Shown in pieces: positions 1 to 64,000 of a stretch of DNA of 64,000 bases. The stretch lies in the NCBI RefSeq assembly GCF_001753245.1, contig NZ_CP017415.1, positions 3,218,040 to 3,282,039 of the forward strand, in the 5' to 3' direction. A program made the translations under genes and the position numbers. The stretch is from Acidihalobacter yilgarnensis (lineage in GTDB: Bacteria > Pseudomonadota > Gammaproteobacteria > DSM-5130 > Acidihalobacteraceae). The notes under the pieces are model-generated. The model ran no database searches and was not told where the DNA came from. It saw nothing but the letters and a program-made list of their open reading frames with translations. The first letter of the stretch is position 1; every line of letters begins with the position of its first letter.

Positions 1-327
1 AATCTCGGTGCCCTGCTCGGTTGGCGTCCAATCAAGGCCAATCATGCGCAGGACAAGGCCAGCGTGACCTTCAAGGCCGGCGACCACGCGCAGACGCTAG
101 ACGAAACGGCCTTGCAGGAACGCCTGCACGGGTTGGTCCGCCAGAACCTCCCAAGACAAGTGGTGGTCGATGCGGACGGCTTCCGCACGATCGGCTTCGG
201 TGGCCTGCAACCTTTCCCCTGCGGTGGCACGCATGTCACCTCGACCGGTGAAATCGGCGAGATCGTGCTGCGCGGCATCAAACACTCGAAGGGCAGCACC
301 ACCATCGCATACGACGTGCGGGCATAA
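1..327 (+). CDS. AlaX-like alanyl-tRNA editing protein (C-terminal part)
   Basis: The reading frame is open from the first base, so the start lies outside the window; about 108 C-terminal residues are seen. They contain the CGGTH motif of the second additional domain of AlaRS and free-standing AlaX proteins, where the Cys and His help bind the zinc of the editing site that hydrolyses mischarged Ser- or Gly-tRNA(Ala). The end resembles AlaX proteins, since no AlaRS C-Ala domain follows. Function is inferred from the motif and length; specificity cannot be told from this fragment. Confidence 0.8.
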   Translation, partial: NLGALLGWRPIKANHAQDKASVTFKAGDHAQTLDETALQERLHGLVRQNLPRQVVVDADGFRTIGFGGLQPFPCGGTHVTSTGEIGEIVLRGIKHSKGSTTIAYDVRA

Positions 328-393
328 AAACAAGCACAGACAAAAAAACCGTCAGCCGCCGCGCTCAGATCCACACGATCCACCGGAGGCGCC

Positions 394-1164
394 ATGCTTA
401 ACGAGAACAGCACACTCGATCTGCCCCTGCTTAAACGACTGGTCGACGGAACGGATACTGCAGCGGTCATCAGACAATACATCCCTCAAGAACTCGCCGT
501 GCTGCTCGGCGAAAAAATTCTGGGCAAGGGTTTTTCCCGGTACATCAACGCGCCGAGCATTGGGCGCATCGGCATGGCCTTTTACGAAACGGAAAGAAAA
601 CGCGGGCTCATGGAAAAATATTTCGATGATGCCGTGAGGGGTATTCACGAACTTCGCGAGAAATGCGCGCCCTATCTCTCACCCATGGACACGCTCCGCT
701 GCATGCTCGACGAGCTATGGCCAGTCGGCGCAAATCTCGCCAGCCTGTACGGCAGGAAAATGCACGTCGGGCTCTCCAGGATCGTCGAGCCCGGCATCCA
801 TTTCCTCGCCCACCACGACATCCTTGAAAAGGATGCGCCAGGCACCGAGGAGGCGCGGAGCCTGCGGGCGCAACTGGCCTGCAATATCTATCTGAAAATG
901 CCCGATGAGGGCGGCGCCCTGCAAATCTGGGATCGATTTCTCACGCCCGACGAATTCGACGGAATCCGTGGCGATTGCTACGGCATACACCCGGACGTAC
1001 TCGGCCACCCTGACGTCGAGGTGCGGCCGGAACCCGGTGATCTGATCATTTTCGACTCGACAAGAATGCACGCCGTAACGCCTGGCCGGCACCAGTCGCG
1101 CCTGAGTTTATCGTGTTTTATCGGTTATCGCGGTCCGACGGCGCCGCTCGTCGTATGGAGCTGA
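394..1164 (+). CDS. 2-oxoglutarate/Fe(II)-dependent oxygenase family protein
   Basis: A 256-residue soluble protein. The C-terminal half looks like the double-stranded beta-helix of 2OG-Fe(II) oxygenases: an HHD segment near residue 141 (possible HxD iron ligands), then FDSTRMHAVTPG with a distal His, followed about 8 residues later by an Arg in SRLSLSC that would hold 2-oxoglutarate. The substrate is unknown. It precedes and closely abuts a LysE-type exporter (start 3 bases after the stop), so the pair may act together, for example on a modified amino acid; that is inference. Confidence 0.65.
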   Translation: MLNENSTLDLPLLKRLVDGTDTAAVIRQYIPQELAVLLGEKILGKGFSRYINAPSIGRIGMAFYETERKRGLMEKYFDDAVRGIHELREKCAPYLSPMDTLRCMLDELWPVGANLASLYGRKMHVGLSRIVEPGIHFLAHHDILEKDAPGTEEARSLRAQLACNIYLKMPDEGGALQIWDRFLTPDEFDGIRGDCYGIHPDVLGHPDVEVRPEPGDLIIFDSTRMHAVTPGRHQSRLSLSCFIGYRGPTAPLVVWS

Positions 1165-1166
1165 AC

Positions 1167-1820
1167 ATGCATATCAACTATCTGAATGAATTCATCACGC
1201 TGGCGACAATTCACTTCATGGCCGTCGTCATTCCCGGCCCCGATTTCGTGATCACCGTGCGCCAAAGCATACGCTTCGGACGGCTGGCCGGGATTGTCAC
1301 GGCCATCGGCATTGGTGCGGGTATTTCTTTGCACGTGCTGTATACCCTGATCGGCGTGGGCGCCCTCATTCACACCACGCCGTGGCTGCTGGGCACTGCC
1401 AAAATCGTCGGTGGGCTTTATATCGTGTATTTGGGTTTCAAAATGCTCCGGAGCCACGCCAGCCCGATCCAATCGATCCCCGAATTATCGGCTTCCGGCA
1501 CGGACATGACGCAGCACCCCGCGCAGAGCATCAAAAAAGCCTTTTGGATCGGATTTCTCACCAACGCCACCAACCCGAAGGCCACGCTATTTTTCCTCGC
1601 CATTTTCACGACGGTGATCAACCCCGGCACGCCCATGAAAATCCAGATCCTGTTCGGTCTCTGGATGTGCGCCGTCAATGCCCTGTGGTTCGTATTCGTC
1701 AGTATTTTCTTCACCCACCCGCGCACACGGCAGGTATTCGAGCGCATGGGCCCCTGGTTCGAACGCACCATGGGCGCCATCCTCATCGTCTTCGCCGGCA
1801 AACTAATGCTTTCGCTGTAG
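1167..1820 (+). CDS. LysE/RhtB family amino-acid exporter
   Basis: About 217 residues with six hydrophobic segments and the family's N-terminal pattern (PGPDFVITVRQS) and central FLTNATNPKATLFF motif. LysE/RhtB proteins export amino acids or derivatives across the inner membrane. The frame is open further upstream, but the ATG at 1167 is preferred because GGAG at 1157-1160 lies 6 bases before it; an ATG at 1155 is the alternative. The substrate cannot be read from sequence. Confidence 0.85.
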   Translation: MHINYLNEFITLATIHFMAVVIPGPDFVITVRQSIRFGRLAGIVTAIGIGAGISLHVLYTLIGVGALIHTTPWLLGTAKIVGGLYIVYLGFKMLRSHASPIQSIPELSASGTDMTQHPAQSIKKAFWIGFLTNATNPKATLFFLAIFTTVINPGTPMKIQILFGLWMCAVNALWFVFVSIFFTHPRTRQVFERMGPWFERTMGAILIVFAGKLMLSL

Positions 1821-1894
1821 GTGGGTCGTGGCGCGCAAAACCCGAGCCTCGCGGCGCCATCGTCAGAATGGCCCGTGCGGCTCACCTGCCGCAC

Positions 1895-2572
1895 TCACTC
1901 CCCCTCGCGGCGCCACTCGAAGTCCATCTGCCGCGCGGTTCTCAGCGCCAATGGCTCGCCGGCCAGCCGGGCGACGAGGTGCAGGCTCATATCGATCCCT
2001 GCGGTGATGCCTGCGGAGGTGACGCGGTCGCCGGCATCAACCCAACGCACGCCCGGCACGACATCGAGATCCGGGTAGGCATCTCGCAAGTCGCCCAAAT
2101 CCTCCCAATGCGTGGTCACCCGGCGACCGCGCAGCAGGCCGGCCTCGGCCAGCAGGAAGGCGCCGGTGCAGACCGAGGCCGTCAGTTTGGCCTGTGCGCC
2201 CGTACGGGCGATCCAGTCGATCAGCGCGGGGCGCTGCAGGGCGCCGCTGACGTCGCCGCCTGGCACTAGCAGCAACGTCGGGGACGGACATTGCGCGAGC
2301 GCGTGGTCGGGGTTCACCTGCAAGCCGCCGCGCGCACGCACCGGCGCGGCCGTCTCGGCAACCGTAAAGACCTCGAAGGGCGCTGGCTGACCATCGCGCA
2401 GCGCCAGCCGCGAGGCGGTGGACAGCACCTCGAACGGACCGGCGAAGTCGAGTACCTCGACCTCATCGAACAACAGGATAGCCGCATGCAAAGCCTTATC
2501 CCCCCGCCTACGTCCGCCGTCTCCACTTGTATCCGGCACCGTGCCCCGCGCCGCCGAACTGGTTTTGCGCAT
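1895..2572 (-). CDS. DJ-1/PfpI family protein
   Basis: 225 residues from the ATG at 2572; the frame is open further upstream but that part overlaps the HAF-repeat gene. It carries the DJ-1/PfpI core: AILLFDEVEVLDFAGPFEV near the N terminus, LLLVPGG, and the nucleophile elbow ASVCTGAFLLAEAGLL with the candidate catalytic Cys, followed by the TTHW motif. This is the pattern of GATase1-like domains found alone or fused to AraC regulators; no DNA-binding domain follows here. Possible roles are isonitrile hydratase-like, amidase or glyoxalase; none can be chosen. Confidence 0.8.
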   Translation of the reverse strand: MRKTSSAARGTVPDTSGDGGRRRGDKALHAAILLFDEVEVLDFAGPFEVLSTASRLALRDGQPAPFEVFTVAETAAPVRARGGLQVNPDHALAQCPSPTLLLVPGGDVSGALQRPALIDWIARTGAQAKLTASVCTGAFLLAEAGLLRGRRVTTHWEDLGDLRDAYPDLDVVPGVRWVDAGDRVTSAGITAGIDMSLHLVARLAGEPLALRTARQMDFEWRREGE

Positions 2573-2598
2573 CCCGGCCGTAATGGCGGCATGCCATT

Positions 2599-3663
2599 TC
2601 AGCGTGCGCGGTCGGTCGCCTGCCGATATTCGGGGCGCGGCGTCAGCAGAAAGGCGTGTTCCTCGCCATGGTAGCGACCCACGCCCACGATCTGTCCGCG
2701 CGCATTGATCGCGTTGGCCATCACCAGCGTCCAGCCACTGCCCTTCGGAATCAGCGCGTCGAGTGGCCGCATACCCGTCGTCGAGGTCCACAGAAAGGCG
2801 CGCATCGCACCCTTGCCGGTCATGGACATACCGACCACCTCGTCCCACTCGTTGACGCCAAGACCGGTACTGGTGCCGCCGAGTGTGCCGAGGTCGCGCA
2901 TCCCAGCGTCCGGCGTCCACAGGAAGGCGTGCATGACATGGGCCGAGGTTTCGGCGGCGCCAGTGATCGCACCGCGGCTGTCGATCGCTGTGGCATTACT
3001 GTTGCGCCCACCCAGGGTGCCGAGATCGGTCATGCCGCGCTGCAATGTCCAGATGAAGGCCCGCATTGTGCCGGATCGTGTCGTCGACTGGCCGACGATT
3101 TCATTGCGATCATTGATCGCAATGCCGTCGCTGCTATGCCCGCCGAGCGTGCCGAGATCGCGCATGCCACGTCCCGGTCGCCACAGGAAGGCATGGCCCC
3201 GCCCTTTGCGGGTATCGGCGGTACCGGTGATTTCGCCGACGGCATTAATGCCGAAGCCAACGCTGTTACGCCCACCCAGGGTGCCCAGGGCGCGCAACCC
3301 GTAACGCGGCCGCCACAGAAAGGCCTGCTCCACGCCAGTGCGCATGCCCATTTCCCCGATCACCTCGCCGCGCACGTTGATGCCGAAGGCGCGGGCGTTG
3401 TGCGCCCCCGGCAGCAGCCCCAGATCCTGTACCTCGCGACGGAGACGCCAGCGCACGGCATGCAGCACTCCGTGCCGGTTGACCGCAGAGCCGGCGGCCT
3501 CGCCGCGCGCGTTGATGGCCGTGGCCTGACTGCCATGCCCGCCGGGCAGTAGGTCGAGATCGGTGATACGGTAGCGCGCGTCAGCCTGGGCGGCGAGGCC
3601 GAACAGCAGGCCGGCCAGCAAAACGATGGCGGACGCGGGAGGTAGTAGTCTGCATGGGTTCAT
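2599..3663 (-). CDS. Secreted HAF-repeat protein
   Basis: 354 residues with an N-terminal hydrophobic signal segment ending near AAQADA, then about seven tandem repeats of roughly 42 residues built on the pattern G-x-x-DLGTLGG-x-x-S-x-x-x-x-INxxGEIxG...HAFLW. This is the probable extracellular HAF repeat family, predicted to be exported and perhaps a beta-propeller-like array; function is unknown. The DNA is correspondingly repetitive. It sits downstream of the SMR gene on the same strand, overlapping its end by 4 bases. Confidence 0.8.
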   Translation of the reverse strand: MNPCRLLPPASAIVLLAGLLFGLAAQADARYRITDLDLLPGGHGSQATAINARGEAAGSAVNRHGVLHAVRWRLRREVQDLGLLPGAHNARAFGINVRGEVIGEMGMRTGVEQAFLWRPRYGLRALGTLGGRNSVGFGINAVGEITGTADTRKGRGHAFLWRPGRGMRDLGTLGGHSSDGIAINDRNEIVGQSTTRSGTMRAFIWTLQRGMTDLGTLGGRNSNATAIDSRGAITGAAETSAHVMHAFLWTPDAGMRDLGTLGGTSTGLGVNEWDEVVGMSMTGKGAMRAFLWTSTTGMRPLDALIPKGSGWTLVMANAINARGQIVGVGRYHGEEHAFLLTPRPEYRQATDRAR

Positions 3664-3992
3664 GGATGCACCACAGTACGGGAATAGAGATTAATGACGA
3701 GCACCCCGGCGATGATCAGCCCCATGCCGATCCAGGCCGCCAGATCGGGAATCTGCTTATAGACCAGCGCGCCCGCCAGGGTCACCAGCACGATGCCGAG
3801 CCCGGACCAGATGGCGTAGGTGATGCTTACCGGCAGGCTACGCAGCACCAGGCTCAGGCAATAGAACGCGGTGCCGTAGCCGAGCACCACGATCGCGCTG
3901 GGCAGCGGACGGGTGAAACCCGCCGCGCTCTTGAGGGCGGTAGTGGCAATCACCTCGCTGATGATCGCCACCAACAAATACACATAGGCCAT
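3660..3992 (-). CDS. Small multidrug resistance (SMR/EmrE-like) transporter
   Basis: 110 residues with four transmembrane helices, the normal SMR size. Helix 1 reads YVYLLVAIISEVIATT and carries the essential membrane-embedded glutamate at residue 13. The SMR hallmark YAIWSGLG and the C-terminal IIAGVLVINL are present. Members are dimeric proton antiporters for cationic drugs, guanidinium or polyamines. The start lies inside the 3' extension of lutC, read in another frame. Confidence 0.9.
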   Translation of the reverse strand: MAYVYLLVAIISEVIATTALKSAAGFTRPLPSAIVVLGYGTAFYCLSLVLRSLPVSITYAIWSGLGIVLVTLAGALVYKQIPDLAAWIGMGLIIAGVLVINLYSRTVVHP

Positions 3993-4647
3993 ACGATGAT
4001 GCCCGCTCGAATTCCGGATCGGCGGGAACGGCCTTGCCGCCCCGAAGTGGGCTGAGCTTACCCGAGCGCGGGGGCGGGGAAATAGAGGGCAGCATGACTA
4101 CCATCACGCGACCGGGGCCGTGCACGCCCTGAACCAGCACCCCGCCGATGTCGGCGGAGCGCGAGGGCCCCGAGTGCAAACCGACCGCCGAGGGCAACGC
4201 GCCGCCCAGGCGCGCGAGTGCCGAGGGCAGGTCCGCAACCACGTCGCCGGTTGCCAACCAGATCAGGTGCGTCGGCGGCAACAGATGCGTGCGCCGGCCC
4301 TCACGGGCGTCCAAAATCAGCGTGCCCGACTCGGCCACTGCCAGGCGCGCGCGGCTGACACCGAGCGCGGCAGTCTCCGGCGGCGCGGTGGGCAGCGGCG
4401 GCGCCAGACTCTCCGGCACCCATTGACTGACCGCGGCGCTCTCGAAATCGACCGCGAATCCGGTCAACCAGTCGCGCGCTGCTGTTTCGTCGGCGAATAC
4501 CAACCATTCGATACCGTTGTCGCCGAAGCGGCGCTCGAGCAGCGCGCGCGCGTCGGCGACGGATGGTCGCGGTGGCGGCGACATCAGACCGGGGTCGGGA
4601 CGGCGCGCTGCCGCCTCGCGGATACGCGCCAGCATTGTGGGTTTCAT
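3838..4647 (-). CDS. lutC: LutC-family lactate utilisation protein, extended or frameshifted C terminus
   Basis: LutC (DUF162/YkgG family) acts with LutA and LutB in L-lactate oxidation. The family core is clear through GGVLVQGVHGPGRVMVVMLP near residue 185, where LutC proteins normally end. Here the frame continues for about 84 more residues and overlaps the SMR gene by 155 bases in another frame. A one-base shift near 4075-4085 would reach a TAA after about 10 residues, so an indel (true or a sequence error) is plausible. The start overlaps the lutB stop by 4 bases (4644-4647). Confidence 0.75.
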   Translation of the reverse strand: MKPTMLARIREAAARRPDPGLMSPPPRPSVADARALLERRFGDNGIEWLVFADETAARDWLTGFAVDFESAAVSQWVPESLAPPLPTAPPETAALGVSRARLAVAESGTLILDAREGRRTHLLPPTHLIWLATGDVVADLPSALARLGGALPSAVGLHSGPSRSADIGGVLVQGVHGPGRVMVVMLPSISPPPRSGKLSPLRGGKAVPADPEFERASSYGLCVFVGGDHQRGDCHYRPQERGGFHPSAAQRDRGARLRHRVLLPEPGAA

Positions 4648-6017
4648 TTTTTGTCTCTCTCGGCGTTATCCGCTGGCGGCAGTACGCGGAAACGCGTCCA
4701 TTCCGTGAGCACCGGCGCGCCGCCGAGGGCATGACCCAGCGGCCCGCCCAGCATACGCATCGTGCGATGGAACAAACCAGGGTGCGTTGCGACCCAACGA
4801 TAGGCCTTGATCGCCATCGTTTCGCCGGTGAAGCCGAGTCCGGCATCGGCCGCGCGCTGACGCCAGGTGACCAGCATCCGCGGCAGTGGGATGCGGACCG
4901 GGCAAACGTCCTCGCAGGCACCGCACAGAGTCGAGGCCTGCGGCAGCATCCAGGCGCGTTCAAGACCGAGCAACGCTGGCGCCAACACCGCACCGATGGG
5001 CCCGGAATAGGCCCATTGATAGGGGTGCCCACCGGTCTGGCGGAACACCGGGCAGGTGTTGAGGCAGGCACCGCAGCGGATGCAGGCCAGCGCCTCACCC
5101 TGCTCCAAATCACCGAGCAGCGCACTGCGGCCGTTGTCGACAAAAACCACGTGCACCGCCTCGGGGCCATCCGGTTCGTCGGCGCGGCGCGGGCCGGAAA
5201 TCAGGCTGACGTAGTTGCCGAGCCGCTGGCCAGTGGCCGCGCGGCTAATCAACGGCAACAGGCTACCGAGATCGGCAAGCCGCGGCACCACTTTCTCGAT
5301 ACCGACAAAGGCCACATGTACGCGCGGAATCGAGGTGCTGATACGGATGTTGCCTTCATTCTCGACCAGCGCCACGGTACCCGTGTCGGCGACCACAAAA
5401 TTGGCGCCGGTGATACCCATGTCAGCGGAGAGAAAGGCCTCGCGCAAACGTTCACGCGCCGCGGCGGCAAGCGCGTCTGGATCGGCGTCGCGGGCGGTGC
5501 CGAGCTGGGCCTCGAATTGCTCCGCGATGTCCTCAACGGAACGGTGAATCGCCGGGGCGATGATGTGACTGGGATGCTCGCCGGCGAGCTGGATGATGTA
5601 TTCGCCGAGATCGGTCTCGAACACCTCGACGCCCTGGCGCGCAAGCGCCGCGTTGGTGCCGATCTCCTCGGAGAGCATGCTCTTGCCCTTGACCACGCGC
5701 CGGACCTCGTGGCGTCGCACCAGGGTTTCAAGCACCGCGAGCGCCTCGTCGGCGTCATCCGCCCAGTGTACTTCGACGCCGTGAGCGGTCAGATTTTCCT
5801 CCGCCTGACTCAGATAACGATCCAGATTGGCGAGCACGTGTCGGCGCAGGCCGGCCGCCCAGTCGCGCAGCGCAACCTCGTCGATCTCGCCGTAGGCCTG
5901 TTCGCGATTGGCGTCGAAATGCGTCGTGGCGCGGGTGACGGCCTCGCGTACACCGGGGGTGTCGCGCAGAATGGCATTCGCGTTCGCACGGTAATCGATG
6001 CGTGACTCATGCGCCAT
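4644..6017 (-). CDS. lutB: LutB iron-sulfur lactate utilisation protein
   Basis: 457 residues, the usual LutB length. An N-terminal LUD domain contains VKGKSMLSEEI and GANFVVADTGTVALVENEGN; the C-terminal part carries two ferredoxin-type [4Fe-4S] motifs, CIRCGACLNTCP and CGACEDVCP. LutB would pass electrons from L-lactate oxidation within the LutABC complex. It overlaps lutA by 11 bases and lutC by 4 bases, so the three are one operon read lutA-lutB-lutC. Confidence 0.95.
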   Translation of the reverse strand: MAHESRIDYRANANAILRDTPGVREAVTRATTHFDANREQAYGEIDEVALRDWAAGLRRHVLANLDRYLSQAEENLTAHGVEVHWADDADEALAVLETLVRRHEVRRVVKGKSMLSEEIGTNAALARQGVEVFETDLGEYIIQLAGEHPSHIIAPAIHRSVEDIAEQFEAQLGTARDADPDALAAAARERLREAFLSADMGITGANFVVADTGTVALVENEGNIRISTSIPRVHVAFVGIEKVVPRLADLGSLLPLISRAATGQRLGNYVSLISGPRRADEPDGPEAVHVVFVDNGRSALLGDLEQGEALACIRCGACLNTCPVFRQTGGHPYQWAYSGPIGAVLAPALLGLERAWMLPQASTLCGACEDVCPVRIPLPRMLVTWRQRAADAGLGFTGETMAIKAYRWVATHPGLFHRTMRMLGGPLGHALGGAPVLTEWTRFRVLPPADNAERDKK

Positions 6018-6771
6018 CGGCGGCCTCCCGCAGCACGCTGGCCAGATGTCGGACCGGCAACGAACGGCCGGTAGCGGCGGCTCGCCCGGCGAGCTGCAAC
6101 AGGCAGCCGGGGTCGGCGCTGACCAGCAGCTCCGCCGCTGGCAACGTATCCAGCTTGCGATCGGCCATGGCGGCGGACACCTCTGGCATCTTCACCGCGA
6201 AGGCGCCGCCGAAGCCGCAGCATTCGTGCTGCGCTGGCCAGGACAGGAGTTCCGCCCCGGCGGCGCGCAACAGGTTTTCGGCGGCACCGGCCGCGCGCAG
6301 CTCGCGCAAAGCATGGCAACCGTGGTGCACCACCAGCCGTCGGCCTGCCAGCGAATCCGAAGGCGGATGCCAGCCCACCACGTCGTCGAGAAATTGTGCC
6401 AGTTCGTAGCTGCGAGTGGCGAGCGCGTCGGCTGCCGGCGCCGCGTCCGAGCCGGCCATCAGCCCAGGGGCGAAACACCGCAACATGCTGGCGCAGCTGC
6501 CGGAAGGCAGGACCACGTAATCAGCACCGTCGAAGGCGTCGAGGCACTGCCGCATCATCGCGCGTGCATCCGCGTGGTGACCGGTGCTGTAGGCCGGTTG
6601 GCCGCAGCAGGTAGCCGCCGTCGGCGTCGTCACCTCCGCGCCGGCGGCACGCAACAACCAGCGGGCGTCCTCGACCGCACGCGGATAGAAACCCTCCGCC
6701 ATGCAGGAAGGAAACAGGGCGACGCGCAGGGCGGCGCTCAAAGACTGCCGCCGCACGCGCGGCAGGGCCAT
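6007..6771 (-). CDS. lutA: LutA-type (Fe-S)-binding protein, CCG domains
   Basis: 254 residues with two cysteine-rich CCG domains: CCGQPAYSTG in the N-terminal half and CCGFGGAFAVK in the C-terminal half, as in LutA and the GlcF/HdrB family, where such motifs bind non-cubane Fe-S clusters. It is the first gene of lutABC. No lactate permease or LutR regulator is adjacent. Confidence 0.9.
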   Translation of the reverse strand: MALPRVRRQSLSAALRVALFPSCMAEGFYPRAVEDARWLLRAAGAEVTTPTAATCCGQPAYSTGHHADARAMMRQCLDAFDGADYVVLPSGSCASMLRCFAPGLMAGSDAAPAADALATRSYELAQFLDDVVGWHPPSDSLAGRRLVVHHGCHALRELRAAGAAENLLRAAGAELLSWPAQHECCGFGGAFAVKMPEVSAAMADRKLDTLPAAELLVSADPGCLLQLAGRAAATGRSLPVRHLASVLREAADGA

Positions 6772-6847
6772 GGAAACGCGACGACCTGACAGCTCATGCA
6801 GCCTCTCTCGTTGTGCTTGGCGGACTCAGATGCCGTCGCGACGCGCC

Positions 6848-7897
6848 TCAAACCGTGGTCGCATCCTCCGGCGCCACGCGAATCAGACGCTTACCGAGAT
6901 TACCCCCGCGGAGCAGATCGATAAAGGCCTCCGGGGCATTTTCCAGACCGTCGACGACATCCTCACGGTGGTGGATTCGGCCCTCGCGCAGCCACTGACC
7001 GACATCGCGGTTGAAATCCGCCAGTCGGCCCAGATGATCGCCGACGATGAAACCCTGCACGCGCAACCGTCGCGCGAGCACGCTCATCACGAAGCGTGGC
7101 AAGCGATCCGGGCCTGTCGCGGGGGCCGTGTCATTGTAATGTGCGATCTGACCGCACACGGGTACGCGCGCGCCGAGATTGAGCAGCGGCAGTACGGCTT
7201 CGAGCACGGCACCGCCGACGTTCTCGAAATAGACGTCAATACCCTGCGGGCAAGCCGCCTCCAGCGCCTCGGGGAAGTGCAGGTCGTGATAATCCAGCGC
7301 GACATCCGCGCCGAGTTCATCGCGAGCGTAGGCGCATTTGTCGGCAGAACCCGCGATCGCGACCACCCGACACCCGCGCAACGCTGCGAACTGAACCACC
7401 ATCGAGCCCACCGCACCCGCCGCCGCGGCCACCGCCACCGTCTCGCCGGGTTGCGGATCGGCAATGTCGAGCAGCCCCACGTAGGCAGTCAAGCCCGTCA
7501 TGCCCAGCGTACCGAGAAAGGCCTGCGGCGGGGCCACGGCCGGGTCGACGCGGCGGATACGTTCGCCGTTTGAAAGCGCGTAATCCTGCCAACCGTTGAA
7601 GCCGGCCACGAGATCGCCGGGCGCGTAGCCATCGAGCCGCGAGCTCACAACCCGGCTCACGCTGCCGCCGACCATGACCTCGCCCAAGCCCACCCCCGGC
7701 GCGTAGGACGGGCCGTCGTTCATCCGCCCGCGCATGTAGGGATCGACCGACAGGTACAGCGTGCGGCACAGCATCTCGCCCGCCTCGGGCTCTGGCACCG
7801 GCCCGTTCTCCAAGCGGAAATCCTCGGGCACTGGCATGCCGACGGGACGCCGCGCCAGCACGATCCGGCGATTCGTTACCGGGTCGGCCGCGCTCAT
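6848..7897 (-). CDS. CurA-like NADP-dependent medium-chain dehydrogenase/reductase
   Basis: About 349 residues. The N-terminal part has LYLSVDPYMRGRMND, the signature of the zinc-independent leukotriene B4 dehydrogenase/CurA/AOR branch of the MDR superfamily; the nucleotide-binding fold has AAAAGAVGSMVVQFA. These enzymes reduce the C=C bond of unsaturated aldehydes and ketones with NADPH. The ATG at 7897 overlaps the stop of the upstream yqhD-like gene as ATGA; a GTG at 7903 is also possible. Coupling with an aldehyde reductase suggests detoxification of reactive carbonyls. Confidence 0.85.
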   Translation of the reverse strand: MSAADPVTNRRIVLARRPVGMPVPEDFRLENGPVPEPEAGEMLCRTLYLSVDPYMRGRMNDGPSYAPGVGLGEVMVGGSVSRVVSSRLDGYAPGDLVAGFNGWQDYALSNGERIRRVDPAVAPPQAFLGTLGMTGLTAYVGLLDIADPQPGETVAVAAAAGAVGSMVVQFAALRGCRVVAIAGSADKCAYARDELGADVALDYHDLHFPEALEAACPQGIDVYFENVGGAVLEAVLPLLNLGARVPVCGQIAHYNDTAPATGPDRLPRFVMSVLARRLRVQGFIVGDHLGRLADFNRDVGQWLREGRIHHREDVVDGLENAPEAFIDLLRGGNLGKRLIRVAPEDATTV

Positions 7898-9048
7898 GCG
7901 CACAGCTCCAGAATCTCGCGGCTGATGTCCGGGGTCACGTCGGCATGCCCGCCGAGTCTAATCATGCCGTGGCGTTCGAGTCCCTCCAGCAGCGGCGGAA
8001 TGGCCTCGCGGCCGATGCCGTAGTCGGACAGACGGGTCTTGACGTTCATCGATTCAAAGAAGTGCCGGGTGCGCTCAATGGCCTGATCGATCACCACCTC
8101 TTCGTCGGTCGCATCGATACCCCAGACACGCCGGCCGTACTGCACCAGTTTGTCCCGCTTGGCGACACGCCGACGCCGCAGCGTGCCCGGCAGCACGATG
8201 GCCAGCGTCTGTGCGTGATCGAGCCCGTGCAGCGCGGTAAGCTCATGGCCGATCATGTGCGTTGTCCAATCCTGCGGCACACCGGCTCCGATCAGCCCGT
8301 TGAGCGCCAGGGTGGCGCACCACATCACATTCGCGCGAGCGTCGTAATCATCAAGCTGCGCCAGCGCCTTGGGGCCCTCTTCGATCAACGTCTGCAGCAG
8401 ACCTTCCGCGAAGCGATCCTGCAGCGGCGCATTGACCGGATAGGTCAGATATTGCTCGACGGTGTGGGTAAAGGCATCGACCACGCCATTGGCGACCTGC
8501 CGCAGTGGCAACGTGAAGGTCGTGGATGGATCCAGCACCGAAAAGCGCGGGTAAAGCAGCGGACTGCGGAAAGGCAGTTTTTCATGCGTGGCCTCGCGGG
8601 TGATCACACCACCGGCATTCATTTCCGAGCCGGTCGCGGGCAAGGTCAGCACCGAGGCCAGCGGCAGCGCGCGCTTGATCGGTGCCTGTTCGGACAACAG
8701 TGCCCAGGCATCGCCTTCGTGGTAGCGGGCCGCGGCAATGAACTTGGTGCCGTCGATCACCGAACCACCGCCGACGGCGAGCAGGAAGTCGATGGAGTCC
8801 TCGCGGCATCGTTCAACCGCGCGCATCAGCGTCTCAAAGCGGGGATTTGCCTCAATCCCGCCGAACTCGAATACGGTGAATCCGGCGAGTGCGGCCATCA
8901 CCTGGTCGTAAACGCCGTTGGTCCTGATACTGCCGCCACCATAGGTCATCAATACCCGGCTACCCGCGGGAATTTCGTCGGCGATACCTGCAATTTTGCC
9001 CTTTCCGAATAGAATCCGAGTCGGATTGTAAAAGGTGAAATTCTGCAT
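7894..9048 (-). CDS. yqhD: YqhD-like iron-containing alcohol dehydrogenase / aldehyde reductase
   Basis: 384 residues, close to E. coli YqhD. It begins with the family's YNPTRILFGKG, has the GGGS motifs of the NADPH site and the metal-binding HTVEQY, HMIGHELTALHGLDHA motifs. YqhD reduces short aldehydes with NADPH. The ATG at 9048 is chosen over the longer frame (to 9150) because of a GGGAGG Shine-Dalgarno just upstream and the conserved N terminus. It lies 79 bases downstream of a broken TetR-family gene that may once have controlled it. Confidence 0.92.
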   Translation of the reverse strand: MQNFTFYNPTRILFGKGKIAGIADEIPAGSRVLMTYGGGSIRTNGVYDQVMAALAGFTVFEFGGIEANPRFETLMRAVERCREDSIDFLLAVGGGSVIDGTKFIAAARYHEGDAWALLSEQAPIKRALPLASVLTLPATGSEMNAGGVITREATHEKLPFRSPLLYPRFSVLDPSTTFTLPLRQVANGVVDAFTHTVEQYLTYPVNAPLQDRFAEGLLQTLIEEGPKALAQLDDYDARANVMWCATLALNGLIGAGVPQDWTTHMIGHELTALHGLDHAQTLAIVLPGTLRRRRVAKRDKLVQYGRRVWGIDATDEEVVIDQAIERTRHFFESMNVKTRLSDYGIGREAIPPLLEGLERHGMIRLGGHADVTPDISREILELCA

Positions 9049-9127
9049 GCTGACCTCCCTTGGCCGGATTAGACACGAATGGATCGACGTCGTCGGTGAC
9101 GACGTCCGGATGGATGGACGATGGGTG

Positions 9128-9736
9128 TCAGTCGCGTGGCGCGAAGACATCGTCCAGGGTCATATCGATCGCCTGTGTCAGACCATCGGTTGATGGTGCG
9201 AGCTTCATGGCGAGCAAACCGCCTTGTCAGACATCCCACAAGTAGGCTGCCAGTACCGCCGCATCCCGATCGCGCCGGACCGTGCCCTGCCACTGCGCAC
9301 GGGAAATCTGCAGCGCGACACGCACCCGCCACTCGGCCACGGATTCAGCCATGCGCGTCCGACAGTCTGGGCTCGCGCCTCCCAGCTCGGCGGCGAGATT
9401 GCCGATCAGACAGCCACGCAGGCCGTTGGCCTACAAGGCCAAGACGCGCGCTCGAAAATACCCGCGCAGAGCAGCCAGGGCATCATCGCCGGCGCGGGCG
9501 AAGTAAGCATCCCAGTCTGCAAACACACCCTCGGCGTAATGGCCAATGCTCTCCGCCGCAAAGGCATCCTTACTGGGGGAGTAGTGATAAAACGACCCCT
9601 TGGGCACGGCTTCCGCAGTCAACATATTCTGCAGGCCGGTTCCGTGATATCCGGTTTCACATAGGCTGGCCAGCCCGCGTTCAAGCAGGCGCTCCCGATT
9701 ACCGTGACTGCGCTTGGGTCGTGACATACAACGCAC
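9128..9736 (-). pseudogene. TetR-family regulator broken by two in-frame nonsense codons
   Basis: The first 101 residues form a TetR helix-turn-helix (LLERGLASLCETGYHGTGLQNMLTAE, then KGSFYHY). Translation stops at a TAG (9431-9433), but the same frame continues with the family's C-terminal pattern GLRGCLIGNLAAELGG to a second in-frame stop, TGA at 9227-9229, in the context LWDV-stop-QGGLLAMKL where relatives have Trp (TGG). It then runs to a stop at 9128-9130. Without these two codons the protein would have about 202 residues. The conserved sequence between stops suggests very recent decay; it may leave yqhD and the curA-like gene unregulated. Confidence 0.85.
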
Positions 9737-9846
9737 AATACGACCGGTCGTCTAGGAATAAAACCGGCGGTTCGTGACGTTTTACAACGCCTTGGCATGC
9801 CGTAAAGTAAAGTAAGCGGCTCGACCCACTAGCCGGGACACCCCGT

Positions 9847-10956
9847 ATGCAACAGGACTGCGTGATCATCGGTGCCGGCCTCAGCGGCCTGTACATCGCA
9901 CGGGCATTGGCGCTTGCCGGCGCGGACTTCACCGTTCTAGAAGCCCGCGAACGGGCCGGCGGGCGTATCCTCAGTCGAGCGCCGACACGACTGGCAGCGA
10001 CGGCAGATGCCCGCTTCGACCTCGGCCCGGCATGGGTATGGCCTCACTTCCAACCCCTGATGGACGAGCTGATCCAGGCGCTCGATCTACCGCTGTTTGC
10101 GCAGGCGATCGAGGGCGCGGGACTGTATGAGGACGCGTCGCAAGCCGAACCGCAGCGCATGGAAGGCCAGTCGCCGCACGGCGAATCGCGGCGAATCGCA
10201 GGTGGCGCCGGTCGCTTGATCGAAGCGCTATGCGCCAGCCTGCCAGCTGGACGAATGCTACTCGGGCACACCGCGACCCGCATCGAGGCCATCGCTGGCG
10301 GCGGCGTGGCGATACACCATCGCGACGCCACTGGCACCGCGATCCGGCAGGCGCGCCGGGTCGTGCTGGCCTTGCCGCCACGCCTGATCGCCTCGGAAAT
10401 CACCTTCGAGCCGCCCCTGCCATCCTCCTTGCAAAAACACCTGACCTCGACCCCCACCTGGATGGCCGCGCACGCCAAGCTCGTGGCCCTTTACGAACAC
10501 CCTTTCTGGCGCGAACAAGGGTTATCCGGCGAGGCCTTCAGTCGACGTGGGCCGCTGACCGAAATCTACGACGCCTCGCCGCACGAAGGCGGTCCCCACG
10601 CATTGTTCGGGTTCTACGGCGTGCCGGCGGCCGCACGCCGCGCACTCGGTCACGAGGCATTGATCGCCCGCGGGCTCGATCAGCTCGAACGTCTGTTCGG
10701 CCCGCAGGCCCGCACACCTATTGAATGCCTGATCAAGGACTGGAGTGAATCGCCCCTAACCGCGACCCCTGCAGATGAAGTCCCCCCGCCCGGACACCCC
10801 GACTACGGCCTGGGCGGCCTCGGCCGCTCGCTGTGGGACGGGCGCCTACTATTCGCGGGCACCGAATCCGCCGAACGCAACGGTGGCTATCTTGAGGGTG
10901 CAGTCGAAGCGGGCGTAGAAGTGCTCGCGCTACTCGATGACCTCAACACCCAATAA
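9847..10956 (+). CDS. Flavin-dependent amine oxidase family protein
   Basis: 369 residues. The N terminus has the FAD-binding Rossmann motif (VIIGAGLSGLYIARAL) followed by LEARERAGGRI, and the C terminus has the second FAD motif LLFAGTESAERNGGYLEGAVEAG typical of monoamine oxidases and related flavoproteins. No signal peptide is seen. The substrate is unknown. It is transcribed away from the broken TetR gene. Confidence 0.88.
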   Translation: MQQDCVIIGAGLSGLYIARALALAGADFTVLEARERAGGRILSRAPTRLAATADARFDLGPAWVWPHFQPLMDELIQALDLPLFAQAIEGAGLYEDASQAEPQRMEGQSPHGESRRIAGGAGRLIEALCASLPAGRMLLGHTATRIEAIAGGGVAIHHRDATGTAIRQARRVVLALPPRLIASEITFEPPLPSSLQKHLTSTPTWMAAHAKLVALYEHPFWREQGLSGEAFSRRGPLTEIYDASPHEGGPHALFGFYGVPAAARRALGHEALIARGLDQLERLFGPQARTPIECLIKDWSESPLTATPADEVPPPGHPDYGLGGLGRSLWDGRLLFAGTESAERNGGYLEGAVEAGVEVLALLDDLNTQ

Positions 10957-11180
10957 GCCCCTCAACTCCTCCTCATCATACGACCCGCAGCCTAACGTCA
11001 CGGCTCCTTCTCTCAATGATTCGGATGATGCACCCGAGAACCGTCAGCCTCGAAGCCCCCCTCGTCGAGTGCAGTCGGGGCAAGCCAAGTACGCAGCCGC
11101 ACGACGCCCGAATACCTCCACTCAACTTTTGGTATACTCTTCAAACCTTATAAATTATATTCATAATAGAGGTTAAGAGC

Positions 11181-13535
11181 TTGTTTACAAAGGCGATAAG
11201 CCTAAACACCCTTAGCTGGGACGGGCAGAATACGGTGCGCATCCGAGCTGAGCAACTGCGCATCCTGTACGACGCAATGCCAATCGCCTTACTCGCTGCA
11301 TTGCTCAACGCCGCTGTTCTCGGCATCGTGCAAAGCCCCTTGATCCCCATGGAAATCATTTCCACCTGGCTGGGTGCCGTTGCGCTGCTCACGGCCTGGC
11401 GTTTTTTCGGCTACTACCGCTATACCCGCTACCCGCCACAGATATCCGAGCAATCGCGCTGGGTTGCGCGCCTCCTCGTCGAAGTGTTGTTTTCCGGTAT
11501 TTTATGGGGCGCGGCCGCCTTCCTCCTCTACCCACCCGACGACCCGCTGCACCAGATGTTTCTGATTTTCGTGCTCGCCGGTATGGGTGCAGGCGCAGTG
11601 ACCACGCTTTCGGCCATGTTCAGCGCCGCACTCGCCTATCTCATACCCGCCCTACTCCCGTTGATCGCCAGTCTGTTGCTCACGAGCAGCTCAGTGAGTC
11701 TGCCCATGGCCTTCATGGCGGCCTTGTTTCTGGTCATGGTCACGCTCTCCGCCCTGCGCGCGCGCAACACCCTCCTCGAACTGCTGCACGCGCGGGATTC
11801 ACAGATACAGGCCGACGCCGATCTGCGCCTTGCAGCCACCACCTTCCGCAGTCAGGAAGGCATTCTGATCACCGACCGTGCCGGATACGTTCTGCGCATC
11901 AATGAAGCGGCCAGCCGGTTGTCTGGCTACTCCGAGGAGGCGCTTGTCGGACGCCCGGCCCGTGAGCTGCTATCGACCGACGAGGCCGGCGAAGCTGAGC
12001 GCCGTTCAATGATCAATGCACTTGAGCACAAAGGCTTCTGGGCTGGCGAATGTCGGCTCGTCACCCATGACGGGCGTCGTCTGCCGGTGAGCGCCACCGT
12101 GGCCGACGTACGCGATGAGAGCGGCGCGACGAGCCACTTTGTAGGTCATTTCCAGGATCTTTCGGCCTACAAACAGGCACAGGAAAATCTGGATTTTCAG
12201 ACGCATCATGACACGCTCACCGCCCTGCCCAACCGACGCCTGCTGAGCGAGCGTCTGGGTCGTGACCTTTCGCGGTGCCGTCGCCACGCTCGACATGGCG
12301 CCGCCGTATTTATCGATCTCGACCACTTCAAGCGCATCAACGACGCCCTCGGTCATCGTGTGGGCGATCACCTGCTCGAAGCCGTCGCACGCCGACTGAG
12401 CGAAAATATTCGCGACGAGGACACGGTCGCGCGCTTTGGCGGGGACGAATTCGTGGTCGTGCTCACCGGTCTCGACGCACAACTAGCACACGCGACCGAA
12501 CAGGCACGTCAGGCAGCAGATAAGCTCAGAGAAATCATCGCCGCCCCTTACCAGCACCAGGGCAACCCTTTGCACCTGACCGCGAGCCTCGGCATCGCCA
12601 TCTATCCAGTGGATCGCGAGGACGCAGAAACCGTACTGACACGCGCCGATACCGCTCTTTACCAGGTCAAGGAACGCGGGCGCAACGGCCTGGCCTTCTA
12701 CCAGCCCGGCATGCTTGACGCCGTGCGCACCCGCTTGAGCATCGAAAATGCCCTGCGCCATGCATTGGAAGAGGATGAATTCGAGTTGGTCTTCCAACCC
12801 CAGGTCGATTCCGACAGCCGACCGGTCGGTGTCGAGGCACTGCTGCGCTGGAATCGCCCCGGATACGGCCGCGTCATGCCCGCCGAGTTTATCCCCGTGG
12901 CCGAGGACAGCGGCCTGATCCTACCGGTCGGCAATTGGGTGCTGCGCACGGCCTGCGCGACGCTTTCCCGCTGGCGTCATCTCATGCCCGGCAACCCAAC
13001 CCTGCCGCTATCGGTCAACGTCAGCCCCCGCCAGTTCTTCCAGGCGGACTTCGTCCCGCACGTGCTCGACTGCCTCGGCACATACGGTCTGAGCGGCAAC
13101 CATCTCGAATTGGAACTGACCGAGAGCGTGCTCCTCGACGACATCGTGGAAACGCGCAGCAAGATGCGTGAACTCGCCGGGCATGGTATCCGCTTCGCCC
13201 TAGACGATTTCGGTACCGGCTATTCTTCGCTGCGCTATTTGCAGCAACTCCCCATCACCACCTTGAAGATCGACCAATCCTTCGTGCGCGAGCTGCGCAC
13301 GAACGACGACAATACGGCCATCATCCGATCGATTCTGTCGGTGGCACAACATCTCGGGTTGAAGGTGGTGGCCGAAGGTGTGGAAACGGATGCGCAGGCG
13401 CGCCTGCTGGATGACCTCGGTTGTCGCATACATCAGGGCTACCGTTACAGCGTGCCGATTGGCGAACGGGAATTTCTCGCCTGGATCGGTTCCCGAGGTG
13501 CCGGTCGGCAGACCCGGGAACCAGCGACACGTTAG
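11181..13535 (+). CDS. Membrane-bound PAS-GGDEF-EAL signalling protein
   Basis: 784 residues from a TTG start preceded by an AGAGGT ribosome-binding site. Order: about six membrane helices (MASE-like, residues 35-195), a PAS domain (about 215-325), a GGDEF domain with intact RFGGDEFVVVL (about 345-500) and an EAL domain with EALLRWN, DDFGTGYSSL, KIDQSFVR and EGVET (about 515-765). Both catalytic signatures are intact, so it could make or break down cyclic di-GMP. It may sense a ligand through the PAS or membrane domain. Confidence 0.92.
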   Translation: MFTKAISLNTLSWDGQNTVRIRAEQLRILYDAMPIALLAALLNAAVLGIVQSPLIPMEIISTWLGAVALLTAWRFFGYYRYTRYPPQISEQSRWVARLLVEVLFSGILWGAAAFLLYPPDDPLHQMFLIFVLAGMGAGAVTTLSAMFSAALAYLIPALLPLIASLLLTSSSVSLPMAFMAALFLVMVTLSALRARNTLLELLHARDSQIQADADLRLAATTFRSQEGILITDRAGYVLRINEAASRLSGYSEEALVGRPARELLSTDEAGEAERRSMINALEHKGFWAGECRLVTHDGRRLPVSATVADVRDESGATSHFVGHFQDLSAYKQAQENLDFQTHHDTLTALPNRRLLSERLGRDLSRCRRHARHGAAVFIDLDHFKRINDALGHRVGDHLLEAVARRLSENIRDEDTVARFGGDEFVVVLTGLDAQLAHATEQARQAADKLREIIAAPYQHQGNPLHLTASLGIAIYPVDREDAETVLTRADTALYQVKERGRNGLAFYQPGMLDAVRTRLSIENALRHALEEDEFELVFQPQVDSDSRPVGVEALLRWNRPGYGRVMPAEFIPVAEDSGLILPVGNWVLRTACATLSRWRHLMPGNPTLPLSVNVSPRQFFQADFVPHVLDCLGTYGLSGNHLELELTESVLLDDIVETRSKMRELAGHGIRFALDDFGTGYSSLRYLQQLPITTLKIDQSFVRELRTNDDNTAIIRSILSVAQHLGLKVVAEGVETDAQARLLDDLGCRIHQGYRYSVPIGEREFLAWIGSRGAGRQTREPATR

Positions 13536-14395
13536 AGGCTACCGGCAGGCACCGGCTGATTCGCCCCCGGCATACCGGGCAGCTTGAGCAGTGTGGCGAT
13601 AAAGCGCATCAGGTCGCCGTTGGAGTAGCTGCTGGCATCGGGGATACGCGCCCAGATATGGTCGCGCGGACCGACGATCACCATCTCGTCGTGATCAACC
13701 ACGTGGTAATCCGGCTTGTACTGACTGGCCAGCGGATTGACCGCCGTCGCGTAGAGATATTCCCCATGCTGTCGCTGTGCGGCAGCCAGCTTGGCGTATT
13801 CAGCGGCGCCGATCTGACGATAGCGAACACCATAACCGTCGGTCACGAGCTTGCGCATCGTGGCAGGATCGGCCGTCAGGAACCGCCACTCCGCGGTCAC
13901 CGGGTTCAGCCCGGCAATCTGCTTGATAAAGGCGCTCATTTCACTCGGCCCGGTATGTGCCGGATCGACGTTGTAAGACACGAAGACGACATGTTTCCCC
14001 AGCAGACCGTCGTTATGGAGTTCCTGGTAAAGATTCATCAGGTTGGAGACGACCAGCGGGCTGTAGTGATTACCCAGCGGCGACAGGAAGGTCACGATAC
14101 GTACCTTGCCAAGCAGATCCTGTGTAGTCACCGACTTGCCGTTCTGATCCACGAAGCCCTTGACGGCGGGCGCGAGCGGGCCACGCTTGAGCGCCATCGG
14201 CGGGCCTTCCGCCCGCACCGCGGCCTGGGCCTGCTGTGCCTTCGAGGCCGTCGAGTGTAAGTGCACAATCCCCAGAATACTGGTGAATGCCGATCCAATC
14301 AGCAGCCCTATGAACACGCCGATACCAGCGCTGTACCAGAATCCCTGCCGGTCGGCGTCGGTACGCAAAATCGATCCGAAGATGCGCATATTCAT
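13532..14395 (-). CDS. SCO1/SenC-like protein lacking the copper-binding cysteines
   Basis: 287 residues with one N-terminal membrane anchor (about 20-45) and a thioredoxin-like SCO fold matching its upstream neighbour along most of its length (KGFVDQNGKSVTTQDLLGKVRIVTFLSPLG...). Where SCO proteins have CxxxC, this one has SPLGNHYSPLV, with no cysteine. It therefore cannot bind copper in the usual way and may be a scaffold or have a new role. The start overlaps the neighbouring SCO gene by 4 bases (ATGA); it overlaps the GGDEF-EAL gene end by 4 bases. Confidence 0.8.
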   Translation of the reverse strand: MNMRIFGSILRTDADRQGFWYSAGIGVFIGLLIGSAFTSILGIVHLHSTASKAQQAQAAVRAEGPPMALKRGPLAPAVKGFVDQNGKSVTTQDLLGKVRIVTFLSPLGNHYSPLVVSNLMNLYQELHNDGLLGKHVVFVSYNVDPAHTGPSEMSAFIKQIAGLNPVTAEWRFLTADPATMRKLVTDGYGVRYRQIGAAEYAKLAAAQRQHGEYLYATAVNPLASQYKPDYHVVDHDEMVIVGPRDHIWARIPDASSYSNGDLMRFIATLLKLPGMPGANQPVPAGSL

Positions 14396-15204
14396 GCTCC
14401 ATTGGCCTTGAGCAGGCCTTCGATTTTCTTCAGTATCACCGGCACCGGCACCGTATCGGCATCGTTCATCACGTAGCGCACGTTACCGTGTGGGCCGACC
14501 AGAATCAGCGAGCTGCTGTGGGTCACGTCGAAATCGGGATTGACCTTGTTGGCCAGCTTGTTCTGCATGTTGGGCATGTAATTGTACGTACCTGCCTTCT
14601 GCTGTTCGGCGAAAATCTTGTTCTCCGCCTCCAGCGAGATCATCTGGAAATACTCATGGTATCCATCGCGGACAACCCGGCTCATCGCTGCGGGGCTGGC
14701 GGTCAAAAATTGCCACGTCGGGCTTTTCGGATCGCCGCCATATTCGCGCATGAAGGCAGCCATTTCGGCCGGTGAAGTCTTACCCGCAGCCACGTTGAAG
14801 GACACCATCCGCACGCGGTCAGCGAGCCCGGCCTGTTTCACCTGCTGTTCGAGATCCACGATGTGCGAGGCGATCACCGGGCACATGCTCGAACATAGCG
14901 GAAACAAGAAAGACACCACGCGAACTTTGCCATCGAAGGCGCTGGATGAAATCTTGTCTCCATTCTGATTGACGAAGCCCGTATAGCTCGGTGCTTTGAA
15001 GATAACGTCCGGGACGTCACGGGCAAGGCGAGCCGTGGGGTGCGGATGGAGCGGCGGTGGCGCGGGCCCGAGCGACAGCAGTGCCGAAAAGGCGAGCATC
15101 GTGATGAAGCCAACAAGGCTGCCGAGACCCAAGCCCAACAGATGCGCGCGCCCCAATCTGGCGACGGGCGCCGGCGCGGGTTTATCCGATACCCATTCTG
15201 ACAC
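14392..15204 (-). CDS. SCO1/SenC copper-binding protein
   Basis: 270 residues with an N-terminal membrane helix (about 22-48) and a periplasmic SCO domain. The copper site is intact: CSSMC in FLFPLCSSMCPVI and a downstream His in THSSSLILVGP. SCO proteins insert copper into the CuA site of cytochrome c oxidase or act as thiol-disulfide redox proteins. An insertion of about 40 residues between the YHEYF segment and the His is longer than usual. Co-transcribed with the cysteine-free paralogue downstream. Confidence 0.88.
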   Translation of the reverse strand: MSEWVSDKPAPAPVARLGRAHLLGLGLGSLVGFITMLAFSALLSLGPAPPPLHPHPTARLARDVPDVIFKAPSYTGFVNQNGDKISSSAFDGKVRVVSFLFPLCSSMCPVIASHIVDLEQQVKQAGLADRVRMVSFNVAAGKTSPAEMAAFMREYGGDPKSPTWQFLTASPAAMSRVVRDGYHEYFQMISLEAENKIFAEQQKAGTYNYMPNMQNKLANKVNPDFDVTHSSSLILVGPHGNVRYVMNDADTVPVPVILKKIEGLLKANGA

Positions 15205-15401
15205 TGGTAATCCTCCTGAACTGATTCGTAGGTGGCCATCTTCGCCTCACGCCGTTGGCAACGGGGTGGCCCGCGCCGTCTGCCGCGGCGCTGTTCGAGC
15301 GACTATAGGGTGGGTTTGGCCATCGATACAGTGACAAAGTGTCGCATGCGAAGTTTCGCCTGAAATATCGCGACGGCATCTTAACCCGAGATGGCGGGAT
15401 A

Positions 15402-15425
15402 CCGCTGGCGGTCTCCCGCCAGCGG
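15402..15425 (-). terminator. Strong hairpin after the 187-residue membrane-protein gene
   Basis: A perfect 10-bp inverted repeat (15402-15411 and 15416-15425) with a TCTC loop lies 8 bases past the stop of the gene ending at 15434. No run of T follows, so it may be a weak terminator or an mRNA-stabilising hairpin ahead of the SCO genes. The rest of 15205-15433 holds no gene that I can see. Confidence 0.5.
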
Positions 15426-15433
15426 CGACGGGA

Positions 15434-15997
15434 TCACCAGTTGCCGGAAATGATCGCGGCCAATATCCAGGTGGTGCTGTCCAGGATCAGGAAACCGGCG
15501 ATGACCGCCGAGCCCAATGCCAAACCGCTCAGCAACATGTAGGCCGTGGCCACCTCCTGCGGCAGGTGATCGTGGATATATCGCCGATCCGCGGTACGCA
15601 GGATATTCGGCACGATGCGCTTACCCGGTAGCGGCGCGGCACCGCTCCGACGCAGGGTGCGCAGGTAGAGCGACAACGCCAGACTGATTTCGATCGCGCC
15701 CAGGACGACGGCCACCTCGGCCAAAATCCACTTTGAGAGCATCTCCGTCGAACGCAGGTAGTCTCTCGCATCGAGGCGTTGCGTCTGGTCCTGGCTTTCC
15801 CAGCCAACCTGCGGACCCGTGGGCACCTCAGGGGCCTTCTGCAAACCCTGCAGACTGGCGACAGCAAAGACCAACGTCAGTGCAAAAGCAAAGGCCACGA
15901 AGGCCAACCAGAAATTACGCACGCGTCTGACCGCGCGCAGATCGGCATCACCCGAGCCACCCGCCGCACCGGGCATGACCTGTTCTTGACTGATCAT
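15434..15997 (-). CDS. Membrane protein of unknown function
   Basis: 187 residues, not recognised. Three hydrophobic segments are seen: residues about 28-50, 88-112 and 150-185. Between the first two lies a polar, probably periplasmic stretch. No known motif or signature residues. It precedes the two SCO genes on the same strand with about 230 bases between, so a link to respiratory oxidase assembly is possible but only suggested by position. Confidence 0.6.
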   Translation of the reverse strand: MISQEQVMPGAAGGSGDADLRAVRRVRNFWLAFVAFAFALTLVFAVASLQGLQKAPEVPTGPQVGWESQDQTQRLDARDYLRSTEMLSKWILAEVAVVLGAIEISLALSLYLRTLRRSGAAPLPGKRIVPNILRTADRRYIHDHLPQEVATAYMLLSGLALGSAVIAGFLILDSTTWILAAIISGNW

Positions 15998-16208
15998 CTC
16001 ATTCTCTCCCTGATAGCCTGAATTATGTTTTCATGCCGTCAGACCCATCTGTTGGCTCCCCAAACGGCGAACGACAGTATATGCCCGGCCGCGACGCCGA
16101 TTCCATCACCATGCCCGCCCTGGGGATGAACCTTTACGGGTTGGCAAATGACGGGCGCGGGTCTGGCGCGTGCGGCGGCAAAGAGGGCGATGTGCGGAGC
16201 AAGGCGGG

Positions 16209-16228
16209 GCGGGGCGGCGCCGCCCCGC
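16209..16228 (-). terminator. GC hairpin downstream of ureC
   Basis: A perfect 20-bp palindrome of G and C begins 8 bases after the ureC stop. No T run follows, so it may act as a weak or Rho-assisted terminator for the urease operon. The interval 15998-16208 between it and the next gene shows nothing else supportable. Confidence 0.45.
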
Positions 16229-16235
16229 ACACACC

Positions 16236-17937
<1,702 letters not shown>

Positions 17938-17941
<4 letters not shown>

Positions 17942-18249
17942 GCGTCCAGTGCTCCCATGATGCGTCCGTTGAAACCGTAGACCGTGCGCGTACCGGCCAG
18001 CGCGACCAGCTCAACTTCGCGCGTCTGCCCGGGCTCGAAGCGCACGGCGGTGCCGGCCGGAATGTTCAGCCGGAAGCCACGCGCGGCCTCCCGATCGAAG
18101 TCCAGCGCGGCGTTGGTCTCGTAGAAATGGTAATGCGAGCCGACCTGAATCGGGCGGTCGCCAGTATTGGCCACGCGCACAGTGAGCGTCTCGCGACCGG
18201 TGTTGATCTCGATCTCGCCTTCGGCGGGCAGCAGCTCTCCGGGAATCAT
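17938..18249 (-). CDS. ureB: Urease beta subunit
   Basis: 103 residues matching the whole urease beta chain: starts [16 protein letters not shown], with [21 protein letters not shown] and GKTR-like GQTREVELV followed by [10 protein letters not shown]. It packs against UreC in the (UreABC)3 enzyme. It overlaps ureC by ATGA and lies only 7 bases after cynS, so translation is probably coupled. Confidence 0.96.
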
Positions 18250-18256
18250 CGGCGGC

Positions 18257-18700
18257 TCACCATTTGCGATAAGGCAGGAATTTGCCGTTGTAGGTAATCT
18301 TCACGCGGTCGCCCTTGGGATCGGATACCCGCTCGATATCCAGCTCGAAATCGATAGCACTCATGATGCCGTCACCGAATTCCTCATGGATCAGCGCCTT
18401 GATGGTGCTGCCGTAGACCTGGGTGATTTCGTGCAGGCGATAGATCAGCGGGTCAGTGGGTACGTCGCTGTCCAGCGAGCCCTTGAGCGGAGACTCGGTC
18501 AGCGGTGCAACGTAGGCCGGATCGAGTCCGAGCAAGGCGACCGCGGCGGTGGCCTCGTCTTCGCTCATCGACTGCTGCCCCAACAGCGCGGAGGTGGTCC
18601 ATACGGGATGACGGCCTACAACCTTGGCGAGCGCGGCCCAGGTCAAGCCCTTGGCGCGTTTGGCCTCAAGCACGGCCTCGGTGACTTCTTCTCGATACAT
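18257..18700 (-). CDS. cynS: Cyanate hydratase (cyanase)
   Basis: 147 residues, slightly shorter than E. coli CynS (156). It has the N-terminal helical domain ([24 protein letters not shown]) and the catalytic C-terminal domain with the Arg and Glu in [11 protein letters not shown] and the Ser in [10 protein letters not shown] expected for the cyanase active site. Cyanase converts cyanate and bicarbonate to ammonia and CO2. Its position between ureA (31-base gap) and ureB (7-base gap) is unusual; cyanate forms spontaneously from urea, so both enzymes would feed ammonia from the same substrate pool. Confidence 0.95.
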
Positions 18701-18731
18701 GCGAATGCTCCTGGGCTAACGTGTTGCCCCG

Positions 18732-19034
18732 TCAGGGGATCGGGTGATGCACGGTGACCAACTTGGTGCCGTCGGGGAACGTGGCCTCCACCTGGACCTC
18801 GGGGATCATTTCCGGGATACCCTCCATAACATCGTCGCGACCCAGTATGGTGGTCCCGTAATCCATCAGCTCGGCGACGGTCCGGCCGTCGCGGGCACCC
18901 TCCAGGATCGCGGCGCTGATGTAGGCGACCGCCTCCGGGTAGTTGAGCTTGAGACCGCGCGCCTTGCGCCGCTCCGCCAGTAGAGCCGCTGTGAACAGTA
19001 ACAACTTGTCCTTTTCCTTGGGCAGTAATTCCAC
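18732..19034 (-). CDS. ureA: Urease gamma subunit
   Basis: 100 residues covering the complete gamma chain: [44 protein letters not shown] and the C-terminal [18 protein letters not shown]. It is the small structural subunit of urease. Located 40 bases after ureD. Confidence 0.96.
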
Positions 19035-19074
19035 TTAAATCTCCTGGGTGATTCCGTTCCGGCCGCCGATCCGT

Positions 19075-19935
19075 TCAAGTACGCCAAATACGCGGCGGGC
19101 AGGCTGGGCGGTCGAAGACTCTCGGACGCAGCCATGCCCACAACGCTTCGAACCAAGCCCGCGCATCCGCAGCCTCGCCACCGAGACAACGCGCCACCAA
19201 CAAGCCATCCACCACCGTGACGCCGCCACGTCCAATCAGCGGCTCGCCTAACCCAGCTTCGAACAGGGCATCCATCTTGAAGCACTCGGGCACGGTACAT
19301 AATAATGTGGCGCTCACTGCATATCCCTGCAGGCCCCAGACCGCGGCGAGCAGAGGATCGCCGGTATCCAGCGCCAAGCGCTCGATCAGTAGCGGCCGGC
19401 CGTCGCGGCTCACCTCCAGCCGCTGACGCCAATACCCCCGTCCAAAGCCGGTGCCCGCCGCGGGACGACCGAGGCAGACGATCTCCCACCCCAGATACCG
19501 CGCGCCCCCCGTCAGTTCGACGTAGGTGGACAACTCGGCCCTAGCGTCTTCGAAAACGATCGTCTCCTGCGGCAACCATTCAAGCACGCCACCGGCTGCC
19601 ACCCGTAAATGCTGCGTCAAACGTGCGTGCGCCCGCGGGCTCGAATAAAATTTGCCGGCGGATGGCGTCGTCAACAACGCATGCGCACCAGGGTCAATCT
19701 GTACCTCGACCCGCAGGCGGTCGCCACCGACCACCCCCGCAGGCGGATGCAGCAGATAGGCATGGCAGACGTCGCCCTCGGGATGGAAAGGGCGTTGAAT
19801 CAGCAACGGACCGACGTGTTGCCGGTGCCGCACATAACTGCGACCGTCGCGCTGGCCGAAGGCGAGCGTCAGGCTCGCCTTCCAGCCTTCGCCCGCGATG
19901 CCATCCTCGGCCAGCATCTCGGCGGCGGCCGTCAT
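19075..19935 (-). CDS. ureD: Urease accessory protein UreD
   Basis: About 286 residues from the ATG at 19935; the frame is open to 20073, but that part lacks UreD similarity and contains the sigma-54 promoter. UreD motifs are seen: HPPAGVVGGDRLRVEV, TTPSAGKFYSS, LEWLPQETIVFEDA and SRDGRPLLIERLAL. UreD binds apo-urease and, with UreF and UreG, delivers nickel and CO2. No ureE, ureF or ureG is present in the window, so they must lie elsewhere. Confidence 0.94.
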   Translation of the reverse strand: MTAAAEMLAEDGIAGEGWKASLTLAFGQRDGRSYVRHRQHVGPLLIQRPFHPEGDVCHAYLLHPPAGVVGGDRLRVEVQIDPGAHALLTTPSAGKFYSSPRAHARLTQHLRVAAGGVLEWLPQETIVFEDARAELSTYVELTGGARYLGWEIVCLGRPAAGTGFGRGYWRQRLEVSRDGRPLLIERLALDTGDPLLAAVWGLQGYAVSATLLCTVPECFKMDALFEAGLGEPLIGRGGVTVVDGLLVARCLGGEAADARAWFEALWAWLRPRVFDRPACPPRIWRT

Positions 19936-20011
19936 ACGCCGCGCCTCCGCCGCCGTTTCCGTTGGGTCACACCCTGACTCCCGAACAATGTCTGCTGATG
20001 GAAGGGTATCC

Positions 20012-20027
20012 AGCAAGGTGCATGCCA
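20012..20027 (-). promoter_or_regulatory. Sigma-54 promoter of the urease operon
   Basis: On the minus strand the 16 bases read TGGCATGCACCTTGCT, with the invariant GG and GC exactly 10 bases apart (consensus TGGCACG-N4-TTGCW; one mismatch). It lies about 77 bases upstream of the ureD ATG and points toward it. Found by eye from the consensus; not tested against background. Confidence 0.75.
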
Positions 20028-20068
20028 CCCTGTATATGTGCAGGCAACACAGGAAGCCCGACGCCGCT

Positions 20069-20085
20069 CGCACAAAAATAGTGCG
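20069..20085. promoter_or_regulatory. NtrC-type enhancer site upstream of ureD
   Basis: CGCACAAAAATAGTGCG fits the GCAC-N7-GTGC core of NtrC sites, about 60 bases upstream of the sigma-54 promoter. The two bases flanking the core differ from the best consensus, so it would be a weaker site than those at glnK and aapJ. Confidence 0.65.
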
Positions 20086-20119
20086 CTAGGGGACTGGCGG
20101 CACAAACCCAAGGCACGCG

Positions 20120-20365
20120 TTAGAATGGTCGGTCGTTGGCGGGCGGCATTTGCAGATGAAAACCCTGTTCGCGCAAATTGCCCAGTACCTGCTCCGCATC
20201 CGCCTGAGCCAGTCGACGTACCGGGGTCAATTCGAACTCCAGGGCGAACTCGGCCATACCGAACATCTGCATCAGCGCATCGGGCACCGCTGAGAAATCG
20301 TCCTGGCAAGGCAGGTAAAGGTAAGCGTCCGCGCGGCGGCGACTCCGGTACACGTAACAAATCAT
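20120..20365 (-). CDS. YcgL domain-containing protein
   Basis: 81 residues, starting MICYVYRSRRRADAYLYLP and ending with EQGFHLQMPP, matching the short YcgL (UPF0745) family of gammaproteobacteria. The function of the family is not settled. The ATG at 20365 overlaps the stop of the upstream membrane-protein gene (ATGA). The longer open frame upstream is a shadow of that gene. Confidence 0.88.
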   Translation of the reverse strand: MICYVYRSRRRADAYLYLPCQDDFSAVPDALMQMFGMAEFALEFELTPVRRLAQADAEQVLGNLREQGFHLQMPPANDRPF

Positions 20366-21114
20366 GGCGACGCAGCTCCAGTGGTCGTGGCGGGAAGATC
20401 GACCGTCGTTACGGACCGTGTTGGCGCCCGCACGCTGCCGACAGGCGCATACACCTCCACCCTCGCCAGCCGACTCCAGGTCAGTGCGTAGCCCACGGTC
20501 CCCGTGGATTGGGCGGCATCGACCGTGATGCCATCCCCGCCCACCGCCACCAGCACGCCTTCGATCACGCCACCGCCCATGACATGCACTCGTATCTGCC
20601 TGCCAGTGTAATGCGCAAGCACATCGAATGCAGCGGCCTGATAACGCAACACAGGTGTTGGCGCAGGCGTCGAAACGGACTTTTCCGTGACGGTGGTTGC
20701 GGCCGGTGCGCGTCGCCGTGCGCTCGTCTCCTCTGCGCGCAGCGCTTCCACCTCGGCGGCATTGGGCACCGGGATATCCCGATCGGTGGTAAACGGCAAG
20801 GTAATGCGCCCATTCCAGCCGTAGACGGTCAGCACCGGCGCCAGTGAGGATTGCTGAAGGTAGTCGGCTACCGGCGCGGCAGCGCCGCCATAGAGCGACG
20901 CGGTCATCAGCAGCAGGCTGGCCGCAATGGTGTAGACACTGTATTGGGTCTGCCGCCAGCGCGTCATCGCATACCACAGCAATACCGGCGGCAGCAGCAA
21001 GGCGAACAGTCCCCACAACAATGCCTCGCGAAAGGCGCAACGGATCAGCGCAAGGCTGCCTATGATCAGCAACGCCAGCGATGCCACGAACAACCAGATC
21101 ACCGACTGCGTCAT
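20362..21114 (-). CDS. Membrane protein with a possible Sm-like C-terminal domain
   Basis: 250 residues, not recognised as a named family. Three hydrophobic helices occupy about residues 5-27, 30-50 and 58-78; a linker rich in Ala, Thr and Arg follows, then a beta-rich segment (about 170-225) reading GRQIRVHVMGGGVIEGVLVAV... that resembles the strand-turn-strand pattern of Sm-like or small SH3-like barrels. Role unknown. It lies between speA and ycgL on the same strand, 22 bases after speA. Confidence 0.65.
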   Translation of the reverse strand: MTQSVIWLFVASLALLIIGSLALIRCAFREALLWGLFALLLPPVLLWYAMTRWRQTQYSVYTIAASLLLMTASLYGGAAAPVADYLQQSSLAPVLTVYGWNGRITLPFTTDRDIPVPNAAEVEALRAEETSARRRAPAATTVTEKSVSTPAPTPVLRYQAAAFDVLAHYTGRQIRVHVMGGGVIEGVLVAVGGDGITVDAAQSTGTVGYALTWSRLARVEVYAPVGSVRAPTRSVTTVDLPATTTGAASP

Positions 21115-21136
21115 GCCCCTCCCCGACGGATACCCG

Positions 21137-23014
21137 TCAGTCTTCCAGATAGGTGTATCCGCTCAACCCGGTCTCAAGTTCGGCCAGTACGCGCGCGGCC
21201 TCCTCCGAGGGTAGCCCGGCAGCTTCCACCTTGCGGCGATAGGCAGCCAGCAGTTCCTCGGGGTCGAAATGCACGTAGCTTAGCAATTCCGAGATCGCAT
21301 CGCCCGCCTCGACAGGCGCCAGTCGGTAACCACCTTCCGGGTCGAGATCGACATTGATCGCATCGGTGTCGCCGAAGAGATTATGCAGATCGCCGAGAAT
21401 TTCCTGGTAGGCCCCCACCAGGAAAATGCCCAGTAGATAACGCTCGCCGCGCCGCCAGGCATGCAGCGGCAGGCTGGTCTCGAGGTCAGCACCGACCACA
21501 TAGCGCTCGACGTGGCCATCGGAATCGCAAGTCAGATCCTGCAGCACGCCGCGGCGCGTCGGTCGCTGGTCGAGCCGGTGCAGTGGCATGATCGGAAATA
21601 TCTGATCGATGGCCCACACGTCCGGAATTGACTGGAATACCGAGAAGTTGCAGAAAACCTTGTCCGCGAGGCGTTCACGCAGATCCTCCAGCATGTCGCG
21701 CTCAACCTTGGATTGCCCGTCCAGCCCTGCCGACAACCGCTGACAGATGATCACGTATAGCTCCTCGGCACGGGCGCGTTGAGCCAGATCGAGCACGCCA
21801 TGCGTGTACATGCCTTGTGCTTCGCTCAGCCAGTAGGCCGCGTCGTGGTAAATTTCGCCCGCCGGCTGCGTGCCGGCAGCTTCCGCCAAGCGCCAAAGGT
21901 CTTGCAGAATCACCGGTTCGTCCTCACCCGGCGCCCCGCCAAGCTCCGGTTCGCCGGCCGACTCCACGTCGATCACCTCGGTCACAAGCACCGCGTGATG
22001 CGCCGTCATGGCTCGTCCCGCCTCGGTGAAGATATCCGGCGGCGGCATGTCCTCGTCGCGACAGACTTCGTGCAGGGTGCGCACGATGTTGGCGGCATAT
22101 TCCTGGACGCTGTAATTCATCGAGCAATAATTGCGCGAGCGCGAGCCCTCGTAGTCCACGCCCAGTCCGCCGCCGACATCCGCGATGCGCAATGGCGCGC
22201 CCAGGCGACGCAGCTCGGCGTAATAGCGCGCGGCCTCGCGTACACCACGCTGAATGTCGCGGATATTCGCCAGCTGCGACCCCATGTGGAAATGCAGCAA
22301 TTCCAGGCAATCGAGCATCGACGCCTCACGCAGCCGTTCGATCAGGCGCAGCGCCTGCGAGGCCGAGAGGCCGAACTTACCCTTTTCACCACCCGTGTTC
22401 TGCCAGTTGCCGCTACCGACGGAGGACAGACGCACGCGTAGACCGAGCAAGGGGCGCACACCCAGCTCACGAGCTGCCTCGACGACCAGGGCCAGCTCGG
22501 AGGGTTTCTCGATGACGATGTAGGGGCGATGACCGAGGCGGCGCCCAAGCAACGCCAGCCGCATGTATTCGCGGTCCTTGTAGCCATTGCAGACGATTAC
22601 TCCGCCCGGACGTGCGAGGGCGAGCACCGCCATCAGCTCCGGTTTACTGCCAGCCTCCAATCCCACACGCTCGCCACCGTGACGCAGGATTTCGTCAACC
22701 ACGCTGCGCTGTTGATTCACCTTGATCGGGTAGACCGCCGTATAACCGCCGGGGTAATCATGCTGTGTGCGAGCCCGGTCGAAGGCACCGCACAGGGTAT
22801 CTACACGGTCGCGCAGGATGTGATTGAAGCGCACCAGCATCGGCAGGCGCAGCCCCTGTCCGAGCAGTGTTTCGGTAAGCTCGGCCAGATCCAGCGACTC
22901 GCCGCTGCGCCCGCGCGCCTGGACATGCCCGTCGGCCGCCACATCGAAGTATCCGCCGCTCCAGGTCGCCGTGTTGTAAAGCCGGCGCGCCGCGTCGATC
23001 GACCATTCCGTCAT
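21137..23014 (-). CDS. speA: Biosynthetic arginine decarboxylase
   Basis: 625 residues, near the size of E. coli SpeA. The PLP-barrel motif YPIKVNQQRSVVDEIL with the PLP lysine, the HFHMGSQ segment, GGGLGVDYEGS and the C-terminal CDSDGHVERYV with its catalytic Cys are all seen. SpeA makes agmatine, the first step to putrescine. It is transcribed divergently from speE, 67 bases apart, so polyamine synthesis genes share one intergenic control region. Confidence 0.96.
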   Translation of the reverse strand: MTEWSIDAARRLYNTATWSGGYFDVAADGHVQARGRSGESLDLAELTETLLGQGLRLPMLVRFNHILRDRVDTLCGAFDRARTQHDYPGGYTAVYPIKVNQQRSVVDEILRHGGERVGLEAGSKPELMAVLALARPGGVIVCNGYKDREYMRLALLGRRLGHRPYIVIEKPSELALVVEAARELGVRPLLGLRVRLSSVGSGNWQNTGGEKGKFGLSASQALRLIERLREASMLDCLELLHFHMGSQLANIRDIQRGVREAARYYAELRRLGAPLRIADVGGGLGVDYEGSRSRNYCSMNYSVQEYAANIVRTLHEVCRDEDMPPPDIFTEAGRAMTAHHAVLVTEVIDVESAGEPELGGAPGEDEPVILQDLWRLAEAAGTQPAGEIYHDAAYWLSEAQGMYTHGVLDLAQRARAEELYVIICQRLSAGLDGQSKVERDMLEDLRERLADKVFCNFSVFQSIPDVWAIDQIFPIMPLHRLDQRPTRRGVLQDLTCDSDGHVERYVVGADLETSLPLHAWRRGERYLLGIFLVGAYQEILGDLHNLFGDTDAINVDLDPEGGYRLAPVEAGDAISELLSYVHFDPEELLAAYRRKVEAAGLPSEEAARVLAELETGLSGYTYLED

Positions 23015-23018
23015 GCCC

Positions 23019-23048
23019 TGACCCCTGACCCAAGTGAGTCCGTATAAT
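23019..23048 (+). promoter_or_regulatory. Sigma-70-type promoter of speE
   Basis: A perfect TATAAT (23043-23048) lies 33 bases before the speE ATG, with a weak -35 element (TGACCC, 23019-23024) 18 bases upstream. It is within the 67-base speA-speE divergent gap. Confidence 0.65.
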
Positions 23049-23081
23049 AGCGCCTCGCACCCGCTTCAAGGAGACTGGCGC

Positions 23082-23939
23082 ATGGCGCTCGATCAGAACT
23101 GGTACACAGAGATCCACGCGGACGCGGGCAGCGCGTTTTCGCTCAAGGTCAAGCGCAAGCTGCACGACGAGCAATCGGACTACCAGCGCATCGAGGTCTT
23201 CGAGACCGAGGGCTACGGGAATCTCATGACCATCGACGGACTGGTCATGCTCTCCGACCGCGACAATTTCATCTATCACGAGATGATGACCCACCCCGCC
23301 CTGTTCAGCCACTTGCAACCGCGCCGCGTGGTCATTGTCGGCGGCGGCGACTGCGGCACCCTGCGCGAGGTGCTCAAACATCCCGAAGTCGAATCGGTGG
23401 TCCAGGTCGAGATCGACGAGCGCGTGACCCGCGTGTCCGAGCAGTTCTTCCCGGCACTGTGCGAATCCAACGGCGACCCGCGCGCGGAATTCTTCTTCGG
23501 CGACGGTATCCGCTGGATGAAGGAGGCCGAACCCGGCTCCATCGACGTCATCATCATCGACAGTACCGACCCTGTCGGCCCGGCCAAGGGCCTTTTCTCA
23601 GAGCCTTTCTACCGCGACTGCCTACGCGCACTCGGTGAGGACGGCCTGCTCGCCCAGCAGAGCGAATCGCCGCTCTATCACAGCGCCAGCATCATCCGAC
23701 CGATGCACGACGAGATGCGCAAGAGCGGCTTCCTCGACACGCTGACACTCTTCTATCCGCAGCCGGTCTACCCCTCCGGCTGGTGGTCGGCCACGCTCGC
23801 CGCCAAATCGGCACCGGTCACCTTTCTGCGCGAAGAACAGTGCGAGAACAAGGTATTCGAAACGCACTATTACAACGACGCCATCCACCGCGCTTCGATG
23901 GCGGTGCCGGAATTCGTCCGCCGCGAGCTGCTCAGGTAG
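23082..23939 (+). CDS. speE: Spermidine synthase
   Basis: 285 residues. The ATG at 23082 is chosen because AAGGAGA lies 8 bases upstream and the family N terminus (WYTEIH...AFSLKVKRKL) begins there. Motifs: YQRIEVFET, GNLMTIDG, YHEMMTHPALFSH, VVIVGGGDCGTLREVLKH (decarboxylated-SAM site), IDVIIIDSTDPVGPA and the C-terminal YYNDAIHRASMAVPEF. It transfers aminopropyl from decarboxylated SAM to putrescine. Confidence 0.97.
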   Translation: MALDQNWYTEIHADAGSAFSLKVKRKLHDEQSDYQRIEVFETEGYGNLMTIDGLVMLSDRDNFIYHEMMTHPALFSHLQPRRVVIVGGGDCGTLREVLKHPEVESVVQVEIDERVTRVSEQFFPALCESNGDPRAEFFFGDGIRWMKEAEPGSIDVIIIDSTDPVGPAKGLFSEPFYRDCLRALGEDGLLAQQSESPLYHSASIIRPMHDEMRKSGFLDTLTLFYPQPVYPSGWWSATLAAKSAPVTFLREEQCENKVFETHYYNDAIHRASMAVPEFVRRELLR

Positions 23940-24299
23940 CTAGGCCGCGCAACATCCGTTGCGCGGGCGCGTGGTCATCGGCTGCAGACGGGCAGCGTCC
24001 TCCGCGAAGGGCGCCTGCCCGTGCAACGAATCGGCACTCACTGCCAGAATCTCGCGCACCCAGGGCGGGAGATCCTCGCGCAGTCGGTAAAACACCCACA
24101 ACCCGTCACGCCGGTCGGTAACCACCTCCGCTTCGCGCAGGCTGGCCAGATGTCGCGAAATCTTGGGCTGCGCCATCTCCAGCGCCTCCGTCAACTCGCA
24201 CACGCAAAGTTCGCCGGCACGCTGCATCAGCATCAGACAGCGCAGTCGCGTCGGGTCGGAAAGGGCTCGGAAAAAGCGTTCAGGCGTCATGTCGGTCAC
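23940..24299 (-). CDS. arsR: ArsR-family metalloregulator
   Basis: 119 residues with a winged helix-turn-helix and ELCVCEL, the CxC motif that with nearby residues binds As(III) in classical ArsR. The C terminus ends NGCCAA, offering two further cysteines. It is divergent from arsB and converges on speE with no gap (speE stop at 23939). It should repress the arsB-arsC promoter until arsenite binds. Confidence 0.92.
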
Positions 24300-24310
24300 A
24301 CATCTGCTAT

Positions 24311-24338
24311 TTGATATATACGGGTAAACGATTATACT
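24311..24338 (+). promoter_or_regulatory. Promoter/operator between arsR and arsB
   Basis: TTGATA (24311-24316) and TATACT (24333-24338) are separated by 16 bases and point toward arsB, 33 bases before its ATG. The AT-rich interval with ATATATACGGGTAAACGATTAT is the likely ArsR operator. Confidence 0.6.
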
Positions 24339-24370
24339 CGCGGCCGATTCTCTCGCCCGGACATCATCTC

Positions 24371-25684
24371 ATGTTAGCGCTCGCGATCTTCCTGATCACC
24401 CTCGTTTTCGTCATCTGGCAGCCACGCGGGCTGGGCATCGGCTGGAGCGCGACGGGCGGCGCCCTGCTGGCACTGGCCACCGGCGTGATCACGCCGCACG
24501 ACATCCCCATCGTCTGGCACATCGTCTGGGACGCCACCTTCACCTTCGTTGGCCTCATCATCATCTCGCTGACTCTGGACGAGGCCGGCTTCTTCCACTG
24601 GGCCGCCCTGCATGTCGCGCGCTGGGGTGGTGGCAGCGGACGACGGTTGTTCCCGCTGGTAATCCTGCTGGGCGCCCTGATCGCCGCCTTCTTCGCCAAC
24701 GATGGCGCCGCGCTACTGCTCACACCGATCGTGCTCGCCATCCTGCTGCGCCTGGGCTTCAAACCCGCCGGCGCGCTGGCCTTCGTGATCGCTACCGGCT
24801 TCGTCGCCGACACCACCAGCCTGCCGCTGATCATCTCGAATCTCGTCAATATCGTCAGCGCCAACTATTTCGCCATCCCCTTCGACCGCTACGCGCAGGT
24901 GATGATTCCCGTAGACCTCGCCGCGCTCGCCGCAACACTGGTCGTCCTCTGGCTATACTTCCGCCGCGACCTGCCAGAACGCTACGCCCTCGACGGGCTG
25001 GAGGCGCCCGCTCACGCGATCCGTGACCCGCTGGTCTTCCGTGCCAGTTTCCCGCTGCTCGGCACGCTGCTCACGGCCTACTTCGTCACCGCGCAGTTCG
25101 GCGTGCCCGTCTCCGTGGTCACTGGCGCAGGCGCGCTGATCCTGCTCGCACTCGCCGGGCGCTGGCATCGTGGCGGTCGCGGCGGCATCATCCCTGTGCG
25201 CAAGGTGCTCAAGGAGGCACCCTGGCAGATCGTGATCTTCAGCCTGGGCATGTACCTCGTGGTCTACGGCCTACGCAATGCGGGGCTCACGGCCTACCTC
25301 GCGCGGATTCTGGAATGGCTGGGTGGCCACGGGCCGACGATTTCCGCACTCGGCACCGGCTTCCTGAGCGCCGCGCTGTCCTCGGTGATGAACAACATGC
25401 CAAGCGTGCTGGTCGGCGCGCTGGCCATCGATCAGAGCCATGGCCTGAGCGCAGCCAGCCGTGAAGCCATGATCTACGCCAACGTCATCGGCTGTGATCT
25501 CGGCCCCAAGTTCACGCCTATCGGCAGCCTCGCCACCCTGCTGTGGCTGCACGTGCTCGCGCGCAAGGGCGAAACCATCACCTGGGGCCAGTACATGAAG
25601 GTCGGGCTGATCATCACCCCACCGGTCCTGATCGTCACCCTGCTCGCGCTGGCCGTCTGGCTGCCGCTGGTGGGTCATTCCTGA
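24371..25684 (+). CDS. arsB: Arsenite efflux permease ArsB
   Basis: 437 residues with about 11-12 membrane helices, close to E. coli ArsB (429). The start at 24371 ([25 protein letters not shown]) aligns with the family; a TTG at 24311 would overlap the promoter. [31 protein letters not shown] and [20 protein letters not shown] are characteristic. It expels arsenite or antimonite by membrane potential, alone or with ArsA (absent here). Confidence 0.95.
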
Positions 25685-25703
25685 ACGGAGTCGGAGTCTC
25701 TTG

Positions 25704-26126
25704 ATGAATCCAAAATCCATCCTGTTCCTATGCACCGGCAACTCCTGCCGCAGTCAGATGGCCGAAGGTTGGGCCCGTCGACTCGGCGGCAACGACTTCG
25801 AGATCACCTCCGCCGGCATCGAATCTCACGGCAAAAATCCGCGTGCGATCGCGGTGATGGCCGAGGCCGGCGTCGACATCAGCGATCAGGAATCGACCCG
25901 CGTCAGCGACGCCATGATCGCCGCTGCCGACCTCGTGGTCACGGTCTGCGGCCATGCCGACGAACACTGCCCAGTACTGCCGCACGGCGTACGCAAGCTG
26001 CACTGGCCGCTCGAAGACCCGGCCAAGGCCACCGGCACGGAGGAGGAAATCATGACCGAGTTCCGCCGCGTGCGCGACGAGGTGCGCGAGCGCGTGGCCG
26101 GCCTGCTGCAGGACGAGCGGGGCTGA
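25704..26126 (+). CDS. arsC: Arsenate reductase, low-molecular-weight phosphatase type
   Basis: 140 residues. The P-loop CTGNSCRSQMAEGW is the CX5R(S) signature of thioredoxin-coupled ArsC, and the resolving cysteines are present in VTVCGHADEHC. It reduces arsenate to arsenite for export by ArsB 19 bases upstream. The ATG at 25704 follows a CGGAG site; the frame also has a TTG three bases earlier. Confidence 0.94.
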   Translation: MNPKSILFLCTGNSCRSQMAEGWARRLGGNDFEITSAGIESHGKNPRAIAVMAEAGVDISDQESTRVSDAMIAAADLVVTVCGHADEHCPVLPHGVRKLHWPLEDPAKATGTEEEIMTEFRRVRDEVRERVAGLLQDERG

Positions 26127-26130
26127 GTCC

Positions 26131-26706
26131 TCAGTCGATAAGGTGGCGCTCGATCCGGCGGTCGGGCACCAGCCACATCAGCGCGACCAGCACGTAAACC
26201 ACCTGCGCCGCCCAGTGGACCCAATAGGCCAATGGGATCGCTGCGGCGTACAGCAGAATTGACAGTATGCCCTTGAAATCACCACCGATCGCGCGTGCGA
26301 CCCTGGAGTCGCGACCTTCGTGCGCGATAATGCTGCGCACCAGGATGCTGTAGGCGATGGCTGCCATCAGCAGCACGCCGCCGTAAAGCGCCGTTGGCGC
26401 CGCCGCAAAGTGGTTCTCGCCCATCCAGCTGGTCACAAAAGGGAACAACGAGAGCCAGAACAGCAGGTGCAGGTTCGCCCACAGGACCCCACCGCCGATA
26501 CGCTCGGTCGCGTGCAGCAGGTGGTGATGGTTGTTCCAGTAGATGCCGATATAGACGTAGCTGAGCACGTAGCTCAGCAACACAGGCAACAGTGGCCGCA
26601 GCGCGTCGATCTGTTCGCCGTGCGGCACCTTCATTTCCAACACCATGATGGTGATGATGATCGCCATCACGCCGTCGCTGAATGCTTCCATTCGGTTCGT
26701 GCGCAT
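26131..26706 (-). CDS. TMEM175-family (DUF1211) potassium channel-like protein
   Basis: About 191 residues with six hydrophobic segments. The N terminus MEAFSDGVMAIIITIMVLEM matches the RxxxFSDGVxAIxxT motif of bacterial TMEM175 channels, and the W(N)NHHHLL segment of helix 3 is also typical. Bacterial members are tetrameric K+ channels. The ATG at 26706 is chosen over the open frame to 26775. It converges on arsC. Confidence 0.82.
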   Translation of the reverse strand: MRTNRMEAFSDGVMAIIITIMVLEMKVPHGEQIDALRPLLPVLLSYVLSYVYIGIYWNNHHHLLHATERIGGGVLWANLHLLFWLSLFPFVTSWMGENHFAAAPTALYGGVLLMAAIAYSILVRSIIAHEGRDSRVARAIGGDFKGILSILLYAAAIPLAYWVHWAAQVVYVLVALMWLVPDRRIERHLID

Positions 26707-26771
26707 TCCCCCCACCCCTGCGATCCGTTTCCAGTCCAGTATGCCGCCATCCGCCGCGATGCGGCAGCGGA

Positions 26772-27566
26772 TCACGATTTCAATCGATCGAGACGCAGCC
26801 TTTCCCGTTCGTCGAACAGCCGGCGCGAACCGAGCCAGACGCCGCCGAGCGCGGAGAAACCGGTGTTGGCGGCGATCAGAAACATGATCAGAATCTGGTA
26901 ACGCACAGCCTCGGTCGGCGACGAGCCGGCCAGGATCTGCCCGGTCATCATACCCGGCAGGCTAACGACACCCGCCGCGGCCATGGAGTTAATGATCGGG
27001 ATCAGCCCGGCGCGCGCGGACTCTCGGCGGATGTCGGCCATCGCCTCGTCCCAGCGCTGTCCGAGCATCAGGCGTGCCTCGATAACCGTCCGCTGGCGCC
27101 AAGCCGTCTGCGTCAGTCGGTCGAGGCCAATAGCAGCCCCGGTCATCGAGTTGCCGATCAGCATGCCGAGCAGTGGGATCGCATATTGCGGTGCGTACCA
27201 AGGTTCCGGCCGCAGGATCACCAGCAAGGTGAGCAGGATGATCACCAGACTCGGCACGGAGAGCGCCAGCGCGCCCACACCGTACCCCCAACCGCCGCTG
27301 AACCGACGCTGCTGACGCGCCATGACCTCGCGACCGGCGACCACCAGCATGAAGACCGCCAGCAGACCGATCCACAGCGGGCTGGCATGCGCAAACAATG
27401 TCTTGAGCACCAGCCCCACCAGCCAGAGCTGTAAAGTTGTGCGCACGGCCGAAATCAGTAGCGTACGCGCCAGCCCCAGACTCAGCGCCAGACTCAGGCC
27501 GGCCAGCGCCAAGATCAGCAGCGCCGCCAAACCCAGCTCAAACGGCGTCAACACGATCAAATGCAT
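26772..27566 (-). CDS. fetB: FetB-like ABC transporter permease
   Basis: 264 residues with seven or so membrane helices; the family hallmark GNSMTGAAIGLDRL and EARLMLGQ...A...R...RAGLIPIINSMAAAGVVSLPGMMTGQILAG are clear. FetAB (YbbLM) exports iron and helps resist oxidative stress in E. coli. The ATG at 27566 overlaps fetA by 10 bases; the longer frame is inside fetA. Confidence 0.9.
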   Translation of the reverse strand: MHLIVLTPFELGLAALLILALAGLSLALSLGLARTLLISAVRTTLQLWLVGLVLKTLFAHASPLWIGLLAVFMLVVAGREVMARQQRRFSGGWGYGVGALALSVPSLVIILLTLLVILRPEPWYAPQYAIPLLGMLIGNSMTGAAIGLDRLTQTAWRQRTVIEARLMLGQRWDEAMADIRRESARAGLIPIINSMAAAGVVSLPGMMTGQILAGSSPTEAVRYQILIMFLIAANTGFSALGGVWLGSRRLFDERERLRLDRLKS

Positions 27567-28201
27567 GCGATCTCCTCCAGCTGACCCGCGCGCATCACCA
27601 GTTCGCGGTCGCCGACACGGCTCGCCTGTGCCGGGTCGTGCGTCACCCACAGGGCGGCTGCGAGGCTGTCCGCGAGATACTCGCGCACCACCGACTCCAC
27701 GCGCGCACGGTTGTCGGCGTCGAGATTCGCGGTCGGCTCGTCAAGCAGCAGCACCTGGGGTCGCAGTTGCAGCATTCGCGCGAGCGCCAGGCGCTGGCGC
27801 TCGCCGCTGGATGCACGCATCACCTCCCAACCCATCACTTCCGGTCCGAAGCCAAGCGCCTCGAGCACGCCGTCGCTACCCTGCGGGAAATGCTCGCCCA
27901 CCACCTCCGCCCACCAAGCCGGTTCCGCGGGCAACAGCCCGACCGAGCGTCGCCAATCGCGTGGTGGGAAGTCGTCTCGCATTCGACCATTCAGGAACAC
28001 CATGCCTGTGGACGGGTCGAGATCGCAGATTGCACGTAAAAGCAGCGACTTGCCGCTTCCAGACGGTCCGGTCAACACGACACACTCGCCCGCTGCGAGC
28101 GACAGCGAGTAAGGACCGACTACTGGAGTGCGTAAGCCTTCCACGCTCAAACGCTGGGATGTCCGCGCAACGTCGTCGCTTTTGGGATGTGAGGCATTCA
28201 T
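27557..28201 (-). CDS. fetA: FetA-like ABC transporter ATPase
   Basis: 214 residues. Walker [15 protein letters not shown], signature ASSGERQRLALARML (A in place of the L of LSGGE), Walker B VLLLDEPTANLD and the switch His in VTHD are present. It pairs with the FetB-like permease just downstream. Transcribed on the minus strand. Confidence 0.9.
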   Translation of the reverse strand: MNASHPKSDDVARTSQRLSVEGLRTPVVGPYSLSLAAGECVVLTGPSGSGKSLLLRAICDLDPSTGMVFLNGRMRDDFPPRDWRRSVGLLPAEPAWWAEVVGEHFPQGSDGVLEALGFGPEVMGWEVMRASSGERQRLALARMLQLRPQVLLLDEPTANLDADNRARVESVVREYLADSLAAALWVTHDPAQASRVGDRELVMRAGQLEEIACI

Positions 28202-28261
28202 GGGGCGGGGATTATGCGGGGATCGCGCCGATCATTCGAGCCCAGCGAGATAAAGGAGAGA

Positions 28262-28298
28262 TAAAAAAGAACGGGCGCCAGTGGCGCCCGTTCGATTG
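28262..28298 (-). terminator. Rho-independent terminator of glnK-amtB
   Basis: Read on the minus strand, a 9-bp perfect stem (ACGGGCGCC / GGCGCCCGT, 3-base loop, 28271-28291) is followed by TTCTTTTTTAT. It lies 18 bases after the amtB stop. Confidence 0.88.
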
Positions 28299-28316
28299 AA
28301 CACAATCGCTTGATTG

Positions 28317-29648
28317 TTATTCGTAGACCTGCTCACCGTGCTGGGAAACGTCGAGGCCCTCGACCTCATCCTCTTCCGTCACACGGATACCCATGATTAC
28401 GTCGATTACCTTGATGATAATGAAGGTCATGATCGCGTCGTACACAATCGTCACCATGACACCGAACCCCTGAATACCGAGCTGATGCATGATGCTGCCG
28501 CCAGCCGCGTCGGACAAGCCGGCACCACCGAACATCGCGGCCGCAAAAATGCCGGTCAACATCGCACCGACGATGCCGCCGACCGCATGGACGCCAAAGG
28601 CATCGAGCGAATCGTCATAACCGAGCATGTTCTTGAGGTAGACCGAGGCCCAGAAGCAGAGCACGCCGGCAGCGATACCAATCACGATGGCACCGGTCGG
28701 CCCCACGAAACCGGAAGCCGGGGTGATCGCCACAAGACCAGCCACCGCACCCGAACTCATGCCCAGCAGAGTGGGTTTGCCACGAGCCGCCCACTCGGCG
28801 AACATCCACGACAGCGCGGCAATGCCGGTTGCGATCTGGGTCACGGCCATGGCCATGCCAGCAGTCGCGTTGGCGGCCACAGCAGAACCCGCATTGAAAC
28901 CGAACCAACCGACCCACAGCAATGCGGCACCGGCCATGGTGAACACCACGTTCACAGGCGGCATCGGATCCTTGCGGTACCCCTTACGCTTGCCCAACAC
29001 CAGTGCAGCCACCAGACCGGCCACACCCGCGTTGATATGCACCACCGTGCCTCCCGCAAAGTCGAGCACGCCGTCGCCACCCAACCAGCCACCCGGACCC
29101 CAGACCATGTGCGCGATCGGCGAATAAACCAACACCGACCACAAGCCCATGAACCACAACATTGCCGAGAATTTCATGCGTTCGACGATCGAGCCGATGA
29201 TCAGTGCCGGAGTAATGATGGCAAAGGTCATCTGGAAGGTCATGAACACCGATTCGGGGATGGTCCCGCTCATCGCGTTGTAACCCATGCCGCTCAGGAA
29301 GAAGCGACTCAGGCCACCGACGAAACCATTACCCGAAGTGAAGGCCAGCGAATAGCCGATAATCGTCCAGACGGCCGTGATCAAACAGGTCACGGCAAAG
29401 GTCTTCGCCGCCACTGAAATCAGATTTTTCTTGCGTACCATGCCACCGTAGAAAAGCGCTACGCCCGGTATGGTCATCATCAGAACCAATGCGGTGGATG
29501 TCAGCATCCAGGCGGTGTCGCCCGAGTTGATCTTCGGTGTTGCGTCGGCAGCCATGGCCAAACCCGGGAGCATCCACAAGCCCACCAAGCCGAACAGTCC
29601 CCCGATCGCTCCCAATGCGTGCTTAGATTTCATCGAAAGTTTCCTCAT
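28317..29648 (-). CDS. amtB: Ammonium transporter AmtB
   Basis: 443 residues: an N-terminal signal-like helix ending near LAMAAD, then 11 membrane helices. Characteristic segments include DTAWMLTSTALVLMMTIPGVALFYGGMVRKKN, GGTVVHINAGVAGLVAALVLG and the twin-His helices (H in VVHIN and in FGVHAVGG). It conducts ammonium across the inner membrane and is blocked by GlnK. It follows glnK by 16 bases in one operon under the sigma-54 promoter at 30082. Confidence 0.97.
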   Translation of the reverse strand: MRKLSMKSKHALGAIGGLFGLVGLWMLPGLAMAADATPKINSGDTAWMLTSTALVLMMTIPGVALFYGGMVRKKNLISVAAKTFAVTCLITAVWTIIGYSLAFTSGNGFVGGLSRFFLSGMGYNAMSGTIPESVFMTFQMTFAIITPALIIGSIVERMKFSAMLWFMGLWSVLVYSPIAHMVWGPGGWLGGDGVLDFAGGTVVHINAGVAGLVAALVLGKRKGYRKDPMPPVNVVFTMAGAALLWVGWFGFNAGSAVAANATAGMAMAVTQIATGIAALSWMFAEWAARGKPTLLGMSSGAVAGLVAITPASGFVGPTGAIVIGIAAGVLCFWASVYLKNMLGYDDSLDAFGVHAVGGIVGAMLTGIFAAAMFGGAGLSDAAGGSIMHQLGIQGFGVMVTIVYDAIMTFIIIKVIDVIMGIRVTEEDEVEGLDVSQHGEQVYE

Positions 29649-29664
29649 CTAGATTTTTATAGCC

Positions 29665-30147
<483 letters not shown>

Positions 30148-30164
30148 TCATCCAGAGAACGCAA

Positions 30165-30195
30165 GCATCATCGCACCATTATGGTGCGATGATGC
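30165..30195. promoter_or_regulatory. NtrC-type site inside a perfect 15-bp inverted repeat
   Basis: The core 30172-30188 reads CGCACCATTATGGTGCG, a near-ideal NtrC site (TGCACC-N5-GGTGCA), about 90 bases upstream of the glnK sigma-54 promoter. The symmetry extends well past the NtrC core, giving two perfect 15-base arms around a single T. Confidence 0.82.
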
Positions 30196-30253
30196 TACGT
30201 CAATAACCGTATACTCCCTCATGAAGCTCGGCTGCCGCACCAATATGGGACAC

Positions 30254-30288
30254 AAAAAAATCCGGGCGACGAGCGCCCGGATTTTTTC
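30254..30288. terminator. Bidirectional Rho-independent terminator after the porin gene
   Basis: AAAAAAATCCGGGCG, a 4-base loop, then CGCCCGGATTTTTT: a GC stem with A/T runs on both sides, so it can end transcripts on either strand. It sits about 24 bases after the porin stop. Confidence 0.88.
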
Positions 30289-30311
30289 AAGAACGAAACA
30301 AACGGAACAAA

Positions 30312-31445
30312 CTAGAAGCTGTACGTACCCCCAATAACGAATTGGCTAGCAGCCTTCGTGCCGGGAACCGCCACCGAACTTGCGGCAGCATCCAGCACAT
30401 CGCTGTCCAATCCACTTTCCACGGCCTTTTTGTCCGCATACTGATATTCGGCGTAGAACGCCACACTGCTAATTGGCGCATAGGCCAAGCCCAGCGTAGT
30501 CAGTGTGCCGCGCGTACGAGACAACGTGCCGCTAGCACCCTGCGTCGTGGTCGACACATTGCCCATCACAGTCCATTTCGGATTGAAGGCATAGCTCGCG
30601 GTCGCAAGATAGGTATAAATCTCATGTGTATTCTGCGTCGCCGTCAGCAGCATGGACGTGGGCTTGAAACCGAAGCCCCCCACACTGACAGTCAAAGGTC
30701 CCGAGCTGTAAGTACCCCGCAGGCCCACCTTATTCTTAAGCAATACGCCGGAATATTCGTTTACCGGCGTCAACCATACGGTCTGCGAAGGCGATGCACT
30801 GTACTTAGCGGCGCCATCCCCGTACTTGGAAAAGCTCTCAAAACCTGCCGCGAAGCTGAAATCACCCGTCGTATAGGTGCCAGAAAGCCCGTAATTGTTC
30901 GTCGACTTGCTGCTGGCAGACGAACCCTTCCCGATGTTGAAGCCCTCGGCAGATACTGTAAATCCCCCCATAGTCGGCGAAACGTAAGAAATCGCCTTGT
31001 CCTGCTCGAAATTTGCTACTACGGTGGGATACATCCACCAAAAAGGTGTGAAGGGCAATACCACATCATTGAAATAGGTCGATTCAAGTCGACCGGCCTT
31101 GAGCGTTCCCCAGGGCCCGGTCGCGCCCAAATACGCCCAGTATGTTGAGGGCGATCCGATCGCAGATGTAGGATCGACGGACATGTCATAGTTATAAATG
31201 AATTTCGTGCCCCCGGCCTCACCCAAGTCACCCTTCACGCCGACTTGGCTGATATTGTTCTGAATGCCATAAGTTGATTTCTGCCCACCGGTAGTAGCCG
31301 TGTTGTAGCTACCAACAACACCTACCATCCCGTAAATCGTCGCGGTTGGCGCGGCACGGGCCGTAATGGCCACTCCTGCCATCGCCATACCCGCACTCAG
31401 GGCAATCACAATTTTGCTAGGCCGAAACCGCTTCTTCAGGCTCAT
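30312..31445 (-). CDS. Gram-negative trimeric porin, apparently nitrogen-regulated
   Basis: 377 residues from the ATG at 31445 (GGAG 10 bases upstream). The signal peptide runs to ITARA, then APTATIYGMVGVVGSYN begins the barrel in the way of PF13609-type porins; WGTLKAGRLESTYFND matches the porin segment that leads into the constriction loop; the C terminus GGTYSF ends in the Phe required for outer-membrane insertion. The frame to 31547 is not needed. Its promoter has a sigma-54 and NtrC arrangement, so it probably admits nitrogen sources. Solute specificity is not known. Confidence 0.9.
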   Translation of the reverse strand: MSLKKRFRPSKIVIALSAGMAMAGVAITARAAPTATIYGMVGVVGSYNTATTGGQKSTYGIQNNISQVGVKGDLGEAGGTKFIYNYDMSVDPTSAIGSPSTYWAYLGATGPWGTLKAGRLESTYFNDVVLPFTPFWWMYPTVVANFEQDKAISYVSPTMGGFTVSAEGFNIGKGSSASSKSTNNYGLSGTYTTGDFSFAAGFESFSKYGDGAAKYSASPSQTVWLTPVNEYSGVLLKNKVGLRGTYSSGPLTVSVGGFGFKPTSMLLTATQNTHEIYTYLATASYAFNPKWTVMGNVSTTTQGASGTLSRTRGTLTTLGLAYAPISSVAFYAEYQYADKKAVESGLDSDVLDAAASSVAVPGTKAASQFVIGGTYSF

Positions 31446-31523
31446 ATCTGCACTCCAAATGACTGACATGGATGTCACTAAAAACGGACAGTGTGCATTG
31501 GGACACACACGTCTTTGCGTGAT

Positions 31524-31539
31524 AGCAGTTAACGTGCCA
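31524..31539 (-). promoter_or_regulatory. Sigma-54 promoter of the porin gene
   Basis: On the minus strand TGGCACGTTAACTGCT: a perfect -24 element and GC at -12, spaced GG-N10-GC. It lies 79 bases before the porin ATG, the same distance as at glnK. Confidence 0.85.
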
Positions 31540-31612
31540 GTCAGCACTTATTGATGACGGCGCGATTACAGCGGCGCCTCGAGACGAGATAAGCGGCCTC
31601 AGCTGCGCATCA

Positions 31613-31659
31613 GGCACTAAAATGGTGCGAAAATTTAGTCACAGATCTAAATTGGTGCG
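31613..31659. promoter_or_regulatory. Tandem NtrC-type sites upstream of the porin
   Basis: The site at 31613-31629 (GGCACTAAAATGGTGCG) fits GCAC-N7-GTGC. A second at 31643-31659 keeps only the GGTGCG half. Their centres are 30 bases apart, about three helical turns, so paired dimers could bind on one face. They are about 75-130 bases upstream of the sigma-54 promoter. The remaining stretch to 31951 is AT-rich and shows no gene. Confidence 0.72.
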
Positions 31660-31951
31660 AAAATCGATTAGTTTTTTCTATTAATTTTTCCTAATGAAGT
31701 CGATCGATTAAAGTTATCAATACACAAGAGCCGACAAGCTCTGTTTGTGGGCAGGCACCATGCGCCTCAGAACAAACCTCACCATCTTCTTAATGAAATG
31801 TTCTAAACATCGAGTCTGCGGGAACTCAACCGTCCACACTACAAACAACCTTGTTCGATACTTAAATCGGCCATTTACGTCACGTTAGCCTTCAGCTCGT
31901 GATGCCGCTAGACTCCTAAGTTAATCGGATCAACACGAATGAGAGGCGAAG

Positions 31952-32230
31952 ATGTTCGAAAAACGACCCTTCGATGATTTCGCATCGAAACTAGGCAAGG
32001 CCGTACCCGATTCTTTGCGTACCGCGCAGCAAGATGTCGGTAAGACCGTACGCGCCGGATTGAGTGGTGCAATGCAGCGACTCGACCTCGTCAGTCGCGA
32101 GGAATTCGAGGTACAGTCCGCGGTCCTGGCCAGAACACGCGAAAAACTGGAGCGCATGGAGACACGCGTGCGTCTTCTGGAGGAAAAACTGGGCATCACC
32201 CCGCCATCGACTCAGGCGCCAGGGGAATAG
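31952..32230 (+). CDS. ubiK: Ubiquinone biosynthesis accessory factor UbiK
   Basis: 92 residues with the BMFP domain: FDDFASKLGKAVPDSLRTAQQDV, then SREEFEVQSAVLARTREKLERMETRVRLLEEKLG, an amphipathic coiled coil that binds membrane lipid in YqiC/UbiK. UbiK helps the UbiJ-centred complex of aerobic ubiquinone synthesis. It precedes comM, a common gammaproteobacterial order. Confidence 0.9.
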   Translation: MFEKRPFDDFASKLGKAVPDSLRTAQQDVGKTVRAGLSGAMQRLDLVSREEFEVQSAVLARTREKLERMETRVRLLEEKLGITPPSTQAPGE

Positions 32231-32260
32231 CATCCTGATCCACTCACTATACTGAGCCGC

Positions 32261-32919
32261 ATGATGTCGCTGGCTCGCGTCTACACTCGTGCGCAACTCG
32301 GCATTGACGCGCCCGAGGTTTGCGTTGAAGTACATCTATCCAATGGCCTGCCTAGCCTGTCCATCGTCGGCTTGCCTGAAGCCGCAGTTCGCGAAAGCAA
32401 GGACCGCGTCCGTGCCGCCATTCTCAATAGCCACTTCGAATTTCCCGCACGCCGCATCACCGTGAATCTGGCGCCGGCGGACCTGCCCAAAGAAGGTGGA
32501 CGCTTCGATCTGCCCATCGCCCTCGGTATTCTCGCGGCATCGGGCCAGTTACCCGCGGAATCACTCGACGAAATCGAATTCATCGGCGAACTGGCGCTCG
32601 ATGGGCATTTACGTGGGATTCGCGGCGCGCTACCCGCCGCACTGGCCACGCGCGCTGCAGGGCGCTCGCTGCTCGTACCCGAGCAATGCGTGAGCGAGGC
32701 TGGACTGGTTGAAGGATTGCCGCTGTACGCCGCCAATCACCTGTTGCAGGTCTGCGCGCACCTTGCGGGGCGCGAGCGGCTTGCGCTGCATCGGTCACAG
32801 CCTCAGCAGATTCCCGAGCGATGGGATACCGACTTGTCCGATATCCGGGGACAACACCAGGCAAGGCGTGCGCTTGAAGTCGCGGCGGCAGGCGGACACA
32901 ACTTGCTGATGATCGGACC
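32261..32919 (+). pseudogene. comM: ComM (YifB-like) helicase, 5' part split by the island
   Basis: The first 220 residues of ComM: the N-terminal Lon-like domain (LARVYTRAQLG, LPSLSIVGLPEAAVRESKDRVRAAI, NLAPADLPKEGGRFDLPIALGILAASGQL) up to GGHNLLMIGP, where the Walker A motif should continue. The island enters here, and seven foreign codons follow to a stop near 32941. ComM is a hexameric branch-migration helicase needed for natural transformation. Joined to 54171-55032, one frame of 506 codons plus stop results. Confidence 0.93.
32904..32919. repeat. Left 16-bp direct repeat (attL core)
   Basis: TGCTGATGATCGGACC, within comM, identical to 54155-54170. Recombination between the copies would remove 21,251 bases and restore an in-frame comM. 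An 11-bp inverted repeat (32915-32925 with 54139-54149, GGACCTATTAG) overlaps this end. Confidence 0.88.
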
Positions 32920-33099
32920 TATTAGCCCCATTCTTATGTAAAAGGGTAATCCGTGCCTGGATACTGAAGTACAACAAAACAAGGGCCCAGAACGGTGGGG
33001 TTTGATGGCAATTCAATCTTCTAATTATCATAGCCTCTGCCAGGCAGGCTGATTGGCCGGGTGTGATACCCTCCGCTGGTCCTCAGCGAGGCCCCAGGC

Positions 33100-33490
33100 G
33101 TGATCCAACCAGAACAACAAGCCAGGAAAGACATCGACCGGCTGCTGCAGGCGCCGGGCTGGGCGGTGCAGGATGCGTCGACGGTGAGCATCCACGCAGC
33201 GCCGCGTGTTCACCTTCCACACCCCGGCGCTGTTTGCCGAATGGTTGGGCATGGTCGCCCAGGGCGTGCGCGAAGCGGCACCGGATTACGCGTGACCACT
33301 TGCCCTTATTCAAATGGTCGCTGGCTCGGGCAAGACCTTCACCTCGTTTTCCTTCAGCGCCTGCAGGGCAAGCAGATCGACACCTGCACCTGCACCCTCC
33401 AGCGTATGTACTCCATGCTCAAAGGCCGCGACTCCCTTCCCGTCCTTCACGCCAAGGTGATCGGGTTTTGTCGCGCCGCACGAATCCAAT
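33100..33490 (+). pseudogene. Relic of a second type I restriction helicase (HsdR-like)
   Basis: Short matches in different frames follow the order of an EcoEI-type HsdR: a start like PEQQARKDIDRLLQAPGWAVQD (33103 on), then FTFHTPALFAEWLGMVAQGV in another frame, then a Walker A segment QMVAGSGKTFTSFSFS (33311 on), then TCTLQRMYSMLKGR like the STIQRMYSML motif. Large parts between are missing. It looks like a helicase gene reduced by several internal deletions. It lies directly before an intact, unrelated hsdR. Confidence 0.7.
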
Positions 33491-33511
33491 GACCTCTATC
33501 CACTGCTAGTC

Positions 33512-36500
33512 ATGCCTCATTCAAAAGACACCTACAGCCGGCCTTCTGATACCCCGAGTTCCGTCGTCCGGGAGGACGCCATCGAATACGGCTTCATCGG
33601 CAAACTCCAAAGCCTCAAGTACGACTATCGCGAAGACATTCGCGACCGCGCCGCGTTAGAGAAAAACTTCCGCGAAAAATTCGAGGCCCTCAATCGCGTC
33701 AGCCTCACCGATGGTGAATTCCCGCGTCTGCTGGAGGAGATCATCACTCCCGATGTCTTCACCGCCGCCCGCACCCTGCGCGAGCGCAACAGCTTCATCC
33801 GCGACGACGGCACGCCGCTGAACTACACCTTGGTCAACATCAAGGACTGGTGCAAAAACACGTTCGAGGTCGTCAACCAGCTCCGCATCAACACCGACAA
33901 CAGCCACCACCGCTACGACGTCCTCCTGCTCATCAACGGCGTGCCCTGTGTGCAGATCGAGCTGAAGACGCTCAGTGTCAGCCCGCGCCGGGCCATGGAG
34001 CAGATCGTCGATTACAAGAACGACCCCGGCAACGGCTATACCAAGACGTTGCTGTGCTTCCTCCAGCTCTTCATCGTCAGCAACCGCACCGACACCTGGT
34101 ATTTCGCCAACAACCACCCCCGCCACTTCGCCTTCAATCAGGACGAGCGCTTCCTGCCCATCTATCAGTTTGCCGACGAGGCGAACACGAAGATCACCCA
34201 CCTCGACAGCTTCGCCGAGACCTTCCTCGTCAAATGCACCCTCGGCCAGACCATCAACCGCTACATGGTGCTCATCGCCAGCGAGCAAAAGCTCATGATG
34301 ATGCGCCCGTATCAGGTCTATGCCGTAAAGCAGATCGTGGACTGCATCCACCAGAACTGCGGCAACGGCTACATCTGGCACACCACGGGCAGCGGCAAGA
34401 CGCTCACGTCCTTCAAGGCCTCCACGCTGCTCAAGGACAATCCCGACATCGAAAAATGTCTGTTTGTCGTGGACCGCAAAGACCTCGACCGGCAGACCCG
34501 CGAGGAATTCAACAAGTTCCAGGAAGGCTGCGTCGAGGGAAACACCAACACCGGCACATTGGTGCGGCGCCTGCTGTCAGACGACTACGCCGACAAGGTC
34601 ATCGTCACCACCATCCAAAAGCTTGGCCTCGCGTTGGACGAAAACAGCAAGCGCAACAAGCAGCGGAAAAATAACGACCAACTGACCTACAAAGAGCAGC
34701 TCGAACCGCTGCGCGACAAGCGCATCGTCTTCATCTTCGACGAGTGCCACCGCTCCCAGTTCGGCGACAACCATCAGGCGATCAAAGCGTTTTTCCCCAA
34801 AGCCCAGCTCTTCGGCTTCACCGGCACGCCTATCTTCGAACAAAACGCCACCTCGCTGAAGATCGAAGGAGATGAAGCATCGTTACAGACCACCGAGGAT
34901 CTCTTCCAGAAAGAACTCCACGCCTACACCATCACCCACGCCATTGAAGACGGCAATGTCCTGCGTTTCCACGTCGATTACTTCAAGCCAGAAGGCAAAA
35001 AGCTCCCGAAACCGGGCGAGCCCCTTGCAAAGAAAGCGATCATCGAGGCCATCCTCGCCAAGCACGACGCCGCCACCGGCCAGCGCAGATTCAATGCGCT
35101 GCTTGCGACCGCGTCGATTAACGACGCCATCGAATACCAAGGCTTGTTCACAACGATTCAACAGGAAAGACAGGCGGCTGACCCCGACTTCCAGCCGCTG
35201 AACATCGCCTGCGTCTTTTCGCCCCCTGCCGAAGGGAACCCGGATGTGAAGCAGATTCAAGAGGACCTGCCGCAGGAATCACTCGAATACACGATCCAAG
35301 CCGGTGAGGACGCTGAAAAAAAGAAAAAGGAAATCGAGCGTAAAAAAGCCGCCCTCAAAGCCATCCTCGCTGACTACAACACCCGCTACAGCACCAACCA
35401 CACCCTCGGCGAGTTCGACCTTTACTATCAGGATGTGCAAAAGCGCATCAAGGATCAGCAGTGGCCTAACGCAGATCATCCGCACTCAGAAAAGATCGAC
35501 ATCACCATCGTGGTGGATATGCTGCTCACTGGCTTCGATTCCAAATACCTAAACACTTTGTACGTGGACAAGAACCTCAAGTACCACGGCTTGATCCAGG
35601 CCTTCTCCCGTACCAACCGCGTGCTCAACGGCACCAAGCCCTACGGCAACATCCTCGACTTCCGCCAGCAGCAGGATGCCGTCGATGCTGGCATCGCGCT
35701 TTTCTCCGGTGAAAAATCCGGCGAGGAAGCCCGGAAAATCTGGCTCGTGGATAAGGCCCCCGTCGTCATCGAAAAACTCGATGCTGCCGTGCAAAAGCTC
35801 GACGACTTCATGCAATCCCAGGGCCTGGCCACCGCCCCGGAGGCCGTGCCCAATCTCAAGGGCGATGAAGCCCGCGCCGCCTTCATCAACCACTTCAAGG
35901 AAGTGCAGCGTCTCAAAACCCAGCTCGACCAATACACCGACCTCACCGACGACAACGCTGCCACCATCGAGCACATCCTGCCCAAGGAAAACCTGCTCGG
36001 CTTCCGCGGTGCCTATCTGGAAACCGCCCAGCGCCTCAAAGCCCAGCAGGGTAAAGGCAGCGATAAGCCCGCGCCGGATGGCGTGGACCAGCTCGATTTC
36101 GAGTTCGTCCTCTTTGCCTCCGCCCTCATTGATTACGACTACATCATGGGTCTCATCTCCCGCTTCTCCCAGCAGACGCCGGGCAAGCAGAAGATGAGCC
36201 GCGAGCAGCTCATCGGCCTCATCCAGTCCGATGCCAAGTTCATGAACGAGCGCGAGGACATCGCCGCCTACATCGCCACCCTGAAAGCGGGCGAAGGCCT
36301 GTCTGAGGCCGCCATCCGCGATGGCTACACCCGCTTCAAGGCGGAAAAGGACGCCGCCGAACTCGCCACCATCGCCGCCAAGCACCACCTCGCCACCGCC
36401 GCCCTGCAAAGCTTCGTGGACGGCATCCTGCAACGGATGATTTTCGACGGCGAGCAATTGAGCGACCTCATGGCTCCGCTGGAACTCGGCTGGAAAGCCC

Positions 36501-36601
36501 GCACCCAGGCCGAACTCGCCCTCATGGACGATCTGTACCCCCTGCTTACCAAACGCGCCCAAGGCCGCGACATCTCAGGACTCAGCGCGTATGAGCAGTA
36601 A
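33512..36601 (+). CDS. hsdR: Type I restriction enzyme HsdR (EcoR124-like)
   Basis: 1029 residues, the usual length. The nuclease domain has RYDVLLLINGVPCVQIELKTLS with the D...ExK active site (about residues 135-152). The translocase has Walker A HTTGSGKT (about 288-295), DECH box (about 409-412), FTGTPIF and the later motif TGFDSKYLNTLYVDK with AFSRTNR. It cuts unmethylated DNA after ATP-driven translocation. The stop overlaps hsdS by 11 bases. GC-rich codon use, unlike the downstream unknown gene. Confidence 0.95.
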   Translation: MPHSKDTYSRPSDTPSSVVREDAIEYGFIGKLQSLKYDYREDIRDRAALEKNFREKFEALNRVSLTDGEFPRLLEEIITPDVFTAARTLRERNSFIRDDGTPLNYTLVNIKDWCKNTFEVVNQLRINTDNSHHRYDVLLLINGVPCVQIELKTLSVSPRRAMEQIVDYKNDPGNGYTKTLLCFLQLFIVSNRTDTWYFANNHPRHFAFNQDERFLPIYQFADEANTKITHLDSFAETFLVKCTLGQTINRYMVLIASEQKLMMMRPYQVYAVKQIVDCIHQNCGNGYIWHTTGSGKTLTSFKASTLLKDNPDIEKCLFVVDRKDLDRQTREEFNKFQEGCVEGNTNTGTLVRRLLSDDYADKVIVTTIQKLGLALDENSKRNKQRKNNDQLTYKEQLEPLRDKRIVFIFDECHRSQFGDNHQAIKAFFPKAQLFGFTGTPIFEQNATSLKIEGDEASLQTTEDLFQKELHAYTITHAIEDGNVLRFHVDYFKPEGKKLPKPGEPLAKKAIIEAILAKHDAATGQRRFNALLATASINDAIEYQGLFTTIQQERQAADPDFQPLNIACVFSPPAEGNPDVKQIQEDLPQESLEYTIQAGEDAEKKKKEIERKKAALKAILADYNTRYSTNHTLGEFDLYYQDVQKRIKDQQWPNADHPHSEKIDITIVVDMLLTGFDSKYLNTLYVDKNLKYHGLIQAFSRTNRVLNGTKPYGNILDFRQQQDAVDAGIALFSGEKSGEEARKIWLVDKAPVVIEKLDAAVQKLDDFMQSQGLATAPEAVPNLKGDEARAAFINHFKEVQRLKTQLDQYTDLTDDNAATIEHILPKENLLGFRGAYLETAQRLKAQQGKGSDKPAPDGVDQLDFEFVLFASALIDYDYIMGLISRFSQQTPGKQKMSREQLIGLIQSDAKFMNEREDIAAYIATLKAGEGLSEAAIRDGYTRFKAEKDAAELATIAAKHHLATAALQSFVDGILQRMIFDGEQLSDLMAPLELGWKARTQAELALMDDLYPLLTKRAQGRDISGLSAYEQ

Positions 36602-37813
36602 GGCGAACACCACGACCCCGAAGCCCGATGACAAACCCACGTTGACGCCCAAGCTGCGCTTTCCGGAGTTCCGGGATTCGGTGGGGTGGGAGAGTAAGCC
36701 ATTTGCAAAGCTGTTCTCGATTGGAAACGGCAGAGACCATAAGCACCTCGCGCCGGGAGACGTTCCTGTTTACGGGTCTGGCGGCTACATGCGTTCAGTC
36801 GATGAATACCTCTACGATGGGGAAAGCGTGTGCATCGGCAGAAAGGGGACAATCAATAATCCAATGTTCCTGACTGGGAAGTTTTGGACGGTAGATACAT
36901 TGTTTTATACCCACTCTTTCAATCAATGCCTGCCGAAATTTATCTTCTCGATTTTTCAAAGTATCGATTGGCTCAAGCACAATGAAGCGGGAGGTGTGCC
37001 AAGCTTATCGAAGACGAATATCGAGAAAATCGAAACCGCTGTTCCATCACTCCCCGAACAACAAAAAATCGCCGAGTGCCTGAGCACCGTGGACGAGCTG
37101 ATGGCCGCCCAAGCCCGGAAACTGGACGCGCTCAAGACCCATAAAAAAGGGCTGATGCAGCAACTTTTCCCCCGCGAAGGCGAAACCCAACCCCGCCTCC
37201 GCTTCCCGAATTCCAAAATGCCGGGGAGTGGGAGTGCGAAGAACTCTCTAACTGTCTCAAGAAGGTAATCGATTACAGAGGGAAAGCCCCACCGAAATCG
37301 GAATCAGGTGTCCCGCTAATCACCGCGAAAAACGTGCGGTTCGGCTGGCTCGACATGACTAATGACGAATACATCGAAGAGGATCAATACGAAGGTTGGA
37401 TGTCCAAAGGCATCCCGAAGGAGGGGGATATACTTTTTACCACCGAGGCACCCCTTGGCAATGTGGCACTCTTCCCTAGCACTGGAAGATTTGCGTTGGG
37501 GCAACGGATTCTCACTCTCCGCTCCAAAACTGAAAGATGCCTTCCCGAGTTTCTCTTCCACTCCCTGCTTGGTCCAACAATGCAGGAAGAGATCGATTTT
37601 CACAGCACTGGATCAACGGCTAAGGGCATCAAGTCAGCAGTATTTGTAAAGCTCAGCTTTTGCCGTCCGGGAATTCCGGAACAACAACGCATCGCTGACT
37701 GCCTCACCAGCCTCGACGGCTTGATCACCGCCGAAACCCAAAAGCTCGACGCCCTCAAGACCCACAAGAAAGGGTTGATGCAGCAGCTTTTCCCTTCACG
37801 TGAAGGAGTGTAA
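36591..37813 (+). pseudogene. hsdS: Type I specificity subunit HsdS, frameshifted in the middle
   Basis: Two frames give a 407-residue HsdS with two target-recognition domains. The first frame (to 37268) holds the first domain and coiled coil (PEQQKIAECLSTVDELMAAQ...KLDALKTHKKGLMQQLFP), then leaves frame at about 37208, where LRFPEFQNAGEWECEEL would continue if one base were added to CCGAA. The second frame holds the second domain and coiled coil (QQRIADCLTSLDGLITAETQKL...). The duplicated KLDALKTHKKGLMQQLFP is nearly identical at DNA level (near 37119-37170 and 37741-37794). Half-HsdS proteins can work as dimers, so activity is not excluded. Confidence 0.9.
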
Positions 37814-37816
37814 TGT

Positions 37817-38656
37817 ATGGCTACTGAATTTCTGCCCATTCACTTCGGAAATCTCCAAGGCAAGCATGAAATAAATGCAAACTCACTTGTTGTTTTCATT
37901 GAGTCTTACAGAGAAATCGCTGATTTTTTCAGGCTTGTCGTTGATATACATATCGGCACACCTCAAGAAGGCGGCTGGAAAACAAATCTTATTTTTGCCG
38001 TTAGCTTTATCGGCGCAAGCCCATTTATTGCATTACTAACCGGAGAAACTGCTGACGACTGGGGAAAAAAAGGGCATACAGAAATAGTTCGGATAATTAA
38101 CGAGTTTGTCACAAGGAAAGCGTCTGAAATCCCCGAAGAATTTCCAAAAGAATGTGTCAAGCATAAGAATAATATTTATCAACAGTTTCAGAAAGACGAC
38201 TGCATAGATAGCTTCCGCTTGGGAGATGTCCCACCCATTCCTAGAAATAATTTTCATCTGTACATAAAAGACATACCTGATGATGAGCCAATATATCTTG
38301 GAGAAACTGACATAACCGTGCATAGCCCAGATTGGAAAGGAAAGCGATCTTGGCGCGGAAAAATTAAAATTCTTGACGACACGGAAAATGCCTTCGCTTT
38401 CGACAAGGATTTAACTGGAAAGTTTTGGGAAAAAATAAAGCTTGATTTATTGCCGTTACATACAACAGACATCATGCGGGTTCAGTTGGTTAAGCGGCCA
38501 TCTAGCAAGGTGAAATATTTAGTTATACGGGTGTTGTCGTATAACGGTGAGGAGATAGATACTCCAATTAGTGATGAGGCAATTAGCAGATTTGCTGCAA
38601 TTTCCCTTCAATCCCCTACTAACCACTCATCACCTCAATTAGAGCTTTTTAGGTGA
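37817..38656 (+). CDS. Unknown AT-rich gene inside the type I R-M operon
   Basis: 279 residues, not recognised. It has GAAGGAGTG upstream and starts 3 bases after the hsdS stop. A hydrophobic segment (NLIFAVSFIGASPFIALLTG, about residues 56-75) could be buried or membrane-associated. The rest is charged with no clear motif. Its base composition is much more AT-rich than hsdS, rhuM or hsdM, so it was probably inserted into the operon separately. A defence role is suggested by location only. Confidence 0.7.
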   Translation: MATEFLPIHFGNLQGKHEINANSLVVFIESYREIADFFRLVVDIHIGTPQEGGWKTNLIFAVSFIGASPFIALLTGETADDWGKKGHTEIVRIINEFVTRKASEIPEEFPKECVKHKNNIYQQFQKDDCIDSFRLGDVPPIPRNNFHLYIKDIPDDEPIYLGETDITVHSPDWKGKRSWRGKIKILDDTENAFAFDKDLTGKFWEKIKLDLLPLHTTDIMRVQLVKRPSSKVKYLVIRVLSYNGEEIDTPISDEAISRFAAISLQSPTNHSSPQLELFR

Positions 38657-38664
38657 GTTACGTC

Positions 38665-39675
38665 ATGACCGACATCATTCTGTACACCACGGAAGACGGC
38701 AGCAGCCAAATCCAGCTCCGCACGGAGAATCAGACCGTTTGGCTGACGCAGCTTGAGATGGCGGAACTCTTCGATGCCACCAAGCAGAACATTTCCCTGC
38801 ACCTGAAGAACCTCTTCGCGGACGGGGAGCTGGATGCGGCGGCAACTGTCAAGGAATCCTTGACAGTTCAAATCGAGGGCAGCCGCGAGGTGCAGCGCAC
38901 GCTCACGCTCTACAATCTCGACGCCATTCTGGCCGTGGGCTACCGGGTGCGCTCGCCGCGTGGCGTGCAGTTCCGCCGCTGGGCCTCCACGGTGCTCAAG
39001 GAATACCTCGTCAAGGGTTTCGTGATGGATGACGAGCGGCTGAAGAACCCGGATGGCCGCCCCGACCACTTCGACGAGATGCTGGCGCGCATCCGCGATA
39101 TCCGGGCCTCCGAGAAGCGTTTTTACCAGAAGGTGCGCGACCTCTTCGCCCTGAGCAGCGACTACGACAAGACAGACAAAGCCACGCAGGCTTTCTTCGC
39201 CACGGTGCAGAACCTTCTGATCTTCGCCGTGACACAGAAAACCGCCGCCGAGCTCATCACCACCCGTGCAAATCCCGCCGATCCGCATTTCGGCCTGCTC
39301 GCCTGGAAGGGCGACACGGTGCGCAAGGCGGACATCCTCGTGGCCAAGAACTACCTGACCGAGGACGAGATCGACACCCTGAACCGGCTGGTGGTCATCT
39401 TTCTGGAAACCGCCGAACTGCGCGCCAAGAGCAAGCAGGAAACCCGCATGAGTTTCTGGAAGGGCAACGTAGACCAGATCATCACCGCCAACGGCTTCCC
39501 GCTGCTCGCTCACGCGGGCTCCATCAGCCATGAGCACATGGAGATCAAGACGAACGCGCTCTATCTCGACTACGACCAGCACCGCAAACAACAGGAAGCG
39601 CTGGAAGCCGATCAGCAGGACGAAGCCGAACTGAAAGCCCTCGAAAACCAAATCAAACGGCGCCCAAAGAAATGA
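38665..39675 (+). CDS. RhuM-family protein
   Basis: 336 residues matching RhuM (virulence protein first named in Salmonella SPI-3): ILYTTEDGSSQIQLRTENQTVWLTQLEMAELF, then TLYNLDAILAVGYRVRSPRGVQFRRWASTVLKEYLVKGF, a Bro/KilA-like DNA-binding region, and a helical C terminus. RhuM genes often sit inside type I R-M operons, but their job is not established. The ATG at 38665 follows AGGTGAG; the 3' end overlaps hsdM as ATGA. Confidence 0.9.
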   Translation: MTDIILYTTEDGSSQIQLRTENQTVWLTQLEMAELFDATKQNISLHLKNLFADGELDAAATVKESLTVQIEGSREVQRTLTLYNLDAILAVGYRVRSPRGVQFRRWASTVLKEYLVKGFVMDDERLKNPDGRPDHFDEMLARIRDIRASEKRFYQKVRDLFALSSDYDKTDKATQAFFATVQNLLIFAVTQKTAAELITTRANPADPHFGLLAWKGDTVRKADILVAKNYLTEDEIDTLNRLVVIFLETAELRAKSKQETRMSFWKGNVDQIITANGFPLLAHAGSISHEHMEIKTNALYLDYDQHRKQQEALEADQQDEAELKALENQIKRRPKK

Positions 39676-41288
39676 ACGACCTCGACCAAAAACAACTGGG
39701 CAAGACCCTCTGGAACATCGCCGACACCCTGCGCGGCGCGATGAACGCGGACGATTTCCGCGACTACATGCTGTCCTTCCTCTTCCTGCGCTACCTCTCG
39801 GACAATTATGAGACGGCCGCGAAGAAGGAGCTGGGCAAAGACTACCCCACGCTCGCTGCGGACGACCGCAGCGTGCCGCTGACGCTGTGGTATGCCAACA
39901 ACCCGGACGACACCATCGCGTTCGAGAAACAAATGCGCCGCAAGGTGCATTACGTCATCCAGCCGCAGCACCTCTGGAACAGCATCGCCAATCTGGCCCG
40001 CACCCAGAATGGCGAACTGCTCAACACGCTACAGGCGGGTTTCAAATACATCGAAAACGAGTCCTTCGAGAGCACCTTCAACGGTCTGTTCTCGGAGATC
40101 AACCTCGGCTCGGACAAGCTCGGCCGGAAATATGAAGACCGCAACGCCAAGCTCTGCGCCATCATCGCGGAGATCGCCAAAGGGCTGGCGGAATTCTCCA
40201 CCGGCATCGATGCCCTGGGCGATGCCTACGAATACCTGATTGGCCAGTTTGCCGCCGGTTCCGGCAAGAAGGCGGGCGAGTTCTACACCCCGCAGCAGAT
40301 TTCCGACATCCTGTCCGCCATCGTCACCCTCGACAGCCAGGAACCCGCCACCGGCAAGAAAGAGCGCCTGGCCAGTGTGCTCGACTTCGCCTGCGGCTCC
40401 GGTTCCCTGCTGCTGAACGTGCGCAAGCGCATGGGTCCGCACGGCATCGGCAAGATTTACGGACAGGAAAAGAACATCACCACTTACAACCTGGCGCGCA
40501 TGAACATGCTGCTGCACGGGGTGAAGGACACGGAGTTCGAGATCTATCACGGCGACACGCTAACGAACGATTGGGACATCCTGCGCGAGCTGAATCCCGC
40601 CAAGAAACCCAGCTTCGATGCCATCGTCGCCAATCCGCCGTTCAGCTACCGCTGGGAGCCCACGGCCGCCATGGGTGACGACGTCCGCTTCAAGAACCAT
40701 GGACTGGCCCCCAAATCCGCCGCCGATTTCGCCTTCCTGCTGCACGGCTTTCACTTCCTCAAAGACGAAGGCGTGATGGCCATCATCCTGCCCCACGGCG
40801 TGCTGTTCCGTGGCGGCGCGGAGGAGCGCATCCGCACCAAGCTGCTCAAAGACGGCCACATCGACACCGTCATCGGCCTGCCCGCGAACCTGTTCTACTC
40901 CACCGGCATCCCGGTCTGCATCCTCGTGCTCAAGAAGTGCAAGAAGCCCGATGACGTGCTGTTCATCAACGCCGCCGAGCACTTTGTGAAAGGCAAACGC
41001 CAGAACCAACTGACGCAAGAGCACATCGCCAAGATCATTGAGGCCTACCAATTCCGCAAGGAAGAGGACCGCTACTCAAAGCGCATCGGCATGGAGCGCA
41101 TCGCCGCGGAAGGTTACAACCTGAACATCTCGCGCTACATCAGCACGGCGGTGAGCGAGAAAGAAATCAGCCTGGATGAGACCCATGCGAGCTTGGTGAA
41201 AATCGAGAAGGCGATCCGGATCGCGACGGCGAAGCACAATGCATTCCTTAAAGAACTGGACAAGCCGCTGTTGCCGTCGGCGGATTGA
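39672..41288 (+). CDS. hsdM: Type I methyltransferase subunit HsdM
   Basis: 538 residues. N-terminal helical domain (WNIADTLRGAMNADDFRDYMLSFLFLRYLS), then the SAM-binding motif LDFACGSGSLLL and the N6-adenine catalytic motif NPPF in DAIVANPPFSYRW. With HsdS it methylates the target and protects host DNA. In most operons hsdM precedes hsdS and hsdR; here the order is hsdR-hsdS-orf-rhuM-hsdM, all with tiny gaps or overlaps. Confidence 0.95.
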   Translation: MNDLDQKQLGKTLWNIADTLRGAMNADDFRDYMLSFLFLRYLSDNYETAAKKELGKDYPTLAADDRSVPLTLWYANNPDDTIAFEKQMRRKVHYVIQPQHLWNSIANLARTQNGELLNTLQAGFKYIENESFESTFNGLFSEINLGSDKLGRKYEDRNAKLCAIIAEIAKGLAEFSTGIDALGDAYEYLIGQFAAGSGKKAGEFYTPQQISDILSAIVTLDSQEPATGKKERLASVLDFACGSGSLLLNVRKRMGPHGIGKIYGQEKNITTYNLARMNMLLHGVKDTEFEIYHGDTLTNDWDILRELNPAKKPSFDAIVANPPFSYRWEPTAAMGDDVRFKNHGLAPKSAADFAFLLHGFHFLKDEGVMAIILPHGVLFRGGAEERIRTKLLKDGHIDTVIGLPANLFYSTGIPVCILVLKKCKKPDDVLFINAAEHFVKGKRQNQLTQEHIAKIIEAYQFRKEEDRYSKRIGMERIAAEGYNLNISRYISTAVSEKEISLDETHASLVKIEKAIRIATAKHNAFLKELDKPLLPSAD

Positions 41289-41721
41289 AGTTCGTCGTGG
41301 ATTTGGAAACGGCGTTAGGAATGCGCTGATTTAGTCAGCGTTTGTGGTCCTTGTCCTTCTACGTTGGAGCACACCCCTCGAACGGAGGCGAAGGGCGAAC
41401 AGTGCCCGGTGGCCGCCGGAGTGACCAGCCCGAACCATACGCTGGGCCACCTGTACACGCATTGTGATCGTAGCCAAACGCACCCCGCCTTCGGTCTGCG
41501 GGGGCCGCCGAAGGCGGGGCGCAGGGCGTACAGCCCGCAGCCCCCGAAGCGCCAGCGAAGGGCCGGGGGGAGCCGGGTCCGGACACGCGCCGAGAGAGGT
41601 CGGGACAGGCAATCCGCATGACGGGCGCACCCCGTGCGCCTGGCGGGCGGGTTGCGGTTCCGGCCGAACCGAGGTCGTGAGCGAGCCCCAGCGAGCGGTC
41701 GGATCTGGGGGGCAACGCCCC

Positions 41722-41753
41722 GGCACGCCGAGCGAAGCGCGGCAACCCGCTGG
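41722..41753 (+). repeat. Left arm of a 32-bp inverted repeat
   Basis: Matches the reverse complement of 41890-41921 with one mismatch; the arms are separated by 136 bases. Each arm also contains the self-complementary GCGAAGCGC-type core. Confidence 0.8.
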
Positions 41754-41889
41754 CAGGGTGGAGGGGCGTGCGGTCCGCGTGACAGCCGACCCACAGGGCG
41801 GCTGGCGCGGGGGCTGCCCGTGCCGACACCGGGGCGCAACGCGACTCGGCAAATTCCAGCCAGCGTAGCGTGGCGGAATGCAGCCCGCG

Positions 41890-41921
41890 CCAGCGGGTTG
41901 CCGCGCTTCGCGCGGCGTGCC
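41890..41921 (-). repeat. Right arm of a 32-bp inverted repeat
   Basis: Partner of 41722-41753. Followed by further small hairpins (GACGCGGAGCGTC and CCGCGAAGCGTAGCGG type). Confidence 0.8.
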
Positions 41922-42107
41922 CGTCAAGGACGCGGAGCGTCCGCGAAGCGTAGCGGAGGTGTCGTCCGAGTCTGGGGCGGCGCGTCCAGCGCCGAGGCCG
42001 TACAACCGCGTAGCGGCGGCGTTCAGCCGCCCTCGACCGTAGGGAGAGGGGTGTGCGGTCGGTCCACAGGCTCGGGCGATCACACGCCTTTGACCGCACC
42101 CGGCCAT

Positions 42108-42172
42108 CCGTCACCTTACCCGTCACCGCGCTGACAAATAGGTCGGTCGGCGGTGACAGGTACTGTGACGGG
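42108..42172. promoter_or_regulatory. Cluster of CCGTCAC boxes upstream of the replication-relaxation-like gene
   Basis: CCGTCACC at 42108-42115 and CCCGTCACC at 42119-42127 are direct copies; GCGGTGAC at 42150-42157 and GTGACGGG near 42165-42172 are inverted copies. Four boxes in 65 bases, about 150 bases before the gene, suggest an operator or iteron-like site. Confidence 0.55.
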
Positions 42173-42326
42173 ATCTCCAGTCGGCGAGAATCGCTGACCA
42201 TCCTGATTGACCGCTCAGGATGGGCGCTCTGGACGGCCGAGCGGTCATCCTGTCGAGCCTCCCAATTTAAATTTTCCCCTAGACCTTCTGACGTGCTTTT
42301 CCCCACACGACAGGAGGTCTCTAATC

Positions 42327-43253
42327 ATGCCCAAACACGACATCGCCCGCTATGCCACATCGGCCAAAGAGCGCCATCAGAAGATACTCGAACATTGCTT
42401 GCTCTGGACCCTGCGCTGGCAGTTCGTCAGCGACCGGACGCTGGCCAAAATGATCCAGACGTTCTTAGAATCGAACCGCCCACGGATAGCCTATCAGCTC
42501 ATGCGCGAGGGTTGGCTTAAAGCCTGTCAGGTACCCATCGGACATCGACTTCTCGACGGCAAGCGGGTCTATGCGTTGTCCGAAGCGGGGCGCGCCTGGT
42601 GCCATGAGCACTTGGACTTGGACTCACGGATCATCCGACTGCATGACGGCACCCCTCGCCCCGCCTGGGGCAGCATGCAGCACTTACTCGATCTGCAACG
42701 GATCTTCCTCGGCACGGACCATTTGGGGATGCTGATGTACTGGAGCGAACCCGAGACTCGGCGGATGTACAGCGATCAGGCCCATGATCTGATCCCGGAT
42801 ATGGTGTTGGACTTTGACGGCGCACCGGGGCTTAACCAAGTCTGGGTTGAGTACGAGCGCAGCCCCAAGAACGACTTGCGCCTTGCGCACTGGGTCAACC
42901 TCTATGCCGCGCTTTTCCGGGCTCAAGACCAGGCGGCGCATCATCGTGCCCTCGACCTCGCGCACCGCCAGGCACAAGCGTCTGGGACGTATCCTGTGGA
43001 TGCTTCGGCCGAAGCATCGCCACCTGCGCTGCTGAAGGTGATCGTCATCGTCACCACGAAGTATCAGCGAGAGCGTTATGCAGCGGCCTTCTCGGTGGAG
43101 GCGGCAGCGGAGACGTACCGCCTCAGGGGGAACAACAAGCTCCAGCAAGGCAAAAACCATCTCCCGGTCGCGGAGTACATCGCCAGACGCGTCGAGGTCT
43201 TTACGTTGGCGCAGTGGCTGGCGGATGAGGACTCGGCAGACAGAGATGTCTGA
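42327..43253 (+). CDS. Replication-relaxation/MobC-like winged-helix protein
   Basis: 308 residues from the ATG preceded by AGGAGGT (42312-42318). Residues about 10-65 look like a winged helix (RHQKILEHCLLWTLRWQFVSDRTLAKMI...). The middle has PDMVLDFDG then VWVEYERSPK, a D...ExE...K pattern like PD-(D/E)xK nuclease folds seen in replication-relaxation family proteins of mobile elements. The precise function is not known. It is near the CCGTCAC cluster and faces dinB. Confidence 0.6.
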   Translation: MPKHDIARYATSAKERHQKILEHCLLWTLRWQFVSDRTLAKMIQTFLESNRPRIAYQLMREGWLKACQVPIGHRLLDGKRVYALSEAGRAWCHEHLDLDSRIIRLHDGTPRPAWGSMQHLLDLQRIFLGTDHLGMLMYWSEPETRRMYSDQAHDLIPDMVLDFDGAPGLNQVWVEYERSPKNDLRLAHWVNLYAALFRAQDQAAHHRALDLAHRQAQASGTYPVDASAEASPPALLKVIVIVTTKYQRERYAAAFSVEAAAETYRLRGNNKLQQGKNHLPVAEYIARRVEVFTLAQWLADEDSADRDV

Positions 43254-43434
43254 TCACCCCGCGACGGTCGGTGCGTGCACCGCTGGGCAGGCCAAGACGT
43301 GGGTGCCGTGCCAACCCACCCCCGGCCCGAGGGGCCGACCCCGCCGGAGGCGGGGTGAGGGGTTAGCGGGGGTAGCGGCAAGGGGCCGAGTCCGGGCACG
43401 AGGTCGGGGCTCACACACCCTCGCCTCCATATCG

Positions 43435-44613
43435 CTACGGTTTACGTCGCACCCCCCAATGCACGGCGCCACGGCCGAATCGGTCGCTGATGCGATCGAG
43501 CGTCGCGTAGAGCGGCTCTCGACCTGTTGCGGGCGCAGGCTCAACCTCGGCGAACAGATCGGACTGGGTGGGCGCTGTGGCATCCCAGCCGGCCAGGCCG
43601 AGGCCGATCAGCCGGACCGGACGTGCCGCCCAGTCCCCTTCTTGGTAGAGCGCCCAGGCATGACGGTAGAGCACGTCGTCGTCGGCCGTGGGCACGGGGA
43701 GTGTCCGTTGCCGGGTATGGGTCTTGAATCCCCGAAAGCGCAGCTTGAGGGTCACCGTGGAGCCCTTCAGGCCCGCCTGGCGGGCGGTATGGCCGATCTC
43801 CTGTGCCGCCCACAGCAGGGTGTCGCGCAGGAGCACCGGATCGGTGATGTCCTCGGCGAAGGTGGTCTCCTTGGAGATGGACTTGCGCACCGTGTCGGTG
43901 TGCAGGACATCGGAGGCGATGCCACAGGCCTGATCCTGGAAGCGCCGGGCGGCGTGCGCACCGAGATGCTGAATCAGCTGCGTGGCATCGGCCAGGCGCA
44001 CGTCTTTGACGGTGCGAAGTCCGAGGTCATGCAGCACCGCAGCGGCCTTGCCGCCGAGGCCGCGGAGCGCGGTCAGTGGCATCGGATCGAGAAAGGCCTG
44101 CACCCGCGCCGAGGGCACCACCATCAGCCCGTCAGGCTTGTGGTACTCCGAGGCCAGCTTCGCGATCAGGCGGTTCGGTCCGATACCCACCGAGGCGGTC
44201 AGGCCCACGGCATCGGCGATTACCTGCTTGGCGCGTTGACCGATCATCTCAGGTGGCCCCACCAGGCGTTCGAGACCGGACACGTCCAGGTAGGCCTCGT
44301 CGATCGAGACCGGTTCGACCACGGGCGAAATCGTGTTGAGTGCCGCCATGATGCACTGCGAGACGGCGGCATAATGCGCCATGCGCGGACGCACATAGAC
44401 CGTGTCGGCCGGCAACCGGCGCGCGGCCTCCGAAATCGGCATGGCTGAGTGGACGCCATAACGCCGGGCCTCGTAGGAACAGGTCGCCACCACGCCGCGC
44501 TGGCCGGGTGCTGCGCCGACCACCAGGGGACGGCCTCGCCACTCCGGATGATCGCGTTGCTCGACCGCCGCGAAAAAGGCGTCGAGATCGATGTGCATGA
44601 TCCGTCTGGACAT
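43435..44613 (-). CDS. dinB: DNA polymerase IV (Y-family)
   Basis: 392 residues. IMHIDLDAFFAAVEQRDHPEWRGRPLVVG opens the Y-family palm with the first catalytic Asp; SIDEAYLDV carries the second Asp-Glu pair; later GIGPNRLIAKLASEYHKPDGL and the HhH-like LRGLGGKAAAVLHDLGL are typical. It lacks a clear C-terminal beta-clamp motif such as QLxLF, though SDLFAEVE may serve. It gives error-prone bypass synthesis. Converges on the gene ending at 43253; the interval 43254-43434 shows only GC hairpins. Confidence 0.92.
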   Translation of the reverse strand: MSRRIMHIDLDAFFAAVEQRDHPEWRGRPLVVGAAPGQRGVVATCSYEARRYGVHSAMPISEAARRLPADTVYVRPRMAHYAAVSQCIMAALNTISPVVEPVSIDEAYLDVSGLERLVGPPEMIGQRAKQVIADAVGLTASVGIGPNRLIAKLASEYHKPDGLMVVPSARVQAFLDPMPLTALRGLGGKAAAVLHDLGLRTVKDVRLADATQLIQHLGAHAARRFQDQACGIASDVLHTDTVRKSISKETTFAEDITDPVLLRDTLLWAAQEIGHTARQAGLKGSTVTLKLRFRGFKTHTRQRTLPVPTADDDVLYRHAWALYQEGDWAARPVRLIGLGLAGWDATAPTQSDLFAEVEPAPATGREPLYATLDRISDRFGRGAVHWGVRRKP

Positions 44614-44940
44614 GGACCCGGTAGGCTGGCGCCCGGTAGTGGATGGGATCGGCTGGTATGGCCATCAGGTCAGGGCGGACCAAGACCCGAACGACTGATG
44701 GATTATTCCGCCGCCTCGGCAGCCGTACCAGTCGACGGCCAAGCAGACGATCAAGCAGTACGGCGGTATGATGCGAGTGGCTGGTTTTGGGATCGGCGCT
44801 CAACTGGCGCTTTCGGCCACATCCGGTCGTTCATGCTCTTCCGTATCTGTCCGATGGACGACAGGAGTGCAGCTGCGGGAACCTGTCGTTAGCCTAACTC
44901 TGGATGGGCGCCAGCGTCATGTCCCCATTTTCATACATGG

Positions 44941-45045
44941 ATATAGAGACAGAGGGATGATAAAGTGCTGAAGAATCGGCCGGTTAATCTCTGTTTACGT
45001 GGGTCTCTATATTAAAGAATGTCCGGACCCGTCGGTCTCTATATT
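44941..45045. repeat. Three copies of GTCTCTATAT before the first cassette gene
   Basis: GGTCTCTATATT occurs at 45002-45013 and 45034-45045 (32 bases apart) and its core is inverted at 44941-44950. The copies lie within 140 bases upstream of the gene at 45082 and could be regulatory. The rest of 44614-45081 shows no gene; a GTTAGCC at 44889-44895 may be the edge of an older cassette site. Confidence 0.5.
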
Positions 45046-45081
45046 TACTGTTATAAGTCACAATCAGCACTCGGAGTATAA

Positions 45082-45579
45082 ATGGAAAAATTACTCATAG
45101 CTGTCCTCGGTAATCGAAACTCGGGGAAAAATCATACGTGGAATACGCTATTTGGCTCTACTGTAAGAACCGGAAAAGAAGAGCGTCGCCTGTATTTCAA
45201 TGATTGTGAATACGTTAATGTGTTTTTGGTTAGCGGATCACCAGAGGAACGCGAAACGTATGTGGGTGATCTAATTGCAGAAAAAGAGCCAAGGATTGTG
45301 CTTTGCTCAACTCAATACAGAGATGATGTGAAAACTACATATAAGTATTTTGTTGATAATGGCTTTTTCTTGTTTGTCCATTGGTTAAATCCAGGATATT
45401 CCGATTTGGATGTGCCATCATTTGACAGTCTTGGTCTCGTGAACTGGCTGCTATCGCAACAATCAATTATCGGAATACGTTCTGGAAAGTCGTCTGCCGA
45501 CTCAAGAGTTGAAGAAATGAAGGAGTATATTTATGGCTGGGCAAAATTCAGAAATCTTGTTTTAAATGAGTGTGAGTAA
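45082..45579 (+). CDS. P-loop-like protein carried on an integron cassette
   Basis: 165 residues; GGAG lies just before the ATG. The N terminus IAVLGNRNSGKNHTWNTLFG resembles a Walker A motif (GxxxxGK) but has Asn where Ser or Thr is usual. The rest is not recognised. It is AT-rich, unlike dinB upstream, and its stop is 5 bases before an attC site, the arrangement of an integron gene cassette. Possible nucleotide-binding protein; function unknown. Confidence 0.75.
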   Translation: MEKLLIAVLGNRNSGKNHTWNTLFGSTVRTGKEERRLYFNDCEYVNVFLVSGSPEERETYVGDLIAEKEPRIVLCSTQYRDDVKTTYKYFVDNGFFLFVHWLNPGYSDLDVPSFDSLGLVNWLLSQQSIIGIRSGKSSADSRVEEMKEYIYGWAKFRNLVLNECE

Positions 45580-45584
45580 GTGAC

Positions 45585-45653
45585 TTATAACACGTCGCTC
45601 CAGCCGACGTCAGGCCGCGGGGCGGCCTTCCTCGGCTGAGCTTGGCGTTAGGC
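45585..45653 (+). repeat. Integron attC site 1
   Basis: Starts TTATAAC and ends GTTAGGC, the two core sites. The inner arms GCTC-C-AGCCGA (45597-45607) and TCGGCTGAGC (45632-45641) pair with one unpaired base, the strand-selecting feature of attC, and an inner GC hairpin fills the loop. It follows the stop at 45579. Confidence 0.8.
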
Positions 45654-45685
45654 GCATTCGATATTCATTTCACGGGAGCGTTGCT

Positions 45686-45862
45686 ATGACCGAAAACCTC
45701 ATCCTACAGTGCCCTGTCTGCGGCAAGGAAATCATCAACACTCGGAATTCCGTCCAACCGTACAACGACTTTGACGATTACGTTAGCTTTCGATGTAGCG
45801 GTTGTAAGAAGACTTTCACAGAAGCCGAAATTGCCGCAATGATGAATGCATCATCGCCCTAG
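45686..45862 (+). CDS. Small zinc-ribbon cassette protein
   Basis: 58 residues; not listed by simple length filters. It reads LQCPVCGKEIINTRN ... FRCSGCKKTFTEAEI, two CxxC pairs spaced as in a zinc ribbon. Such short zinc-finger proteins are common in integron cassettes. It starts 33 bases after attC 1, with GGGAG upstream. Function unknown. Confidence 0.75.
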   Translation: MTENLILQCPVCGKEIINTRNSVQPYNDFDDYVSFRCSGCKKTFTEAEIAAMMNASSP

Positions 45863-45943
45863 ATCATTTGAGGCGTACTGAATGACCGAACAGTGGAATG
45901 ACGCGCTATTTGAAAACTTTGTTCAGCTGCGAAATGCGCTTAG

Positions 45944-47120
45944 GGCAACGCTGAATAAGCGGCTGCATTAATCCATCATCACGTCTGATACGTTTTGCCC
46001 GTAGTCAGGCGGCCAGATTACGGTTTTCTGTTCCTGGTTTTCACTATTTACGCGCCTTGAGGCGCGTTGTTGGCCCGCAACGGTTCATCATGCGGGTACT
46101 CGGGGGCGCGACAGGTATAAGTTGGCCAGTCCGAGCGCCACGAAACTGCGGTTCGCATTCTTGTCCAAACCTCGGTAACGCACTTTGCTGAACCCCCACA
46201 GTCGCTTCACGACGGCGAAAACGTGCTCGACCCGGGCGCGGATCCGTGACTTGTTGCGATTACGCGAACGCTCGGCCTCGTCGACTTCGCCACCCTTGCG
46301 TATGCGTTGGTTGGTAAAGTCCTTCGCCCGAGGGGCATGCGCCCGAATCAGCGCTTTTTGACTGGCGTAGGCGCTGTCGCCATAGACCCGACGTTCCTCG
46401 CCGTGCAGCAGGTCCGCGAGCAGGTGTTTATCGTGCACGTTGGCGGCGGTCACCGCCGCGCTGTGCACCAACCCGGTACGACTGTCCACACCGATGTGCA
46501 GCTTCATGCCGAAATACCATTGCTGACCCTTGCGGGTCTGATGCATGTCGGGATCGCGCGCCTTGCGGGCGTTCTTCGTTGAACTCGGCGCACCGATGAT
46601 CGTGGCGTCGACGATCGTTCCAGTGCCGACCTTCAGGCCTCGGTCCCGCAGGGTCTGATTGACCTGCGCGAACAACGACGCACCCAGGTCGTGCTGCTCC
46701 AGTAAGCGACGAAATTTCAACAGGGTCGTTCCGTCCGGGACCCGCTCTCGGCCCAGGTCAATGCCCACGAATCGCCGCAGCGCCGTGCTGTCCAGTAGCG
46801 CTTCTTCACACGCCTCGTCAGCCAGGTTGAACCAGTGCTGCACGAAATACATCCGCAGCATCCGTTCCAGTCCCACCGGGGGGCGACCCTTCCCCGCCTT
46901 CGGGTAGTGGGGTTCAATCACCGCGCACAACGCTGACCAAGGCACGAGTGGCTCCATCGTCGAAAGAAACACATCACGACGCGTCGCTCGTCGATGGACC
47001 TCGAATCCTTCACCTTGGTCCGCTGCCATTGCCAGTGTCTGCTGTTTCATCGTCACGATCCCAATTGGTTGTCAGGGCAACTCAATTTTCGCAGAGGTAA
47101 GAGACTTTTTCAGCGTTGCC
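45944..47120 (-). mobile_element. IS5-family insertion sequence
   Basis: 1177 bp bounded by imperfect inverted repeats starting GGCAACGCTGAA and by a 4-bp target duplication TTAG (45940-45943 and 47121-47124). Four-base CTAR-like duplications are typical of IS5. It carries one transposase gene on the minus strand and looks intact. Confidence 0.92.
46088..47056 (-). CDS. IS5-family transposase
   Basis: 322 residues. The N-terminal DUF772-like region (LVPWSALCAVIEPHYPK...GRPPVGLERMLRMYFVQHWFNLAD) and the DDE core are present: Asp in GTIVDATIIGAPSS, Asp in VYGDSAYAS and Glu in RVEHVFAVVKRLWGF. No frameshift, so it may be active. Confidence 0.95.
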   Translation of the reverse strand: MTMKQQTLAMAADQGEGFEVHRRATRRDVFLSTMEPLVPWSALCAVIEPHYPKAGKGRPPVGLERMLRMYFVQHWFNLADEACEEALLDSTALRRFVGIDLGRERVPDGTTLLKFRRLLEQHDLGASLFAQVNQTLRDRGLKVGTGTIVDATIIGAPSSTKNARKARDPDMHQTRKGQQWYFGMKLHIGVDSRTGLVHSAAVTAANVHDKHLLADLLHGEERRVYGDSAYASQKALIRAHAPRAKDFTNQRIRKGGEVDEAERSRNRNKSRIRARVEHVFAVVKRLWGFSKVRYRGLDKNANRSFVALGLANLYLSRPRVPA

Positions 47121-47398
47121 TTAGAGCGGCGAAAAAGGGAAAGAACTATCAATGCGTTCTCTCCGTCGGGGAGAGCATCCTTGAGTTGGACAAGCGAGCT
47201 ACGTTCCTAAAGAAGATCGCAACTCCTATTTTTCAGAAGGACATGGCGGAAGCATGTATCAAGTTAGGTGCTGTCAATTCCGCCATCGAATATCTGCTTG
47301 CGGCAAAGGCAGGATTTGAGGAGCGAAGGAATGGATCTGACGATTGGCAGAAGGATATTGAGTTGATTAACAAGAAACTCGCAAAGCTAATGCCATGC

Positions 47399-47465
47399 GC
47401 CTAACCCATCATTCCACCGGACCTGCGCGAAAAGCCGTGCAGGCCGTTGAATTCAAACGTTGGGC
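47399..47465 (+). repeat. Integron attC site 2
   Basis: Begins GCCTAAC and ends GTTGGGC, which are nearly complementary. Inner arms CGGACCTGC and GCAGGCCG pair with one unpaired A. It ends the cassette interrupted by the IS. The first core overlaps the stop of the cassette gene. Confidence 0.88.
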
Positions 47466-47612
47466 GTCAAGAATGTGTGCCCGTACCGTAGTGAAATGTA
47501 GTCATCCTGACGGTTGATCATGCCATTGCCAGAGAAAGAGTGCGTTCTTCACGCTAGATGAAATCGCAAATCGGTGGCGCTTCGCCTAGGCGTTAAGTTA
47601 ACGTGTTGAAAG

Positions 47613-47647
47613 TGCGGTATGGGGGCTGAGACCAGTTCCCATACCGC
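47613..47647. terminator. Hairpin between the cassette region and the ubiquitin-like operon
   Basis: A perfect 10-bp inverted repeat GCGGTATGGG / CCCATACCGC with a 15-base loop. Followed by TTATAG rather than a long T run, so terminator function is only possible. The interval 47466-47832 otherwise holds no clear gene; a GCGTTAAG near 47591 may be another cassette edge. Confidence 0.5.
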
Positions 47648-47832
47648 TTATAGCAGCTTAGCTGGCTGTCCTTTGGATGATTACAAGCGGCGTGTCGGTT
47701 TGGTAGATCGTTTCGCTATACCAAAGAGGGGGTGCCGCTTCCCTTCTGACTTGAATGTGAGTAGTACGCCCCAATAACCAATGTGGACAAGCCTTTGCTT
47801 GTTTTCTTCTATTCACCTTATGGAGCCCGCTT

Positions 47833-47985
47833 ATGTCAGACAAAGATACCGAAAAAGAAGACAAGACCCATCACCATGATAAGCAACATGGACCAGATCA
47901 TCGCCCGCCTGGTCCGCCTAACGACGTCCCGCCAGGAAAGCATCGCGCACCCAATGTCCCAGGTAACAGACCAGTCGGTCGATGA
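47833..47985 (+). CDS. 50-residue His/Pro-rich disordered peptide, first gene of a ubiquitin-like operon
   Basis: MSDKDTEKEDKTHHHDKQHG opens a 50-residue protein with no hydrophobic core; the second half is Pro, Gly, Arg and His rich and ends in RPVGR. GGAG (47822-47825) lies 7 bases before the ATG, and the stop overlaps the start of the E2-E1 gene (ATGA), so it is very likely translated and coupled. No beta-grasp fold can fit. It could be a small protein modifier in the manner of the disordered Pup, a substrate or a regulator of the conjugation enzymes. Family not recognised. Confidence 0.7.
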   Translation: MSDKDTEKEDKTHHHDKQHGPDHRPPGPPNDVPPGKHRAPNVPGNRPVGR

Positions 47986-49772
47986 ATCACTGGTTTGACA
48001 TAGATCCCAGTCGACTTGAGTTTGAGCTTGAATGGCTTGATTGGGCCGGATTCCCTTACTCCATACTGGATGACGGTAGGGAATCTGGCTTTTTGACCCT
48101 ATCAGTCACTTACCCGGATCCCGATCATGAAGACGCAGGCTTCCAAGGTCATCCCTTAACGGTCACCTTTCCCCCAAACTATCCTGCGTTCCCTTTCCGT
48201 ATATTAGCTCCGACCTTTCCGCGTGGAACACACGTCAACCCTGCTCACGAGCTATGCCTCCTGGAAAACCCCGGAGACAGCTGGAATGGCTCACGAGACT
48301 TTCTTGTCGCCTTCCTAAATAAACAAGTTAAGGATATTTTGCGGGCACACCGAGGCGATGACACAGTTTTGGAGGCACAAGAAGGGTTAAGGCAAACAGG
48401 ATACGTCAACTATTCCGCGTTAAGTTTTATGGTGACAGGTGATTGGGTCATCCCTCCTGGTGTTAAGCGAGGCTATTTATCCTGGAAAGTCCTTCCCTCA
48501 GCAAATATCCCTCATTACGTACGAGGATGCGTTGCCCAGATTCAATCAGAAACTGGGGACTCGTTAGGGGACTTATCTATGGGTGTGCATTGGGATGGTC
48601 AACTACGAGGCATCCCTGATATTGCAGGTCGATGGTTACGACTTGAAACCATACCGAACGACCCAAACGATATTCTTAAGGAAGCGCGCGAAGAATGGCC
48701 AGGATTGGAAAAAACAATAGGCGTTCCAGACCTAATTGGTTTATTAATTCCAGAGGAAAAAAACACAGCTGACGACATTCTCTATAATTGGGTTTTTATT
48801 ACTCGTATGCTTGTTCCCATGCTAGTTGCACAAGCACCGCAAGCACCGCAAGCATTTCAGATTACAACAGATCTCGCGACCAGTGTTATACGCGCAGAGC
48901 AATTTTCACCTGAGACAAGGTGGGCCAGAACACCCAGAACACAATATCTAGAAAGCAAGAAAGCCGTAGTTGTTGGCTTAGGAGCTATTGGATCTCCTTT
49001 AGCCTGGCAATTAGCAAGATCTGGGATTGGTGAACTGGTATGTGTTGATTGTGATTCTGTTCAAATTGGGAACATACCACGTTGGCTTTATGGGTTTTCA
49101 GCTCTAGGCGATAGGAAAGCTGCGTGCATAGCGAATAATTTACAGCAACAGTATCCGCCTCTTCGTGCTACCTCAATTGACTATAAAGTAGGTGTGGCAG
49201 AAGCTAGTACGGCGGTCCCCTACGAACAGTTTCTTGCATCGATTGCTTCGGCTGATATCGTTATAGATGCAACAGCTGAAGTATCGATTAATCGTTACCT
49301 TGAATCATTAGCGAGAGAACACGGCATCCCGTATGTTTGGGCTTATGCCTCTAATGGAGGATGGGGTGGCGTTGTTGGCAGGAGTATTCCAGGCGCAACT
49401 CTGGGTTGCTACGAATGCTTTCAGTATCACATGATCGATGCCGTCAATGCCCGCGCGGCGGGTGCGCCAGTTCCAGACGGAGGCATTGATCTCCCGCCAG
49501 CTGAAGACAAGCCTGATGTACAACCAGTAGGCTGTTTTCACCCAACATTTCGTGGAACAGGTTTTGATCTAGACCAAGTTTCTCAGCTGGCGGCAAGATT
49601 GGCTGTGGCAACCTTGGGCAGAGATGCGCCTGACGAAGATAAATACCAGGATTTCACGTGGGATATCGCAGTGCTGTCACAATGGGACCCAACCTCCGAT
49701 CAACCCACAGTTCCAAATTGGAAAACACACAGTCTAGATAGGCACCAAAGTTGCCAACACCACGATGATTAG
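47982..49772 (+). CDS. E2-E1 fusion enzyme of a bacterial ubiquitin-like conjugation system
   Basis: 596 residues. The N-terminal part (about 1-150) resembles a bacterial E2/UBC fold: VTFPPNYPAFPF, then HVNPAHELCLLENPGDSW with candidate catalytic Cys92. A linker region follows. Residues about 320-560 form a ThiF/E1 adenylation domain: VVVGLGAIGSPLAWQLARSG (332-337 nucleotide motif), VDCDSV, DRKA, DIVIDAT, and Cys518 in PVGCFHPTFRGTGFD as candidate E1 thioester Cys. This size and order match CBASS Cap2. Overlaps the JAB gene by 8 bases. AT-richer than neighbours. The partner protein is uncertain. Confidence 0.85.
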   Translation: MNHWFDIDPSRLEFELEWLDWAGFPYSILDDGRESGFLTLSVTYPDPDHEDAGFQGHPLTVTFPPNYPAFPFRILAPTFPRGTHVNPAHELCLLENPGDSWNGSRDFLVAFLNKQVKDILRAHRGDDTVLEAQEGLRQTGYVNYSALSFMVTGDWVIPPGVKRGYLSWKVLPSANIPHYVRGCVAQIQSETGDSLGDLSMGVHWDGQLRGIPDIAGRWLRLETIPNDPNDILKEAREEWPGLEKTIGVPDLIGLLIPEEKNTADDILYNWVFITRMLVPMLVAQAPQAPQAFQITTDLATSVIRAEQFSPETRWARTPRTQYLESKKAVVVGLGAIGSPLAWQLARSGIGELVCVDCDSVQIGNIPRWLYGFSALGDRKAACIANNLQQQYPPLRATSIDYKVGVAEASTAVPYEQFLASIASADIVIDATAEVSINRYLESLAREHGIPYVWAYASNGGWGGVVGRSIPGATLGCYECFQYHMIDAVNARAAGAPVPDGGIDLPPAEDKPDVQPVGCFHPTFRGTGFDLDQVSQLAARLAVATLGRDAPDEDKYQDFTWDIAVLSQWDPTSDQPTVPNWKTHSLDRHQSCQHHDD

Positions 49773-50271
49773 AAGAAATAGCGAAATACTATGGCTTCCT
49801 TCTAACCTCTTAATTGATCATGTCTATTCTGATGCTTTAAAAAATGATCCAGATGAAACTGGTGGCATGCTTTTAGGTTACGTTAACAGGGAGCATAGAG
49901 TTATTACCGCCCTTGTCGATGCTGGTCCGAAAGCCGTGCGATCTTCCTATTTCATGAAGCCGGATGACATCTATCAACAACAAAAACTGCAAGAGCACTT
50001 TGAGTTAACTGAGGGGCGCGAGACCTACATTGGCGAATGGCACTCTCACCCAAATTCCCCTCCAGAGATGAGCAAAACCGATAGAAAAACGCTCCATCGA
50101 GTTACGATCAAAGCTACGAATCTACCCGCGCTTCCAGTAATGGTGATTTTAGGCTCATCCGATGGGGTTGGCTTTTCTAAAATTAGAGCCTATCGTAGAA
50201 ATTCACGGGATCATTTGTTTTTGGGGTTGAGAGCACAACACTTCTCAGAGATGCTTATCAAAACATACTAA
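49765..50271 (+). CDS. JAB/JAMM isopeptidase-like protease
   Basis: 168 residues with a complete JAMM motif: Glu31 in DETGGMLLGY, His93 and His95 in GEWHSHPNSPP, then Ser103 and Asp106 in MSKTD. These bind zinc and cleave isopeptide or C-terminal peptide bonds in deubiquitinase-like enzymes such as CBASS Cap3. It probably trims or removes the peptide attached by the E2-E1 enzyme. It overlaps that gene by 8 bases and the opposite-strand AlbA_2 gene by 14 bases. Confidence 0.9.
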   Translation: MIRRNSEILWLPSNLLIDHVYSDALKNDPDETGGMLLGYVNREHRVITALVDAGPKAVRSSYFMKPDDIYQQQKLQEHFELTEGRETYIGEWHSHPNSPPEMSKTDRKTLHRVTIKATNLPALPVMVILGSSDGVGFSKIRAYRRNSRDHLFLGLRAQHFSEMLIKTY

Positions 50272-51625
50272 GCTCAGAGGCGGGGCGTCCATGGTCACAA
50301 ATATATGACCCATATTCATGAGGGTAAAGGCGTATATTATTAGCTCCCCTTCTGACAAAGATATCTCTTTGGTCTTTGATGTGAACCGGCTTGTTTGTAG
50401 ACTCTGGAACGTCGATTATTAAAATGTAAACCTCAGCAATATTTGCAAATTCATAAGTAATCTCTTCTGCGTGATTTACAAGTTTGTCGTTGATTAATCT
50501 TTTTATGTCGTCTGAATATTTACAGCAAGATTCTTTATCGAGAGAGCACTTGTAGTAGGAGCCAAAGAAGCGAGACTCTCCTTCTGATGGGTCGTTAATT
50601 CCAGAAAGTGCTCCATCGTCTCTTATGCCGATATAGGCAGACCCCCCAGCCGAGTTCGAGAACGCTGCCACAGTCTCTAAGAGTTCTGTGTATTTGTATG
50701 CATCCTTCGGAGATATAAATGGCTTAAATTCTAGTCTTGGCCCCTCTCCTAACATCCTAGCCTCGCCAACCTTTCTAGAGAGCGAAGCATGCCCTAGGTT
50801 AACGTGATCAAATTCACCAATCCCTGCTTCAAAGTTCTCAATTCGGATCAAGTCAATCAATTCATTGCGCTCTCTAATTAATGCCAACTCAACACGCCCT
50901 GTACCAGAAGGGAAGTTGAGGCTACATGCGCCACCTATAATTGTTGGCTCAAGATGATGGATTTTACCGCCCGACCAGTAGATACACTTAATAACTAATT
51001 CAGGGTGGCTTGGATCTTGCTCAACTTTCAACGAGAGTTCTTCTCCAAATTTTCTGACATCAAATAAGCCCGCCCTGCATTCAGGCAGGATGAGCATAAG
51101 AGACCAGTTCCTACTATCGCTTGATCTGTTATACACGCTGATGTCAAGCCAGTAAGCTGCTGCTTCGTAGACGTCTGGGAAGAACGGCGAATCGGAATTT
51201 ATGAGGGGCTCACTGGGCAAGATGTTCCTATTATTTACATTTGTCTCATAAACATCGCCGCTTCGTTTCATGTAGTTGTTGTTTCTGAAATAATGCGTAT
51301 AGCCTCCTTGATTCGAAGAGAGCTCAAAAATTACCTTTTTATCCTCGAGCATAAAGAAGCGCTGACCTAACTCCTCATAAAAACAGCGAACTTCGTTCGT
51401 ATCTAGATAATCTTCTCGCAAGATAGCGTTGCCGTAATAGTGCGCGGTTGCTTCGCCATTTTTCGGGCTTTCGAGAGGAGTTATTGCGCCCACCAAAAAG
51501 ACCCATTTCTCCTCAATTAGAACAAGGACCATCCTTCTACGATAAAGCCGCTTGCCTTGATATAATTCTGAATATTTATCAAGTCTATTTAATGCTTCGT
51601 TTATTTCAATTGTTTCACGATTCAT
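50258..51625 (-). CDS. AlbA_2 (Schlafen-like) domain protein
   Basis: About 455 residues from the ATG at 51625; a GTG at 51661 is possible. The C-terminal third has GEGPRLEFKPFISPKDAYKYTELLETVAAFSNSAGGSAYIGIRDDG..., the AlbA_2/Schlafen AAA_4 domain, ending with KDQRDIFVRRGANN. The N-terminal two thirds are not recognised. AlbA_2 proteins include regulators and several phage-defence proteins. Very AT-rich. It converges on the JAB gene, so it is not in the ubiquitin-like operon. Confidence 0.8.
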   Translation of the reverse strand: MNRETIEINEALNRLDKYSELYQGKRLYRRRMVLVLIEEKWVFLVGAITPLESPKNGEATAHYYGNAILREDYLDTNEVRCFYEELGQRFFMLEDKKVIFELSSNQGGYTHYFRNNNYMKRSGDVYETNVNNRNILPSEPLINSDSPFFPDVYEAAAYWLDISVYNRSSDSRNWSLMLILPECRAGLFDVRKFGEELSLKVEQDPSHPELVIKCIYWSGGKIHHLEPTIIGGACSLNFPSGTGRVELALIRERNELIDLIRIENFEAGIGEFDHVNLGHASLSRKVGEARMLGEGPRLEFKPFISPKDAYKYTELLETVAAFSNSAGGSAYIGIRDDGALSGINDPSEGESRFFGSYYKCSLDKESCCKYSDDIKRLINDKLVNHAEEITYEFANIAEVYILIIDVPESTNKPVHIKDQRDIFVRRGANNIRLYPHEYGSYICDHGRPASELSMF

Positions 51626-51710
51626 GTTGGAAACGCTCCATGTTTTATTTAAATTACCCACGATAAAAGCAGTGTTCTGGCAGGATATTTTGTAATTAAT
51701 GTGTAGGTAA

Positions 51711-52130
51711 TCAGTTATTAAAATAAATGATATCTTCTGGAGAGATCAAACCCTTCGCCAGACCGAGTCTCATTGCGGGCGTCTCTCCATCCTTACCCGC
51801 CTCTACGAAGTTGTGCATGACTCGGTAGATATCTAAGAGTTTGCCGACCATTACGGGGTTATACGGACTGTAACCGTACCAAGTCCTACGATTTTTGCTC
51901 GCTGTGTGGATTGGTCGTTCTAGAAGGTTGACGCTTCTCCTTACGCGCTGAAAGAAGTTGTCCACGCTATGAAGGCTAGCTTTTAAAAACAGTCTAGCAA
52001 GATGGTCTGGATCGTAGTCAGGCGTTTCTTTCCGCAGGTCTGTAAGCCAGCACATCGCCTTGTCAGGCTCAGACATCTTCGGGAGTGGGTGCGCTGCCCA
52101 CCGATCTTGCCATAGGTCACGCCTAGTCAA
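51711..52130 (-). pseudogene. Probable transposase C-terminal fragment
   Basis: 139 residues ending GYSPYNPVMVGKLLDIYRVMHNFVEAGKDGETPAMRLGLAKGLISPEDIIYF, a pattern I associate with the C terminus of some transposases. The N-terminal catalytic region is absent. It is likely a remnant. Upstream, 52131-52458 holds no gene that I can support. Confidence 0.45.
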
Positions 52131-52458
52131 CAGGGGCGGTCTCAGCTCACAACCCTAGGAGCCATTTGGTGACGCTGATCGGCCTTATCCCGAGGTTGTC
52201 GGTGGCTCCTGGTCATTCACGCCTCGTCGTACCAGCCAAGCGAACCCGGCTGACCGTATGGGAACACGACCGGGAACTGTACAAAAAGCGAAACGAGGTG
52301 GAGAGGGGGGCAGTTTCGTCGCCTCAGGGAATTCAGAAGGATATTCTCGTGCTTCAACCAACTCATTGTCCTCTTCAAGTTCTTCATTCACTTCGCGCTG
52401 ATCGTCGATATATTATTTATGTGTGAACAGTTCCCAGCGAATGGATGGATATGCCGAC

Positions 52459-54114
52459 TTAGCTGATCGGCCGGGGTGAGGTGTTCCACGTCTGCTGATC
52501 AACCCAGTGATCCAATCCATTATCGGCCGCAGCTCCGATTACATATTCAGCAACCCGCATATCTTTCTTGAAGTCCTCATGATTTTGAGTATTTGTGAGT
52601 GAAATCCGTTCGCCATCCGTCAGCAGCGCCGTTATGTAACCGCTAGGAGTGAATTCAATTACCTGGATATGGTGTCGCAAAGCCTGATTAAACCGCGCCC
52701 GACGCACAAACTGCTCTTCGGTCGATTTACCCGCCTGGTGCAAGACCCCAAACAACGCATCATCGAGATCACCACTAGCTGATGATCTTTGGGCTGCAGT
52801 ACCGCGTAGCTCCTCGATCCGCATCTGGGTTTCGAGGCGCTGAGCAAGGATATCTGTATAGCGCCGCTGGATCGGCCCTAGACTTTCCGGATCGGCCAAC
52901 TCGAACAAACTCGTGTAGTTTTCAATGGCCCGATCCTGCTCTGCCAGTTTCGCGTTTAACGCTGCGTTCTCTCGTGTCGTCTCCGCTAATTTCTGACGCT
53001 CGACTTCGGTCGCCGCTACGAGGTCTATGTGTTCGGAGATGATGTTTAGAAAGATGGCCTCAATTCCGCGATACGGGTAGTGCCGTCGATGATCGCATTG
53101 GCTACCCGCAATGGCGTGGGAGCACACCAAGTAGGGACCACCAGATTTGGGATTGGCTCCTTTGTTTACATACCGCATTGTCCCACCGCATTTTGCGCAG
53201 CGTCCCATCCCCATCAATAAATTAGAGAACCTTTGTCCGCGACGCCCACCCTGCAATCGGCGCGCAGATGATGCCGCTTGCGCGAGGTAGAACATTTGTT
53301 CGTCGATGATGACTGGATAGTAGTGCTGAATAGGGTCGCCGGAGGGCCGCCGATCCCGACCTCTTCCCGTATAAGGCTGGTATTCGCCAAGTACTGCTCG
53401 ATTGGCAAGTATTTTCGAAACATAGCTTTCATGCCACATTTGACCGGATCCAAATGGCGGCACGCCTCTCTCGTTCAGATCGCGGATGATACGGCGCCGG
53501 CCTAAGCCAGCGGTGATGCTTTTGAATATTTCTCGGACTATTTGTGCACGCTCTGAAATTTCAACTATCCGATTCGTTCCCCGATCAAGTCGTAGCCAAT
53601 GCGGCACTCTCGAAGTGAGTGGAGCAGTGAACGCATTGCTACGTTTCGCCGCCCATGCGGCCGATAGCCGGTGGCTTTTCATCGCCGATTCTTCGTGCGC
53701 CCGAGCCATTACAAACAGAGAGATGACCAAGTTGCCGACGTTATTGATGGACTCGCGCGTATAGTGTTGCCCGTCTGCAAGAGTGATTACTTCGACACCC
53801 GCACTTAGCAGCCGGGTAAACAACCCCAATGCGGTTAGTATCTCTTCGCGACTGAGCCTATCCAGAGACTCAATCAGCAACGCGCTGCCGGGCTCTATCT
53901 CGCCACTCTCGGCAAGTTCGATAAACCGACCTAAAGCCCCTCTAAGGCGATTAGCCCCGCGGTACGCTGAGACGCCAAGATCGCGCATTGACGAATCGAA
54001 CACATAGCCATGGTGGCGACACCACTCCTCGGATGCCGTGAGTTGACGTCGCAGGCTGTCGCCCCGAAGTTGCTCTGGGGTAGACATGCGGATATAGGAG
54101 TAGGCGATGCGCAT
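52459..54114 (-). CDS. Large serine recombinase (island integrase)
   Basis: 551 residues. The resolvase domain begins YSYIRMSTPEQLRGDSLRRQL with catalytic Ser11 and continues with ESLDRLSREE carrying active-site arginines. A recombinase domain (about 170-270) and a zinc ribbon (CAKCGGTMRYV ... CSHAIAGSQC) follow, then a long coiled coil (about 370-450). These features are those of large serine integrases. Its start is 25 bases inside the right 11-bp inverted end, placing it where an attP-linked integrase should be. Confidence 0.93.
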   Translation of the reverse strand: MRIAYSYIRMSTPEQLRGDSLRRQLTASEEWCRHHGYVFDSSMRDLGVSAYRGANRLRGALGRFIELAESGEIEPGSALLIESLDRLSREEILTALGLFTRLLSAGVEVITLADGQHYTRESINNVGNLVISLFVMARAHEESAMKSHRLSAAWAAKRSNAFTAPLTSRVPHWLRLDRGTNRIVEISERAQIVREIFKSITAGLGRRRIIRDLNERGVPPFGSGQMWHESYVSKILANRAVLGEYQPYTGRGRDRRPSGDPIQHYYPVIIDEQMFYLAQAASSARRLQGGRRGQRFSNLLMGMGRCAKCGGTMRYVNKGANPKSGGPYLVCSHAIAGSQCDHRRHYPYRGIEAIFLNIISEHIDLVAATEVERQKLAETTRENAALNAKLAEQDRAIENYTSLFELADPESLGPIQRRYTDILAQRLETQMRIEELRGTAAQRSSASGDLDDALFGVLHQAGKSTEEQFVRRARFNQALRHHIQVIEFTPSGYITALLTDGERISLTNTQNHEDFKKDMRVAEYVIGAAADNGLDHWVDQQTWNTSPRPIS

Positions 54115-54138
54115 TATGTTGATTGTAGATTACAGACC

Positions 54139-54149
54139 CTAATAGGTCC
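54139..54149. repeat. Right 11-bp inverted end of the island
   Basis: CTAATAGGTCC is the exact reverse complement of GGACCTATTAG at 32915-32925. Five bases (AATCA) separate it from the 16-bp direct repeat. Confidence 0.75.
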
Positions 54150-54154
54150 AATCA

Positions 54155-54170
54155 TGCTGATGATCGGACC
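54155..54170. repeat. Right 16-bp direct repeat (attR core)
   Basis: Identical to 32904-32919. It encodes LMIGP of the ComM Walker A region in the same frame, so either copy could belong to the intact gene. Confidence 0.88.
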
Positions 54171-55032
54171 GCCGGGTACCGGCAAGACCATGCTGGCCAC
54201 TCGTTTGGCGACCATTTTGCCCGACATGACCACCGAAGAGGCGCTAGGCGCCGCTATCGTCGCGTCGGTCAGCGAGCAAGGCTTCAACCCTCAAGATTGG
54301 GGACGGCGCCCGATCCGCAGTCCGCATCACACGGCATCCGGTGTCGCGTTGGCCGGCGGCGGCTCTCAGCCGCGCCCGGGGGAAGTCTCTCTGGCGCATC
54401 ATGGCATCTTGTTTCTGGACGAATTGACCGAGTTCGACCGACGCGACCTCGATGTACTACGTGAGCCCATGGAGACCGGGCATATCACCATTTCGCGAGC
54501 TGCGCGGCAGGCACAATTCCCAGCGCGCTTCCAACTGATCGCCGCAATGAATCCCTGTCCCCAGGGACGCGCCTGTGACTTGGGGCCCGGCTGCGAATGC
54601 ACACCCGAACAACAGCGGCGCTACCGCGCACGACTATCGGCTCCCTTGCTGGATCGCATAGATCTGCAAATCGAGGTGCCGCAACTACCGCGTGAGGCAC
54701 TAAGACAAGAGGCCCCTCGCGGGGAATCGAGCGCCGAGGTCAGGACACGTGTGCTGGCTGCGCGGGCAAGACAATTGGCGCGACAAGGCACACCGAATGC
54801 CTTGCTCAACACGCGCGGCGTCGAACAACATTGCGTGCTGACGACGCAAGAGCGTGAACTGTTGGAACAAGCGATGGTTCGGTTTCGTCTCTCGGCTCGC
54901 GCCTACCACCGGATACTTAAGGTCGCGCGGACCATAGCGGATATCGAGGCAGCGCAGGACATCAGCAGCCACCACCTTGCCGAGGCGCTCGGGTATCGAG
55001 CCATGGACCGCTGGGCGGGGATGCGCGGCTAA
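54171..55032 (+). pseudogene. comM: ComM helicase, 3' part
   Basis: Continues from the island with PPGTGKTMLATRLATILPDM, the rest of Walker A, then SPHHTASGVALAGGG, HHGILFLDELTEF (Walker B), MNPCPQG and the C-terminal LSARAYHRILKVARTIADIEA. An ATG at 54154 might start a truncated ATPase-only product, but no clear ribosome-binding site is seen. 659 bases before the island plus 862 here make 507 codons including the stop. Confidence 0.93.
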
Positions 55033-55054
55033 ATTTAGCCGACCCCCATCACAC

Positions 55055-55594
55055 TCAAGACTTGGCTTCGGTAGCGCCAGTGCTCGGCATCCCGACCGTC
55101 CGCCAACCGGTAGGCGGGCTAAAACCTGACTCGCCCACCATATAGGCAATCGCACGTTTGAGGTCATCATTACCCAATCGCGGATCGCCGCCTCGCGCAG
55201 GCATATTCTTGAAACCCTCTTCAGCATGCTTGAGTAACACATCATAACCCTGACCCACGCGCGCGGCCCACAAGCCATGGCTGCCAATCTTGGGCGCACC
55301 AAGTACACCGCTGCCATGGCACTGTATACACACGCTGCCGACGATCTGCTTGCCCGACAGAATAGGTCTCGGTTTCGTCACATCTTCAGATCTAACCTCA
55401 CCCACCGGTCGGATACGCTCAGCGGTCTCCGCTGTGTTCGTGGACGAAGCCTTCGCACTATCCACCGATCCGACCGAATCGATATGCTTTACCAGCCCAC
55501 TGATGAAAAACACCGCCACCAACAGCAGCAATCCCATGGATACGACCATGAGAATGCGCGAGGTAGCATCCATTCTCGGTTTGTGATCTCCCAT
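55055..55594 (-). CDS. Membrane-anchored c5-type monohaem cytochrome
   Basis: 179 residues with one N-terminal membrane helix (about 14-35), a flexible linker, then the haem site CIQCHGSG and a downstream Met ligand in FKNMPARGG, the arrangement of cytochrome c5. It should carry electrons at the periplasmic face of the membrane. An upstream GGGGG may serve as ribosome-binding site. Converges on comM. Confidence 0.85.
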   Translation of the reverse strand: MGDHKPRMDATSRILMVVSMGLLLLVAVFFISGLVKHIDSVGSVDSAKASSTNTAETAERIRPVGEVRSEDVTKPRPILSGKQIVGSVCIQCHGSGVLGAPKIGSHGLWAARVGQGYDVLLKHAEEGFKNMPARGGDPRLGNDDLKRAIAYMVGESGFSPPTGWRTVGMPSTGATEAKS

Positions 55595-55727
55595 ATCCCC
55601 CCTGACGGCGACGTCATGGCATCGCCTTCGTCGTTGTTGTGATTATCCGCAACCGACCTTGCCCAGGCCGGGTGTCGTTCGATTCTAATGTTTCATCGAC
55701 GCCGGCACCACACCTCACGGGATCGCC

Positions 55728-56507
55728 TTAATGTTGCAGTATCTGACTCAGGAACAGACGTGTACGCTCATTGCGCGGGTTGCTGAAAAATTCCGCGGGC
55801 ACATTTTCCTCGACGATCTGCCCGGCATCCATGAAGATCACCCGATCAGCAACCTGTTTAGCGAAGCCCATTTCGTGGGTCACGCAGACCATGGTCATAC
55901 CATCTTCGGCCAACCCAGTCATGACCTCCAACACCTCCTTGATCATTTCGGGGTCCAACGCCGAGGTGGGTTCGTCGAACAACATGATCTTCGGATTCAT
56001 GCACAGGCTTCGCGCGATAGCAACGCGCTGTTGCTGCCCCCCCGATAGCTGCCCCGGAAATTTGTGCGCCTGATTGGCAATCTGTACACGCTCAAGATAG
56101 GTCATGGCCTGAGCCTCGGCCTCCTTGCGCGACATCTTGCGCACCCAGATCGGTGCGAGACAGCAATTGTCGAGCACCGACAGATGCGGAAAAAGATTGA
56201 AGTGTTGGAAGACCATGCCCACTTCCTTTCGGATGTGCTCGATTTTCTTCACATCCTCGGTCAGCTCGATACCTTCAACCAGGATCTTGCCGCGTTGATG
56301 CTCCTCCAAGCGGTTGATACAACGGATCATCGTCGATTTGCCTGAGCCCGATGGTCCGCACACCACAATGCGTTCGCCTTGGCGCACGACCAGATTGATG
56401 TCCTTGAGCACATGAAACTCGCCATACCATTTATGCATGCCGATGATTTCAATCATGACATCAGGCGTAGCCGCGTCGGCAAGAGTATGATTGGATGCCT
56501 CCGGCAT
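55728..56507 (-). CDS. aapP: General L-amino acid ABC transporter ATPase AapP
   Basis: 259 residues from the ATG at 56507 (GAGGGG upstream). Walker [23 protein letters not shown]-loop [18 protein letters not shown], signature [15 protein letters not shown], Walker [16 protein letters not shown] and His switch VTHEM. It powers the AapQM channel. Last gene of aapJQMP. Confidence 0.95.
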
Positions 56508-56572
56508 GGTCTTCCCCTCGGTCAAATAAAATGGCAGGGAGCTGGTGTGTCGCCCCTCGGTGAACATTATTT

Positions 56573-57670
56573 TCAGCGCTTGTGTCCGGTATCGTAACGA
56601 CGTTCCAAACGCATGCTGTAGCGCGACATGCCAAAACAAAACAGCCAGTACAGCGCGCCAGCGAAGACGAATCCCTCCAGCGCGAAACCCAGCCACTTGG
56701 GATCAGTAAAGGCCGACTGCACGATTCCGAGCAGGTCGAACAAGCCGATAATCGAAACCAGCGTGGTGTCTTTGAACAACTCGATAAAGGTGGTCACCAA
56801 GCCAGGAATCACGAGCTTGAGGGCCTGCGGCAGAATCACCAGCGCCATCAATTTCCAGTAATTCAATCCCAGCGAAGCTGCTGCTTCCTGCTGGCCTCTG
56901 GGTATCGCCTGAAGACCCCCGCGCACGACTTCCGCGATATAGGCTGACTGAAATAACGCAATACCGATCAACGCGCGCATTAATTTATCGACATCGGCGC
57001 CCTCTGGCATGAATAAAGGCAACATCACGGAGGCCATAAACAATACCGTGATCAAGGGCACGCCGCGCCACAACTCGATGAAAGCGACGCACAATGCACG
57101 CACAATGGGCATCTGTGAACGACGTCCCAGTGCCAGCAGGATGCCGAGGGGTAGTGCCGCCACGATACCGACCGATGACAAGATCAAGGTCAACATCAAG
57201 CCGCCCCATTGCGTGGTTCTCACCACTGGCAAACCCGCCACGCCACCGTGAAACAAGGCGAAGGCCACGAACGGGAAGACAAGCAGCGTAAACAAGCCCA
57301 CCCAGCGCTTACCCGGCATGCCGCGAAGCATCAACCAGGCCAAGAGGCCAACGAGCAATAAAGCACCGACATTAACGCGCCACAACTGATCCGGCGGATA
57401 GAACCCATAGATAAACTGGCTAAAGCGAGCCTCGATGAACACCCAGCAAGCCCCACCTGCGGTACAAGCGCTGCGATCGCTACCCACCCACGAAGCCTTG
57501 ATGAATGCCCACTCGACAACCGGGGGCACCGTCAGATAAAGCAGATAGGCCGCAACCAATGTCAATAGCGAATTGAGCGGCGTGGAAAACAGATTGCGTC
57601 TAAGCCATCCAATCGCGCCTACTTGCGAAGATGGCGGCGGCAAATCCGGATGCGGTTGGTATTCCTTCAT
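56573..57670 (-). CDS. aapM: General L-amino acid ABC permease AapM
   Basis: 365 residues with about eight membrane helices. The longer N-terminal extension (about 130 residues with [25 protein letters not shown]) is typical of AapM versus simple polar amino-acid permeases. The EAA-like loop reads [29 protein letters not shown]. Starts 21 bases after aapQ. Confidence 0.94.
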
Positions 57671-57691
57671 ATGAATTCCTCGGTGCCGCGC

Positions 57692-58882
57692 TCAACGCTC
57701 AATGAGCGCAACCCGCTGGTTGTACCAGTTCATGAACAGCGAGATCAGCAAGCTCAGCGTGAGATAAACCGCCATGGTCATGCCGATGATCACCACCGCC
57801 TGCCCCGTTTGATTGAGCGTCGTCCCCGCAAAAACGTTGACCAGATCCGGGTAACCAATTGCGGTAGCGAGAGATGAGTTTTTGACCAAATTCAGGTATT
57901 GGCTGGTCAGCGGTGGAATGATCACCCGAAGCGCCTGCGGCAAGACAACCAAGCGTGTGGTATTGCCGGGATTTAATCCCAACGAACGGGCCGCCTCGGT
58001 CTGCCCATGGCTAACCGCGAGGATGCCCGAACGGACGATTTCCGCAATTGAGGAAGCGGTGTAGATGGTCAGAGCCAACAGCAGTGCTGTCAGCTCGGGG
58101 ATCATGGTGATGCCACCGGTAAAATTGAAGCCATGCAGGCTTGGCAGCGACCAAGTCAGCGGCATACCCAGCAGCACAAAACTCAATGCCGGCAGCCCCA
58201 CCAACAAAGCCAGCGAGGCATAGACCGTGTGAAAAGGCTGTCCGGTACGCAATTGCCGACGGTGCGCCCAACGTGCGAGCCAGACGACCAATACAATCGC
58301 AACCAGCAGGCTCAGCACTACATAACCGAATCCAGTACCCGGCACCGGTCCCGGCAAATAGACGCCGCGGATGTTCAGGAATGCCCATTCTCCGATCGAC
58401 AAACTCTGGCGCGGTGCGGGTAGTGCCTGCAACACGGCAAAATACCAAAACAGCACCTGCAACAATAAAGGAATATTGCGGAAGGTCTCGATATAGATTC
58501 CGGCCAGGCGAGCAATCAGCCAATTCTTCGACAGCCTGCCGATACCGACTACCAGACCCACCAGCGTGGCCAGCACAATACCCATGACCGAAACCAGCAA
58601 GGTGTTAACCAGCCCAACCAGAAAGGTGCGGCCGTAGGTCGATGAAGGGGTATACGGAATCAGGCTTTGGATAATACCGAAACCGGCTTCTCGATCCAAA
58701 AAACCGAAGCCCGTGGAGATACCTCTTTGCTCAAGATTGCTGACCGTATTGTGAAAAACATAGCCGAGCAATGCGAATACTGCGCCCAAGACCAGCGCCT
58801 GGAATATGATCGCGCGAACCCGCGGGTTGCTCATCAGGCTTGGGCGTCCCGGTACGAGTGGTTCCTTGGGAGGAGCGGACAT
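57692..58882 (-). CDS. aapQ: General L-amino acid ABC permease AapQ
   Basis: About 396 residues with eight membrane helices. The interaction loop EIVRSGILAVSHGQTEAARSLGLNPGNTTRLVVLPQALR is clear. It starts with SNPRVRAIIFQALVLGAVFALLGY after a short tail; the ATG at 58882 is chosen, with 58834 possible. It pairs with AapM. The gap to aapJ holds a strong hairpin. Confidence 0.93.
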   Translation of the reverse strand: MSAPPKEPLVPGRPSLMSNPRVRAIIFQALVLGAVFALLGYVFHNTVSNLEQRGISTGFGFLDREAGFGIIQSLIPYTPSSTYGRTFLVGLVNTLLVSVMGIVLATLVGLVVGIGRLSKNWLIARLAGIYIETFRNIPLLLQVLFWYFAVLQALPAPRQSLSIGEWAFLNIRGVYLPGPVPGTGFGYVVLSLLVAIVLVVWLARWAHRRQLRTGQPFHTVYASLALLVGLPALSFVLLGMPLTWSLPSLHGFNFTGGITMIPELTALLLALTIYTASSIAEIVRSGILAVSHGQTEAARSLGLNPGNTTRLVVLPQALRVIIPPLTSQYLNLVKNSSLATAIGYPDLVNVFAGTTLNQTGQAVVIIGMTMAVYLTLSLLISLFMNWYNQRVALIER

Positions 58883-58905
58883 CGATTGATCCCGTATTGA
58901 TAAAG

Positions 58906-58932
58906 CCCAGGGGGGGCGTGCTCCCCCTGGGG
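58906..58932 (-). terminator. Intercistronic hairpin between aapJ and aapQ
   Basis: GCCCAGGGGG and CCCCCTGGG(GC) form a stem of 9-10 bp. Such hairpins after binding-protein genes often stabilise their mRNA or reduce read-through, giving more binding protein than permease. No T run follows. Confidence 0.65.
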
Positions 58933-58957
58933 CGTTCACAATTCGACCGAAGTCGTG

Positions 58958-59983
58958 TCAGCGAATCGGCGGAGCGTACTGGATGCCGCCCTGATTCCAG
59001 AGGGCATTCAGGCCGCGGCGGATCTTCAGCGGTGATGACATGCCCACATTCCGCTCGAAGGATTCACTGTAATTACCAACCTGCTTGACGATGTCATAAG
59101 CCCACCCGTCGGAAACCCCGAGCATTTTGCCCAAGCCTCCCTTGACCCCGATGAAACGCTGAATCGCTGGGTTATTGCTATCGGCCTTGAGCGAATCGAT
59201 GTTTTTCGAGGTAATACCGAGATTTTCGGCATCCAACATCGCAAACAAGCTCCACTTCACAAGATTGAACCATTCATCGTCGCCCTGTCGCACCGACGGG
59301 CCCAGCGGTTCTTTGGAAATAATTTCGGGCAACACCTCGGCGCTATCCGGGTTGGCCAACAGAATCCGCAACGCATACAACTGAGATTGATCGGAGGTCA
59401 GTACGTCACAACGACCCGCGTCGAATGCCTTCACGGTAGCGTCGGAGGTATCGAAGGTCACCGGTTTGAACTGCATATGCTGGCTGCGGAAATAATCGGC
59501 AAGATTGAGTTCAGTCGTCGTGCCGGATTGTACGCAGACGGTCGCGCCACTTAGATCCTTGGCGCTCTTGACCCCCAGCGCCTTCTTCACCATGAACCCC
59601 TGGCCATCGTAATAATTCACGCCGGCAAAATTGATCCCGAGTGAAGCATCGCGGGTCAGCGTCCAGGTCGTATTACGTGACAGCACATCAACCTCTCCTG
59701 ACTGCAGTGCGGTGAAACGCTCCTTGGCGGTCAGCGGGGTGTACCGTACTTTGTTGGCGTCGCCAAACATTGCCGCAGCGACAGCGCGACAAACATCCAC
59801 GTCCATGCCCTTCCAATGCCCTTTGTCATCGGTATTGGAAAAGCCGGGTAGACCCGTGCTAACGCCACACTGCACATAGCCTTTATTTTTGACGGCGTCG
59901 AAGGTGGCACCGGCGTGGGCAGTTCCCGCCACCATGGCAAACGAAAAGGCGGTACCAACCGCCATCCAGCGTAATTTATGCAT
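58958..59983 (-). CDS. aapJ: General L-amino acid binding protein AapJ
   Basis: 341 residues. The signal peptide ends at TAHAGA; the mature part has TFDAVKNKGYVQCGVSTGLPGFS, GMDVDVCRAVAAAMFGD and VRYTPLTAKERFTALQSGEVDVLSRNTTWT, the AapJ/GltI pattern. It is a periplasmic binding protein for many L-amino acids. First gene of the operon, downstream of a sigma-54 promoter. Confidence 0.95.
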   Translation of the reverse strand: MHKLRWMAVGTAFSFAMVAGTAHAGATFDAVKNKGYVQCGVSTGLPGFSNTDDKGHWKGMDVDVCRAVAAAMFGDANKVRYTPLTAKERFTALQSGEVDVLSRNTTWTLTRDASLGINFAGVNYYDGQGFMVKKALGVKSAKDLSGATVCVQSGTTTELNLADYFRSQHMQFKPVTFDTSDATVKAFDAGRCDVLTSDQSQLYALRILLANPDSAEVLPEIISKEPLGPSVRQGDDEWFNLVKWSLFAMLDAENLGITSKNIDSLKADSNNPAIQRFIGVKGGLGKMLGVSDGWAYDIVKQVGNYSESFERNVGMSSPLKIRRGLNALWNQGGIQYAPPIR

Positions 59984-60128
59984 GATTAGCCCTCATGATT
60001 GTTATTGACTGTCTGTATTTTATGGCGCGCGAGCCCCCCGGCTGCGCGTTACTCCCCGGCCGTATCACGTGTCCGTGCGACCGCCGATCGCCTATGCGTA
60101 TCCCCCGATACGTAAGACACTACTCACA

Positions 60129-60144
60129 TGCAGATATCGGGCCA
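60129..60144 (-). promoter_or_regulatory. Sigma-54 promoter of aapJQMP
   Basis: Minus strand TGGCCCGATATCTGCA: invariant GG and GC with exactly 10 bases between, but two differences in the -24 box make it weaker than the glnK and porin promoters. It lies 146 bases before the aapJ ATG. Confidence 0.65.
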
Positions 60145-60252
60145 GGTGCTGACATATCACCCTCATGGCCGAAAAAACTGTATCACCAGCTTTACACAGC
60201 ATAGCCGCGAACAGGACGAACGGCCAGCATCACCCCGATGAAGGAGCAGATT

Positions 60253-60269
60253 TGCACCACAATGGTGCG
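60253..60269. promoter_or_regulatory. NtrC-type enhancer site upstream of aapJ
   Basis: TGCACCACAATGGTGCG matches TGCACC-N5-GGTGCA except for the last base. It is about 110-125 bases upstream of the sigma-54 promoter, a normal enhancer distance. Confidence 0.8.
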
Positions 60270-60332
60270 TTCGTAACGAGTGCCGCCCGCAAGCTTGTAC
60301 CCACGGGCGACACTTTTCGTAGACCTCGCTGA

Positions 60333-61607
60333 TTACTTCAGGCCCAGCTTCTTGGTGATCACTGCGATCTCGTCAGCACTCATGGTCTGCTTGTTGACGA
60401 TGTTGCCCCCCTCGACCTGCCAGACCACTTCCGGCCCCTGCACGTCACCCTGGGGATCGAAGTTCAGATCACCGGAGGCGCCGACATAGCGGATTGTCTT
60501 GCCCTCGGCCAGCAGCTTGCGAGCCTTTTTGAAACCAGCGACGCCGGCTTCGACAGGCGTGCCCTTCGGATCGCCGGTCACGCTACGGATGTGATCCTTG
60601 ATGCAGGTGCCGGTGCTGCACTTGCCCGCCTCCATCGCCAGCGCGATAGTCGCAACAGCATCGTAGGCATTCGCATCGTAAGGCTGGGTAAAATCATGCC
60701 CGTAAGCCGCCTTGAATGCCTTCTTCACGATCGGCAGACTGGGGGTATCCATACTGCCGGGCACCGTTCCCCAAACATGGCCGTCTAGATATTTCGCACC
60801 GACGCTGGTGATGAACTGCGGGGCATTGAGCGCATCCGGGAACAGGTACTTCTGCGCACCGCCATTGCTGATCCATTCACGCAGGATGGTCGCACCCTCG
60901 TTCGGATAAGCAACCAAGAACAAGGCCTGTGGGTGGCCTGCCAGCGCCTTGGCAACCTCTGAGCGGTATGAAGGCTGCTGCGGGTTGTAAACCACCATCG
61001 AGGTCACCTTGCCGCCATAGGCGGTGAAGGCATCCTTAAAGCGATCAGCCAACCCCAGACCATAGGGATTGTTCAGGTAAATGACCGCCACCTTCTTGAG
61101 ATGGGCTTTTTCCTTGGCCACATAGGCCATGGCCACGCCTTGCAGGGCGTCCGAAGGGCAGGTACGGAACCAGTAACCACCCGTCTTGCCTTCTTTGGCC
61201 AATTGGGTAAACGCTGGTGATGTCGACCCGGCGGAAATCTGCACCACCTTGGAGGGGGCCGTGGCCGAAGTCAGGATCGCCATCGACACGCCACTGGAAT
61301 AGGCGCCGACCAGGGCCGGCACGTGGTTGATGTCGATCAGCTTCTTGGCCGCATCGACACCCGTCGAGGGCTGGGTCTGCGAATCATAGATCATCGCCTT
61401 GAGCGTACATCCATTGATGCCGCCGGCCTTGTTGAACTCCTCGACCGCCAGCTGCACGGCCTTGACGTTCTCCTGGCCGGTTGCGCTGAGCGAACCGGTC
61501 AGCGGCAGGACTGCACCGATGGGGATACTGCAATCGCTGGAGGCGGCATGCCCCACCATGGGCAGCGCGGCCAACAAGGCAGTCGCCAGATAAGGTTTGT
61601 AGCGCAT
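60333..61607 (-). CDS. LivK-type periplasmic binding protein 1
   Basis: 424 residues. Signal peptide to GHAASS, then IPIGAVLPLTGSLSATGQENVKAVQLAVEEFNKAGG, typical of type I (leucine/amide/urea) binding proteins. SSGVSMAILTSATAPSKVVQISAGSTSPAFTQL places the ligand loop. The ligand (branched amino acids, short amides or urea) is not clear. About half identical by eye to the next gene, so a tandem duplication. Four cysteines suggest disulfides. Confidence 0.88.
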   Translation of the reverse strand: MRYKPYLATALLAALPMVGHAASSDCSIPIGAVLPLTGSLSATGQENVKAVQLAVEEFNKAGGINGCTLKAMIYDSQTQPSTGVDAAKKLIDINHVPALVGAYSSGVSMAILTSATAPSKVVQISAGSTSPAFTQLAKEGKTGGYWFRTCPSDALQGVAMAYVAKEKAHLKKVAVIYLNNPYGLGLADRFKDAFTAYGGKVTSMVVYNPQQPSYRSEVAKALAGHPQALFLVAYPNEGATILREWISNGGAQKYLFPDALNAPQFITSVGAKYLDGHVWGTVPGSMDTPSLPIVKKAFKAAYGHDFTQPYDANAYDAVATIALAMEAGKCSTGTCIKDHIRSVTGDPKGTPVEAGVAGFKKARKLLAEGKTIRYVGASGDLNFDPQGDVQGPEVVWQVEGGNIVNKQTMSADEIAVITKKLGLK

Positions 61608-61789
61608 TCGTGTATCTCCTCAATGAGAAAGCGAAACATCCGAGTTAGAGGGGGCCATTGGCCCACCTGTGATGCCCGACCCCTCCTCGCGCACATCTCC
61701 ACTCGGCCATTCCCGTCAGTCAAGACGGGCTCTGCTGCGGGTTTTCCAGACACGCGTTACATCTGTGTGACGCCCCTTGTACGGGATCT

Positions 61790-61817
61790 CGACGCCCGGA
61801 CAATCACCCGGGCGTCG
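61790..61817 (-). terminator. Hairpin between the two binding-protein genes
   Basis: A perfect 10-bp stem CGACGCCCGG / CCGGGCGTCG with an 8-base loop, 36 bases after the second binding-protein gene's stop on the minus strand. No T run. The rest of 61608-61852 shows no gene. Confidence 0.6.
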
Positions 61818-61852
61818 CACACACCATATTGACGTCTTATCGAGTGTATTGC

Positions 61853-63127
61853 CTATTTGGCGTACTGCTTGAGCACCTTGTTGATCGCGTCAACTTTAAT
61901 CATCCCGGTCTCGGCAACCTTGCCGCCCTTGACCGTCCACACCACCATCGGCGCCGTCACGTCGCCGTACTGGTCGAAGCTCAGCGGGCCGGAAGCACCG
62001 ACGTAATGCACTTTTTTGCCGGCTTTGAGCAGCATAGAAGCCTTCTTGAAGCCATCGACGCCGGCATAGATAGGCGTGCCGCCCATACCCGTCACCTTGC
62101 GGATGTTGTCACGAATGGTCGGCGCCTTGTCACTCTTGCCGGATTCCATGGCCAATGCGGCAATCATGACGGCGTCATAGGCATTGGTCATGTAAGCCTG
62201 GGTCGGGTAGCTGCCGTGCTTCTTCTTGAAGTTTTCCTTAAAGGTTGCCAGCGAAGGCGTCTTCTCGGAACCCGCAGCGGTGCCGTAGACCGTCTTGAGG
62301 TACTGCGGACCCACGTCGTCGACAAACTTCTGCGACTCCAGGCCATCCGGTAGCAGGAAGGTCATCGGGCCGCCGGCGGATATCCATTCGCGCGCCACGG
62401 TGGTGCCGTCGCCCGGATAACCGACCAGGAACAGGGCCTGCGGTTTACCTGACAGGGCCTGATTGACCTCGGAACGATAGGAAGGCTGTTTGTCGTTGTA
62501 AGGCACCTCGGCAGTCACCGTGCCACCCATCTTCTTGAAATAGTTCGCAAACTTGCCGGCCAGACCAGTACCGTAAGGGTTGTTGATGTACATCACCGCC
62601 ACGCTCTTGAGGCCGTGCTGATGCGCCAGCATGGCCATCGCCGTACCCTGCAGGGCATCGGAAGGCACGGTACGGAACCAGTAACCGCCAGTGCGGCCTT
62701 CCTGGGCGAGCTGGGTGAAGGTCGGCGAGGTCGACGCGGGCGAAATCTGCACCACATGCGCGGAGCTGGTCACCGAAGTCAGAATGGCCATGCTGACGCC
62801 GCTGGACAGTGCGCCGATGATGACCGGTACGCGATTGATGTCCACCAATTTCTTGGCCGCATCTACGCCCACGGCGGGATTGGTCTGATCGTCGTAAAGG
62901 TCGAATTTCAACTTGCAACCATTCACACCGCCGGCCGCATTGATATCGCTGACCGCGAGCTGAGCACCCTCGCCGATCTGCTGACCTAACGCACCCAGCG
63001 AACCGGTCAAGGCCATCACGCCACCGATGGTGGTCGTGCACTCGGCATGCGCATTGATCGCGGCCATTGACAGTACGCCGGCCGCCACGCCCGCGAACAT
63101 CGACTTTGTCAGTTTTTTAGACACCAT
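61853..63127 (-). CDS. LivK-type periplasmic binding protein 2
   Basis: 424 residues from the ATG at 63127, which has GAGGGG 9 bases upstream; the frame opens further. Signal peptide to AHAE, then CTTTIGGVMALTGSLGALGQQIGEGAQLAVSDINAAGG. Paralogue of the gene at 60333 along its whole length. Upstream of it lies the livM-like permease, so the two binding proteins serve one transporter or choose different ligands for it. Confidence 0.9.
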   Translation of the reverse strand: MVSKKLTKSMFAGVAAGVLSMAAINAHAECTTTIGGVMALTGSLGALGQQIGEGAQLAVSDINAAGGVNGCKLKFDLYDDQTNPAVGVDAAKKLVDINRVPVIIGALSSGVSMAILTSVTSSAHVVQISPASTSPTFTQLAQEGRTGGYWFRTVPSDALQGTAMAMLAHQHGLKSVAVMYINNPYGTGLAGKFANYFKKMGGTVTAEVPYNDKQPSYRSEVNQALSGKPQALFLVGYPGDGTTVAREWISAGGPMTFLLPDGLESQKFVDDVGPQYLKTVYGTAAGSEKTPSLATFKENFKKKHGSYPTQAYMTNAYDAVMIAALAMESGKSDKAPTIRDNIRKVTGMGGTPIYAGVDGFKKASMLLKAGKKVHYVGASGPLSFDQYGDVTAPMVVWTVKGGKVAETGMIKVDAINKVLKQYAK

Positions 63128-63238
63128 GTAATTACCCCTCATCAAGGTCCATTGGTGGACACATTATTAACAACAGATTGAATGCCTTACCCGTTATCCC
63201 ACCCAGTCTTTAAATCATTGTCCTTATTATCTGCCTGC

Positions 63239-63270
63239 TGCGGGCGCGTGCCGCCCGGCACGCACCCGCA
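63239..63270. terminator. Long hairpin after the livM-like gene
   Basis: Arms GCGGGCGCGTGCC and GGCACGCACCCGC pair with one mismatch around GCCC. It lies between the permease and binding protein 2 and may separate their expression. The T-rich side follows it on the plus strand. Confidence 0.65.
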
Positions 63271-63281
63271 ATTTCTTCTTC

Positions 63282-64000
63282 TCAAGGCGCCTGTTTGGCC
63301 CTGGGAATGATCGCTCTCCGGTTACCCAGGATTCCTCTGGGCTTGAAGATCAACGTCAGCATCAGCACCAAGCCGATCAAGATGATCTGGAAGGCGCCAC
63401 CCTTAACCTGCAGACTCGCCGGCAGAATCGCCTGGACCAGCGTGCCGCTGCCGCTCCACAGCATCCAAACCAGCAGCGCACCCAGTACCGCACCGCGATT
63501 GTTGCCGCTACCGCCGATGATCAGCATCGCCCAGATCTGGAAGGTCAGCACCGGCTGGAAATCCTGCGGACTGATGTATTTGATGAAACAGGCGTACAGC
63601 GCGCCACCCAATCCCATGATCATGGAACCGATCACGAATGACTGCAGGCGGTAACTGAACGCGTTCTTGCCGACCGAGCTGGCCGCGGTTTCATCCTCGC
63701 GTATCGCCATCAATACCCGGCCCCAGGGCGAATGCACCATGCGCTCCAGCGCGATGTACACCACGAACAGGATGAGCAAGACCATCGCCAGGAAGAACAC
63801 GTTGTACTCGAAGTTCGACTTGAAGACGTTCGCCAGCGGCTGCGGGATGTTATAGATGCCCTGCGTACCGCCTGTGAGCCACTGGGTGTTCATCGCCACC
63901 AGCTGGATGCTGAAGGCAATGCCGATGGTGGCGATGGCTAGGTAATCGTCACGCAGCCGCAGTGTCGGAAACCCAATGACCAGCGCCGCCACACCAGTGA
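63282..64000 (-). CDS. livM: LivM-like branched-chain amino acid ABC permease (partial)
   Basis: The frame is open to the window edge, so the N terminus is missing; about 239 residues are seen. LRDDYLAIATIGIAF, GGTQGIYNIPQP, MAIREDETAASSVGKNAFSYRLQSFVIGSMIMGLGGALYA and FQIWAMLIIGGSGNNRGAVLGALLVW are LivM family landmarks. The channel subunit works with LivH, LivF and LivG, expected upstream outside the window. Confidence 0.93.
   Translation of the reverse strand, partial: TGVAALVIGFPTLRLRDDYLAIATIGIAFSIQLVAMNTQWLTGGTQGIYNIPQPLANVFKSNFEYNVFFLAMVLLILFVVYIALERMVHSPWGRVLMAIREDETAASSVGKNAFSYRLQSFVIGSMIMGLGGALYACFIKYISPQDFQPVLTFQIWAMLIIGGSGNNRGAVLGALLVWMLWSGSGTLVQAILPASLQVKGGAFQIILIGLVLMLTLIFKPRGILGNRRAIIPRAKQAP

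Follow-up and report, generated by a model that had tools for sequence, protein, structure and literature searches.

An island-borne cassette of Acidihalobacter yilgarnensis probably encodes a reversible ubiquitin-like conjugation system, in which a Cap2-like E1/E2 enzyme would attach a short, probably unfolded peptide as the modifier. No biochemistry is available for this assignment, which rests on gene order, conservation and predicted structure. The peptide gene is coupled to those of the enzymes, and a short peptide with the same -Val-(Gly/Ala) end precedes the homologous enzymes in bacteria of six phyla.

Organization and genomic setting of the cassette

The window analyzed here, a stretch of 64,000 nucleotides whose numbering is used throughout, contains three genes that overlap end to end according to their open reading frames (ORFs). 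The first, defined by its ORF, conservation and selection, encodes a proline-rich and probably disordered peptide of 50 residues, the proposed modifier (47833..47985, + strand). It runs from an ATG at 47833 to a TGA at 47985, has GGAG upstream, and yields a product ending ...NRPVGR; the codons for the C-terminal R-P-V-G-R occupy 47968..47982 (+), with -VG as the conserved end and the last Arg as the residue proposed to be trimmed. The ATG of the second gene, which encodes a Cap2-like E2-E1 fusion enzyme of 596 residues (47982..49772, +), lies at 47982, within a 4-nt overlap (ATGA) with the stop of the peptide gene. The third, for a Cap3-like JAB/JAMM metalloprotease of 168 residues that is the proposed trimming and deconjugating enzyme (49765..50271, +), starts with an ATG at 49765, overlapping the E2-E1 stop by 8 nt. 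These coordinates confirm the arrangement reported in an earlier note on this DNA, namely three coupled genes with the short peptide first, a GGAG site and an ATGA overlap; its claim that the window lacks a CD-NTase partner also held, as tblastn with ten control CD-NTases found none.

The cassette is carried by a mobile island of about 21 kb (32920..54156) that sits in comM (yifB) and is delimited by edge repeats, with CTGATGATCGGACC present at both 32906-32919 and 54157-54170. A large serine recombinase, identified by Pfam, is encoded at the right end of the island (52459..54114, − strand). Among related loci, copper or heavy-metal genes surround three plasmid cassettes (L007, L010 and L012), and of 14 plasmid loci just one has the peptide ORF annotated as a gene, in a gene table known to be incomplete. 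Apart from E2-E1 and JAB, every gene is common to at most 8 of 56 loci, and the gene content of the operons therefore points to no target or effector. Phage records gave no match at 1e-10, and the viral contigs gave two remote matches, to the E1 only (L063, L064). As a query of genome contigs, the window protein alone retrieved no relative, while the family alignment did recover relatives.

Conserved catalytic residues in the E2-E1 fusion and the JAB protease

Pfam detects ThiF in the E2-E1 protein (6.5e-25) and, weakly and under the cut-off, Prok-E2_B (0.062); the JAB protein matches Prok-JAB (7.4e-17), and the window peptide matches nothing in Pfam. The closest solved relative of E2-E1 is Cap2, both by sequence (8.2e-25) and by Foldseek (4.9e-25), in keeping with the Cap2-like predicted fold; the BubCD-BubB-BubA chain 9eav_B appears at rank 39 of the fold search, behind Cap2. 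For the E1 half, UBA5, MoeB and ThiF tie for the best match, and its sequence and fold matches also include MccB.

The candidate catalytic cysteines proposed earlier, Cys92 (E2) and Cys518 (E1), are invariant in 32 aligned sequences (the window and 31 of the 50 loci from one relatives search), as are His84, G332/G334/G337, D356, D358, R367, K379 and D429. Despite the invariance of His84 and Cys92, some E2 halves lack the Asn found in the classical HPN motif, and a loose HxN/T/H/S/E...CLL pattern matches 38 of 51 E2 halves. The full JAMM site, also proposed from the window alone, is intact, and its residues E31, H93, H95, S103 and D106 are invariant in 18 aligned JAB sequences. A JAB gene follows E2-E1 in 54 of 56 loci, and two Halomonas loci (L016 and L056) have none nearby.

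Conservation of the short peptide across relatives

A short ORF rich in Pro, Gly and His occupies the slot before E2-E1 in 66 of 70 loci examined (56 of 60, one on pNGR234a, and all nine loci inspected afterwards as a check), among them distant relatives whose E2-E1 proteins are 24-36% identical and which span six phyla. The four loci without it are two E1 fragments and the two viral contigs, whose similarity is remote and confined to E1. The earlier note had named absence of the small ORF from homologous operons as a result that would refute its proposal; instead the ORF is present and terminates in -V-(G/A). Several of these 66 loci, most of the later nine among them, are closely related to others, with near-copies forming the groups L005/L022, L010/L019, L012/L043/L044/L091, L048/L087/L088/L092 and L089/L090. 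The peptide is present even where the E2-E1 frame is broken (L009, L034, L058 and L061); it is only partly visible in L017 (13 residues, contig edge) and L059 (8 residues, frameshift). An E1-only match, L006, in which the gene preceding E2-E1 ends in -GFA, was kept outside the counts.

The first loci were found without any filter on VG. A filter was then defined as a frame of at least 25 codons with VG no more than 6 residues from the stop and with P/G/H/N/D making up over 45% of the last 40 residues; applied to the loci, it gave 77 matches from 19,699 frames in 868,682 bases (overlapping copies and control loci included), 9 of which lack the family tail, antisense readings of the peptide gene among them. 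Since this filter requires VG near the stop, its evidential weight lies in how few loci fail it, and an end such as -VA escapes it; of the later nine loci it caught eight, and L093 was found by eye. Synonymous change exceeds non-synonymous change in the related pairs compared, although the selection table was restricted to equal-length pairs with pN below 0.25, a choice that flatters the result. A chance ORF is ruled out by the filter counts together with the synonymous excess, and a mere overlap artefact by the retention of the tail at distances of -8 to more than 30 nt from the E2-E1 start.

A conserved C-terminal tail on a proline-periodic body

In 65 of the 66 cases the peptide ends in -Val-Gly, followed by no more than two residues, and in the remaining one (L093) it ends in -Val-Ala. 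Details were tabulated for 55 peptides; L042, L057, L063 and L064 were excluded from this set beforehand, and L060 was missed, although its peptide is shown separately. Complete peptides in the set measure 39-70 residues, L037 apart. The tails are RPVG (35), KHVG (4), RPVGR (3), two each of RPVGQQ, RQVG, REVG, GKVG and RKVG, and one each of RPVGQ, RPVGQG and GQVG. Most peptides thus end at -VG itself, and 7 of 55, the window and six others, extend one or two residues beyond it. The tail variants track the enzyme tree, with seven states explained by six changes, the minimum possible, in a tree that has long branches and just three CBASS rows. In the Hymenobacter locus L037 the -RPVG tail is carried by a tandem DUF1508 (YegP) protein, while other members of its clade carry short peptides.

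Within the body of the peptide, Pro is favoured at every third residue, which probably reflects a polyproline-II rod. A fold is unlikely given a composition of 35% Pro and no Cys, and the peptide is probably disordered; this is inferred from composition without a disorder predictor or a structural model. The complete peptide of L049 has no lysine, so chains built through the peptide cannot be general.

A proposed conjugation cycle

In the mechanism that we propose, the E1 half would adenylate the C-terminal Gly of the R-P-V-G tail, recognition of -VG by the E1 being itself an inference. The peptide would then be held as a thioester on Cys518, handed on to Cys92 in the E2 half of the fusion, and transferred to lysines of target proteins, so that the presumed polyproline-II rod would be the part hung on the target. 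JAB would remove the extra C-terminal residues where these are encoded (Arg in the window) and would also take the peptide off its targets. Trimming to Gly by JAB, as the earlier note had suggested, fits the tails, but with just 7 of 55 peptides needing it, it cannot be the main task of the protease. Conservation supports the reading of the peptide as modifier; the conjugation chemistry, the targets and a role in defence against phage or stress are inferred. A more specific version, which we favour with less assurance, is that this is a foldless E1/E2 modifier whose sole fixed feature is the tail -V-(G/A), the tail alone serving as activation signal and the cargo being either a proline-periodic rod or a folded domain. 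The tail, mostly R-P-V-G, would terminate either a short rod or the folded DUF1508/YegP protein of L037, much as it is carried by a CD-NTase in CBASS.

Relationship to type II CBASS and alternative explanations

CD-NTases are the known substrates of Cap2, and control loci with a Cap2-type E2-E1 carry a CD-NTase-like gene in the slot in ten cases; 9 of these 10 proteins end in Gly or Ala, and the peptide is absent from all 12 control loci. CD-NTases from Cap2/Cap3 operons end in Gly or Ala as a rule, as far as the available part of the source goes (PMC10097602). The cassette resembles type II CBASS in its E2-E1 fusion followed by JAB, in the proposed substrate gene directly upstream and in the Gly/Ala end. 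It differs in that the slot holds a peptide rather than a CD-NTase, and in that no effector gene is common to the cassettes, although single-locus effectors are not excluded. In family loci the slot yielded no CD-NTase, and the only variation seen there is the DUF1508 protein with the same tail. A search of 73 family sequences, overlapping copies included, found just one CD-NTase-like gene (L036), located 2 kb past JAB on the opposite strand and not adjacent. The Cap3 equivalog model NF050170 scores 60.5 on the window against a cut-off of 200, and the family E2-E1 proteins form one side of a branch from CBASS in the tree with three CBASS rows only.

Three other explanations were weighed, none of them likely. 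The one that survives best is a peptide natural product, which the E1 would adenylate as MccB does, with E2 and JAB helping to make or export an antibiotic, metallophore or signal. In microcin C7 synthesis the ThiF-fold enzyme MccB acts on a short peptide, MccA, adenylating its C terminus to give a peptide-nucleotide antibiotic; MccB is among the E1-half matches, many family peptides are His-rich, and the three plasmid cassettes noted above lie amid copper or heavy-metal genes. No transporter or tailoring gene is common to the loci, however, and 2 of 25 non-redundant peptides lack His, which also excludes His-dependent metal binding as the conserved function. The cassette, moreover, has an E2 with invariant Cys and His and a JAMM protease, and to our knowledge MccB pathways have neither.

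Less probable still is that the peptide acts as a non-covalent cofactor or as a pseudo-substrate inhibitor in the E2-E1 active site, with the true substrate encoded elsewhere. The strict coupling and the resemblance of the tail to an E1 substrate would suit such a role, but the corresponding slot in controls encodes a CD-NTase-like protein, and a terminal Gly/Ala whose short extensions can be removed meets the requirements of a substrate.

Decay or rearrangement of a type II CBASS operon, with the peptide as the leftover tail of a lost CD-NTase, agrees with the Cap2-like E2-E1, the Cap3-like JAB and the Gly/Ala ends of CD-NTases, but is highly improbable for a short peptide under constraint in six phyla with the single CD-NTase-like gene of L036. 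Recent loss was rejected as unlikely on the six-phyla spread and the near-absence of CD-NTase genes; given that spread and the constraint any loss would be ancient, and an ancient CBASS origin is compatible with the peptide being a modifier.

Comparison with other conjugation systems

The enzymes of this family were probably already seen in 2006, since Table 1, row 6b, of Iyer, Burroughs and Aravind, in the part of the paper available, lists E2+E1 with JAB in RhNGR234a and in an actinobacterium 'Asp.', which we guess is probably the Arthrobacter locus (PMC1779556). In that part, type 6b is described with a polymerase-beta-type nucleotidyltransferase and without mention of a small unfolded peptide, and type 6c has a metal-binding protein in the operon and Cys replacing His in the E2. 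Type 6c fits a separate pNGR234a locus with DUF2604, a metal-binding protein, JAB and an 'E2 ligase fold family C' protein; membership of the cassette in 6c was rejected, with His84 in 32 of 32 aligned sequences and no further gene widely shared. In the 6A-MBL system a single chain, found next to a metallo-beta-lactamase, comprises E2, E1 and JAB, whereas the cassette JAB is a separate gene; model NF058523, whose cut-off is 320, gives scores of 77.4 for E2-E1 and 71.9 for JAB.

Pup relies for its attachment on enzymes of another kind, which are linked to bacterial carboxylate-amine ligases rather than to E1/E2, and combines a C-terminal Gln/Glu with a PafA-type ligase. The cassette peptide ends in -VG or -VA plus 0-2 residues, so that of the Pup-like tag once suggested for it, size and presumed disorder agree but enzymes and tail do not. 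Pup is indeed a small, intrinsically disordered, conjugated modifier (PMC3511204 and PMC5286830, each available in part). According to the accessible part of another source, Bil (BilABCD) comprises E1, E2, JAB and a modifier whose C-terminal Gly is exposed by JAB (PMC11354881). The Bil modifier has two ubiquitin-like domains, and its E1 and E2 are separate proteins; in the cassette they form one chain, and the gene in the slot codes for a short Pro-rich peptide that matches nothing in Pfam. UFM1 shares the -VG end of the family peptide and is described, in the text available, as unique among UBLs in having Val before the terminal Gly, with a C-terminal dipeptide removed by a protease (PMC10952357). 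The E1 of UFM1 is UBA5, one of the three tied best matches of the cassette E1 half. UFM1 is ubiquitin-like in structure, however, with separate E1 and E2, and the -VG likeness may be convergent.

Implications for ubiquitin-type pathways

In the literature searched, which comprised open-licence papers only, no account was found of E2-E1-JAB operons that encode a short unfolded peptide. The enzymes are of a known, Cap2-like kind; the peptide would be a new class of modifier. Modifiers of E1/E2 cascades are usually thought of as ubiquitin folds, the CD-NTase being a recent surprise, and Pup, an unfolded modifier, uses unrelated ligases. The peptide ORF supplies a partner for E2-E1 and JAB pairs that lack a CD-NTase. 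If the proposal is true, a bare C-terminal tail would suffice for E1/E2 activation, which would bear on the origin of ubiquitin-type pathways, and a very small conjugation tag would be on offer. On the more specific version, the basic unit of such pathways would be a tail plus any cargo rather than a ubiquitin fold.

The cassette and its enzymes

The cassette consists of three overlapping genes on the forward strand, in agreement with the earlier note: a gene for a 50-residue peptide (47833-47985), an E2-E1 fusion gene (47982-49772; 596 residues, Pfam ThiF match) and a JAB protease gene (49765-50271; 168 residues, Pfam Prok-JAB match), all at confirmed coordinates. Both enzymes are matched by PADLOC models (E1-E2 and JAB, respectively), the E2 half gave only a weak match to Prok-E2_B in the Pfam scan, and the window enzymes scored far under the cut-offs that NCBIfam sets for its Cap3 and 6A-MBL equivalogs. 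The sites previously picked out as catalytic candidates withstood alignment: Cys92, Cys518 and the ThiF nucleotide residues, together with His84, are intact and invariant among the aligned E2-E1 relatives (32 sequences), as are the JAMM residues of the JAB protein (18 aligned sequences). Conservation is weaker at the Asn of the HPN motif typical of classical E2s, where a loose pattern fits 38 of 51 E2 halves. Structurally, the predicted E2-E1 model (mean pLDDT 84.1) finds its best Foldseek match in Cap2 (7to3_A; E 4.9e-25, 648 alignment columns, TM 0.55/0.58, rmsd 9.2), which ranks first by sequence too; VIA-align rates UBA5, MoeB and ThiF as equally good matches of its E1 half (Z 26.4, 26.0 and 25.9). 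The least certain part of the model is the Cys518 loop (513-521, pLDDT <50).

Conservation and distribution of the peptide

E2-E1 relatives were sampled from plasmids (12 records), further genomes and 50 genome contigs, covering Gamma- and Alphaproteobacteria, Actinomycetota, Bacteroidota, Chloroflexi, KSB1 and a planctomycete, going by the record titles; those that were aligned share 24-36% identity with the window protein. The first seven loci were inspected without any filter on the C-terminal tail, later ones were screened for a frame rich in Pro, Gly, His, Asn and Asp that has VG close to the stop codon, and one (L060) was judged by eye. A short ORF is present in 56 of 60 loci, the remaining four being E1 fragments (L042, L057) and viral contigs with remote E1 similarity (L063, L064). 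The peptide also accompanies a second cassette copy on pNGR234a (L066) and all nine further loci that later searches gave, eight by the filter and the ninth (L093) by eye; most of these nine are close kin of earlier loci, the exceptions being Iamia (L086), G863 (L093) and G980 (L094). In total, the small ORF that the earlier note proposed to seek in homologous operons was found in 66 of 70 loci, with a conserved C terminus. Among related pairs pre-selected for low non-synonymous difference, synonymous differences in the peptide gene exceed non-synonymous ones (for example 15.5 to 1.5 for L005/L024, 23.5 to 7.5 for L014/L015, 28.5 to 7.5 for L032/L038).

Near-full-length E2-E1 relatives are rare: they occur in 2 of 398 genomes sampled across the phylum (a third match covered E1 only), in 1 of 385 from the class to which genome G200 belongs and in 3 of 369 from the window's class, counts that include the window's own genome and G200. 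In the accessible part of PMC1779556, RhNGR234a and the actinobacterium 'Asp.' stand under E2+E1+JAB with nucleotidyltransferase, type 6b, while type 6c corresponds to a different locus and not to the cassette. No mention of the peptide was found in that part or in the other literature searched, from which closed papers were excluded. The symbiotic plasmid pNGR234a carries two cassette copies (tails RPVG and KHVG) and a type 6c-like E2-E1 locus (L008, L066/L068, L069).

A JAB gene follows E2-E1 in 54 of 56 loci, and no gene besides these two is common to more than eight of the 56. By clustering, nine loci have an IrrE-type peptidase gene nearby, in part together with an XRE regulator (L013, L014, L015, L032, L049; L038, L040; L041, L045; the Pfam scan covered a single representative per cluster, namely L015, L038 and L041). 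These neighbours recall CapH+CapP, a helix-turn-helix protein and a peptidase that the available text of PMC13373217 names as regulators in immune operons. The Colwellia JAB frame (L013, 7685-7980) is short, at 114 aa, and stops early compared with its relatives. Three plasmid cassettes (L007, L010, L012) lie amid copper or heavy-metal genes, and RES/Xre toxin-antitoxin pairs adjoin L008, L009, L012 and L091.

Composition and tail of the peptide

Over 55 rows, two of them incomplete, the peptide has a median length of 47 residues and contains 35% Pro, 14% Gly, 8% His and no Cys. Prolines recur with a period of three, a pattern suggestive of a polyproline-II rod: over 25 non-redundant peptides, P-P at spacing 3 stands at 0.205 versus 0.119 in shuffled sequences (z 13.8). 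The fixed part is the C-terminal end: the 55 tails are RPVG (35), KHVG (4), RPVGR (3, the window's form), RPVGQQ, RQVG, REVG, GKVG and RKVG (2 each), and RPVGQ, RPVGQG and GQVG (1 each). At most two residues follow VG in all 55, although the filter allowed up to six. At L093 the peptide ends in -RKVA, the same Gly-to-Ala freedom reported, in the portion of PMC10097602 available, for the C terminus of CD-NTases in Cap2/Cap3 operons. On the E2-E1 tree, six changes suffice to explain the seven tail states, the minimum possible, and therefore tail and enzyme travel together.

Two Halomonas loci (L016, L056) lack JAB, and their peptides stop at -VG (REVG) with no extension. This is compatible with a trimming role for JAB but proves little, because 48 of 55 peptides have no extension anyway. 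At both loci a resolvase-like gene, identified by eye, adjoins the cassette on the opposite strand.

The peptide in the slot of the Cap2 substrate

Such a peptide is absent from all twelve control loci, which carry PF14461. In ten of these (L071-L080), a frame of 338-455 codons stays open up to the E2-E1 start, ending in Gly or Ala in all but L074; a Pfam scan of three identified all three as CD-NTases, and every one of the ten has a match in a CD-NTase of another locus. The peptide therefore sits in the slot of the Cap2 substrate. The earlier note saw no CD-NTase partner beside the cassette. Among the 73 sequences of the family, a count with overlapping copies, the only CD-NTase-like gene lies near the Azospirillum cassette (L036, 9386-10891, minus strand), 2 kb past JAB on the opposite strand, and perhaps belongs to a separate CBASS.

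The surrounding island

The cassette is held in an island of ~21 kb that splits comM (yifB, Mg-chelatase-like; 32261-32941 and 54010-55032), with the 14-nt repeat CTGATGATCGGACC at both edges (32906-32919 and 54157-54170). In three relatives, of which one shares the genus and two the family, comM is an open frame of 508-532 codons; the fragment in the window has 236. The island contains a type I restriction system, RhuM, a Y-family polymerase, an IS transposase, a Schlafen/AlbA_2 protein and a large serine recombinase. This setting is mobile and defence-like, in line with the defence island of the earlier note; a defence function of the cassette itself is only an inference. Within the island, hsdS (36591-37813) is broken into two ORFs with a Methylase_S domain in each, the RhuM-family gene (38653-39675) lies between hsdS and hsdM, and the Schlafen/AlbA_2 gene (50258-51661, minus strand) converges on the JAB gene and shares 14 nt with its 3' end. 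Two ORFs upstream of the cassette (45082-45579, 165 aa; 46994-47404, 136 aa) had no match over the Pfam cut-off.

Proposed mechanism

According to the available parts of PMC10097602 and PMC11153139, Cap2 binds the C-terminal Gly of cGAS as a thioester and attaches cGAS mostly to lysine residues, and Cap3 cleaves at the cGAS C terminus. By analogy with this pair, the peptide would be adenylated at its Gly, move from Cys518 on to Cys92 and end up attached to lysines; JAB would take off the extra Arg of the window peptide (an extension of R, Q, QQ or QG is present in 7 of 55) and undo the conjugation. A comparable case is UFM1, whose -VG end likewise bears a removable extension (PMC10952357, as far as its accessible text goes). 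For the cassette, all of this chemistry is inferred.

In a Hymenobacter MAG (L037), the gene directly upstream of E2-E1 (1602-2090) encodes instead a protein that matches DUF1508 (YegP) over two stretches and has after them a Pro/Gly-rich tail ending ...GDRPVG. YegP genes come after CapK+CapS regulators in 57 cases (PMC13373217, within the text available), an association that may or may not be related to this locus. The Hymenobacter E2-E1 falls within a four-enzyme Bacteroidota clade, and the loci of the remaining three enzymes encode short peptides. The -RPVG tail seems to be a portable E1 substrate.
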